Shown here piece after piece: positions 1 through 42,776 of a DNA stretch of 42,776 bases (the first letter of the stretch is position 1; every line of letters starts with the position of its first letter). The notes beneath the pieces were generated by a model. That model was not told the DNA's origin and ran no database searches. It worked only from the letters and a program-made list of their open reading frames with translations. The position numbers were made by a program, and so were the translations under genes. The DNA is from an uncultured Chlorobiaceae bacterium (lineage in GTDB: Bacteria > Bacteroidota > Chlorobiia > Chlorobiales > Chlorobiaceae): contig CAIWUU010000141.1 in NCBI GenBank assembly GCA_903915955.1, positions 1 through 42,776 on the forward strand. Reading direction: 5' to 3'.

Positions 1-60
1 GCAGAAAAATCGACAGCATCGACCGACCAAGTCAAGGGAAGACGTAAAAGGCTGTGGTAA
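1..60 (+). CDS. Possible 3' end of a plus-strand gene (partial)
   Basis: From the first base, the frame starting GCA GAA AAA reads 19 codons ending in several Lys/Arg residues and a TAA at 58-60. The short lysine/arginine-rich tail looks like the C-terminus of a protein that begins outside the window and converges on the big minus-strand operon. The stretch is too short to recognise a family, and a second frame is also open here, so this is a weak call. Confidence 0.2.
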   Translation, partial: AEKSTASTDQVKGRRKRLW

Positions 61-140
61 TGAGTGGTTAACTTCTGCATAAATTAAAATGCGTCATGAT
101 ACGCTTTTATTCCACCTTTCCACTATAATATTCCAAGAGC

Positions 141-172
141 CTCATTGAGTATATCTTGAGAGATTCAATGAG
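141..172 (-). terminator. Hairpin at the 3' end of the operon, possible terminator
   Basis: A perfect 8-bp inverted repeat (CTCATTGA at 141-148, TCAATGAG at 165-172) lies just 3' of the stop codon of the polymerase gene. The loop holds a second small ATCT/AGAT stem. No strong T-run follows on the minus strand, so it may act as a weak terminator or an mRNA 3'-end stabiliser rather than a classic intrinsic terminator. Confidence 0.35.
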
Positions 173-174
173 CA

Positions 175-1539
175 TCAAGTTTTAAAAAATCCATCAATAG
201 TGCCACGATATCGAGAATAAATGGTTACCGCTAAATGGAGTGAAAAAAGGGTAAGCGCGCCTGGATTTGCCGTTGCTTGCGGATAATGGATCAAAGAAGC
301 AAAAAACAAGACAGAAATAAGCGCGTTTGTCGCACAGAAGAGTGACCACGATTGCAATGATCCATCTGGATCGTCATCTACATTATAAAATTTCAGGACA
401 GGTAGGCATAAAGTTAACACCGCAATCACAAATATTATAAACCATATAAAACCACTGGTATACAGAATTTCAGCCAGCGCAAAATCACCTGTACGAAAAA
501 CGGCTCCACTTAAAACAGATTCTTTGGTGACACCAAATAATTGATTTGTTATACCCTGATTAAGCCAATTGAGAATGGGTAATCCATGTATGTAAAAATA
601 ATACTCCCGTGTAGACATGCTGGCAATAACTGCAATATCAGCCCCACTATACTGGAGGTCATCAACATTCCCCATATGCTCAATAACCCTATTATCATTG
701 ACCGATATTCTATCGAACAAACCGGAATAATTAATTAACAACGCCAATCCAATAAGAAGAATAATCGGAAAAATAAGTTTGATCCATTTTATTTTTTTTT
801 GTTTACCTAATGCATAAATCAGATAAGCTAAAAAAGCAAGTATAGTACCGGTAAAATTAGTAGTTATCAAATACATAAATATTGATAAATAAATCCATAA
901 ATTTCCATATTTTTCAACCTTATACTGTGGCATATATTTAAAGGCTATTATAAACCAAATGATTGCAAATAATGAAAGCATACCAGCAATTTGCGAACCC
1001 AATAAAATGCTGTTAAGTCCAGTGATATATGAAAAACCTATTGCCTGTAAAACATCAGCACCATTATAACCTTTATAACCAGGGGTCTCAGTAGAACGAA
1101 GCAGCATCACAAGATCTGACTGAAATCCGAGCATTACCATAATTAATTCAACCAGAAGAGTAACAATATAAAACTTATACAGTAATGTAATTCCATCCAA
1201 AAGATCATCGCCATCAATTCCTTTGTTAACTTTAAAAAATGCAGCAAACAGTGAGGCAAATATAATAACATAGCCGCCATTAGATAAAATAGCAAAACCA
1301 CGTCCTGTAACATATTGAAACACTAATATTATTAACAATAAGGGCAAATAATATCTGGTTAAATATGTTGATTTGTATTTTATTGTATTGAATCCGATTA
1401 TACATATAAAACCAACAGCAAATGCTGGTATATTGTATGTCCAGATATTTAAAAATGCTCCGATGATTGGGCATACACTTGCAAGAAATGTAATATATAT
1501 TGGTGTTTTATTAAGCTTTAAGCAACAAAAAGAACTCAT
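175..1539 (-). CDS. O-antigen polymerase/ligase-like membrane protein (Wzy-like)
   Basis: This 454-residue, highly hydrophobic protein has about ten to twelve predicted membrane segments and a large hydrophilic loop at roughly residues 285-350. That is the usual architecture of Wzy polymerases and O-antigen ligases, families with little sequence conservation. It would join lipid-linked repeat units in the inner membrane. It is the last gene of the minus-strand run, 11 bases after the preceding glycosyltransferase. The coding sequence is AT-rich compared with the rfb genes upstream. The assignment rests on topology and position only; polymerase and ligase cannot be told apart here. Confidence 0.65.
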   Translation of the reverse strand: MSSFCCLKLNKTPIYITFLASVCPIIGAFLNIWTYNIPAFAVGFICIIGFNTIKYKSTYLTRYYLPLLLIILVFQYVTGRGFAILSNGGYVIIFASLFAAFFKVNKGIDGDDLLDGITLLYKFYIVTLLVELIMVMLGFQSDLVMLLRSTETPGYKGYNGADVLQAIGFSYITGLNSILLGSQIAGMLSLFAIIWFIIAFKYMPQYKVEKYGNLWIYLSIFMYLITTNFTGTILAFLAYLIYALGKQKKIKWIKLIFPIILLIGLALLINYSGLFDRISVNDNRVIEHMGNVDDLQYSGADIAVIASMSTREYYFYIHGLPILNWLNQGITNQLFGVTKESVLSGAVFRTGDFALAEILYTSGFIWFIIFVIAVLTLCLPVLKFYNVDDDPDGSLQSWSLFCATNALISVLFFASLIHYPQATANPGALTLFSLHLAVTIYSRYRGTIDGFFKT

Positions 1540-1550
1540 AAGATACGTAA

Positions 1551-2456
1551 TTACAATACCGCTTGCTTAAAAGTCTTTAAGCTCATTATTATATACAATA
1601 GTACCGACTTGATTTTGATATACAATTCACCATACTGTATACTGAACAGTAAATTTTTATTTGCTTTAGAAACCATTCCAGAGTTAAAATCATTAAGTGC
1701 AATAAAATACTTCGCAGTAGCGTTATAAATCAACTGCTCTTTTGGATTAAGTAAATATATAAATTCTTTACACGCATTGTGGAAAAGTATGTCTATGCTT
1801 TTTCGTGATCCACCCCCTGCGTGAAATAAATAGAATCCAAGATTGCGGGAAAGATAAAGAAAACCATCAGTTATTTTTGCTATCCGCATCCATGCATTGT
1901 AATCCTCAGCAGCTATCATATCGACACTCTCATCCATCCCGCCAATTTGGTTTATCAGGCAAGCACGGACCACCACCGAAGAGGTTGCTATAGGATTTCC
2001 TCGCAGCAAAAGGTCCTTCAAAACCGGTTTAGTGATCTTACGGCTTTTTACATGCCTTCTGTACAACCGCGCAGGTGGTTCTCTGACTATTTCCAGATCG
2101 TGATATACCAAATCAACGGTCTCATTAATTGCGGCAAAACAAACTTCCAGCTTATCCGACCTCCACCAGTCATCCGAATCCAGAAAAGCAATCCATTCAC
2201 CCTTTGCAGCACGAATCCCGGCATTTCTTGATGCGGCAATCACACCATTGTTATGAATTTTAAAATAGGCAATGCGTGGGTCAGAAAATCCGGAAATCAC
2301 CTCATCAGTGTGGTCTGTCGAATGGTTGTCAACAATGATTGCTTCCCAATTCACAAAAGTTTGATCAAGAAGTGACTGCAGTGCACGACCCAGATATCGG
2401 GCATGATTATAGCTTGGAATAACCACTGAAACTAATGGCGTGGTATAATCATTCAT
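1551..2456 (-). CDS. Family 2 glycosyltransferase
   Basis: The protein begins with the GT-A signature VSVVIPSYN, followed by the nucleotide-binding IIVDNHSTD and the metal-binding FLDSDDWW (DxD). It would transfer a sugar from a nucleotide donor to the growing lipid-linked glycan on the cytoplasmic face of the membrane. I chose the ATG at 2456 (301 aa). A longer form from a TTG at 2495 would overlap the preceding gene and add 13 residues lying before the normal GT2 start. The donor and linkage cannot be predicted. It sits between an unusual SDR gene and the polymerase gene. Confidence 0.85.
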   Translation of the reverse strand: MNDYTTPLVSVVIPSYNHARYLGRALQSLLDQTFVNWEAIIVDNHSTDHTDEVISGFSDPRIAYFKIHNNGVIAASRNAGIRAAKGEWIAFLDSDDWWRSDKLEVCFAAINETVDLVYHDLEIVREPPARLYRRHVKSRKITKPVLKDLLLRGNPIATSSVVVRACLINQIGGMDESVDMIAAEDYNAWMRIAKITDGFLYLSRNLGFYLFHAGGGSRKSIDILFHNACKEFIYLLNPKEQLIYNATAKYFIALNDFNSGMVSKANKNLLFSIQYGELYIKIKSVLLYIIMSLKTFKQAVL

Positions 2457-2467
2457 GCGTGAACAGG

Positions 2468-3415
2468 TTATAATCGAATGAATGAAGAATGACAAAAGCG
2501 TAACAGGCTGTCAATTTCTGCCGAGACATCCAGGCTTTCTGAGTTGATACCAAACGCTGCCAGGTTATCGGTTCGAAATGTGAATTCGGGATAATGCTCA
2601 TACAGAGTGGATTGTACACGCTGCAACTCCGGCTCAAAACCCAAAACCTGCGCACACCGTTGCTGAATCTGTTGGGTCATGGCAAGTAAAGATTGAGAAA
2701 CACCAGAACCAACGTTGCAGACCACCGATTGCCGGGATTGAGTATTGAGCGCAAGGGCTTCAACAACACGGCAAACTGAAGTCAGCCCGATAAAGTCCCT
2801 GTGTTGCAATCCGCTTGTCTGAAGCACCAGTTTGCGAGTTTCCACTGCCTGCTGGCACAAATCATTGACAAGCAACATCCAGCAATTAACCTCCTTTTGC
2901 ATCGGTGCACCAAAGGCATTGGACAAACGCACTACAATACCCTCCATTTGCGCTTGCTTGCTTGCACTTAAAACCGCTTGCTCACCGGCAAGATGCGATG
3001 TGGCATAAGGGTGAAGATTGCGTGGGCAGCTCTCCTCTGTAATTATGCCAACTAAAGGGCTGGCATAGACATGAGCTGTGGAAAAGTATATAAATCGCGC
3101 TACACCCGATCGAATCGCCGCCCACACCAGACGGGTAGTAGCGACTCCGTTAAAGGTCAGAGCAGAAACCGGATCCATCGCACACTCTTGCGCATTCATA
3201 CCAGCCGCATGAATGACCAGATCAACTCCTTTGCAGCATCGTTCAAGAGCAGAAGCATTATCCCATTCAATTTGCACCATTGCGGCTTGTGGCAGCCAAA
3301 AAGGTGCATGGCAGGCGTGGCGTGATCCAAGCATAATTTCATGCCCGCCCTCTGCCAGATGTACCGCCAAACGCCCACCCACAAAACCACAACCACCGAT
3401 AATCAATATGCGCAT
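2468..3415 (-). CDS. Extended SDR (NAD-dependent epimerase/dehydratase/reductase) with YxxxH
   Basis: This 315-aa protein has an N-terminal Rossmann motif (IIGGCGFVGG) and the SDR core, including FSTAHVYA. At the usual YxxxK site it reads Y137-A-T-S-H141, so the catalytic lysine is replaced by histidine. The position right after rfbF suggests it acts last in the CDP-sugar branch, perhaps as a 4-keto reductase on CDP-4-keto-6-deoxyhexose; that is inference. I chose the ATG at 3415, seven bases after the rfbF stop, because the Rossmann motif starts there. The upstream in-frame extension to 3511 lies inside rfbF and is spurious. Confidence 0.75.
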   Translation of the reverse strand: MRILIIGGCGFVGGRLAVHLAEGGHEIMLGSRHACHAPFWLPQAAMVQIEWDNASALERCCKGVDLVIHAAGMNAQECAMDPVSALTFNGVATTRLVWAAIRSGVARFIYFSTAHVYASPLVGIITEESCPRNLHPYATSHLAGEQAVLSASKQAQMEGIVVRLSNAFGAPMQKEVNCWMLLVNDLCQQAVETRKLVLQTSGLQHRDFIGLTSVCRVVEALALNTQSRQSVVCNVGSGVSQSLLAMTQQIQQRCAQVLGFEPELQRVQSTLYEHYPEFTFRTDNLAAFGINSESLDVSAEIDSLLRFCHSSFIRL

Positions 3416-3422
3416 GGTCAAA

Positions 3423-4184
3423 CTATTTTGCCCAGGGGGCTCCTTTTGCCCAAAGTGATTCGAGTAACTCATGGTCACGCTTGGTGTCCATGCAATGCCA
3501 AAAGCCTTCATGACGATAAGCCATCAACTCATTGGCCAGAGTAGCTTTTTCCAGTGGTTCTCGCTCTAACAGCGTACTGTCACCCGCGATTAAATCAAAG
3601 AAAGCGGGCTCAACCACAAAAAAACCACCATTAATCCAGCCATCATGCATCTGTGGTTTTTCCTGAAAACTTGCCACACGCGGCCCATCCATTTCCAGTT
3701 CGCCAAAACGGGCTGCTGGTCGAACGGCAGAAAGCGTAACCATCTTTCCATGACTGCGATGAAAGGCCAGCAATGCATCCAGATCAATGTCGGCGACACC
3801 ATCACCATAGGTAAGCATGCAGGTCTCATTGCCGATGAATGACTGCATCCGTTTTACACGCCCGCCAGTCATGGTGGCATCCCCTGTATTTACTAAAGTC
3901 ACTCGCCAGTCAACGGAATCAAACTGGTGAGAAGTCACACTGCCCGATGCAAGATCGACGGTAAAGTCAGCATTAAGAGCCCGGTAATTAAGGAAGTACT
4001 CCTTGATCACTTCCGCTTTATAACCCAGAGCAACATAAAAATCCTTATGCCCAAAGCGGGCATAGGTTTGCATAATGTGCCAGAGAATTGGTTTACCCCC
4101 AACCCGTACCATCGGTTTGGGAATGACATCAGTATATTCAGCCAAACGCGTCCCAAAACCACCCGCAAGGAGAATTACTTTCAT
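3423..4184 (-). CDS. rfbF: Glucose-1-phosphate cytidylyltransferase
   Basis: The enzyme makes CDP-glucose from CTP and glucose-1-phosphate, the entry step to CDP-linked 6-deoxy and 3,6-dideoxy sugars. The N-terminal nucleotidyltransferase signature LLAGGFGTRLAEYTDVIPKP, then GGKPILWHIM and the C-terminal part ending near FWHCMDTKRDHELLE, are typical of RfbF/DdhA. The 253-aa length fits the family. It is followed by an SDR and preceded by an RmlC-like cupin and by rfbG (CDP-glucose 4,6-dehydratase), its pathway partner. Confidence 0.93.
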   Translation of the reverse strand: MKVILLAGGFGTRLAEYTDVIPKPMVRVGGKPILWHIMQTYARFGHKDFYVALGYKAEVIKEYFLNYRALNADFTVDLASGSVTSHQFDSVDWRVTLVNTGDATMTGGRVKRMQSFIGNETCMLTYGDGVADIDLDALLAFHRSHGKMVTLSAVRPAARFGELEMDGPRVASFQEKPQMHDGWINGGFFVVEPAFFDLIAGDSTLLEREPLEKATLANELMAYRHEGFWHCMDTKRDHELLESLWAKGAPWAK

Positions 4185-4207
4185 AAAATCATATTAATAA
4201 TAACTCA

Positions 4208-4657
4208 TCATCGATGCTCCAATGCCCAGTTATAGGGAATCCTAGGGTCAGTAGGTGAGCGCCGCTCAAGCTCATCAGGACTATGTGGCAGAGTAGCACA
4301 ATTGGCGACAATTGATGCCGCTGTTCCAACACTTTTAAACCCATTCCAGATCATGGGCGGCACCGTTACCAACATATAATTTTCGGGTGAAATGAAAAAT
4401 TCCTGTACCTCACCGCGTGTTGGACTTTCAGGCCGATCATCAAATAGTACAAACTTGATCTCTCCGTAAATCACCGCATAATTTAAAGTCATCTCTTTAT
4501 GCAAATGCCAGGCTTTTACAACCCCAGGGTGAGTACAGGAGAAATATATCTCCCCAAATCTTGAAAATACAGGAGAATCTTCTCGCAGCATATGCATTAC
4601 CTTGCCTCTCTCATCAAATATTTGACGCAAGGGAGTCAATATAACACCATCTAGCAT
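4208..4657 (-). CDS. RmlC-like cupin, probable CDP-4-keto-6-deoxysugar epimerase
   Basis: This 149-aa cupin resembles the dTDP-4-dehydrorhamnose 3,5-epimerase-related group. The core runs through VVKAWHLHKEMTLNYAVIYGEIKFVLFD and VPPMIWNGFKSVG, with a His pair (WHLH) in the sugar pocket. It is shorter than true RmlC (about 180 aa) and I do not see RmlC's usual catalytic tyrosine context. Its place between rfbG and rfbF suggests epimerisation of CDP-4-keto-6-deoxyglucose at C3 and/or C5. The ATG overlaps the rfbG stop (TAG at 4651) and has a good GGAG ribosome site inside the end of rfbG, so translation is probably coupled. Confidence 0.75.
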   Translation of the reverse strand: MLDGVILTPLRQIFDERGKVMHMLREDSPVFSRFGEIYFSCTHPGVVKAWHLHKEMTLNYAVIYGEIKFVLFDDRPESPTRGEVQEFFISPENYMLVTVPPMIWNGFKSVGTAASIVANCATLPHSPDELERRSPTDPRIPYNWALEHR

Positions 4658-5730
4658 GCCAGCTCCGGAAAAAATTCAAGAATTTGGGTCCGGGTAAACT
4701 CTGCGACATTACCACCATTCATCATGCTTTTATACCAGAACGCTGTTGCTTCAAGCGTCTGCTGAACATGCCAGCGAGGATACCAGTCAAGATATTGATG
4801 TGCCTTGTCACAATTCAACTGCAGCAATCGTGCCTCATGTACCTGTGTTTGAGATTCTATAATTTCAATACGCCCCTTGCCCATATTCTCAATAATTACT
4901 TCAGCCACCTTCTGAACCGTACGCACCTCATGTGTAGAAGGGCCAAAATTCCATGAGCCTCCCCAACGACAAGGTTCTTCATAGAGACGTGCAGCCAGTA
5001 AAATATAGCCGGAAAGCGGTTCCAATACATGCTGCCAGGGACGCGTTGCCCCAGGATTACGCAATCGGATAGGCTCACCCGCCTGAATAGCCCGAATGCA
5101 GTCAGGAATAATACGATCTGTAGCCCAATCCCCTCCCCCAATCACATTGCCAGCTCTCACGGTAGCTGCACCTAAAGAGGGACGCTGTTTAAAAAATGAG
5201 CGCGCATAGGATGAAAAGACAATCTCAGCGGCAGCTTTTGATGCACTGTAAGGATCGCTGCCACCCAATTGATCATTTTCCCTGTATCCCCAAATCCACT
5301 CAACATTCTCGTAGCACTTGTCAGAAGTGACATAGACCAGTGATCGTACAGAATCACAACCACATACTGCGTTCAATAGATTAACTGAACCCATAACATT
5401 GGTTGAGAAGGTAGTAACAGGATCTTCATAAGAGGGCCTTACCAACGCCTGGGCAGCCAGATGAAATACAAATTCAGGTTGAAAGTCAGTCAGTGTAGTC
5501 GCAAGCAGTGAAGCATCACAGATATCACCGACGACATGTTTGATTTTTTTCTCAAGTCCGAGCAAATCAAAATGATTGACTTCAGTTACCGGACGCAACG
5601 CATACCCCATGACATCGGCGCCAGCTTCACAAAGTATTGATGCTAACCAGGAACCCTTAAAACCGGTATGACCAGTAATAAATACACGACGTCCGGCAAA
5701 TGATTTAAAGATCTCTTTCATATCTGTCAT
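4651..5730 (-). CDS. rfbG: CDP-glucose 4,6-dehydratase
   Basis: The protein converts CDP-glucose to CDP-4-keto-6-deoxyglucose with bound NAD. It shows the Rossmann motif VFITGHTGFKGSWLA, which is characteristic of RfbG, then HLAAQALVRPSYEDP, VTSDKCYEN and the catalytic YSASK. The C-terminal substrate domain includes RPWQHVLEPLSGY. Its 359 residues match the family. It overlaps the stop of the upstream GT4 gene by ATGA at 5727-5730 and the start of the downstream cupin gene. No RfbH-type 3-dehydratase is in the window, so the product is more likely a CDP-6-deoxyhexose than a 3,6-dideoxyhexose. Confidence 0.93.
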   Translation of the reverse strand: MTDMKEIFKSFAGRRVFITGHTGFKGSWLASILCEAGADVMGYALRPVTEVNHFDLLGLEKKIKHVVGDICDASLLATTLTDFQPEFVFHLAAQALVRPSYEDPVTTFSTNVMGSVNLLNAVCGCDSVRSLVYVTSDKCYENVEWIWGYRENDQLGGSDPYSASKAAAEIVFSSYARSFFKQRPSLGAATVRAGNVIGGGDWATDRIIPDCIRAIQAGEPIRLRNPGATRPWQHVLEPLSGYILLAARLYEEPCRWGGSWNFGPSTHEVRTVQKVAEVIIENMGKGRIEIIESQTQVHEARLLQLNCDKAHQYLDWYPRWHVQQTLEATAFWYKSMMNGGNVAEFTRTQILEFFPELAC

Positions 5731-6974
5731 TGCTGTTTCTCAATAAGTTTTTTATACATCACGCTATAATTATCCAGCGCTACCTTGCTGGTAAAATATG
5801 TGTTAAATCTGTTCAGGGCGGTTTTAGCCATAAGATTGCGAAGATCGGGTCGATCCATAAGAAGACCAATAGCATCTGCAAGCTGAGCGACATTACGTGG
5901 TTCACATAATAAACCTGTCTCACCATCAAGCACCTGCTCCGGTGTACCGGCAAGCCGGCTTGCTATAACAGGTTTACCCAAAGCCATAGCTTCCAGAATA
6001 ACATTAGGAAAATCCTCTTCCTGCACGGAAGGTAATATCAAAACATCCAAAGAGGCCATAAAATCTGATACATTTTCCTCATCACCAACAAATGTTATCC
6101 ATGACGAAATATTGTTACATGCAACAAATTCGGCAAGTTCCTGCCTCAAAGGCCCGTCTCCCTCTATCAATACCTTAAACTCATTTCCCTTAAATTTTTT
6201 TTCAGTAACCAGTTTTAATATTGAATCAAGTAAAACCTGATGCCCCTTTCTTGGTATTAATAAAGCTACCACACCGAACACAACACCATTGTAATCATCC
6301 AAACCAAGGCGCTTCCGGGTGGCCGATACCGAGCTTGTTGCACTGCGCAGGGTAATGCCGTTGTGAATCGCCGTAACCTGACTTGCAGGCAAATGTAACA
6401 CCTTTCTGAGCCGGGCGCTGGCCGCCAGTGAACCGGTGATAAACAGATCTACCGAACGAACCACGACTCTGTCAATGGGATAATCGAACCAGCGTGAATA
6501 TTGCCGATAGTCTACCGCCATATTGTTTACGACCATCAATACTTTTGGAATTGCCGCCCATTTACCGGCAATAGCCGCTGACCGTGCCGACATTGCTGCG
6601 GGATAACCACCGTTGTTGATATGCAGAATATCAGGCTTGATCTCTTTAAACAATCGATATAAAACGACGGCTTCATATACCAGTAACGGAGTGTTCAACA
6701 CCATGCGAAAAACTGCCATTGATATTTTACGTACCGGCAGAGGCAGGTATTCAGGCAGTTTACTGCCATCCGAAATATCAGGGAATTTTACAGGGTAAAT
6801 TGAGATATCTTTGTTAACCCTCCGTCTGAAGCCCTGTTCGTACTGCGCAGATTGAACATAGCTGAACGTTACCCGATGAGCGTGATGGAATTTTTCAGAA
6901 TTAAAAAAATTTGCCAGCATATTCTCACAGCCAGCAAAAAACTGGCATTCCGAGTGATAGTGAATGTTAAGCAT
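5727..6974 (-). CDS. Family 4 glycosyltransferase
   Basis: This GT-B fold protein (415 aa from the chosen ATG) has an N-terminal acceptor domain with ILHINNGGYPAA and a C-terminal donor domain with LIPRKGHQVLL, IEGDGPLR and the EX7E-type motif in PNVILEAMALGKPVIAS followed by GTPEQVLDGETGLL. It probably adds a sugar to the repeat unit in the cytoplasm. The ATG at 6974 overlaps the end of the previous SDR by 8 bases. A GTG at 6989 would add five residues and is less likely. The stop overlaps the rfbG start (ATGA). Confidence 0.88.
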   Translation of the reverse strand: MLNIHYHSECQFFAGCENMLANFFNSEKFHHAHRVTFSYVQSAQYEQGFRRRVNKDISIYPVKFPDISDGSKLPEYLPLPVRKISMAVFRMVLNTPLLVYEAVVLYRLFKEIKPDILHINNGGYPAAMSARSAAIAGKWAAIPKVLMVVNNMAVDYRQYSRWFDYPIDRVVVRSVDLFITGSLAASARLRKVLHLPASQVTAIHNGITLRSATSSVSATRKRLGLDDYNGVVFGVVALLIPRKGHQVLLDSILKLVTEKKFKGNEFKVLIEGDGPLRQELAEFVACNNISSWITFVGDEENVSDFMASLDVLILPSVQEEDFPNVILEAMALGKPVIASRLAGTPEQVLDGETGLLCEPRNVAQLADAIGLLMDRPDLRNLMAKTALNRFNTYFTSKVALDNYSVMYKKLIEKQQ

Positions 6975-7932
6975 GTCGGGTAAACGCACTCATTTCAGTA
7001 TAGAGCTTCTTACTGAAGTGAGTGATAGTATGTTGTAAACCATCCCCCAGCGAGGTACATGGTTTCCATTCGAGTAATTCAGTTGCCTTTTTAATATCGA
7101 CAGAATAAGCCATAGACTCATTGGTGCGATATTGTAATGCACCGTATTTTATGCGCATATTCGAATCTGAGCTGATTAGTTCTGCAACTGATAATGCAAT
7201 CTTTTTTACCTGATATGAGAGACCTGCACCAATATTAAAAATCTCACCATTCACATGGATATCTGCATAAAGAGCCTTTATGATTGCCTCAACCACATCA
7301 CCGACATAAACAAAATCACGAAACTGATCTCCTGATGTCATTGCAAACTCTTTTTTATGCAACAGGGTGTAAATCAATGATGATAAAAACATTTCGTTGC
7401 CCTGATTCGGTCCATAAATAACCGTCGGCCTTAAAACAACAGCAGGAAACTGACAAGAGTGGTACAACGCCAGCAAAAATTTTGTAACGGCCAATTTTGA
7501 AAGTCCATAGGTATTAACAGGTAGTTCCTGCTGGGTTTCATGATATGGAGAGGAGAGCGGCCCATATTCATCACATGAACCAAGAAAAACCAGTCTTTTG
7601 AAATTGGTGAGATTCAGGCAGGCTTCAGCTACATTAAGTGAAACCGTGATGTTGGTATCATAGGATACACGAAACTGTTTTCCTGCGTTTATTCTCTCTT
7701 TGGAGCCAGCCAGGTGAATCACAAAGTCTGGTTGCAGATCCGAAATAATATGTATTGTTTTTTTGCGATCAGCTAAATCAAGAACAATAGTCTCTCCCTC
7801 CGACTCTGTTTCATAATGTAACGAACGGACAAGGCGTGTAATTCTTGATCCTTTTATCTTCAAGGCATCGCATAAATGACGACCAACAAAACCATTGGCA
7901 CCTGTAATCAAAACATGACTACCATCAATCAT
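6967..7932 (-). CDS. NAD-dependent epimerase/dehydratase (extended SDR)
   Basis: This is a 321-aa extended SDR with HVLITGANGFVGRHL at the N-terminus, FLGSCDEYG and the catalytic YGLSK. RDFVYVGDVVEAI and the C-terminal part resemble nucleotide-sugar 4-epimerases and 4-reductases. The substrate is unknown. Since it sits just before the CDP-sugar genes it may supply a 4-keto reduction or a 4-epimerised sugar. It starts three bases after the stop of the preceding methyltransferase and overlaps the GT4 gene at its 3' end. Confidence 0.82.
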   Translation of the reverse strand: MIDGSHVLITGANGFVGRHLCDALKIKGSRITRLVRSLHYETESEGETIVLDLADRKKTIHIISDLQPDFVIHLAGSKERINAGKQFRVSYDTNITVSLNVAEACLNLTNFKRLVFLGSCDEYGPLSSPYHETQQELPVNTYGLSKLAVTKFLLALYHSCQFPAVVLRPTVIYGPNQGNEMFLSSLIYTLLHKKEFAMTSGDQFRDFVYVGDVVEAIIKALYADIHVNGEIFNIGAGLSYQVKKIALSVAELISSDSNMRIKYGALQYRTNESMAYSVDIKKATELLEWKPCTSLGDGLQHTITHFSKKLYTEMSAFTRHA

Positions 7933-7935
7933 TTT

Positions 7936-8637
7936 TTATTGCTTTTTTGCATGTGCTACGATATTTAGATATAACACGCCATTATCTGGAAATATTTTCG
8001 ATAAGAGTATAGAAATTAATTGAATAGGAAAACATACAAGTATTGCATACAAATATCCTATTCCCTTTATTTTTGGCATAAGATTATTTGTAATATATAC
8101 ATTTACAAGTATAGCTATAGTTTCCAGAGCAGATGTATCTTTTTTAATTGTTTTAACTTTTAGCCCTGATTGGACAAGAATGTCTATAACCCCATAACTT
8201 GTAAATCTATAATAATCATAAGGAACCTCATGTTCTGGGTATACAAAAGGAAGTGAAATAATAATACTTCCTCCTGTTTTAACGACTCGAGTCATTTCAG
8301 ATAAAACCATAGATGGATTTGAAAGATGCTCAAAGACTTGAGAAGAAAACACAATATCGAATGAATTATTATCGAATGGTATTGTTTTCCCATTATAAAA
8401 TACATCTGGTTTTTTTAACTCTTTTTGACGCCCAGAATCTTCAACATCTATACCAATGTAATTGCCATTTTTAAATAAATCCTCATATGGTCTATCGCCA
8501 CATCCAACATCAAGACATTTCGCTCCACTGAATATCAATGGAGATATTATTTCTTTTATAGAAGAACGTAATCTAATCCTTGTGAGAAATACTGGATCAG
8601 ATATACAGATTATGATTTGCTTAAGTTTTTTTTTCAT
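7936..8637 (-). CDS. Class I SAM-dependent methyltransferase
   Basis: This 233-aa protein has the SAM-binding motif AKCLDVGCGDRPYE near residue 40, then YIGIDVED and the motif IV region FDIVFSSQVFEHLSNP. VKTGGSIIISLP is the typical post-motif strand. The C-terminus has a hydrophobic stretch of about 25 residues that may anchor it to the membrane. It probably methylates a sugar of the glycan or its lipid-linked intermediate; the target is unknown. The gene is AT-rich and is closely linked to a second methyltransferase upstream. Confidence 0.8.
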   Translation of the reverse strand: MKKKLKQIIICISDPVFLTRIRLRSSIKEIISPLIFSGAKCLDVGCGDRPYEDLFKNGNYIGIDVEDSGRQKELKKPDVFYNGKTIPFDNNSFDIVFSSQVFEHLSNPSMVLSEMTRVVKTGGSIIISLPFVYPEHEVPYDYYRFTSYGVIDILVQSGLKVKTIKKDTSALETIAILVNVYITNNLMPKIKGIGYLYAILVCFPIQLISILLSKIFPDNGVLYLNIVAHAKKQ

Positions 8638-8641
8638 AAAC

Positions 8642-9169
8642 TCATACTTTTCTCAAGTAATATGTAATATCATCAAGTGGAAAAAGGTGACTTAAATATG
8701 TTTCATATCGATGCGGATATTTATTGGCAAAATTAACCAACATTCCCTTGAACCAGCTATTTGGAAGCGTTTCATTAAAAACAATTTTTTCAACGTTAAA
8801 CCTTGCCGCAGTATAGTCGTAACGCTGGCATATGATATGGTTAGGGTCGTAATAAGCAAATGAATCTACTGTAAAAAAGGTACTGTGTGTTGGATCGATA
8901 AATGCATATACTGATCGAAAATACGGGACTATCACCTTCACTATACTTCCGAGCTTACTTATCCGGTGCACCTCTTCCATAACCTGCATTGGATGATTTA
9001 AATGTTCCAAAACATTGTCAAGGTAAATCTCATCTACGGTATCACTGTTGAATGGATAGGGAAACAGATTCAAATCATGAATAACGTCAGCATTATGGCG
9101 ATCAGAATAATCAACACCAATAGCTCCCTCTCTTTTTTTCTTTCCGCACCCCAAGTCAAGTACTAACAT
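8642..9169 (-). CDS. Small SAM-dependent methyltransferase
   Basis: This 175-aa methyltransferase begins directly with the SAM motif VLDLGCGKKK and continues with GVDYSDRHNADVIHDLN and YLDNVLEHLNHPMQVMEEVHRI, the pattern of the Methyltransf_11 group often found in polysaccharide loci. It is shorter than the usual 230-250 residues, which is normal for this subgroup. It lies between a hexapeptide acyltransferase and another methyltransferase with spacings of three and four bases, so the three are co-translated modification genes. The substrate is unknown. Confidence 0.78.
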   Translation of the reverse strand: MLVLDLGCGKKKREGAIGVDYSDRHNADVIHDLNLFPYPFNSDTVDEIYLDNVLEHLNHPMQVMEEVHRISKLGSIVKVIVPYFRSVYAFIDPTHSTFFTVDSFAYYDPNHIICQRYDYTAARFNVEKIVFNETLPNSWFKGMLVNFANKYPHRYETYLSHLFPLDDITYYLRKV

Positions 9170-9172
9170 ATA

Positions 9173-9724
9173 TCAATCAACAGCTATATTTCGGATTACT
9201 TTCGCAGGATTACCCGCAGCAATAGCGTAATCCGGTATACTACGAGTCACTACCGAATTTGCACCTATTACCGCATTCTTGCCTATTTTAACACCGGGCA
9301 AAATTGCCACGCCTATACCAATCCAGCACCCCTCACCAATTTCAACCGATCCTGCAGAAGTGACTGGCTGACTGCTTATCGGCAGGCTGGTATTTTGATA
9401 TCCATGATTACAATCACCAATATAGACACGATCTGAAATCAAAGCACTCTTTCGAATCAGGATAAGTGTCGAAATACTCATGGTGCAAAATCTTCCGATA
9501 TACACATTATCCTCAACAACTAACCTTCCTTTAGAGCCATCAAATGAGATCCATGCAAATTCATTAAAGGTGACATCTTTTCCGCACTCTATTTGCGACA
9601 TTCCATTAGACTGAAAACCTCTACTTATTAATCCGGAACCCCATGCATTAAAATTTCGGCTTACTGTCAGTGTTCTAAGTTTATTTCTGATTTTATTAAT
9701 GTATTGTCCTGACTTTTTAAACAT
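9173..9724 (-). CDS. Hexapeptide-repeat acyltransferase (WbbJ/Maa-like)
   Basis: This 183-aa left-handed beta-helix acyltransferase carries imperfect hexapeptide repeats, for example VEIGEGCWIGIGVAILPGVK and IGKNAVIGANSVV. It ends in the family's usual IPDYAIAAGNPAKVIR. A histidine in YIGDCNHGYQN is the likely catalytic residue. It probably O- or N-acetylates a sugar using acetyl-CoA. It sits in the AT-rich modification block between a radical SAM gene and two methyltransferase genes. Confidence 0.85.
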   Translation of the reverse strand: MFKKSGQYINKIRNKLRTLTVSRNFNAWGSGLISRGFQSNGMSQIECGKDVTFNEFAWISFDGSKGRLVVEDNVYIGRFCTMSISTLILIRKSALISDRVYIGDCNHGYQNTSLPISSQPVTSAGSVEIGEGCWIGIGVAILPGVKIGKNAVIGANSVVTRSIPDYAIAAGNPAKVIRNIAVD

Positions 9725-9756
9725 TTGTTATATGAATTCAATATTTTTCATCAAAA

Positions 9757-10776
9757 TTAATACCTCATCTGGTAATAGGGACAATTTGCGCAACATTTCG
9801 GGCTTTTCTTGATAAAGCTTTTGCGAAATAGCTCAATTTTTTTTGAACTCCAGATCTTATCAAATGGTTCTTCAAATGCATTTCCAAAGCTCGTCTCATC
9901 TTCATAGAGTACTATACAGCATGGTTTTACAACACCGTCAACCCTGATTGCAGGTGCACTCCAGGGAGCATCACAAACACTGGTACTTGCTTTAAACTGT
10001 TCTGTTTTTATGGTAAGCTTTGCATACCTCTTCTGAAAAACAGTTATTGTATTGATCAGATTATCTGCCTGCTCAACATCAAGAACGCCATCTTTTTTTC
10101 CCATATTAAAAAAAGGCTGTAAAAATACATTTAACGGCCCTATTTCGTTTAATTTAGCAAGCAGGTCAGGTAAATTATCTATATTCCATTTACTGACCGT
10201 AATTCGTATACTGATTTTATTGCGAAATCGTTTTACTATTTCACCAAGACGATTAAACAACAGATTTACATTTGTGCCTTCCCTCACCAATTTTACCGTA
10301 TTTTCATCAAGCGAATCAATTGATATAGAGAGACTGGTTAATCCGGCATCAAATAATTTAGCATATATATCTATTGATGTAACAAGAAGATTTGAGTTGA
10401 TTTCGATACGATCAAATTTACAACTGTCACTTGCAATTTTTATAATTTCATAAATATCAGAATGCATAGTTGTTTCACCAATTCCTTGTGGCATAAACAA
10501 TACGGCTGGCGGAACATGTTCTATAATTTTTTTATAATCATTCGGATATATATGCTTGTTTTTCCAGTTATTCTCTTTTCTGTTAATTGTCCTTATACAT
10601 CCTGCACAGGAAAGGTTACAGTGGGTTGTTATCTCAACAACAACCATATCAAGTTTTGACGGGACTTGATACCCTGTAATACCTACTTTTTTACCTATTT
10701 TTCTAATTACACCACTTAAGCCATCCTTACTATAAATATCAGATAATACTTTTGCTATTTTTACAGCTTTTTTCAT
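9757..10776 (-). CDS. Radical SAM protein with C-terminal SPASM-like cysteines
   Basis: The radical SAM cluster motif is CNLSCAGC (C53, C57, C60), which would ligate a 4Fe-4S cluster and cleave S-adenosylmethionine. The C-terminal part has CDAPW, VKPCC and CCANCPYY, typical of auxiliary-cluster (SPASM) domains. The 339-aa length is usual. It is unlikely to be a peptide-modifying enzyme here because no small precursor gene is visible; an unusual sugar modification is an inference from context. It lies next to the LIC12162-family transferase gene (15-base gap). Confidence 0.8.
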   Translation of the reverse strand: MKKAVKIAKVLSDIYSKDGLSGVIRKIGKKVGITGYQVPSKLDMVVVEITTHCNLSCAGCIRTINRKENNWKNKHIYPNDYKKIIEHVPPAVLFMPQGIGETTMHSDIYEIIKIASDSCKFDRIEINSNLLVTSIDIYAKLFDAGLTSLSISIDSLDENTVKLVREGTNVNLLFNRLGEIVKRFRNKISIRITVSKWNIDNLPDLLAKLNEIGPLNVFLQPFFNMGKKDGVLDVEQADNLINTITVFQKRYAKLTIKTEQFKASTSVCDAPWSAPAIRVDGVVKPCCIVLYEDETSFGNAFEEPFDKIWSSKKIELFRKSFIKKSPKCCANCPYYQMRY

Positions 10777-10791
10777 CTTGCCTTATCTTTA

Positions 10792-12570
10792 TTATAAATA
10801 CTTTTCAAGTATTTTTTTCAATACTTGAACAGGTTTTTTTTCTATTCTTGCATACTGATCACAAAACAGTTTTCGTGCTTGCTGAACATCATCACTCTTC
10901 CACCAGGCATCAACATTATCCCATCTTACTGTGACCATTTTCGCAGCCTCCTCGGCAGTATAGGCAAGAATACCTGCATTGTGAAGCTGTTCATAATATG
11001 GCTTTGCTTTTGGTATTAAATGATTTAACCCATTATACCAAAAGCAGATGGTTGGTATATTCATTGAAAGGTTTTCAAGAATACCGGTAGAATCGTATGA
11101 ATGAACTACCAATCGACTGTCTGCAATTATTTTACTGATGGGAGTTCCACCCTCGTCTACAGATAATTGTGCATTAAAATCATGCCAGCGCTTGCTTTCT
11201 GACCAGTATAAACTCTTTGATGCATAGTGCAACCTGATTGAAAGATGGTTTTGTATCCTTTCGGGCAATGACTGAACAAAACGATACTGCTCATCCTGAT
11301 ATAGCTTATGCTCATAATCACTGTCAAATGGCTGGTCACGCATTGGAATATGAACCTCTATTAATAATAATCCACCATTATTGTTTCTGTTATTTTCCTT
11401 TTGGCCAGCCATTTTAAATATAAAAGCAGGAATATTATGCTTATTTCCATTTGTCCAGCCCCATGTAATAAACTTGTCGGATGCTGTCTGATCGGGCCAA
11501 TAACGATTACCGGAATATTTATGTGTACCATAATTATTACCATGCTGTCCCACAAAATACTTTATGCCTTTCTCAACCTTTGAACCTGTCCATGCCTTGA
11601 ATACTTCATCCGTATCAAAGCTATTGGATGTAAATATATATTTTGGTTTAGCTGGCCACACCAGTAATTCCGTTTGACGACGAAGTGCACTATATCCTTC
11701 AAGAAAACAAACAGGAATAATATCTTTTAAAGATAATCTGACAAACTTTTCATATCCTTTGTGATGTTCACTATTAATATGGAAAGTGTCTCGTGTTTTT
11801 TTATCAGGGTTAACGCCCGTTATTTCCGGGCTTTCCCATAATTGAGGGAATTGCCAAAGACTAACTTGCAGTTTTATCTCCTCTTTTAACGGCAAATATG
11901 TATTAACTATAAATGCATCATTATTTTTGCTCAACCTGTAAAGTTGCTTTTTTGAAGCCGCAATAATTTTTTTTATTGCTCTTTCTTTAGAATTTATATC
12001 AGAACGCGATTCAGAATTATCGTTTTCACCAATATTAGACAAGCTTATATTTAATTTATCTGTTCCAATAAAAGCTAAAACCTTGGAATATAAAGATAAA
12101 TTCCAGCTATCTTTCATGCAACTCTGCCAAAATTCGAGAGACGTTTTTTTAGCCAGAATATCAGCACTTGAATCAATAATCGTTGTACCGATAACATCAT
12201 ACTCACGCAACACCTGCTCTATAGCAAAATACCTATTAAAAGTTATTGCAACATAACGCTGAAGCCAATGACCGAGCAAAATCTCCCAATAACGCTCACT
12301 GTATTGAGTTCCTTGAAATTTATTCAAGACTGACGTCAATTCACTCAGTAATGTTTTGGCAAGTAATTGAACATAAATAATGCTATTATCTTTTTGACCA
12401 TGATCCAAGCCAAACGGCCTGGCTGTGATCGCATCCATTTTCTGCCAAACATGTTTTCGATCATAAAGACAGCACCACTCGCCAAGAAATATTACAGGAC
12501 AATCAAACTTCCATGTCCGTTCATCTGCTGTGGTAATTAAATAACGTGGGATTTTAGGCAATAGTGACAA
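10792..12570 (-). CDS. LIC12162-family putative transferase
   Basis: This 592-aa protein resembles the LIC12162 family of putative surface-glycan transferases first noted in Leptospira. It opens with RYLITTADERTWKF and FLGEWCCLY, and later has GQHGNNYGTH and SYDSTGILENLSMNIPTICFW, which look like the donor-binding region of a GT-B type enzyme. The biochemical activity of the family is, to my knowledge, not established. The start is uncertain: the open frame begins with TTG at 12570 with no clear ribosome site, and a second TTG lies three codons later. It may form a functional pair with the downstream radical SAM gene. Confidence 0.7.
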   Translation of the reverse strand: MSLLPKIPRYLITTADERTWKFDCPVIFLGEWCCLYDRKHVWQKMDAITARPFGLDHGQKDNSIIYVQLLAKTLLSELTSVLNKFQGTQYSERYWEILLGHWLQRYVAITFNRYFAIEQVLREYDVIGTTIIDSSADILAKKTSLEFWQSCMKDSWNLSLYSKVLAFIGTDKLNISLSNIGENDNSESRSDINSKERAIKKIIAASKKQLYRLSKNNDAFIVNTYLPLKEEIKLQVSLWQFPQLWESPEITGVNPDKKTRDTFHINSEHHKGYEKFVRLSLKDIIPVCFLEGYSALRRQTELLVWPAKPKYIFTSNSFDTDEVFKAWTGSKVEKGIKYFVGQHGNNYGTHKYSGNRYWPDQTASDKFITWGWTNGNKHNIPAFIFKMAGQKENNRNNNGGLLLIEVHIPMRDQPFDSDYEHKLYQDEQYRFVQSLPERIQNHLSIRLHYASKSLYWSESKRWHDFNAQLSVDEGGTPISKIIADSRLVVHSYDSTGILENLSMNIPTICFWYNGLNHLIPKAKPYYEQLHNAGILAYTAEEAAKMVTVRWDNVDAWWKSDDVQQARKLFCDQYARIEKKPVQVLKKILEKYL

Positions 12571-12702
12571 AAAATTTTAAATATTTTTTCTTATTATTCA
12601 ATAAATTCGCTATAAATTACTGCGGAGCGATACGAATATTGAAAATCAAGAAATTCCGTTTAACTGATACGCAAATATATGGTAAGCTTGGTAGCGGGGA
12701 TG

Positions 12703-13782
12703 CTATTTGCTTTCAAGAAATGCCATAAAACCACCTTCTTTATTGGTTAGTCGCTTTCCAATAGCCATAAGCTTAGTTTCATATACATTATAACTTATTA
12801 AAGCAATAATAACAGTCAGAATACATGTTATGGTAAAAACAAGATATACATTATCTATACCGATCAATTTTAATCCATTTTTCAGGTAGAGAGCAATGAT
12901 TGGATGTAAAAGATATACTCCGTAAGTAGCAACACCAAACAGCTCCAGAGGATAGGCGATTACCTTCGGCGCATATTGATAAAGGTCAAATTTGTAAAAA
13001 GATATCACAAATATAATTGAAAAAAACATAAACATGAGTCTATTCCATCCGGTAACAATATGTATCTGGTCTCCACTTACGGGATAATACAAGAAAAAGA
13101 GTACCGGAATCAGAAATAAGCATAAATTCAATACATGTCCAATCTTAAAAGTATTAAGATTATAAAATATTGCAATACCTGATGCATATAAAAACAGGTT
13201 ATTAAACGGGTTTACGTATGTCACCCACTGAGAAGCTATTGTATCACTACTTTTTAATAAGTAAAATGAAAATATTACTGACATAACAAAGGAAAGAAAA
13301 ACAAACAAATTGCCATATATTTTATTTTTGCTATAAAAACCAATAACTATCGGAGTCAATGAGTAATAAACCATCTCATTCCCTATTGACCATGCTCCGG
13401 TATTTATATAGGCATCGGGCTTAATAAAGCCAAATACCGTTGTCATATTTGCAATAATACTGATTATCGATATTGATTCTCCCTGGATGTATAGCGGCAC
13501 CAAGGCAAGGAAAATACAAATCCATAGCAATGGCCATATTCTAAATATCCGTCTTATAAAAAAAAATACTGCAGTTTGTGCGTCAACTATATAATTTGAA
13601 TATACAATTGACATACTTAAACCAGAGAGTATAAAAAAAATCGATACCCCATATATTCCGAGACGCCCTAACAACACCGAAGAATCATTTGCAAAAAAGA
13701 CGCCGCCTGTCAAATGGTAAATCATTATCGATATTGCCATTAACCCCCTCAACCAATCAAGGGAATATATTCTTTCACGCAT
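12703..13782 (-). CDS. Acyltransferase 3 family membrane protein (OafA/WecH-like)
   Basis: This 359-aa integral membrane protein has about ten hydrophobic segments. Its N-terminus, SLDWLRGLMAISIMIYHLTGG, carries the family's conserved Arg and His. Such proteins O-acetylate sugars of lipid-linked or surface glycans in the membrane. The ATG at 13782 was chosen over a TTG two codons upstream. An AT-rich 130-base gap follows it and a 47-base gap precedes it, so this gene may be transcribed partly on its own. Confidence 0.82.
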   Translation of the reverse strand: MRERIYSLDWLRGLMAISIMIYHLTGGVFFANDSSVLLGRLGIYGVSIFFILSGLSMSIVYSNYIVDAQTAVFFFIRRIFRIWPLLWICIFLALVPLYIQGESISIISIIANMTTVFGFIKPDAYINTGAWSIGNEMVYYSLTPIVIGFYSKNKIYGNLFVFLSFVMSVIFSFYLLKSSDTIASQWVTYVNPFNNLFLYASGIAIFYNLNTFKIGHVLNLCLFLIPVLFFLYYPVSGDQIHIVTGWNRLMFMFFSIIFVISFYKFDLYQYAPKVIAYPLELFGVATYGVYLLHPIIALYLKNGLKLIGIDNVYLVFTITCILTVIIALISYNVYETKLMAIGKRLTNKEGGFMAFLESK

Positions 13783-13829
13783 TTTCAACGTTTATTATAA
13801 TGGATATAATTTCCAATAACCTGTACAGT

Positions 13830-14888
13830 TCAAAACATATCCCATTCAAGTCCTGTCCCTTTAGCAACATCATGCTTTATGGATTTGCCCAATACCACAT
13901 CAAAATATTTTGTAGGTAATCCAAAACCCGGCCTGATTGCTCGAACATTCTCACGGGTGAGTATATCTCCTCTCTTGATATCTTTTACCACATACAATGA
14001 GCGTCTGAACTGCAGTGACTTTTTTTCCTGCTCGCTGCAACCATAGCTGACCTGCCCTAGAGATTGCCATGCACGTTCAGTTTCTACAACTAGTTGAGCC
14101 ATTTCAGCTGGCTCCATGGAAAATACACTGTCTACTCCGCCAGCAGCGCGATTGAGTGTGAAATGTTTTTCTATAACTGTAACACCAAACGACACGCTTG
14201 CAACAGAAACACCAACTCCCATTGTATGATCCGATAGCCCCACTTCACAGTCAAACAGCTCCCGGAGATGAGGAATGGTCACAAGATTTGTATTTGCAGG
14301 AGTAGCTGGATAGCTGCTTGTACATTTGAGCAATATCAAATCTTTACACCCTGCATTTCGTGCTGCGCGAACAGTTTCATCCAATTCACCTGCGGTAGCC
14401 ATACCTGTAGAGATAATCAATGGTTTACCCGTAGCTGCAACTCGCTTTATCAACGCAATATCGGTGTTCTCAAAAGAGGCGATTTTGTAGCATGGAATAT
14501 CAAGTGTTTCAAGAAAATCTACCGAAGTATCATCAAACGGCGTACTGAAAACAATAAGACCAAGCTCACGAGCTCGGTCGAAAATAGGTTTATGCCACTC
14601 CCAGGGAGTATCAGCCTCGCCGTAGAGTTTATAAAGTGATGTGCCTGACCATAAACTGCCTGGATCGCTGATATGAAACTCACGCTCGTCGATATCAATG
14701 GTCATAGTGTCGGGTGTATAAGTCTGGATTTTCAGTGCATGAGCACCCGACCCGGCGGCAGCCTCAACAATTTTCAGTGCACGGTCAAGAGAGTGATTAT
14801 GGTTCCCTGACATTTCGGCGATGATGAAGGGCGGATGGTTTTTTCCTATTAACCGACTGCCAATTTTGATACCTTCAGCCATGAGCAT
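13830..14888 (-). CDS. pseI: Pseudaminic acid synthase
   Basis: The enzyme condenses 2,4-diacetamido-2,4,6-trideoxy-L-altrose with phosphoenolpyruvate to give pseudaminic acid. The NeuB-type TIM barrel shows FIIAEMSGNHNHSLDRAL, ALKIQTYTPDT, VFSTPFDDTSVDFLE, KIASFENTD, LLKCTSSYPA, GLSDHT and IEKHFTLNR. The last 60 residues form the SAF (antifreeze-like) domain with RRSLYVVKDIKRGD. The 352-aa length fits PseI. Start: the ATG at 14888 has AGAGG just upstream, inside the end of the pseG-pseH gene (14-base overlap). It is the last enzyme of the pseudaminate set except CMP activation. Confidence 0.92.
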   Translation of the reverse strand: MLMAEGIKIGSRLIGKNHPPFIIAEMSGNHNHSLDRALKIVEAAAGSGAHALKIQTYTPDTMTIDIDEREFHISDPGSLWSGTSLYKLYGEADTPWEWHKPIFDRARELGLIVFSTPFDDTSVDFLETLDIPCYKIASFENTDIALIKRVAATGKPLIISTGMATAGELDETVRAARNAGCKDLILLKCTSSYPATPANTNLVTIPHLRELFDCEVGLSDHTMGVGVSVASVSFGVTVIEKHFTLNRAAGGVDSVFSMEPAEMAQLVVETERAWQSLGQVSYGCSEQEKKSLQFRRSLYVVKDIKRGDILTRENVRAIRPGFGLPTKYFDVVLGKSIKHDVAKGTGLEWDMF

Positions 14889-16392
14889 GAATCCTCTTTA
14901 AATATGAGGTGGACTCAGCTTTATAGCCCGCCCCTGAAAACAAATGATGAGAACGTTCATTTCCTCCAAGCACAACTGCTTTAATAACATCTATTTCAGG
15001 CCTGAATTTTTTCAGCCACTCCTCTGCACTTTGTAACAACTCATATCCTATCCCTGAGAGATGAATATCTGGAACAACATAAATAGAAACATCTGCCACA
15101 CTATCCTGGATATCGAATCGAACAACCCCTACAGCAACCTCATGCAGAGTCCCGATAAGCAACGCCCTTTCAGAAGATGATAAAACCGCAGCAAACCATT
15201 TTTGATGATCACGCCATTCAATCTTGTGACTATTGCGTGATACGGCCCTGATCATGTTATGATTGCGCCATTTGAACAGGTTTTCAGAATCATCCAAGGT
15301 AGAAATTCGGATCTCTATCCCGCTACAGCGCATTTCTCTGATTACTCGTAAAACGCCTTTTCCATCTACAGCACAAAAAGCGTTACGCGAAAGTAGTCGA
15401 AGTAGGTTGGTATTTTCAATGAGTGCAAACAGATGACGATGTATCGAACCGGTAACATCTTCATCGGTGTCAGGTGCATACAATAAACCTTCACAAGCTG
15501 CATCTCTGACCTGCATGATCTGATTTTCAGCAGTAGCAATAGCAATGGTGGGCAAACCCAAGCAACAGCGCTCCCAGGTTGCAGAACCACCTGCTCCTAT
15601 CGCAAGATCGGCAGCAGCCATCAACTCACCCATGCGGCTGGTTTGAACATGGGAAGTAAATTCACGGGCAGCACATAAAGCTTCAATCTGCGCTCTGAAT
15701 GGGTTTTGCAGACCAATAACCACATCAACATGAATGCTGCCCAGTCTATTGCCGTCTAATGCAGAGAGAGCTTTGGCGGTATAATTTTCAGTATCAACTC
15801 CCCCAAAAAAGAGCAAAATCCGTTTTACCGGTACTGTTCGAGGCTTAAGTTGTTGACGCAACTGACGAAACTCATCTCGGAGCAATGCGTAGCGGGGTCC
15901 AAGCAACAATTTACAATATGCTGGAACTTTGCCTGCATAACGGGCTTCCATGTCAGAGTAGAAATTTTGATCCAGCAGCACATCACAATCATGAGGGCGA
16001 TCAGCAATATCATCTATAACCAGAATACGCCTGACCGTTTGTCGAAGTGCTGACTCCCAGCGTGAATCCAATGCATAGTGGTCAACAATCATCCACTCCC
16101 AGGTTTTATCTGAGAGTACCTGAACCACAGCTTCAGCATCGGCGGATTGAGTTGTTTCAAGCCAGTGAGAATGAGCCAGATCTTCTGCAAAAGAGTCGGT
16201 AGGCAGGCCCTCAAGAAGAGTGCATTCATAACCCTTCTCAGTCAAAATCTTCTGCAGATATTGTGGAAGATGACGACTTATAAATCGAATTGCAATAGCC
16301 CGGGTATGCAAGGCATCAGCCAAAGTCAGACAACGCATGAAATGTCCCGTACCTATCTGGCCTGAGGCATCAACACGAATGGCGACGTTCAT
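14875..16392 (-). CDS. PseG-PseH fusion: UDP-sugar hydrolase plus N-acetyltransferase
   Basis: The N-terminal 340 residues are PseG-like, with VDASGQIGTGHFMRCLTLADAL containing the family's catalytic His, then FFGGVDTENYT and GAGGSATWERCCLGLP. This half removes UDP from 2,4-diacetamido-2,4,6-trideoxy-altrose. The last 155 residues are a GNAT acetyltransferase like PseH, from EIRISTLDDSENLFKWRN to GNERSHHLFSGAGY. That half acetylates the 4-amino group before hydrolysis, so the fusion joins two consecutive steps. I chose the ATG at 16392; a GTG at 16401 directly after the upstream stop is possible. The 505-aa length is the sum of the two usual proteins. Confidence 0.88.
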   Translation of the reverse strand: MNVAIRVDASGQIGTGHFMRCLTLADALHTRAIAIRFISRHLPQYLQKILTEKGYECTLLEGLPTDSFAEDLAHSHWLETTQSADAEAVVQVLSDKTWEWMIVDHYALDSRWESALRQTVRRILVIDDIADRPHDCDVLLDQNFYSDMEARYAGKVPAYCKLLLGPRYALLRDEFRQLRQQLKPRTVPVKRILLFFGGVDTENYTAKALSALDGNRLGSIHVDVVIGLQNPFRAQIEALCAAREFTSHVQTSRMGELMAAADLAIGAGGSATWERCCLGLPTIAIATAENQIMQVRDAACEGLLYAPDTDEDVTGSIHRHLFALIENTNLLRLLSRNAFCAVDGKGVLRVIREMRCSGIEIRISTLDDSENLFKWRNHNMIRAVSRNSHKIEWRDHQKWFAAVLSSSERALLIGTLHEVAVGVVRFDIQDSVADVSIYVVPDIHLSGIGYELLQSAEEWLKKFRPEIDVIKAVVLGGNERSHHLFSGAGYKAESTSYLKRIHAHG

Positions 16393-16401
16393 TTGATGCA
16401 C

Positions 16402-18429
16402 TCAATTCAATCGTTTAAATCCAGCATGACATACAGGCCCTTTAAGCAAACTTGTCACATCCCGTCCATCTTCACACTCTCTGATCAAACCAAATACCGG
16501 ATCAAGAGCGTCAAAAAAACCTGCAACAACATCAGGAGTATGCTCAATACAGACATAGACACTGTTGCCAGCGATATATCCTTTTGCAAGCATCTCTTGA
16601 GTAATCAGGGTTTTATATGCCAGTGAACCGTAACTCCGGAAAGTGAAACCGGTAAGAGAAGGCAATCCCCAGTGATCGATCTTTAACCCATGCTTGTCGG
16701 CAAGCTTCTGCCAGCCTTGGCGGATCGTCAAGCCCGTCGTCGTGATGCTCTCCCATGACTTAAGACGTTCCATAACTTCCAGCGTTTTAAGTGCCGCAGT
16801 CGGGCCAATACGTTCTGTCCAGAAGGTGCTGCTGATGAAGGTACTTTGCGCAGCCTCCATTACCGAGCGTTTGCCAATAGTGGCTGTGATTGCATAGCCA
16901 TTACCCAGAGCCTTGCCAAACATGGCCATGTCCGGTTCAACTCCATACTTTTTATGCAAACCGCCAAAAGTCTCACGAAAACCGGAAGTACATTCATCAA
17001 AGATCAGAACAATCCCCCTGTGAGTTGCAAGTTTGCGCACTTTATGAAGAAAATTATCTTCGGGGCCCATATTGCGAACCACCTCCATCTTGATCACCCC
17101 GATATCATGCAGACTGACCAGCGCTTCAAGTTCCTCAAAATTGTTATAGTTGAACGGAAAGACTGTTCCTCTCAGACTTTGCGGAACACCATTCGGCTCA
17201 AGACCTGGCAATAAATGTCCTGCCAGATTTTTGTAATCTCCGAGATTTGCAGAAAGATACCAATCATGCCATCCGTGGTAACCGCAGATTGCAACGTTAT
17301 CTTTTCCGGTAGCAGCACGTGCAATACGGATTGCGATTGCATTGGCCTCCCCACCTGATCGAGCAAGTCGCACCATATCTGCCCAAGGGTGCAGTTCAAT
17401 CAGCTTTTCGGCCAAATAGACCTCTTCAGGACAATTGAACGTTGACATGTTGCCATTATCAATTGTTTTTCTCACGACATCATCGACTTCAGGATGACCA
17501 TATCCCAATGTGTTGGTGCCGATACCCATGATCGCCATGTCAGTATATTCATTTCCATCCAGATCCCATACCTTGCACCCTTTTGCCTTGCTGAAATATG
17601 CCGGCCACTGCTCGGGCAGAAACATCTCGGCACGCTTGGAAAGCAGCATGTTGCCACCGGGTATAATTTGTTTTGCTCGTTTCCAAAGTTTCTGTCCTTT
17701 ACCCATGGTGGCTCCTTCGTTACGGATGGTATGCTGATTAATGCTGAATATTTCCGGTTGCTGACGCTGGAGATCATGCACCTCCAGCCAGGTAAAATCA
17801 GTGCGCGGATGAAAATGCCGGAACACCTTTTCAATGACGATGAAATCCGCCGGGTCATCGACAGTCCAGCGCAGAGCCGACAAATCCTCACTATGCTGCA
17901 TTGCTGCCCTGGAGAAAAAAGCGGTTTCACGTAAATAGGGAGTAACATGCTCTCGTTCAAAAGATAACCGGGCTTCCCTGGCGGCCTTTTCAAGCGATTT
18001 ACCGGTAAAGACCTCAATATCAAGACCGTCTGGATAGGTGGGCGGATTGATATTGCTGTAGTAATCAACTCCGGCAGCCTTGAATCCGCGAATACATTCG
18101 TCTACAAGCTCCGGATCGACAAGCGGGCAGTCACCGGTTATCCGGACAACCACATCCGCACCGTGGACTTTGGCTGCCTCAGCATAGCGGTCGAGAACAT
18201 CATTTTCACTCCCCTGCTCGCAGGCATAGCCCAGATAACGGACATATTCGACCAACGGTTTATTATGTTCATCGGTTGAAGTCGCGACCACAATCCGGTC
18301 AATCTCCCTCGAAGCAGACAGACGCGACAGAAGAAGTTCAATCATAGGCACACCTCCAACAGGTTTCATTACCTTGTTGGGAAGTCGTGTGGAGCCCATA
18401 CGGGCTTGGACAAGCGCAACAACTTTCAT
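16402..18429 (-). CDS. SpsF/PseF-like cytidylyltransferase fused to class III aminotransferase
   Basis: Residues 1-235 form a CMP-sugar synthetase of the SpsF group (ALVQARMGSTRLPNKVMKPVGG, RITGDCPLVDPELVDE). Residues 242-675 form a class III PLP aminotransferase of the glutamate-1-semialdehyde type, with GGNMLLSKR, RLARSGGEANAIAIRIAR, FDECTSGFR and the PLP lysine K506 in FGKALGNG. The first half would activate the nonulosonate to its CMP form. The second probably transfers an amino group to a keto-sugar, since a haem role is unlikely in this setting. At the junction lies an in-frame ATG (17706) with GAAGGAG five bases upstream, so the aminotransferase may also be made separately. The start overlaps the preceding gene by ATGA. 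Confidence 0.87.
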   Translation of the reverse strand: MKVVALVQARMGSTRLPNKVMKPVGGVPMIELLLSRLSASREIDRIVVATSTDEHNKPLVEYVRYLGYACEQGSENDVLDRYAEAAKVHGADVVVRITGDCPLVDPELVDECIRGFKAAGVDYYSNINPPTYPDGLDIEVFTGKSLEKAAREARLSFEREHVTPYLRETAFFSRAAMQHSEDLSALRWTVDDPADFIVIEKVFRHFHPRTDFTWLEVHDLQRQQPEIFSINQHTIRNEGATMGKGQKLWKRAKQIIPGGNMLLSKRAEMFLPEQWPAYFSKAKGCKVWDLDGNEYTDMAIMGIGTNTLGYGHPEVDDVVRKTIDNGNMSTFNCPEEVYLAEKLIELHPWADMVRLARSGGEANAIAIRIARAATGKDNVAICGYHGWHDWYLSANLGDYKNLAGHLLPGLEPNGVPQSLRGTVFPFNYNNFEELEALVSLHDIGVIKMEVVRNMGPEDNFLHKVRKLATHRGIVLIFDECTSGFRETFGGLHKKYGVEPDMAMFGKALGNGYAITATIGKRSVMEAAQSTFISSTFWTERIGPTAALKTLEVMERLKSWESITTTGLTIRQGWQKLADKHGLKIDHWGLPSLTGFTFRSYGSLAYKTLITQEMLAKGYIAGNSVYVCIEHTPDVVAGFFDALDPVFGLIRECEDGRDVTSLLKGPVCHAGFKRLN
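17706..17718 (-). promoter_or_regulatory. Strong internal ribosome site and ATG at the fusion junction
   Basis: On the minus strand GAAGGAG (17712-17718) is followed after CCACC by ATG whose first base is 17706, in frame with the aminotransferase half of the fused gene. The spacing is near ideal. It is either a relic of the former gene boundary or a working internal start producing a separate 434-residue aminotransferase. Confidence 0.55.
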
Positions 18430-19295
18430 AACGAGGACCAGCAGGAAGGATTAATCAGGTTTTCTGCCTCACAATAAAGATCAGGCAGATGATCAGGCAG
18501 AATAATAGACGAAGCTTTAATGATTTGATCAAGTTGCTCAATGCTGTCAGCCCCAAAGACAACTCGATCAATTTCCGGGAATGTTAAGGGATACGCCAAA
18601 CAAGCCTGAACGGGAGAAACGTTCTGATCGGCAAGCCATGTATACCATCTCTTGAACAGATCACTCCACGGAGTGAATTTTGACGGGACAGCATTTGCAG
18701 GCATAAGCAATAAACCCTGTAAAAAAGCAGATCGGGTATGAATTTCAACCTCTTGATCTTTGAGACGCTGAAGCCAGCCTGTTCGAAGGAGACGACTATC
18801 AATAATATTAAACGGAGCTTGTACAAGATCAAAATGATATAGCCTTAGAAGTTCATCCAATTCAAGGGGATTATAAATGGAAACTCCGACTTTTAGCACT
18901 TTACCACACTCTTTCAGCCTGCACAACGTCTTATATAAATCTTTTCCATGAACTCCAAGCAACTGCTCAGGGCGATGAAGCAACAATGCGTAAATAGTGC
19001 TTACTCCGAGACGTGCAAGTGATGCTTCGACATGCGCCATAACCCATGCGTCAAATTGCGGGCAATCATCCGGAATCGCAGGCAGCTTTGTCACCACGTT
19101 GAAGTCGTCAATACCTGCCTGGCCAAGAGATGTTTCGCTCTCCCCGTAAGCAATAGCCGTATCAAGCGTATCAATGCCATTTGACAAGGCAAGATCAAGC
19201 ATCGCAACTATCTCCGTCATTGTCACTTGACCGGTCTTGTTTGCAATACCGTATTGCAAACCAAATTGGGCCGTACCAAGTGCCAGACGACTCAA
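18426..19295 (-). CDS. Aldo/keto reductase family protein
   Basis: This 289-aa AKR barrel has LALGTAQFGLQYG, the catalytic-region DTLDTAIAYGESE (Asp and Tyr of the AKR tetrad), LLLHRPEQ with the active-site His, and a late VFGADSIEQLDQI. It would oxidise or reduce a sugar carbonyl with NADP(H). It is translationally coupled (ATGA) to the cytidylyltransferase-aminotransferase fusion. It may supply the keto group that the aminotransferase then aminates; that is inference. The start is a TTG at 19295 preceded by AAGGAG eight bases upstream. No ATG is better placed. Confidence 0.82.
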   Translation of the reverse strand: MSRLALGTAQFGLQYGIANKTGQVTMTEIVAMLDLALSNGIDTLDTAIAYGESETSLGQAGIDDFNVVTKLPAIPDDCPQFDAWVMAHVEASLARLGVSTIYALLLHRPEQLLGVHGKDLYKTLCRLKECGKVLKVGVSIYNPLELDELLRLYHFDLVQAPFNIIDSRLLRTGWLQRLKDQEVEIHTRSAFLQGLLLMPANAVPSKFTPWSDLFKRWYTWLADQNVSPVQACLAYPLTFPEIDRVVFGADSIEQLDQIIKASSIILPDHLPDLYCEAENLINPSCWSSL

Positions 19296-19358
19296 GCGCT
19301 GAACTCCTTGTAGCAGTTTACCATCGTTTCTTTTTGCTTCATATCGGTTTTAACTTTC

Positions 19359-20537
19359 CTAAAAAATCGTTTGATGACCAATCGGCGTATTTAATTTTTT
19401 TACGACCTCCTGCTGCTGTGCCTTTGTCAAAGATGGATACATTGGCAAAGTCAGCGCCTCACTGTAATAACATTCAGCTTCAGGAAAATCAGTGCGGATA
19501 AACCCCATTCGCTCATAATAAAAATGGTGATACACAGGAATGTAATGCAGGTTAACTCCGATTCCGTGGCTGCGTAAGCGCTCAAAAACTTCACGTCGAT
19601 TAAACTCCCGTTTATTTTGAGGCAACCGAATAACATAAAGATGCATTCCGGAATAACTGTCAGGATGCTGCCAGGGTATCGTTACTGGTGAGTTTTCAAA
19701 AAGTTTGTTGTAATGCGCCGCAAGATCATGCCTTTTGGCAACAAACTCATCAAGTCGATGCATTTGACTTAAGCCCAACGCAGCATGGATGTCGGTCATG
19801 CGATAATTGAAACCAAGATCAATCTGCTGGTAGTACCATGGGCCATCAGGTGCATGAGTCATTTCGCCGGGGTCACGAGTGATTCCATGACTACGCAGTC
19901 GCACCATCTGATTGGCCAGATGCCTGTCATTTGTCACTCCCATGCCACCCTCGCCTGTCGTGATTATTTTAACAGGGTGAAAACTGAATACCGTAATGTC
20001 ACTGTAGCGCCCATTGCCAATGGGTTCGCCTTTATACTTTGCCCCAATAGAATGTGATGCATCTTCTATGATTTTAAAACCATATTTCTGACTGAGAGCA
20101 TGAATACCTTCCATATCACAGGGTTGGCCACACAAATGCACAGGAATCACAACTTTTGGCAGCTTGCCGTTTTTTTCTGCCAAAATCAGTTTATCTGCCA
20201 GGCGCTCTACACTCAGGTTGTAGGTGCGAGGGTCAATATCCACAAAATCAACCGTTGCGCCACAATAGAGCGCGCAGTTAGCGCTTGCCACAAAAGTAAT
20301 CGGCGTAGTCCAGACAATATCCTCCTTGCCGACACCAAGCGCCAGACAGGCGATATGCAGTGCACTGGTCGCACTGTTAACTGCCACGGCATGTTTCGCA
20401 CCGCAGTAATCGGCAACCACCTTTTCAAATGCAGGGACTGTTGGACCCTGGGTCAGAAAGTCTGAACGCAAAACGTTAACGACTGCATCAATATCTGCCT
20501 GGTTAATGTCCTGGCGTCCGTAGGGAATTATGCTCAT
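19359..20537 (-). CDS. pseC: UDP-4-amino-4,6-dideoxy-N-acetyl-L-altrosamine transaminase
   Basis: This DegT/DnrJ/EryC1 aminotransferase installs the 4-amino group in pseudaminic acid biosynthesis. Its sequence follows PseC closely: MSIIPYGRQDINQADIDAVV, FLTQGPTVPAFE, EDASHSIGAKYKG, and the PLP lysine K190 in VFSFHPVKIITTGEGG. The 392-aa length is normal. Its substrate is made by PseB, which is not in the window. The ATG at 20537 has an AAAGG ribosome site. It is separated from the upstream transferase-like gene by 92 bases that look partly coding. Confidence 0.92.
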   Translation of the reverse strand: MSIIPYGRQDINQADIDAVVNVLRSDFLTQGPTVPAFEKVVADYCGAKHAVAVNSATSALHIACLALGVGKEDIVWTTPITFVASANCALYCGATVDFVDIDPRTYNLSVERLADKLILAEKNGKLPKVVIPVHLCGQPCDMEGIHALSQKYGFKIIEDASHSIGAKYKGEPIGNGRYSDITVFSFHPVKIITTGEGGMGVTNDRHLANQMVRLRSHGITRDPGEMTHAPDGPWYYQQIDLGFNYRMTDIHAALGLSQMHRLDEFVAKRHDLAAHYNKLFENSPVTIPWQHPDSYSGMHLYVIRLPQNKREFNRREVFERLRSHGIGVNLHYIPVYHHFYYERMGFIRTDFPEAECYYSEALTLPMYPSLTKAQQQEVVKKLNTPIGHQTIF

Positions 20538-20543
20538 GAGATT

Positions 20544-20629
20544 TTACCTTTGAATTTGCAGTTTGATTCTATCCACGCCTGCACGAAAACGTTGCTCATC
20601 TGCCTGAAGGCTATTGAACACGGTATAGA
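20544..20629 (-). other. Short coding-like open frame between two genes
   Basis: After the stop of the upstream transferase-like gene at 20630, a shifted frame remains open for about 28 codons. It contains a plausible amphipathic sequence (NSLQADEQRFRAGVDRIKL) and ends in TAA at 20544-20546, within the ribosome site region of pseC. It could be the displaced C-terminus of the upstream protein after a late frameshift, or a tiny leader peptide coupled to pseC. No start codon is convincing (GTG only). Confidence 0.25.
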
Positions 20630-21829
20630 TCAGGAATTGGACAATGCGTTACCTATAGCCGTCCTGATTATCTCGTGTGGTGGATTAACGGAATCATAAT
20701 TATTAATGAAGCGAGACTGCTCAGTAATCATACGTTGATAATCAGCCTTAGGCGTTTCAAGCAGCGTGATCACCCGATTTTTCAATGCCTGATAATCATC
20801 ACCGTCAAAATAGCTGATCCCTGCCTCCGGCATCCGATAATGCTCGTCATTTGTCACATTACACCAGAGCACCTTTTGCCTCCAGGCAAAAACCTCGCAA
20901 AGGGTGGTCGAATTAAGCGCAACCGTCAATTCGCATTGTTCGGCTGCTCGATACGTCGAAAAATCGTTGCGGTCTGACTTGAAAATGGTAACCCGCTCAC
21001 CAAAAAGGCTTCTATAGAACTCTCTCTCCGCATCATCATCATTGCGTGGACAAATCAGCATGGTTAAATCAGTTTCAGCCAACAGTCGAGAGAGCAAGCG
21101 GTTCAATCCTGATATCGCAGCGCCAACTCTTCGCGACATTATGGCCGAATAATCCTCACCAACGATCTCCTTATAAAAATGGCCATGCCATTGCGAAACA
21201 TAACACAAGTCATATTTGCGCTCTTTTTTGCCCGTTGAAATCACACTTTTGTAGTATCCACCAATCAGGCTGCCAACAGGAATACACGAGTCAATCGTAT
21301 GGCCATGTTTGCGATAAAGCTGAACATCACGATCACCAAAACAAAAAAAATTTGTCATGGAAATATGGGCGTAGGGGTGTGGCGACTTCGGTAAATAGTC
21401 TCTTACACAGGCAAGTGTTCGCGTACCATTCTGAATGGCAAAATAGACTCTTGTCTTGTCCAACCTGCTCAAAGTCTGAAACAGGCCTGAATTGTCGATG
21501 AAGGTCAGAACAACCTTCGCTCCAATCTGATCTATACAGGCCAGCAGATACTGCTTGTACAACTGACTGAACAAATCACCGACCGATCTTCCCTTTATGA
21601 CAACCGACCAATTTATGAACCGCATACGCCAGAGAGTACGAGCCATCAATCCCGGCGTTATAACAAACTTACTGCTTTTTTCACCGTTAACCGGAAGGGT
21701 GGTCGCCGGAAGCTCCTTGAGCACAAGCTTTCGTATCCAGAAATCCGCTTCGTGAAGAATGACTATCCTGTTTTTTTCCGGACCGGAAAACGTCACATAA
21801 GAGCGGATAGCAGTGAGTTTACCGATCAT
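20630..21829 (-). CDS. Surface-carbohydrate biosynthesis protein, GT-B-like
   Basis: This 399-aa protein resembles the loosely defined surface polysaccharide biosynthesis proteins found in Leptospira-type and nonulosonate loci. Visible features are FAIQNGTRT, FCFGDRDVQLYRKHG, PVGSLIGGYY and a C-terminal donor-site-like stretch CELTVALNSTTLCEVFAW. This pattern recalls the LIC12162 family and GT-B glycosyltransferases, so it may transfer the nonulosonate. The ATG at 21829 overlaps the PIG-L gene stop by ATGA; a GTG three codons earlier is less likely. Function is inferred from pattern and position only. Confidence 0.6.
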   Translation of the reverse strand: MIGKLTAIRSYVTFSGPEKNRIVILHEADFWIRKLVLKELPATTLPVNGEKSSKFVITPGLMARTLWRMRFINWSVVIKGRSVGDLFSQLYKQYLLACIDQIGAKVVLTFIDNSGLFQTLSRLDKTRVYFAIQNGTRTLACVRDYLPKSPHPYAHISMTNFFCFGDRDVQLYRKHGHTIDSCIPVGSLIGGYYKSVISTGKKERKYDLCYVSQWHGHFYKEIVGEDYSAIMSRRVGAAISGLNRLLSRLLAETDLTMLICPRNDDDAEREFYRSLFGERVTIFKSDRNDFSTYRAAEQCELTVALNSTTLCEVFAWRQKVLWCNVTNDEHYRMPEAGISYFDGDDYQALKNRVITLLETPKADYQRMITEQSRFINNYDSVNPPHEIIRTAIGNALSNS

Positions 21830-22455
21830 ACCAGCCACTTCACAACCTCAAACACCTCCGCATATTTTACGCCAATCCGCTGTCCGGCATTCTCCGCCTC
21901 GTTTCTGAAAAAGTTGATCCACTTTTCACCGGTTCGGTCCACTTCTGTAACGTGTGCACGAATAGCCTCTTGCTTGATTTTCCAAAATTTGCTGATATCA
22001 ACATAAAAATTGCCACGGAACTCCAGGGTTGAGTGATACCAGTTACTGCGATACATCAATAAGCGTGGTACATGACGACAACTATGCAGGGAGGACTTCG
22101 AAACAGCCTGATGGTCGTGATGGATATCGCCCGTCCAGTGGGCATAGACCATATCTATTTTTTTCTCTTGTACTATCTTGAGAATCTCAATGTTCAGGGT
22201 ATCTACAAACTCAACTTCAAGGGTTTTGAAGTTGCCGCACAACATCTCTTTGACTCCCAATATCGCCATAGCATTGTGAGCCTCGATCAATGCTGTTTTA
22301 TTGGAACGAACTTCCTGATTGTATTGATCTGCAAACCCGGATATTGTGGCAACAAATACATACACATCATCACCCTGCATGGCGTGTCGAGCCAAAGCTC
22401 CGCCACAGCCAAGCTCCACATCATCGAAATGCGCACCAATTGCCAATATGTTCAT
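21826..22455 (-). CDS. PIG-L family N-deacetylase
   Basis: This 209-aa protein has the PIG-L/LmbE zinc-binding start ILAIGAHFDDVELGCGGALA; the usual AHPDD is AHFDD here. The second metal motif is HWTGDIHHDHQAVS. PIG-L enzymes remove acetyl groups from N-acetylated sugars. Within a nonulosonate set it could free an amino group for a different acyl substituent; this is inference. It overlaps the WbqC-like gene upstream and the transferase-like gene downstream by ATGA, showing tight coupling. Confidence 0.85.
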   Translation of the reverse strand: MNILAIGAHFDDVELGCGGALARHAMQGDDVYVFVATISGFADQYNQEVRSNKTALIEAHNAMAILGVKEMLCGNFKTLEVEFVDTLNIEILKIVQEKKIDMVYAHWTGDIHHDHQAVSKSSLHSCRHVPRLLMYRSNWYHSTLEFRGNFYVDISKFWKIKQEAIRAHVTEVDRTGEKWINFFRNEAENAGQRIGVKYAEVFEVVKWLV

Positions 22456-23153
22456 CCGCCGGATCTTAATAATTCTTGTGAAGTCTTTATTCCATGATTA
22501 AAGAGTACGTCCAATACACTCAGGAAGGGAACAAACTCACCGAACTGCTGGGTATATAGAGGGTGCGTAAAATCCTGCCAGATCACTTCAATTCCAGCCC
22601 TTGTAAATGGTTCTGCCTCAAAATAATCCCGCGCTCCCACGCCTGAAAGATAGTGAGTGGCGGCAACTTTCTGGAGTAAATTCACTAACAACTCATTTTT
22701 TGTGCCAACCGGATCAAGCTCGCTTGACCACACCCAGGGTATTCGTACATCAAGCATATCCATCAGCATCTCAATAAATGCCATGTTGAAATCGCGCAGC
22801 AGTTGAAACGGCTTTGCATACAATTGTGAGACTTCCGGCATCAACTCACTGTAAAATGGTGCTTTGCGATAGTTATGCTCAAGAAGGCGCAAATTGTCCT
22901 GACGCCAATCAATAATTGTGGATAGTTCAATCTGGCTGATGGCCGTATGACGCGGGGCTTTATTAACACTGACTGAAAGCCATTTTTCACCCTGAGCTGT
23001 CTTGATTTTGTCCCGATTTGTCCAGCCCCTGCTACTGCTGACGTACTGCACACTGTCCAGTGCGATATACATATCTGCATGCAGAAAACGATGAAAAAAT
23101 CCCAGATAAGGTGCAAAGTCCGGCTGGTGGATAACAACGATTTTTTTGTTCAT
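22452..23153 (-). CDS. WbqC-like family protein
   Basis: This 233-aa protein matches the WbqC-like family in its opening VVIHQPDFAPYLGFFHRFLHADMYI, then LDSVQYVSSSRGWTNRDKIK and a C-terminal SGVGARDYFEAEPFTRAGI. The biochemical role of the family is not firmly known to me. Members recur beside sugar aminotransferase, deacetylase and acylation genes in O-antigen loci, and an acyl-transfer role has been proposed for some. It abuts the PseG-like gene with no spacing and overlaps the PIG-L gene by four bases. Confidence 0.8.
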   Translation of the reverse strand: MNKKIVVIHQPDFAPYLGFFHRFLHADMYIALDSVQYVSSSRGWTNRDKIKTAQGEKWLSVSVNKAPRHTAISQIELSTIIDWRQDNLRLLEHNYRKAPFYSELMPEVSQLYAKPFQLLRDFNMAFIEMLMDMLDVRIPWVWSSELDPVGTKNELLVNLLQKVAATHYLSGVGARDYFEAEPFTRAGIEVIWQDFTHPLYTQQFGEFVPFLSVLDVLFNHGIKTSQELLRSGG

Positions 23154-24104
23154 TTAATGTATTTCCATTAGTGCGCCAATAACGCGCTGAGTACCCTGCA
23201 ATCCAATATTTCGCATACCAGCCTGACTCATTTTTTCCAAAGGCAAAACAGGGTTGAACAAGGGCTGCGATAATGATTCGTGGTACCCTGCAAAAACAGA
23301 GCCGCCCAGCCGCTGTAGCTCATTACCGACAGGTATCTCAAACAGCTCATTTGCAATCACCACGCAGGGCAGACCAGATGCATTGGCCTCAAACGGTGTG
23401 ATCCCGCCGCCGGTGATTGCAAGTTCGTGATAAGAGTACTCCTCAATCATTGAATGCACTCCACATTTTAATGTAAAACTTTCGGTCAGAACCTCATGCA
23501 GTTTTGCGATATGCATAAATGCCGCCCCAATAACAACGGTGGCTGTCAAGCCCATCTCTTTGAGAAACTGTACCACTTTAACCGTCACGCCATAGGTGTC
23601 ACTGCCGCCAAGTGTCACAAGAATACTTCCCGACTGTTTACGCTCTCGTGTGTAACGCTGAATTTCCGGATTAAGTATCAGATACTCTGCACCTCGCAAT
23701 ACTTTTGCTCCCTGAAGTGGCTCATCGGCATCAAATGCCAGGGCTGCGATATGCAGGTCAGCCAGTGCGGCTCCCGAGCCTCGATCGTCGAAGGTCACAA
23801 GCGCAATATTTGCTCTCTTGATATGTTCTGCATGACGAAGATCAGTATCAATACGGTCGTTTATCCACAAGGTGATACCGTCTTTCATAATCAGCGAAGC
23901 TTCCCAACTACTTGTGTAATCATACAGATCCACTACCCTGTGCCGTATCCCCCGCTCAACGAGAATGTGCAAGGATGGCGGATGATCATTCAGATATATG
24001 ATATATTGCAACCCGGACTGTGTCAGGGCATCAGCAAGATTCATGGCTCGGTAAAAATGCCCCATACCACGTGCATGGGAGCTTTCTATACAGATTGCAT
24101 ACAT
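23154..24104 (-). CDS. PseG/SpsG-like nucleotide-sugar hydrolase
   Basis: This 316-aa GT-B-like protein shares with PseG the N-terminal SSHARGMGHFYRAMNLADAL (His at the catalytic position), the central LVTLGGSDTYG and the C-terminal LAITGGGITPFEANASGLP. It probably hydrolyses UDP from a diamino-trideoxy sugar before condensation by the NeuB-type enzyme two genes upstream. It is distinct in sequence from the PseG half of the fused gene at 14875-16392, implying a second nonulosonate. It overlaps the cytidylyltransferase gene upstream by 19 bases. Confidence 0.82.
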   Translation of the reverse strand: MYAICIESSHARGMGHFYRAMNLADALTQSGLQYIIYLNDHPPSLHILVERGIRHRVVDLYDYTSSWEASLIMKDGITLWINDRIDTDLRHAEHIKRANIALVTFDDRGSGAALADLHIAALAFDADEPLQGAKVLRGAEYLILNPEIQRYTRERKQSGSILVTLGGSDTYGVTVKVVQFLKEMGLTATVVIGAAFMHIAKLHEVLTESFTLKCGVHSMIEEYSYHELAITGGGITPFEANASGLPCVVIANELFEIPVGNELQRLGGSVFAGYHESLSQPLFNPVLPLEKMSQAGMRNIGLQGTQRVIGALMEIH

Positions 24105-24763
24105 AGGTCAATAGCCTCTTCTGTTTCTATCCAGCGATCAGGTGCATGAGCAGCTATTGCACAAGCTCTGCTGTAGTCATCTTCCGTGTCAACAGTCAGT
24201 CGCAGACCAGGGCGGCGCTTGGATGCTGAAACCTCCAGCACTCCTGTTTTGAAAATCTCCGGATGCTCCTGAATATATTCGTTCACATGCTCCCTGTGAT
24301 TTGGAGCATGACCCTCATGCGCACTTCTCTCCAGAGCTGCAAAAGTAAATATTTCAGCTCCAACACCCAAAGGCATCATGCCAAACGAGTGGGTATAGTC
24401 GTTTTTCTCAGAAAGATGCAGCTCAATGAGCCGCTTCAACTCAGCAATATCAGTAAACGGGTTATCCGCTGTAAGCCTCACAACCTGCTCAAAACGGTTT
24501 TCCAGGGCACACTGGTAATAACGATCAAGCACATCGGTTTCACTGCCACGGAACAGAGCGGCACCTGCCTGTAAACAGTGCTCAGCAATACTATCATCCT
24601 GCGGTAGATTGCTTGTTGCAACCACCACCTTGACAGGAAAGTCGAGAAGCAATAGTCGGCCAAGCACATGATCCAGAAGTACCTTGCCAGCAACAGGTTT
24701 CAGTACTTTACCCGGCAGGCGGGTTGATCCTGTTCTTGCTTGAATAATAATACCAATACTCAT
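24086..24763 (-). CDS. SpsF-like acylneuraminate/CMP-sugar cytidylyltransferase
   Basis: This 225-aa protein has the signature IIIQARTGSTRLPGKVLKPVAG and RLTADNPFTDIAELKRLIE, typical of SpsF-type CMP-nonulosonate synthetases. It would couple CTP to the acid made by the neighbouring NeuB-family synthase. It is the free-standing counterpart of the cytidylyltransferase half of the fusion at 16402-18429. It overlaps the synthase gene by ATGA and the PseG-like gene by 19 bases, so the three activation genes are translated together. Confidence 0.87.
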   Translation of the reverse strand: MSIGIIIQARTGSTRLPGKVLKPVAGKVLLDHVLGRLLLLDFPVKVVVATSNLPQDDSIAEHCLQAGAALFRGSETDVLDRYYQCALENRFEQVVRLTADNPFTDIAELKRLIELHLSEKNDYTHSFGMMPLGVGAEIFTFAALERSAHEGHAPNHREHVNEYIQEHPEIFKTGVLEVSASKRRPGLRLTVDTEDDYSRACAIAAHAPDRWIETEEAIDLCMQSV

Positions 24764-25776
24764 GCCAGATCGCTCCAGTTGAGTACACTGTCTCTCTCAA
24801 TATCTGAGGCTACCCTACGTCCGGCTATTTGCTCAAAATATTTCGGGTCAATGCCATAACCAGGCCGCTTGACGGCTATATCATCTTCAGTGAGGCGCGT
24901 TCCAGCCTTCACGCTGCGATCGAGCACCACACTTTTACGGTTATTTCGACGGGTAATTTTTTCGCTCTCTGCAGGTCTTTTGATTCCTGTACCTCGCATG
25001 ATTTCGAAGTTGCGCACTTCTTCAACCAGCCATTTCATTTCTGCAGGATCAGCAGAAAGCATATGGTCTGGTCCATCTGCACGTTTGTCATAGGTAAAAT
25101 GCTTTTCGATCACCCGCGCTCCCATAGCCACTGCACAAAGACAGGCGACAGGCGACAGTGTGTGATCAGAGTAGCCTATATCAAATTGCGGAAAGGCCTG
25201 CATCATCGTCTGCATGGCGGCAAGATTGACATTCTCGGCATGAGCAGGATAACTTGTAATGGCATGCAACAAAATCAGTTTCTCATTGCCTTCCGCAAGA
25301 ATTGCAGCCACCGACTCACGCACCTCCTCCATTGTACACATACCGGTTGAGAGCAGAAGCGGCTTGCCTGTTCGGGCAACATAACGCAGAAAAGGGATAT
25401 TTACTGCATCATCAGAGCCAATCTTGTGTGCGCCTGCTCCACATTTTTCGAGCAAATCCACATCAGTTGCATGTGAAGGTGTCGAGAACCAGTCGAGACC
25501 TTTGGAGTCAGCATACCTGAATACATCGTGATGCAAGGCCTCGTTCACCTCATATTTCAGGAAAAGCTCATGCTGCGAGACCACACCGGTATTCTCCATA
25601 TCGAAAATCGCTTTGGTACTCGCTATGGTGTCGGCTCTATAGGTTTGTAATTTGACGGCATCGACTCCGCAGCCATGCGCCTCGTCAATCAAACGCTTTG
25701 CCTCAGCAAAAGTTGTAAAGTTACCACCGATCTCTGCAATGATGTAGCAGCGATCTACACGATAATTATTGAACAT
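24760..25776 (-). CDS. NeuB-family nonulosonate synthase (SpsE/LegI-like)
   Basis: This 338-aa protein has the NeuB barrel with CYIIAEIGGNFTTFAEAKRL, AVKLQTYRADT, WFSTPSHATDVDLLE, LLSTGM, GYSDHT and VIEKHFTYDKR, followed by a SAF domain (RKSVVLDRSVKAGTRLTED). It condenses a hexosamine derivative with phosphoenolpyruvate. It differs from the PseI at 13830: KIGSDDAVN replaces KIASFENTD and the TSYP region reads LLHAITSYPA, so the substrate is probably different. Whether the product is a legionaminic-, pseudaminic- or neuraminic-type acid cannot be decided. It ends in an ATGA overlap with the cytidylyltransferase gene. Confidence 0.88.
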   Translation of the reverse strand: MFNNYRVDRCYIIAEIGGNFTTFAEAKRLIDEAHGCGVDAVKLQTYRADTIASTKAIFDMENTGVVSQHELFLKYEVNEALHHDVFRYADSKGLDWFSTPSHATDVDLLEKCGAGAHKIGSDDAVNIPFLRYVARTGKPLLLSTGMCTMEEVRESVAAILAEGNEKLILLHAITSYPAHAENVNLAAMQTMMQAFPQFDIGYSDHTLSPVACLCAVAMGARVIEKHFTYDKRADGPDHMLSADPAEMKWLVEEVRNFEIMRGTGIKRPAESEKITRRNNRKSVVLDRSVKAGTRLTEDDIAVKRPGYGIDPKYFEQIAGRRVASDIERDSVLNWSDLA

Positions 25777-25777
25777 A

Positions 25778-26713
25778 TTATTTCCTTAGTTCAAAACAGT
25801 GAAATGCAGGTTGCTCAATACCGGGTAGTGTTTTATCAATTTCTATCAATGGATCAAGAAAAACTTTCATTATCTCTATCCATTTCGATTTTATTTCAAT
25901 TAACCTATTAGGAGTAAGTTCATTCGACATTTCGAGCAGCACTGGAAAAAGCGGTCTGAGACCAATATCCCAACTCTGAATTATTAGTTTACTCAGGTGA
26001 TAATGGTGTCGTTCAACTTTCAATCCAGAGCATTCAAACATTGACTGCCATTCGTCCAAAGACTTGGCTTGACGAATATTATCTGCAAACCGACCTCTAT
26101 CCAACATTTCAAGAAATTTCCAACGCGTATCTTTACCATTTACATACAACTGGTTATAAAAACTATACTTGGGAAATGTGATGTTAGGGAGCATCAAGCA
26201 AGCACACCCGCCGGGCTTGAGGACACGCGAAATCTCTGAAATAACAGATTGCGGAGAATCGAGCCAATATACGATGTTGGAAAACACACTGTTAAACATT
26301 TGATCAGGGAAAGGTAACGGCTGATTCGCATCCCCTTGTTTCAGCGATCCGTACAAACCGAGCTGAGATGCCTTTTTGAGCAGATTGGATTTGTGATCAA
26401 ACCCCACATCAATCTGGTATTTCGGAGATTTGGTTACTTGAACGCTAAGATTGTCGTCATACGTATCAAAACAATCAACATTCTGAAAAAACTGGTCAAG
26501 TTTTGTTACAGAACGAAATGCATCAAAACTTTTGTCAAATTCTCCTCCAGCTCTTATAAATGAAAATGTACCATCTCCACATCCTAAATCCAAAGATGGG
26601 GTAAGCATTTCAAAAGCGCTCATTGTCCTTATATCAATCTCTCTCCAAAGCGCAGTTTCTGGGCGAAGCCAAAATACGCTTAACAATTGCTCTAATGTAT
26701 TATATTTTGACAT
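25778..26713 (-). CDS. SAM-dependent methyltransferase
   Basis: This 311-aa protein carries the class I SAM motif SLDLGCGDGTFSF near residue 45, a later MFNSVFSNIVYWLDSPQ and the post-motif VLKPGGCACLMLPN. The N-terminus (LEQLLSVFWLRPETALWREID) is shared by a subset of methyltransferases in polysaccharide loci. It probably methylates a sugar or a biosynthetic intermediate. It lies one base before the NeuB-family gene and 42 bases after the radical SAM gene. Confidence 0.8.
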   Translation of the reverse strand: MSKYNTLEQLLSVFWLRPETALWREIDIRTMSAFEMLTPSLDLGCGDGTFSFIRAGGEFDKSFDAFRSVTKLDQFFQNVDCFDTYDDNLSVQVTKSPKYQIDVGFDHKSNLLKKASQLGLYGSLKQGDANQPLPFPDQMFNSVFSNIVYWLDSPQSVISEISRVLKPGGCACLMLPNITFPKYSFYNQLYVNGKDTRWKFLEMLDRGRFADNIRQAKSLDEWQSMFECSGLKVERHHYHLSKLIIQSWDIGLRPLFPVLLEMSNELTPNRLIEIKSKWIEIMKVFLDPLIEIDKTLPGIEQPAFHCFELRK

Positions 26714-26755
26714 AGTGTTTGTACGTTTAACAGTTCAAATTAAAGGTTACAGAGA

Positions 26756-27829
26756 TTACTTTCCAATGACCTGAATGCGATGTACATAGTTGCGCACTAT
26801 GAACGACCGATCGCCGACCTGAGCAGGCTGATCCTCGGTTTTCCTTGGCAAATAGCATTTCCGGCAAACCTCACTTTGTAAAAATCCATGATGCAGTAAC
26901 AGCGTGTCACGCACGGCCTGCATTTTCTCGCCATGCCAGACATCATGAACAGTTTCATGATAAATGTTACCAATAACATCCTGGTTCTCTTCATCATTTG
27001 AGCATTTCATCACCAGACCGTCAGCCCCGATCACCAGACGCTGATACTGCTGCGGACAGGTAAACTCTTCCAGATACTCAATCTCTGTATCGTTAAAAAG
27101 ATAGTCGATCAGGGGATTGAATGCCACTAAATCGACAAGTGGGGCAAAAATGTTGTAGTATGTATCAAGACCGCTCTCCAAAATTGAAGGCCAAATGCCC
27201 TGAACTTTAATAACCGGTCGCTTGAGGTTGTGCTCTTTTTTATAATTGTATATCTCCTTTATTTTTCCAAGCAAATCATCAAATTTCAGCGGTTTTCGAA
27301 CACTTTCATAAATTTTTCCTGTGCCGTCAATTGAGATGGTTATCCAATCAACGCCCGCTTCAACCATTTGTATAAAAAAGGGCAGTGCCAGTTTACTGCC
27401 ATTCGTCAACATCGATACCTCTTTAATGCCATGTGCCTTGGCATACTGTATCGCTTCGATAAATTTCGGATGCAATGTCGCTTCGCCTCGTAAACTCAGG
27501 CGTATTGCCGGTACCTTTCCATCTATTTCATCAATAATTTTTTTATACAAATCCCAGTCCATCTTCGTTACCTGTACTTTCTTCCTGAATTCATCAGTAA
27601 TCGTGTAGCACATTGGGCATTTGAGATTGCACACTGATGAGAGTTCAATATCAACAAGCAATGGATAATCCGAGATTTCTTGTTTAAGCGGATATGACGA
27701 CCAATTATGGCGATACGCCTTATACTGCTCTTCCCAGCCTTCACCGCGATACTGTTCAAAAAGAGCCTCCCTTTCTGCTGTATCCAATGAATAATTTCCC
27801 TTGTTAATAGGTACGTTATGCGTGGTCAT
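26756..27829 (-). CDS. Radical SAM/SPASM enzyme
   Basis: The cluster motif is CNLKCPMC (C67, C71, C74 from the chosen start), followed by a radical SAM barrel with SLRGEATLHPKF, MLTNGSKL and ITISIDGTG. The C-terminal SPASM-like domain has CPQQYQRLVIGADGLVMKC and VCRKCYLP. The reaction is unknown. Its place inside the second nonulosonate block, between an SDR gene and a methyltransferase gene, suggests a radical sugar modification such as dehydration, epimerisation or amino-group migration (inference). An ATG at 27847 would add six residues and overlap the SDR gene by 14 bases. Neither start has a strong ribosome site. Confidence 0.82.
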   Translation of the reverse strand: MTTHNVPINKGNYSLDTAEREALFEQYRGEGWEEQYKAYRHNWSSYPLKQEISDYPLLVDIELSSVCNLKCPMCYTITDEFRKKVQVTKMDWDLYKKIIDEIDGKVPAIRLSLRGEATLHPKFIEAIQYAKAHGIKEVSMLTNGSKLALPFFIQMVEAGVDWITISIDGTGKIYESVRKPLKFDDLLGKIKEIYNYKKEHNLKRPVIKVQGIWPSILESGLDTYYNIFAPLVDLVAFNPLIDYLFNDTEIEYLEEFTCPQQYQRLVIGADGLVMKCSNDEENQDVIGNIYHETVHDVWHGEKMQAVRDTLLLHHGFLQSEVCRKCYLPRKTEDQPAQVGDRSFIVRNYVHRIQVIGK

Positions 27830-27833
27830 ATTC

Positions 27834-28697
27834 TCATTTTTTAACATTACTTTTCAGGATGCTTTCGATTCCCTGCTGAAATGAGTATTCTGGCTTCCAG
27901 CCAATAATTTTTTCAGCTTTTGATATATCCGCTACTACATCCATCAATTCGTTAGCCCTAAAAACGTTATCGCTGATAATATTTTTTTTTGTTCCTGCAA
28001 TCTCCTGAATAATATTGATTGCTTCGAGTACACTTAACGAAACGCCTGAACCGATGTTAAAAACGCTGTAACCGGAACGCTTGTTCAATGTAGCAAGCAG
28101 TGCCGTCAACACATCGTCGAGGTATATATAATCCCTTTTTGGCATTAAATCCTTTACAGCAATAGTGTTTCCGCTGTCAAGGGCCTGACTGATGATAAAG
28201 GGAATTAAAAAGTTCTCCGCCTGGCCAATGCCGTACACATTAAATGGACGTAACGTCGTCACTGGAAAATCATAGGTGTTTGCATAAAACTCGCAAGCTT
28301 GTTCAGCAAGCCATTTTGTCATCGCATAGGGATTGCTTGGTCGGATTGCACTCTCCTCACTGATCGGCAACCGCTCTGGATGACCATAAACATACGTGCT
28401 GAGAGAGGTCAATGGCATATTTCCTGCTTTGCAAAACTCCAGAACATTGACCATGCCAAGAACATTTGTCTGATAAAATGGCTGTGGATTAAGCCAACTG
28501 TCCGGCACAAATGTTTTGGCTGCAAGATGGTATACATGCCCGATATCCTGCGTTGTAAACTTCTTCAATGTCTCCTTCTCTGCGATGTCTCCATCGGCAG
28601 AGGTTACCGGCACAACAGAGAACCCCCTGTCATGCAATAGTGAAACAAGTGCTCTGCCAATAAAACCGTTCGCACCAGTGACCAGTATCTTACTCAC
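27834..28697 (-). CDS. NAD-dependent epimerase/dehydratase (extended SDR)
   Basis: This 287-aa SDR has KILVTGANGFIGRALV, HLAAKTFVPDSW and the catalytic YAMTK, then RPFNVYGIGQ and RDYIYLDDVLTAL. It is likely a nucleotide-sugar 4-epimerase or 4-reductase; the substrate is unknown. The start is GTG at 28697 with AAGGAGAG nine bases upstream, a good ribosome site. A 141-base gap with a terminator-like hairpin separates it from the LegB-like gene, so it may begin a separate transcription unit. Confidence 0.82.
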   Translation of the reverse strand: MSKILVTGANGFIGRALVSLLHDRGFSVVPVTSADGDIAEKETLKKFTTQDIGHVYHLAAKTFVPDSWLNPQPFYQTNVLGMVNVLEFCKAGNMPLTSLSTYVYGHPERLPISEESAIRPSNPYAMTKWLAEQACEFYANTYDFPVTTLRPFNVYGIGQAENFLIPFIISQALDSGNTIAVKDLMPKRDYIYLDDVLTALLATLNKRSGYSVFNIGSGVSLSVLEAINIIQEIAGTKKNIISDNVFRANELMDVVADISKAEKIIGWKPEYSFQQGIESILKSNVKK

Positions 28698-28795
28698 GTA
28701 CCACTCTCCTTGACTATGAATTCTCTTTTCTTTGGTGCATCTATTGATCAGAATCGACTTGTGAAAGGCTCAAACCAAGACCACACGCAACAACT

Positions 28796-28819
28796 GAAAA
28801 AACGCTCACTCTTTTGAGC
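28796..28819 (-). terminator. Intrinsic terminator-like hairpin after the LegB-like gene
   Basis: On the minus strand a GCTCA/TGAGC stem (28804-28808 and 28815-28819) with a six-base loop is followed by G and six Ts. It lies 20 bases 3' of the LegB-like stop codon. The stem is short, so termination may be partial and allow read-through into the downstream genes. Confidence 0.45.
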
Positions 28820-28838
28820 AAGAGTCTGCACAAAGTGC

Positions 28839-29846
28839 CTAAATATTATAAATGTCTGCCTTGTATCCGCTCAGATTTGCAGGCTGTACAAACCATTCTG
28901 CCGTTTCAGTCAAACCCTTCCGGAAACCTTCACGACTTCCGTATCCTGGTTCCCAGCCTAGGAGTTTTTTGGCTTTCGCGTTATCAGCCCACAGGCGCTC
29001 CACTTCTGAATTTTCCGGACGCACTCGAACTTCATCGGTGATGATTTCAATCTCGGCATTCATGGCTTCAGCGATTAAAAGGGCAGTGTCACCAACCGAT
29101 ATCTCAAAATTGCTGCCAATATTTATCACTTCTCCCAGTCCCTTTTCAGCATTCAGTGCTGCAATAAAACCGGCAACAGTGTCCTGCACATAGTTGAAAT
29201 CACGTGTAGGCGAAACAGCGCCAAGTTTAATCTGACGCTTGCCGTTAGCTATCTGGGTAATAATAGTTGGAATGACCGCTCGTGCCGACTGGCGGGGGCC
29301 ATAGGTATTAAATGGACGCACAATCACTACCGGCAAGCCGAATGATGCATAAAAAGAGTATGCCAACTGATCAGCCGCAATTTTGGTGGCTGAATAGGGG
29401 GACTGTCCCTGCAAAGGGTGTTCTTCTGTAATCGGAACAAAACGCGCTGTACCGTAAACTTCACTGGTCGAGGTATGAATCACCTTTTTAACTCCCAGTT
29501 CTCGTGCAGCCTGCAACACATTCAATGTCCCTTTAACATTGGTGTCCACGTAGGTGTCCGGTGAATGGTAAGAGTAGGGAATCGCAATCAAGGCAGCAAG
29601 ATGCAATACAGCATCGCAGCCTTTCATAGCCTCTTTAACCCCATGTGGATCACGAATATCTCCGGCAAACACTTCAAATTGACCCTTGACATCAGCTTCG
29701 CAGTGATCGAGCCACCCCCATGAGTTGAATGAGTTGTACAGAACAAAAGCGCGAACGTTATATCCTTGTCTGACAAGAGTTTCAGTAAGGTGAGAGCCGA
29801 TAAAGCCATCGGCACCGGTAATCAGAATTTTGCGGTTATTTGGCAT
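28839..29846 (-). CDS. LegB-like NAD-dependent 4,6-dehydratase
   Basis: This 335-aa extended SDR has ILITGADGFIGSHL, HTSTSEVYG and catalytic YSATK, followed by RPFNTYGPRQSARAVIPTII and SPTRDFNYVQDT. The pattern matches the dehydratases that start legionaminic-acid-type pathways (LegB group) more than PseB. It would convert a UDP- or GDP-GlcNAc to the 4-keto-6-deoxy sugar. No LegC-type aminotransferase is next to it; the nearest aminotransferase is PseC at 19359. I chose the ATG at 29846, which overlaps the flippase gene end by 11 bases. The longer frame to 29897 adds 17 residues lacking similarity. Confidence 0.82.
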   Translation of the reverse strand: MPNNRKILITGADGFIGSHLTETLVRQGYNVRAFVLYNSFNSWGWLDHCEADVKGQFEVFAGDIRDPHGVKEAMKGCDAVLHLAALIAIPYSYHSPDTYVDTNVKGTLNVLQAARELGVKKVIHTSTSEVYGTARFVPITEEHPLQGQSPYSATKIAADQLAYSFYASFGLPVVIVRPFNTYGPRQSARAVIPTIITQIANGKRQIKLGAVSPTRDFNYVQDTVAGFIAALNAEKGLGEVINIGSNFEISVGDTALLIAEAMNAEIEIITDEVRVRPENSEVERLWADNAKAKKLLGWEPGYGSREGFRKGLTETAEWFVQPANLSGYKADIYNI

Positions 29847-31653
29847 GTGATTGACTGTACTTATGCTTTTGCGGGACAAATGTAGATTGATTGACAATAT
29901 CCTGATAACTGCCTGTTCGCTTTATGCATCCATCACCCAACTCAACTATCTGCGAGCAGTTTTTGAGGGTAGTGATACGATGCGCTATGATAAGCAGGGT
30001 AAGTTCATGGCTGAGACCTTCTATAGCCTGCATGACAGCTATCTCTGTTTCGCTGTCCAACGCACTGGTTGCCTCATCAAAAATAATGACATCAGCCTGC
30101 TTGTAGAGTGCACGGGCAATTCCGATACGCTGACGTTGACCACCGGAAAGGCGAATGCCTCGCTCACCGACAAATGTTTGATATTGCTTTGGCCAGCTTT
30201 CAATACTTTCGGCAATTTGTGCCTGCCTAGCGGCTTCCCGGACACGATTGTGATCGATCTCTCCTTTGGGTATGCCAAAAGCAATGTTCTCTTCGATCGT
30301 ACTGTCGGAAAGAAAAATAGCCTGGGGCACATGGGCTATATGAGCTTGCCAGGCTCGCTGGTTACCTTGCTCAACAACCTGACCATCAATTTCGAGAGAT
30401 CCATCTGTTGGTTGAAGCAGTCCCATTACAATATCAAGCAGGGTACTCTTGCCACTACCTGTGGTACCGATAAAACCGATGCGACTGCCTTTAGCAATTT
30501 TGAGGTTCAGGCACTTGAGAACAAATGGAGATTGCTGACTGTATCGGAACGAGAGCTCTTTAAGGCTGATACTGTTCCTGAATGGCAAGGGCTCAGGAGC
30601 AGGTTTGTCAGCATAGTCAGGTAACGGCTGATCGAGTAGTTCAAGAGTGTCATAGAGCGCACTCAGGCTTCCCATTATACCGGACCACGCGCCATATGCT
30701 TGTTGCAGTACCGGAAGCAATCGCTGTGCACCCAGTGCAAGGGCACCAAGTATTGGTATGGCTTTGGCAATACCGTCAGTTTGCCTGGCAAGTGAATAGG
30801 CAAGAGCTGCAATAAGTATCATACCGAGGGCTTCCATCGCATAGCGAGGGCCATTGGTGATAAATGCGTTACTGCCCTGTGCACTGCGCAGAGGCAGGTC
30901 GGCATTGCGGTAAATCTGGCAATACGTTGCCTGACTGCCATCGATAAGGACATCGCGTATGCCACCCAGACCCTCTTGCAGGGATTTGATAACAAGGGTT
31001 GATTTTGTGGCGGTGCGTTCGCTGTTGATCGACAATTGTTTGCGAGTCATACGAATAATACCAACATAGATCAAACCAAAACCGCCGAAAGCTGCAAGCG
31101 CAATAACTGGATCTACAGACAAAAGGGCAACCAGAATGGTTACGAGCATTGCTCCCGAACTCAAAAGAGTGAGAAGCATTGTTATGATGTATATGACGCC
31201 ATTCGTTTTATTTGAAATACCATTGATGATTTCGCTGCTGTTGCGTGCGCAATGGACGGCATAGGACTGGTAGAGCGTACGGCGGTAGATACTGATGCTA
31301 AGATCGGCCCCCGTGGCGTAGGAAAGCCGTGTACTTGCCCAAAGCAAAAGCAGGCGCATGGCGCCTGCGGCAAGCGCCGCTATGCCAAAAGCGATGGTGA
31401 GGGGTAAAAGAAGTTGCGATGGAGCCGTCAAACCAAGAGCCTTGATGACAGGTTGTACTGCTGAGTGTTCAAAAACACGCTGGGGAGCAGTTAACACGCC
31501 AAGAAAAGGCAATACCGAGCCTATACTGAGAATTTCGGCAAATGAGGCAAGCACCATCAGGATTAGAAGCAGACCGAATTGACTACGCCGCCGCGAAGTT
31601 ATATGGTGCCAAAGGTGACTTAGAAGTTGGGTTATTGACTGGTCAAGTTGCAC
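29836..31653 (-). CDS. ABC transporter with fused permease and ATPase (MsbA/PglK-like flippase)
   Basis: This 605-aa half-transporter has five to six membrane segments in residues 1-330. The nucleotide-binding domain at about 365-590 shows Walker A GTTGSGKST, Q-loop VPQAIFLSD, signature LSGGQRQRIGIARAL, Walker B VIIFDEATSALD and H-loop IAHRITTL. Such proteins flip lipid-linked oligosaccharides (PglK/WlaB) or lipid A. In this locus it is probably the flippase for the nonulosonate-containing glycan, since no Wzx is seen. The start is GTG at 31653 with no ribosome site and a TATAAT only eight bases upstream, suggesting a leaderless message. It is the first gene of the long operon. Confidence 0.88.
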   Translation of the reverse strand: MQLDQSITQLLSHLWHHITSRRRSQFGLLLILMVLASFAEILSIGSVLPFLGVLTAPQRVFEHSAVQPVIKALGLTAPSQLLLPLTIAFGIAALAAGAMRLLLLWASTRLSYATGADLSISIYRRTLYQSYAVHCARNSSEIINGISNKTNGVIYIITMLLTLLSSGAMLVTILVALLSVDPVIALAAFGGFGLIYVGIIRMTRKQLSINSERTATKSTLVIKSLQEGLGGIRDVLIDGSQATYCQIYRNADLPLRSAQGSNAFITNGPRYAMEALGMILIAALAYSLARQTDGIAKAIPILGALALGAQRLLPVLQQAYGAWSGIMGSLSALYDTLELLDQPLPDYADKPAPEPLPFRNSISLKELSFRYSQQSPFVLKCLNLKIAKGSRIGFIGTTGSGKSTLLDIVMGLLQPTDGSLEIDGQVVEQGNQRAWQAHIAHVPQAIFLSDSTIEENIAFGIPKGEIDHNRVREAARQAQIAESIESWPKQYQTFVGERGIRLSGGQRQRIGIARALYKQADVIIFDEATSALDSETEIAVMQAIEGLSHELTLLIIAHRITTLKNCSQIVELGDGCIKRTGSYQDIVNQSTFVPQKHKYSQSHAK

Positions 31654-31661
31654 TATAGGGT

Positions 31662-31691
31662 ATTATAATGATTGAACTATCAAAGAGTAAA
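31662..31691 (-). promoter_or_regulatory. Predicted sigma-70 promoter of the main operon
   Basis: On the minus strand a perfect -10 box TATAAT (31662-31667) is preceded after 18 bases by TTTACT (31686-31691), a four-of-six match to TTGACA. The expected transcription start falls zero to two bases before the GTG of the flippase gene at 31653. It lies between the IS5-family element and the first gene of the long operon. Confidence 0.5.
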
Positions 31692-31852
31692 TCGCTTGAT
31701 ACCGTATTCCAACATCGGCACAGAGCGGTATAGTCACATTGCGCGAATATCCGCATATCGGACTTGGCAGTAGATATGAAAATAGCTCTCGGAAATTATG
31801 TACAATCCTGCGAGTACCCCGTTTGTAAGAAAATATTAATTTTCTTTTTTAC

Positions 31853-32780
31853 TAAGAGCTTATTCGTAAATAATTTTGATATACTTCGGTAAAGCATTAA
31901 ATTTGTCTCAAAAAGTAATTCATTACAATGGAAGAATTTATGCCAAAGATCAAGTCATGGGAAGTATCTGATTCTTTCTGGAATGTGGTAGAGCCACTCA
32001 TACCTTCTCCAGAGCGAGATCCCAATAAAGCGTATCAACGAAAGTCTGGCGGAGGACGCAAACCAATCCCATCAAGAACGATCTTTGAAGGTATCATGTT
32101 TGTCCTGCGAACTGGTTGTCAGTGGCGAGCCTTGCCAAAAGAGCGCTTTGGCAGTCCCAGTTCAATTTATACCCATTTTGCACGATGGCAGCGTAAGGGC
32201 TTTTTTCTTGCACTCTGGAAGAAAGGACTGGCTGAATATGATGATATGGAAGGAATAGCATGGGCCTGGCAAAGCATAGATGGTGCCATGACAAAAGCTC
32301 CGCTTGCACGAGAAACTGTTGGACGAAATCCAACGGACAGGGGAAAAAAATGGCACAAAGCGTCATATATTGGTAGACGGGCGTGGCGTCCCGCTCTCGA
32401 TAGTCGTAACCGGAGCAAACCGGCACGACGTGACTCAATTGAAACCAGTGCTTGAAAATATTGTCGTTAAGCGACCAGAGAGCAAACAACACCTTTGTGC
32501 AGATAAGGGATATAAAGGAAAGCCCGCCCTCTGATTATTATTTCTGAAGACTATGTTCCTCATGTAAAACAAATTAACGAAGAGGTAAAGGAGAAAAAAG
32601 ATAACCCTGATTACAAGCCTCGCAGATGGGTTGTAGAGGTGTCTCATTCATGGTTTTATCGGTTCCGAAAGATTCTGGGGAGATTTGAAAAGCTTAACGA
32701 ACGATATGAGGCATTGTTATTCATGGCGGCATCCATCATAGCTCTCAGAAAAGTTTGCTTTATTGACGAATAAGCTCTAA
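31853..32780 (+). mobile_element. IS5-family insertion sequence (degenerate)
   Basis: The element spans about 31856-32777 (922 bp). Its near-perfect terminal inverted repeats begin GAGCTTATTCGT with one mismatch in the first 18 bases. It is flanked by a TAA direct repeat (31853-31855 and 32778-32780), as expected for TNA-type targets of the IS427 group of IS5. It carries one broken transposase gene. It lies between the flippase promoter and the ISAzo13 element. Confidence 0.85.
31928..32773 (+). pseudogene. IS5-family transposase, two frame disruptions
   Basis: The reading frame runs as MPKIKSWEVSDSFWNVVEPL, with CQWRALP and first catalytic Asp in AWQSIDGAMTK. It continues in the next frame (KRHILVDGRGVPLSIVVTGANRHDV, second Asp; ADKGYKG), then returns to the original frame for RRWVVEVSHSWFYRFRK (catalytic Glu) and a TAA at 32771. 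The first shift is one extra A in an A7 run at 32344-32350. The second is a duplicated CT near 32529-32532. The two insertions sum to three bases. All DDE residues survive, but a full protein needs two frame corrections. Confidence 0.85.
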
Positions 32781-33808
32781 GTAATCGTTAGAGAACAACT
32801 ATAACAAAAGAAATTAATGCCGTATATCGTCGTCATGAGTATTCTTGATGACGAAATCGAACGCATCCGTATCCGCTTTAAGACGATCGCGTGGGCCTTG
32901 GATGAACGGCTGAGACGTTTGTTTGCAGCTTCTGAGGCTTTTGCATTAGGGCGCGGTGGCGTTACCAAAGTTGCGTTAGCAACGGGTGTATCACGCCGTG
33001 CGATCCACGTCGGCTTGAAAGAGTTGTCGTCTGAAAAATTGCCTGTTGAAAACCAACGAAATCGAACCAGGAAAGACGGAGGTGGTAGAAAATCAATCAT
33101 TGAGACAGAGGCTGGGGTAATGGATGCGCTTGAAAAATTGGTGGATCCGACATCACGAGGCAATCCAGAATCGCCTTTACGCTGGATCTACAAGAGCCTG
33201 CGTAAGTTATCTGACGAATTGAAGTTGGAAGGTTATTCAGTGAGCTATTAGAAAGTAGGTGATTTGCTGCACAAGTTGGGCTATAGCTTGTAGGCAAACC
33301 GAAAGGCGTTGGAGGGAACAGACCAACCAGACCGTAACGCCCAATTTGAGTTCATTAATGAGCAGGCAACACAATGCATAGCGGAAGGCAACCCTGTTGT
33401 TTCCGTTGATACGAAGAAAAAGGAGCTAATTGGCCCTTACAAGAACAATGGCACAAGCTGGCGCCCAGAAGGAGAACTTGAATTAGTTAACGTTTATGAC
33501 TTTGTTGATAAAAAAGATAAAGAGAAGGGGCGTGTAAGTCCTTATGGCGTATACGATATCAGGAGTAATACCGGATGGATTAGTGTTGGAACGGATCACG
33601 ATACAGCAAGTTTTGCGGTCGAGATAATTCGCCAGTGGTGGCATACGATGGGTAAACCGCGCTATGTCAATGCGTCAAAATTATTGATTACTGCTGATGG
33701 CGGTGGCAGCAACGGCAGTCGGGTGCGGCTTTGGAAATTGGAACTCCTAAAATTAGCCGATGAGATCAATATCCCAATCTATGTTTCCTATTTGTCTCTA
33801 GTGTCATG

Positions 33809-34946
33809 TCACTCCTCAATTGTCGGATAAAGTCGTAACAGCTTTTTTCTCGCCTTTTCGTTTGTAAAACGCCAATTTATCTTGGAATTTTTATTGTTTC
33901 GTTCGATCTCCCATGCTGCAACTTCCGACCTGACTTCTGTAATCGTATCAATGCGACGGTTCAAGCATTGAGTCGTCAAAACTCTCAATTCTATCTCTGC
34001 CATATTCAACCAGCTTCCGTGTTTTGGGGTATACACAAACTCGAACCTATCCAATAACTCCTTTGCTTTATTTGGTTTAAATGTATGATATAATGAACCT
34101 GGCTCATGCGTATTGAGGTTGTCCATCACCAGCGTAATCCGTTTTGCATGCTTGTACTGATTGGCTATTTCTTCAAGGAATTTTGCCCAGTCAGGTCTTT
34201 TTCTGTTTGTGGTTATTTGAACCATCCGTTTTCCGACCAACGGTTCATTGGCCATAAAAATATTACAGGTACCATTCCTGCTGTATTCATAATCATATCT
34301 GGCCAACTGCCCAGCTCTTGCCGGTATCGGTGTTCTTGTTTCAGCAATCAACTGCTTTGGTGATTCATCCATGCAGACGACCGGGTACAGGGTTCATAAG
34401 GTTGCTTATAAACGTCAAGCACCATCTCCATATGTGCCACAAAATTCCCATCACCGAGCGGTGGAATTATCCATCCATCCTTTTTCCAAGGCTTAATGAC
34501 GTTTTTTTTAAAACCCTTCGGACGGTCTCATAGGAAATATTGTCCACATAGTCCAGTTCGACTACCTTATCTGCCAATAATCTAAGGGTCCACCGTTTAT
34601 GCCCTTCGGGTGCGGGTGAGCAACTCAGGGCTATCAAATGAGCTTCAAAGTCCCCATCTGCTTTCCTGTGATACACTCGTATTGACAGTTTTCCTGTGAG
34701 GGCCACATCAAAACCCTCCTCTATAAATCGCTTTTTTACCCGGTCTATCGTTTTCATGCTGATATTCAGAACGCGAGCAATGGTTTCATTTATTGAACGT
34801 TCTATCTGGTATTCGCCTTCATCACAAGCCAGTAAAATCAAGGCATTCAGCATCGTTTGAGCCGCGCGCTTTCCTTTGTTACTGAGTGCATTCAGTTCCT
34901 TTCTCTCTTCTTGGGTCAGGGTCACTTTGTACTTCTTCATAGTCAA
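33809..34946 (-). pseudogene. IS630-family transposase in two frames, probably broken
   Basis: The N-terminal part (34946-34467) has the helix-turn-helix region NETIARVLNISMKTIDRVKKRF and ETVRRVLKK. The middle (KPWKKDGWIIPP) is in the -1 frame, reached at TTA AAA AAA ACG, which is a textbook A AAA AAA slippery site. A second single-base loss near 34388-34392 separates the middle from the last part (34372-33809), which holds MDESPKQL (Asp), LVMDNLNTHEPGS (Asp) and GSWLNMAEIEL (Glu). The first shift could be programmed. The second looks like a true mutation. Confidence 0.85.
34503..34515 (-). other. Putative -1 frameshift site in IS630 transposase
   Basis: On the minus strand the zero frame reads TTA AAA AAA ACG. 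Slippage by -1 on the heptamer A AAA AAA gives AAC GTC ATT AAG, which restores the expected VIKPWKKDGWIIPP. The A8 run could equally allow transcriptional slippage. No stimulatory structure was checked. Confidence 0.45.
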
Positions 34947-35296
34947 ATCTTGGTTAAGTGATTATGAAGAATAAGATAACGATTTTATACGACTTTATAC
35001 GAATGACATGACACTAGGTGCCAGCAAGTGGAATAAAATTGAACATCGTCTTTTCTCTTATATCAGCATGAATTGGCGTGGACAGCCCTTGATTAGTCAT
35101 GAAGTCATCATTAATCTGATTGCCGGAACCACCACAAAAAAAGGGCAGAAAGTTCAAGCAGGACTGGATAATTCGTTATACCCGCCCGGCATCAAAGTCA
35201 GTGACGCTGAATTTGAAAAAATCCATATTATACGAAATGAATTTCATGGTGAGTGGAACTACAAAATTGAGCCAAATCACGAATAAATTGTTATAG

Positions 35297-36361
35297 TTAT
35301 TTATTAACGACCGCTACGTACAAGTATAGTATCCAATAGACAACACAAATAAGCACCCATCCGGTCATAAGGATTACTGTGTGACCATACAAAACAACAG
35401 CTATAGTTGCCGGTATTATTGCGTAAAGCCAGCACAATGGAGCAACCAAGCTATTGCGAATAGGTTGTGAAAGATGCGAAACAAGACAGTTTACTACGTT
35501 AACTTTTATCAGACTATGCAGATGAGCGCTATCAGGTTGACCTGCATGAGTTTTGTTCCAGTAACGACGACCCATACTGAAAACGGTTTCGATAACAGGA
35601 TAACCACATACCACCAATGGCGCCCATACTGAAACTTGCGGATTGCGCATCGGCAGCATTATAGCTACCCATGCAAGCAGAAACCCTAGTAGATACGCTC
35701 CGCCATCACCCATAAATATTTTCCCAAAAGGAAAATTAACAATAAAAAAGCCGCTGGTAACGACGACCAGAAGAACACACAACTGAACTAACTGCAGATC
35801 ACCAACCTGCCATGCAATCAAGCCAAGAGCAATAAAACAAATCATCACCGTACCAGACGCCAAGCCATTAAAGCCATCAATAATGTTTGTCGCATTTGCC
35901 ACTCCAGCAACTGCAAAAGCGGTAAACGCGACACCAACAGGGAGATAAGCCATTACAACATCGACACCCCATACATCAACGCGAGTAAGGCTGTAGCCAG
36001 TAAGCCACCATGCCGCAACAGCACTGAGCATCGTGGCAATGAGACGATCGCGAACACCAACTTTTTTAGTCAAATCTTCAGTTAAGCCCGCAGCAAATGC
36101 CGGCAAGCTGGCAAGAAGCATTTGACCGAGCAGTTGTGCTGTTGAAGCTGAAGCTAACCACCAGGCAGCAATCAACCCCACAAAGAGAGCAACACCACCA
36201 ATGCGAGGCGTTGGAGCAACATGGAATTTTTGGACGCCATCAGTGGTATCGAGCGAATGCTTGCCATGCCATTTTTTGGATACCACCAAAAGCACTGAAA
36301 TTACACACGAGATGATTCCTGGAACAAGCTGCTCTATCGAAAACGAAAAAGGTTGATTCAC
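35297..36361 (-). CDS. MraY/WecA-family undecaprenyl-phosphate sugar-1-phosphate transferase
   Basis: This 354-aa polytopic membrane protein starts glycan assembly by moving a HexNAc-phosphate or similar group from its UDP donor to undecaprenyl phosphate. Family features are TPRIGGVALFVGL, TEDLTKKVGVRDR, NATNIIDGFNGLASG, FPFGKIFMGDGGAYLLGFLLAW and a late HLHSL. It is closest in pattern to WbpL/WecA-type enzymes. The start is GTG at 36361 without a clear ribosome site. Its TAA stop at 35297 lies at the junction with the ISAzo13 inverted repeat, so the last codons may have been altered by the insertion. Confidence 0.88.
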   Translation of the reverse strand: MNQPFSFSIEQLVPGIISCVISVLLVVSKKWHGKHSLDTTDGVQKFHVAPTPRIGGVALFVGLIAAWWLASASTAQLLGQMLLASLPAFAAGLTEDLTKKVGVRDRLIATMLSAVAAWWLTGYSLTRVDVWGVDVVMAYLPVGVAFTAFAVAGVANATNIIDGFNGLASGTVMICFIALGLIAWQVGDLQLVQLCVLLVVVTSGFFIVNFPFGKIFMGDGGAYLLGFLLAWVAIMLPMRNPQVSVWAPLVVCGYPVIETVFSMGRRYWNKTHAGQPDSAHLHSLIKVNVVNCLVSHLSQPIRNSLVAPLCWLYAIIPATIAVVLYGHTVILMTGWVLICVVYWILYLYVAVVNK

Positions 36362-36439
36362 TAATAAAACAGATAGTTTAACTTGCTTTTAAGCTCTGTG
36401 CTGAGTATCAAGTGCAAAATCATCAGGATGCTCCTAATT

Positions 36440-36919
36440 CTATGCGCATATAGAACTATCCGGCTCTGGATAGGTCGCCTTACAAAAAGCAAGGGTACGG
36501 TTAAACCATGTGTATAACTCTGATGCAGACTGGGTCAGCGCCATGAAGAATTCGGATAGTCGTTGTTCATTTTCTTCATACTCATGATTGACAGCATTGC
36601 GCAGTTCACGAATCATTTTCCAGTGATCGACTGTATCCAGAATTCCGATTTTTTCCATGTACAGCAGTACAAAGCTGAACGGTTCAGTGCTTTGCTCTTC
36701 TTCCCGCGCTATAGCACGCATGACTTTACCTAAATGCTCCTGAAACTCACTGAATCGCACTCGGAAAGCAGCCAATGTTTCATGATTTTCGGGTGTCAAT
36801 TGGTACCAATCGCTGATTGGGAGAAGCTGCAACGTCTGTTCCAGCGAGTAGTCCAGGTAGTTTCGCATTCTGCGTAAGTGTTCAATTTTTTTCCAAATCA
36901 ACTGCACGTTTGTGCTCAT
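36440..36919 (-). CDS. HEPN-domain protein, HepT-like toxin
   Basis: This 159-aa alpha-helical protein carries the HEPN RNase motif RX4HXY as R107-N-A-V-N-H112-E-Y114. With the MNT protein encoded upstream it forms an MNT/HEPN toxin-antitoxin pair, in which HEPN is an RNase toxin neutralised by AMPylation or binding of the MNT partner. The ATG at 36919 overlaps the antitoxin stop by ATGA, a typical coupled layout; an ATG at 36928 would add three residues. It lies between chain-length and WecA-like genes of the glycan locus, on the same strand. Confidence 0.8.
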   Translation of the reverse strand: MSTNVQLIWKKIEHLRRMRNYLDYSLEQTLQLLPISDWYQLTPENHETLAAFRVRFSEFQEHLGKVMRAIAREEEQSTEPFSFVLLYMEKIGILDTVDHWKMIRELRNAVNHEYEENEQRLSEFFMALTQSASELYTWFNRTLAFCKATYPEPDSSICA

Positions 36920-37200
36920 AGCCTGCATCCTTGAGTTTTGGCAATTCGGGCGATGAGTGAACGGTCAACAGGCTGGCGAACAATGAGGTCAACAGGCATG
37001 TTCAGGCTCTCTTCAATGTTAATTTTGCACCGAATTTCATCCAGCAAGGTGTGGGGAGCGGCTTCAACATACAAGTCAACATCACCACCTCTTTTCCGGT
37101 CATCAAGACGTGAGCCGAAGAGCCAAATAGTGGCACTATCACCAAAATGATGATGTATCTGCTGGCAGATCATTTGTGATTGACAAGAGCTAAGACGCAT
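36916..37200 (-). CDS. MNT-domain nucleotidyltransferase, MntA-like antitoxin
   Basis: This 94-aa minimal nucleotidyltransferase has the motif GSRLDDRKRGGDVD (G29-S30, D40, D42) and a third acidic residue in PVDLIV (D71). This is the GSX9-10DXD pattern of MntA antitoxins, which can AMPylate the cognate HEPN toxin. The length is usual. The ribosome site is not obvious; an A-rich stretch precedes the ATG. It follows the defective YoeB-like gene by 78 bases. Confidence 0.82.
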   Translation of the reverse strand: MRLSSCQSQMICQQIHHHFGDSATIWLFGSRLDDRKRGGDVDLYVEAAPHTLLDEIRCKINIEESLNMPVDLIVRQPVDRSLIARIAKTQGCRL

Positions 37201-37278
37201 AGCAACTTTTTTTTATTCAAAATACGGCTCCACCAATTTTCGAGTTGTTGTCCATGTTTTACTCTCAGTTGAGCATGT

Positions 37279-37464
37279 CTACGAGTCACCATAATGGCCG
37301 CTGGCAGAAATGACAAAAACCGTCACGATGCTTTCATTAACCTCGTAGATCAACTCTTCCAAAAATTTTTCCAGCTTCTTGATAATGGCTTTGTCACCAA
37401 GCTTGTAAAAATAACTGATCTCCTTCTGCGCATCCTTTGAAATTATGAGAGTATAGTTTCCCAT
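37279..37464 (-). pseudogene. YoeB/Txe-like toxin with internal in-frame deletion
   Basis: The first 39 residues (DAQKEISYFYKLGDKAIIKK, EKFLEELI) match the N-terminal helices of YoeB-type mRNA interferases. The last 22 (YEVNESIVTVFVISASGHYG) match the final beta strands with the terminal His-Tyr. The middle, about 30-35 residues carrying the catalytic Glu and Arg of YoeB, is missing, with the join near 37347. The 61-aa product is therefore probably non-toxic. The start codon overlaps the antitoxin gene by 22 bases, as in functional pairs. Confidence 0.7.
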
Positions 37465-37703
37465 ATTTTTTTTGGATCAGTTATCGTAATGAAGCGGCCT
37501 GCCTTTATATCCTCCCTGCCCCGTTCAATGGCCTCAAGGACTTTTGGATTGGAGAAATACTTATCCGTGTCGCTCATTATTTTTGCAGGAATAATTTCGT
37601 AGGCCTCAGCTTTGCCAGACTGAACAACAACTCGCTCATTATTAGCCATGACAAGGTACTTCTTGAGATTCCTGCGTAACTCTGTTGTGCTTATCGCTAT
37701 CAT
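37443..37703 (-). CDS. Phd/YefM-family antitoxin
   Basis: This 86-aa antitoxin begins MIAISTTELRRNLKKYLVMA, the Phd/YefM DNA-binding N-terminus, continues with ERVVVQSGKAEAYEIIP and ends in a toxin-binding tail. It would neutralise a YoeB-like toxin and repress its own promoter. The ATG at 37703 has an excellent ribosome site (GAGGTG, four bases upstream); the longer frame to 37793 runs through the promoter. Its partner toxin is internally deleted, so it may persist as an orphan regulator or anti-addiction factor. Confidence 0.85.
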   Translation of the reverse strand: MIAISTTELRRNLKKYLVMANNERVVVQSGKAEAYEIIPAKIMSDTDKYFSNPKVLEAIERGREDIKAGRFITITDPKKIWETILS

Positions 37704-37719
37704 AATCACCTCTCTTTGT

Positions 37720-37747
37720 GTTATACGCTCGCCCTCCCAATAATAAA
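37720..37747 (-). promoter_or_regulatory. Candidate promoter of the antitoxin-toxin pair
   Basis: On the minus strand TATAAC (37720-37725) is preceded after 16 bases by TTTATT (37742-37747). It lies 16 bases before the antitoxin start, leaving room for the GAGGTG ribosome site. The -35 match is weak. Confidence 0.35.
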
Positions 37748-37807
37748 CATTTTTTTGCTCTGAATAATCACACACCAGAACCGGGCAATCCAACCCTCAC
37801 AGCAAAA

Positions 37808-37969
37808 TCGTTCTATGATAGATATCGTTGCCTGTATTGCTTGTGGACTTTTGAGAATTGTAGCAAGCATATACAACCCTTTTTCGGTAAATGCTTTGGG
37901 ATTTACCGTAGAGTGCTTGAGCTTTTCGAACCGGTGGAAATTTTCCACCAGTACAACAATAGTTACTCA
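37808..37969 (-). pseudogene. Fragment of a phage-type DNA-binding protein
   Basis: An open frame without its own start reads VENFHRFEKLKHSTVNPKA, FTEKGLYMLATILKSPQAI and QATISIIE. From memory this resembles the middle of a widespread virulence/antirepressor-like DNA-binding protein (ORF6N or similar). It stops matching after about 50 residues, where the frame runs into the antitoxin promoter. It appears to be a remnant left by an insertion or deletion. The family name is uncertain. Confidence 0.4.
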
Positions 37970-37981
37970 TTGTAACAAAAG

Positions 37982-39160
37982 TCAGTTCCAGCGAAGATTT
38001 TGTTTGAGCTTGTTGAGCTGAGCTACGGTTTCGCTCTCTTTTTTAGCATTTTGGAGCGCTTCGGTGATGAAGGCCCAGAGGATAGCCAAAAATCCTGTGG
38101 CAACGGCAGCAAGAAGAACCGTCATGCTGCGTTTTGGCTTGGACTTTTGTTCAGGCACCACAGCCTTGTCGAGCACCTGAATCACTGAACTCTCTTTGGC
38201 TTCGTCAATCTTTGCCATTTCAAACTGCTTGGCAAGCATCTCATAAATAGTTTCAGCGTACTTCAGATCGCGAACCTTACGGATGTATTCAAGGCCTGTT
38301 TCTGGTACTTTACTGGTAGTCACTGCCCCGGTTTCAACCTTGGCGAGCTGCCCGCGTAAACCGGCCAACATCTGCTGCGTACGGATATAATCAGGATTAT
38401 TGCCGGTAGCAAAGGTGCGCATAGCACCAAGCTCAACCTCCTTCATGGCAATCTGCCCTTTGAGTCCGGCGGCTGTGCTTATAATGAGTTGAGCCTGGGA
38501 ATCAAGCTGGATAATGCCGGTTTTCTCCTGTAACTGTTTCAGAGCAATTTCTGCATCGCTGAGCCCCTCTTTTGCCTGCAGGAGCTGCTTTTCGAAAAAA
38601 AGACGGCGCTTTGAGGCTTCGGTGACCGCAAAAACCTGTGTCATCTGCTGCAATGCCTCGACATAACCATTGGCAAGCATTGCTGCCCGTTGTGGGTTTT
38701 TGTCATCAACCTGAACGGTAATCAGACCATCTTTTCCTGAACTAATCTTTGTTACTCCAGCAAGTGTTTGACGAGTGGCGCCGGGAGTTTTTGCTCTATA
38801 GACACTCTGGAGTTTGAAACGCCGGATCATGCCGTCCTGCAGTGTCCGGCTTTTAAGCATGGCAATGTAGACATCGTTTGGATTTTTTATACCTGCAGCT
38901 CCAGCCATACCACTGAGCGCGCCAAGCTGGTTGAGCATTGCTGATGCGCTGGATTGCTGCTGAGGTGGCATTATTTGCGTGTCGGCCGTATAGATATTCG
39001 GCATAAAAAGCGTAAACACAGCAACAACTACCGCAGCAAGAAGCGGAGCGCCGAGAATAAGCTTTTTATGTTTGGCAAGCGTTATGGCAAGATCAAGCAG
39101 GCTGATTTCATCTTCCATCGGCTCTTCGCGAGTGAGATGCTGGGATGTTGGCTCAGGCAT
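37982..39160 (-). CDS. Wzz-type chain-length determinant / polysaccharide co-polymerase
   Basis: This 392-aa inner-membrane protein has the Wzz architecture. The N-terminal membrane segment (LILGAPLLAAVVVAVFTLF) is followed by the conserved YTADTQIMPP, there is a long coiled-coil periplasmic domain at about residues 60-340, and a second membrane segment (VLLAAVATGFLAILWAFI) lies near the C-terminus. No cytoplasmic tyrosine kinase domain is present. It would set glycan chain length together with the Wzy-like polymerase and the SLBB export protein. An ATG at 39118 would give a shorter N-terminus. It follows the SLBB gene by 16 bases. Confidence 0.87.
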   Translation of the reverse strand: MPEPTSQHLTREEPMEDEISLLDLAITLAKHKKLILGAPLLAAVVVAVFTLFMPNIYTADTQIMPPQQQSSASAMLNQLGALSGMAGAAGIKNPNDVYIAMLKSRTLQDGMIRRFKLQSVYRAKTPGATRQTLAGVTKISSGKDGLITVQVDDKNPQRAAMLANGYVEALQQMTQVFAVTEASKRRLFFEKQLLQAKEGLSDAEIALKQLQEKTGIIQLDSQAQLIISTAAGLKGQIAMKEVELGAMRTFATGNNPDYIRTQQMLAGLRGQLAKVETGAVTTSKVPETGLEYIRKVRDLKYAETIYEMLAKQFEMAKIDEAKESSVIQVLDKAVVPEQKSKPKRSMTVLLAAVATGFLAILWAFITEALQNAKKESETVAQLNKLKQNLRWN

Positions 39161-39176
39161 ATTTATTTGTAAACGT

Positions 39177-41102
39177 TCAATTATTAAGCGTCTTGATACC
39201 AGCAGCTCCGAGACCGAATTGATATAAAATGGTTGTCCAGTCTTTCAATACAGTAGTCAAATTTGTACCGAAGCCGCCAACTTTAATTATTTTTTCAGGG
39301 ACAACAATGGCATCACCGGGATTGATGGAGCCTCTCCACCCTCCATGTTTTTTGCTTTGCAGTGAACCATCCGCACAAATACGGTAGACCATTGATTTAT
39401 CAGCAGAGGGGTTTACTCCGCCAGCCTTTTCGATATAGTCGTTCACGCTGTAGTCAGGCTTATAAATAAAGGTGTTTTGCTGATAGACTGAGCCGAGCAC
39501 ACTCACCGTCGTGGACTTTTCCGGAATAAGAATCCTGTCGCCATCCTCAAGAGGGAAGTCCGGAAGTTCAGTGATTTTACTCTCAACCTCTTTAAGACCA
39601 AGAATAATGCGACCATCAGCCTTGAAGGCCCTTAATTTTGAAATCAAGCCTCTCTGAAATTCGATCTGCTTTTGAATCATCGCACCCTTTTCAGGATCGG
39701 ACTCGCGGGCAAGCCTCTCTCTGTAATTAGCATCAAGATCCTTTTCAAAGCGGTCAACCGTTTGATCGATTTTTGTCTGCTGCTCGCGCCGCACACTTTC
39801 GCGGGTAAACACCGTGCCGTACACAAACCCTTTCTCATTAGCACCGCCAGCCCGGACCACAAGGCCTTTCAGGGTTTCATCCTTTTCGATCTGAAAAACG
39901 CCTGGCTGTTTGACCGCGCCATCGACAAGCACAAAGGCCCGCGCAACCTTGACCTGAAACGGAATGGTGCCTGGTGCAAAAACCCGAATAATATCGGTCG
40001 GGTGCAGAACTATTTTTGAGAGCTTTTTTGTTATCGACACCTTGTCGGCCTGCAATTCTGCAATGGTCTGGTAACGGTTGTCGACACTCCTTTCAACAAT
40101 AACCTGCTTGAGGTCGGCCGCCGATTCAAAGCCACCAGCCCAGTTGACCACTTCGGAGAGCGAGGTCTTTTTGTTCAATTCGAAGATTGCAGCCCTTTTG
40201 ACATTGCCAAAGAGCGCCACGAGTGGCCCAACCTCCGGGATGTAGATAACGTCGCCATCCTGAAGCGATTGATCCATGCTTTTATCGCCATGGAGCAGCA
40301 TATCATAGAGGTCGATGGATACAGGAGCTGCATTACCACGTTTAAGCTGAATATCACGCATGGTGCCAGTTGCGGATGGACCACCGGAGGCAAAAAGAGC
40401 ATTGAGCAGTGAGCTCATGGCGCTGAGGGTGTAGGTGCCGGGACGCTGCGCATGACCGAGAATGTAAATCTGGACGCTGCGGGTCTGGGCGATACTGGCG
40501 GTAAGCTCAAAGTTCGTATATATTCGGCTGATCGCTTTTTTCAGGTGGCCCTGAAGATCGCGATATTTAACCCCGGCCACATTAACCGAGCCAACGCGGG
40601 GCAGATAAATTTCGCCGCTGCGGTTAACCGTGACATTAAGATCAATATCAACCATCCCCCAGCCCCGAATCTGCAAAGCATCGCCAGGGCCGATAACATA
40701 GTCGGCATTGACCTGGGCTCCGCCGAGTGGTGCGTAGGTGCTCGGCACATTACCGAAGAGCTCCCGGCCAAACATGCCAAGGGTGGTACCCGTGGAGTTT
40801 GCTACATAAGACTGAAAACTGCCTGCTGTAGAGGAGATACCCGACGGCACCACAGCATCACGCACCTCTGGACGATTATCGGGAGCCGATTTGCTTGCGT
40901 CAGTGGGCGCGTTGGTTATTGAGGCGGGCCCCATGAGAGAGGGCGACACTGAAAACGAAGAGGCCGCAGCGCCTGCTCTTGAAGAGGCTGATCCAGAACC
41001 ACCACCCGAAGAGGAACCAGAACCAGCGCTCTCTGCAGCCTGTGTACGCAACGGAAGTGATAACAACAAGAGCGCAGCAACAAAAAGAGAGGTGTAACGC
41101 AT
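39177..41102 (-). CDS. SLBB-domain polysaccharide export protein (Wza/OPX-like)
   Basis: This 641-aa protein starts with a signal peptide (residues 1-22, cleavage after TQA), then a Gly/Ser-rich linker. A polysaccharide-export domain at about 130-215 contains DYVIGPGDALQIRGWG, and at least four SLBB-type segments follow, such as IYILGHAQRPGTYTL and FVLVDGAVKQPGVFQI. It would form the periplasmic/outer-membrane channel for the glycan. There is no lipobox cysteine, unlike E. coli Wza. The last residues carry a hydrophobic segment of unclear role. It leads the chain-length gene and is preceded by a terminator-like hairpin. Confidence 0.9.
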   Translation of the reverse strand: MRYTSLFVAALLLLSLPLRTQAAESAGSGSSSGGGSGSASSRAGAAASSFSVSPSLMGPASITNAPTDASKSAPDNRPEVRDAVVPSGISSTAGSFQSYVANSTGTTLGMFGRELFGNVPSTYAPLGGAQVNADYVIGPGDALQIRGWGMVDIDLNVTVNRSGEIYLPRVGSVNVAGVKYRDLQGHLKKAISRIYTNFELTASIAQTRSVQIYILGHAQRPGTYTLSAMSSLLNALFASGGPSATGTMRDIQLKRGNAAPVSIDLYDMLLHGDKSMDQSLQDGDVIYIPEVGPLVALFGNVKRAAIFELNKKTSLSEVVNWAGGFESAADLKQVIVERSVDNRYQTIAELQADKVSITKKLSKIVLHPTDIIRVFAPGTIPFQVKVARAFVLVDGAVKQPGVFQIEKDETLKGLVVRAGGANEKGFVYGTVFTRESVRREQQTKIDQTVDRFEKDLDANYRERLARESDPEKGAMIQKQIEFQRGLISKLRAFKADGRIILGLKEVESKITELPDFPLEDGDRILIPEKSTTVSVLGSVYQQNTFIYKPDYSVNDYIEKAGGVNPSADKSMVYRICADGSLQSKKHGGWRGSINPGDAIVVPEKIIKVGGFGTNLTTVLKDWTTILYQFGLGAAGIKTLNN

Positions 41103-41133
41103 GAGCCTGAAAAGAGTTATTTAATAGTATATA

Positions 41134-41180
41134 AAAAGCTCCGCTCTCTTCAGTCACATCTGAAGGGGATGACAGAGCGG
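41134..41180 (-). terminator. Two-stem terminator-like hairpin
   Basis: On the minus strand CCGCTCT (41174-41180) pairs with AGAGCGG (41141-41147), with an inner CTTCAG/CTGAAG stem, and is followed by AGC and five Ts. It sits after the radical SAM gene and 32 bases before the SLBB gene start. It probably terminates the upstream unit or attenuates the export genes. Confidence 0.6.
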
Positions 41181-41268
41181 GTAAAAAGGTCTCCTCTGTG
41201 AATTATAACGGTGAATATATGAAAAAAAAGTTCGCATCCATTATTTTGCGAATTATCACCTCGCCAGT

Positions 41269-42776
41269 TTATGACCGGTATGAGCCAAGAATAAGCATGG
41301 CCAGTTTGCGACCAAAGCGCAAAACCTCCCTGTCGCCAAGAATAGTGAGCAGTTGGCCAGTTATTCGGCCAGGATTATTTCGCATCCACTCATTCCTGAA
41401 GAGCACACTCATCAATTTATCCATGGAAATAGAACAGGAACAGGCGATCAATCGGTCGAGCTTGATCTCCGGGCCAACCGGGCGAGTCGCCTCCTGGTTA
41501 TACACCATGGCAAGCACCCGGTTGCCACTCCGCTCACTAAGCGTAAAATCAATGCTCCGCCGCGCCGAGTGGCGAATAGAGAGGTGAATGGGGCGCGGAA
41601 GTGGTTTGCACGAGGTTGCCGCTGGCTGCACCACCTCACCCCCTTTTTGCTGGCAAAAGAGCACAAGCGCATCAAACAAGAGGCCACTGATCTGCGAATC
41701 AGAGATATTTTTGTTGACCCGAAGCAAAAAACTGAGCTGGAAAAGATCGAGCAGAAAGCTGATAAGCACCGCGTTGCTGCTGTTGCGCTTCATCACCGAA
41801 CGGTAACCATTGAAGGCAACATTGCAATAAGCCAGCATGGAGACCAGGGTTGCAGCATCCATGGTACGAGTTTCGATAACCGGGCAATAGTTATTATAGA
41901 GATCCCAGTCGAAGGAGCAGATTTTCCCCTCCTCCTTGTACTCCCTGAAAATTCCTGTGCCGGGATAGGGGGTCATCACCATAAAGAGCGCTTGCCGAAG
42001 AGCAAGCGAACGGGCAAACTCCGGATAACGAAGCGTATCCTCCCGATTTTCGGTATAGTGGCCGATAATAAAGTACCCCTCCGCGCCAATCTGGTGCTCC
42101 TTGCAGAGAGAGATAGCTTTGGAGACATCTCCCAGACTGTTTTTTTTGTTCATCAGCGCAAGGGTGGCCTCGTTCGGGCTTTCAATGCCCAGCCCCACCT
42201 TGCTCAACCCAATCCGGCGCAATTTATCGAGAATCCGCTCCGCCCGAACCAGATCTTTGGCCCTGGTTTCGGTCATAATCCTGAAATTGGTGAGCCCCCG
42301 CTCAATCATCATGTCGCAGATTTTCTCCGCCCGCCCGATGTTGGTGAGAAAGTTGGCATCCCAGATTTTGATCAGCTTTTTATTTTTCGGGTCGTGCAGA
42401 AGCGCAATCTCCTCAACCACATTTTCAGCACTTCGCCCTCTCCACCCTTTATGCATCTGGTCATTGGCACAAAAAGAGCAGCTCCAGGGGCAGCCCCGCG
42501 AGGTATAGATAGTATCAATAGAGTAGGCATTCCCTTTTTCGCCATAACGGTCGGGACGAAGCGAACGAAGGGGGAAACGAATAGAGTCAATATTGGCAAT
42601 AACCGGCCTCGGCTCGGTAGTGACAATGCCACCACCCTCCCGGTATGCAATACCCTTTACCGAACGCGAGGGGCCGTTGAGCACCAGCTCCCTGAAAGTT
42701 TCTTCGCCCTCTCCAATAACCACAACGTCAACGCAGGAGAGTTTGAGCACCTCTTCGGGAAGTGCGGTGGGATGAA
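41269..42776 (-). CDS. B12-binding radical SAM protein (5' part outside window)
   Basis: The open frame runs off the right edge. The visible N-terminal part ([21 protein letters not shown]) is the end of a cobalamin-binding domain. The radical SAM motif CPWSCSFC follows, then [29 protein letters not shown] and [15 protein letters not shown]. The C-terminus after about 330 visible residues is less conserved. Members of this group carry out methylations and other radical reactions, often on sugars or lipids; the substrate here is unknown. It ends before the two-stem terminator and is probably a separate transcript. Confidence 0.85.

Follow-up and report, generated by a model that had tools for sequence, protein, structure and literature searches.

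The window analysed here, a stretch of 42,776 nucleotides from an uncultured Chlorobiaceae bacterium (contig CAIWUU010000141.1), carries on its minus strand a gene in which the coding regions for a cytidylyltransferase (CT) and an aminotransferase (AT) form a single open reading frame. An in-frame ATG preceded by a Shine-Dalgarno (SD) sequence lies at the join between the two parts. The features of the locus are as follows.

16402..18429, minus strand: fused gene for an SpsF-type CT and a GSA-like class III AT; 675 aa, ATG start (ORF list, Pfam)
17914..18420, minus strand: CTP_transf_3 domain, residues 4-172 (Pfam)
17712..17718, minus strand: GAAGGAG, putative internal SD sequence (join sequence; codon bias and position scan in homologues)
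17704..17706, minus strand: internal ATG, Met242, the proposed second start codon (join sequence; start-like codon in homologues)
16405..17706, minus strand: proposed free AT of 434 aa, Met242 to residue 675, stop codon excluded (ORF, domain matches, predicted structure)
18426..19295, minus strand: aldo/keto reductase gene upstream of the fused gene, KidO-like but below the cut-off of that equivalog
14875..16401, minus strand: PseG-PseH fusion gene, downstream (TIGR03590, 308.6 bits, cut-off 153.55; TIGR03585, 60.1 bits, below the cut-off of 93.1)
13830..14888, minus strand: pseI, pseudaminic acid synthase (TIGR03586, 502.6 bits, cut-off 340.25)
19359..20537, minus strand: pseC, pseudaminic acid pathway transaminase (TIGR03588, 570.6 bits, cut-off 423.5)

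The fused gene, its join and its neighbours

The fused protein matched PF02348 (CTP_transf_3) with 108.6 bits (cut-off 22.6), and its residues 277-580 matched PF00202 (Aminotran_3) with 141.1 bits (cut-off 30.5), which identifies the second part as a class III aminotransferase. The closer label SpsF-type was given to the CT by resemblance to annotated relatives and not by a model match. The best NCBIfam match, PRK06209 (glutamate-1-semialdehyde 2,1-aminomutase), begins at residue 242 of the fused protein and scored 241.6 bits, below the equivalog cut-off of 486; the AT part likewise stayed below the cut-off of the HemL equivalog (180.1 versus 527.3 bits). By these scores the AT part is a relative of glutamate-1-semialdehyde aminomutase and not that enzyme. 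Lys506 in the motif FGKALG, which we take to be the PLP lysine, was invariant in 42 alignment rows.

In minus-strand orientation (5' to 3') the join has the sequence CGT AAC GAA GGA GCC ACC ATG GGT. GAAGGAG (17718-17712) is followed by five bases (17711-17707) and by the in-frame ATG of codon 242 (17706-17704), which falls between the two domains and from which 434 residues extend to the end of the protein; join sequence and domain matches thus confirmed the arrangement described in the first-pass annotation. GAAGGAG is encoded by Glu238, Gly239 and the first base of the Ala240 codon, at the end of an RNEG motif. The open reading frame therefore contains an in-frame start codon with an SD sequence at suitable spacing. 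In a structure prediction of the whole fused protein (42-row alignment, mean pLDDT 86.2, pTM 0.73), the final CT helix covered residues 214-223, and the helices of the AT part set in at residue 244. No helix of at least four residues and no strand was predicted for residues 224-243, and confidence dropped just past the join (pLDDT below 50 at residues 257-272). With unfused homologues beginning at about the same point and the first AT helix lying at 244, the part downstream of the join appears to be a complete unit that could exist by itself.

The aldo/keto reductase gene runs 4 nt into the fused gene, so that its end and the first ATG of the latter overlap. Beside the fused gene, equivalogs of PseC, PseG and PseI scored above their cut-offs, as expected for a pseudaminic acid cluster; none of the 15 window proteins scanned with NCBIfam matched PseB above cut-off. 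A Pseudosulfitobacter plasmid carries the same gene set in the same order, together with pseB and two more genes (GNAT and a hypothetical protein). The neighbouring genes and this shared order place the fused gene in a pseudaminic-acid-type (nonulosonic acid) cluster, whose product is a surface sugar. According to the available excerpts of PMC7439481, Bacillus subtilis requires the CT SpsF, which is of this type, for legionaminic acid to arrive at the spore surface, and SpsF was placed last in a proposed CMP-legionaminic acid pathway; complementation of the mutant failed. The available part of PMC3210612 reports 8-amino-3,5,7,8,9-pentadeoxynonulosonic acid from Flexibacter maritimus. That the aldo/keto reductase and the AT of the fused gene might make such an 8-amino sugar is a guess.

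Comparable associations are on record. In the O-antigen cluster of Legionella pneumophila serogroup 6 (Lp6_763-765), PseG, a glutamate-1-semialdehyde-aminomutase-like protein and an acylneuraminate cytidylyltransferase are neighbours; unlike in the window these are separate genes, and the likeness is one of gene descriptions only (PMC3694923, in excerpt). In Vibrio B9-25K2 an SpsF-like CT is also joined to an enzyme of a Pse-type cluster and was suggested to replace a NeuA homologue, but the partner is an aldo/keto reductase and not a class III aminotransferase, and the available excerpts of PMC7371886 do not mention an internal start. One of the loci collected here (L041) is a CT-aldo/keto reductase fusion of the same kind. 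Fusions of the type represented by Tde1415 are named PntC-AEPT. In phosphonate pathways nucleotidyltransferase and PLP aminotransferase activities are likewise coupled, and in Tde1415 (AEPT domain) they reside in one protein; however, the pathway is a different one and involves another aminotransferase (2-aminoethylphosphonate transaminase), and an internal start is not mentioned in the excerpts at hand (PMC6697681).

A promoter within the gene was considered and rejected, since a scan of positions 14800-20700 yielded 5 promoter-like sites versus 8.9 in shuffled sequences and the nearest minus-strand site upstream of Met242 (18369-18341) is more than 600 nt away. Positions 14000-21000 gave no Rfam match to structured RNAs at gathering scores.

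The 37 ORFs chosen in the window contain 248 internal in-frame ATGs, of which 5 were preceded by a contiguous match of at least 6 nt to TAAGGAGGTGA, three of them within the fused gene itself (Met29, Met242 and Met454). At this rate such a site is not rare, and in a single sequence it would be unremarkable. What exceeds chance, judged from the sequences compared below, is that it sits at the join, together with the way it behaves in homologues. The primary start of the fused gene has an SD match of 3 nt only. Elsewhere in the same genome AAGGAG precedes rplW and infA (identified by eye), and many starts have weak SD matches. An exact-pattern search of this genome for the 16S tail gave no match; the tail is perhaps missing from the assembly.

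Fused and separate homologues

Relatives were gathered from the genome itself, its genus group, its order, a genome collection, viral contigs, and further orders and classes. Loci from the genome collection were the 80 best-scoring among the matches listed, with a bias to full-length matches. After removal of two loci with a stop in the matched stretch (L086, L147) and of 11 identical copies, 106 non-identical fused homologues were retained, including L085 despite a frame change in its match near residue 618. Tests of the compact join were done with the 88 rows that have an RNEG-like motif with Gly239, two further residues and then position 242; by our own count, nine of the other 18 have longer linkers and nine lack Gly239. 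One row from a viral contig (L117) belongs to the 106 and is outside the 88, two plasmid loci (L185, L186) are outside the counts, and one further fused row from additional genomes was a copy of L048. Of 17 loci from viral contigs, most were distant or consisted of the AT alone; a single distant record with only the AT came from phages, plasmids gave two records, and blastn against E. coli genomes gave no matches.

Within the genus group of the window, 5 of 65 genomes, counting the source genome itself, have the compact join, which was present, among the matches listed, also in records titled with many phyla. In a tree of the AT sequences fused and split forms interleave, with at least 15 changes, seven of them forced by supported branches; joins or splits have thus occurred repeatedly. 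The window gene groups with Betaproteobacteria and other non-Chlorobium rows with modest support, which points to lateral transfer. That the fusion arose recently when a stop codon was lost, the alternative raised in the first-pass annotation, was therefore discarded, as fused forms are widespread and interleaved with split ones.

Unfused AT homologues were represented by 23 loci at 21 distinct places (L032 repeats L012, and L180 repeats L099). Inspection of the printed frames by eye indicated that most of them have a possible start codon at the equivalent of Met242 or within about ten residues of it, the exceptions being L103 and L183. A CT gene is located directly upstream of the unfused AT in five places (L012, L111, L115, L138, L168) and a weak CT match in L175; in Halorussus, CT and AT are annotated as two separate genes. 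The AT of L099, which is 84% identical to the AT part of the window protein, overlaps another kind of gene on its upstream side, which by eye resembles a nucleotidyltransferase and has no NCBIfam match. In L103 (Rhodoferax) a CT match was absent from the 9.4 kb examined. Its AT frame retains an RNEGAE relic, ERNEGAELGSGQK, in which CTC replaces the ATG, and AAGGAG is found ahead of a TTG further upstream. The RNEG motif was present in 6 of 29 unfused CT frames; five of these six adjoin a separate AT, and none of the six uses GGA there (2.0 expected).

Codon choice and RNA structure at the join

Codon 242 is start-like in 74 of the 106 fused homologues (ATG 63, TTG 9, GTG 2). The comparison of homologues at the join that had been proposed as a check, with lack of conservation as the adverse outcome, thus found the site conserved, though 32 of the 106 have no start codon at this position and a free AT is accordingly not universal. 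In the 88 compact rows, Met occupies position 242 in 60 and TTG or GTG is found in nine more. The column is hydrophobic (M, L, I or V) in 86 of the 88, and a structural reason for Met is therefore possible. When the residue is Leu, TTG is used in 9 of 24 rows versus 4.1 expected (z 2.7). For the Gly and Glu codons below, the expectation was derived from each gene's own codon use.

The codons that form the SD sequence differed according to the presence of a start codon. In start-bearing rows Gly239 is encoded by GGA in 43 of 72 cases versus 17.1 expected; this z of 7.7 is the first of 37 Gly columns, the next being 3.7. In rows without a start codon the count was 6 of 25 (7.7 expected). Glu238 is encoded by GAA in 51 of 60 rows with a start codon (37.1 expected) and in 10 of 20 without (12.3 expected). 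When start-bearing compact rows were split from low to high GC3, GGA was found in 11 of 21 (8.5 expected), 13 of 22 (4.8), 12 of 17 (2.0) and 6 of 9 (0.9), so that genes with little GGA elsewhere give a strong signal. Fisher's test of start codon against GGA in the compact rows, which ignores kinship, gave p 0.0036 (42/27 against 4/15). With Ser columns excluded, GGA239 was the strongest codon preference among 310 conserved columns (371 in the subset with GC3 of at least 0.3). High values were also obtained for GGG at Gly455 (z 7.6, GC3 of at least 0.3) and for several Ser columns (z 6-11), which indicates that shared ancestry contributes.

In a scan for the best SD match ahead of each codon, compared with synonymous shuffles, start-bearing rows put position 242 at the top of 669 positions (z 8.2); in rows without a start codon it came 510th (z -0.9). 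With all 106 rows the highest value was that of position 535 (z 10.2), where the absolute match is weak. Position 535 adjoins two Ser columns with a strong preference for AGC. Compared with the SD match of the primary start, the internal match was longer in 46 and shorter in 3 of 53 start-bearing rows, and longer in 9 and shorter in none of 14 rows without a start codon; 21 of the 88 compact rows could not be scored, and the comparison is weak, as the RNEG codons contribute some of the matching bases even where no start codon follows. A count of overlapping starts was set aside, since ATGAAA invariably includes ATGA.

RNA structure was computed in a 42-nt folding window around position 242 and compared with synonymous shuffles. 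Structure was weaker than in shuffles by +1.35 kcal (z 5.95) in start-bearing rows (n=69), and the difference was +0.07 kcal in rows without a start codon (n=19). At 77 control positions in the start-bearing rows, z had a mean of -0.83, a standard deviation of 1.45 and a maximum of 2.65. When the shuffles left both SD codons unchanged, the signal had a z of 2.97; it was clear at GC3 of at least 0.3 (z 2.75, 48 rows) and not below (z 1.32, 21 rows). Real start codons are reported to lie in weakly structured RNA, unlike most internal AUGs (PMC3121790).

Because many rows are related, the signals were examined with controls for kinship. On thinning of the start-bearing rows to below 80%, 75%, 70% and 65% identity, a mean of 55, 44, 31 and 21 rows were left. 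The GGA excess was retained at <80% (z 5.2, rank 1 of 36) and <75% (z 3.2, mean rank 1.4) and was lost at <70% (z 0.9, mean rank 8.6) and <65% (z -0.3, mean rank 24.8). In a phylogenetic regression over 88 rows the start-codon effect on GGA was +0.47 (t 3.41, p 0.001, lambda 0.875), and column 239 had the largest contrast of 36 Gly columns (t 3.42, next 2.54). In the same model, the GGA mean of start-bearing rows alone was indistinguishable from zero (t 0.25, with 1.39 as the value of one control column out of 15). The start-codon effect on structure was +1.49 kcal (t 2.72, p 0.008, lambda 0). Position 242 had the most positive structure contrast of 78 positions (t 2.79, next 2.24), and one control position (628) showed a larger one of opposite sign (t -3.52). 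GGA at 239 requires 25 changes over the 88 rows and is therefore not one frozen codon; an independent-pairs test found only 4 supported pairs. The site thus appears conserved beyond the needs of the protein, within the limits set by the thinning result and the small number of supported pairs.

A putative second start and competing explanations

The gene would have originated when a CT gene was joined to an AT gene behind it, the start codon of the latter being retained. The codons of the last conserved CT motif (Arg-Asn-Glu-Gly) and of the following Ala would double as SD sequence of the AT. Ribosomes initiating at the first ATG, probably by coupling to termination on the aldo/keto reductase gene, would give the fusion of 675 aa, and other ribosomes would begin at Met242 and produce the free aminotransferase of 434 aa. 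The cell would thereby have AT in excess of CT in the pseudaminic-acid-type (nonulosonic acid) pathway. We infer initiation at Met242, an activity of the free AT and a reason for the two forms. That one gene gives rise to the fusion as well as to free AT is probable; this proposal of the first-pass annotation gains comparative support from the 74 start codons in 106 homologues, the SD codons, the low structure and the starts of unfused ATs. We consider it likely that Met242 is a working and selectively kept internal start that yields free AT beside the fusion in this cluster.

The ATG and its SD sequence might also be left over from a formerly separate AT gene and be preserved by kinship and by the protein's constraint on RNEG, with occasional initiation being functionless. 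Such a relic would account for the strong phylogenetic signal of GGA at 239 (lambda 0.875) and the disappearance of the excess on thinning below 70%, for the absence of a start codon from 32 of 106 fused homologues, and for RNEG being a protein motif that is present in 6 of 29 unfused CT frames as well. However, 36 other Gly columns in the same rows show no like excess over own-gene codon use (next z 3.7), the 25 changes needed at 239 over 88 rows do not suit a passively inherited codon, and the relief of structure has a lambda of 0 and depends on the start codon; moreover, the GGA and structure contrasts both beat their controls in the expected direction. Codon and structure signals that depend on the start codon are not explained by a pure relic, though kinship could inflate them, and we regard this explanation as rather unlikely.

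If the SD-like stretch slowed ribosomes at the domain boundary such that the first domain folds first, the ATG would be incidental. The site does sit at the boundary in the predicted structure, and pausing linked to intragenic SD sequences is discussed in the available part of PMC5100845, which also states that SD matches tend to be avoided within coding regions. A start codon is not required for pausing, but the GGA and GAA bias and the loss of structure are confined to rows in which codon 242 can start, and we deem this mechanism improbable. Chance alone, i.e. an in-frame ATG that happens to follow the purines encoding RNEG and has no history, would agree with the 5 SD-preceded sites (at least 6 nt) among 248 internal ATGs in the chosen window ORFs. 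It is very hard to reconcile with Met at 242 in 60 of 88 compact rows, TTG or GTG in nine others, and a position about where unfused ATs begin.

The preferred interpretation, a functional start at Met242, can be extended further, though we consider the extension less likely than not: the fusion would have spread laterally through many phyla, selection acting on synonymous codons and on RNA structure would have preserved its AT start, with RNEG-A serving as ribosome-binding site, and free AT would pair with subunits of the fusion and so adjust how much amination takes place relative to CMP activation. The sugar concerned is perhaps an 8-amino nonulosonic acid whose synthesis also involves the aldo/keto reductase.

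One gene with two proteins and an in-frame second start is likewise described for Cas11 (from cas8 or cas10) and for the short forms of CheA, CcmM and SsaQ/SpaO, in which the short C-terminal form has a role of its own (PMC11899642, PMC11005335, both in excerpt). In those cases, as far as the excerpts go, the short product was demonstrated by mutation, proteomics or profiling, whereas the evidence for the CT-AT start is comparative. A further difference is that the long CT-AT form consists of two enzymes that are also found as separate genes. Titles and abstract openings of the open-licence literature, among the matches listed, describe no internal start in a CT-AT fusion, and the words 'fusion', 'fused', 'bifunctional' and 'SpsF' are absent from the main text of PMC13317340 on Clostridium Pse. 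In-frame internal starts as a kind and fusions of SpsF-like domains in such clusters are already known; new, as far as the open-licence matches listed go, are the CT-AT family, the RNEG-coded ribosome-binding site and the comparative evidence for it.

The comparative test used here, in which SD codon bias and RNA structure are split by presence of the start codon, is simple and can be applied to other bacterial gene fusions at the point where their parts meet. If Met242 is indeed a second start, automatic annotation of the widespread CT-AT family misses one of its two products. For these enzymes 'fused' would then not mean 'always joined', and their stoichiometry could be tuned from one gene.

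Codons within the fused gene

In the fused cytidylyltransferase (CT)-class III aminotransferase (AT) gene, two other in-frame ATG codons are each preceded by GGAGGTG. Their conservation was covered by the position scan only.

18345-18343, minus strand: ATG, codon 29, GGAGGTG upstream
17070-17068, minus strand: ATG, codon 454, GGAGGTG upstream

At residues 533-537 of the fused protein, homologues carry two adjacent conserved serine codons, for which AGC is very strongly favoured. This preference was present alike in fused homologues with a start codon at position 242 and in those without, and is perhaps due to the two-box serine code and ancestry.

A second sugar cassette in the window

The pseudaminic acid (Pse) genes are adjoined by a second cassette of nonulosonic-acid type (22452-28697), which includes the following genes:

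22452-23153: WbqC protein
23154-24104: PseG-like protein
24086-24763: small cytidylyltransferase-like protein
24760-25776: NeuB/PseI-like synthase, under the cut-off of both equivalogs
27834-28697: LegB-like dehydratase, under the cut-off

CT and AT domains at homologous loci

Genes of the CT-AT family also occur in records titled Methanobrevibacter and Bifidobacterium breve MAGs (L111, L073), where mis-binning seems possible. In the Massilia cluster (L041), a further CT-like domain is joined to a KidO-like aldo/keto reductase (2384-3997) immediately upstream of the CT-AT fusion, such that two distinct CT fusions adjoin each other. The Rhodoferax locus L103 encodes an AT without the CT half (4001-5383), which still bears a short remnant of the CT end, RNEGAE; a new Shine-Dalgarno sequence and TTG may lie upstream.

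Longer linkers were observed in the fusions of L011, L079, L093, L095, L105 and L181. Several of these retain the CT tail beyond RNEG (RNEGY/F...), and L093 and L095 retain an in-frame ATG ahead of the AT part. The six longer-linker fusions probably represent independent joins.
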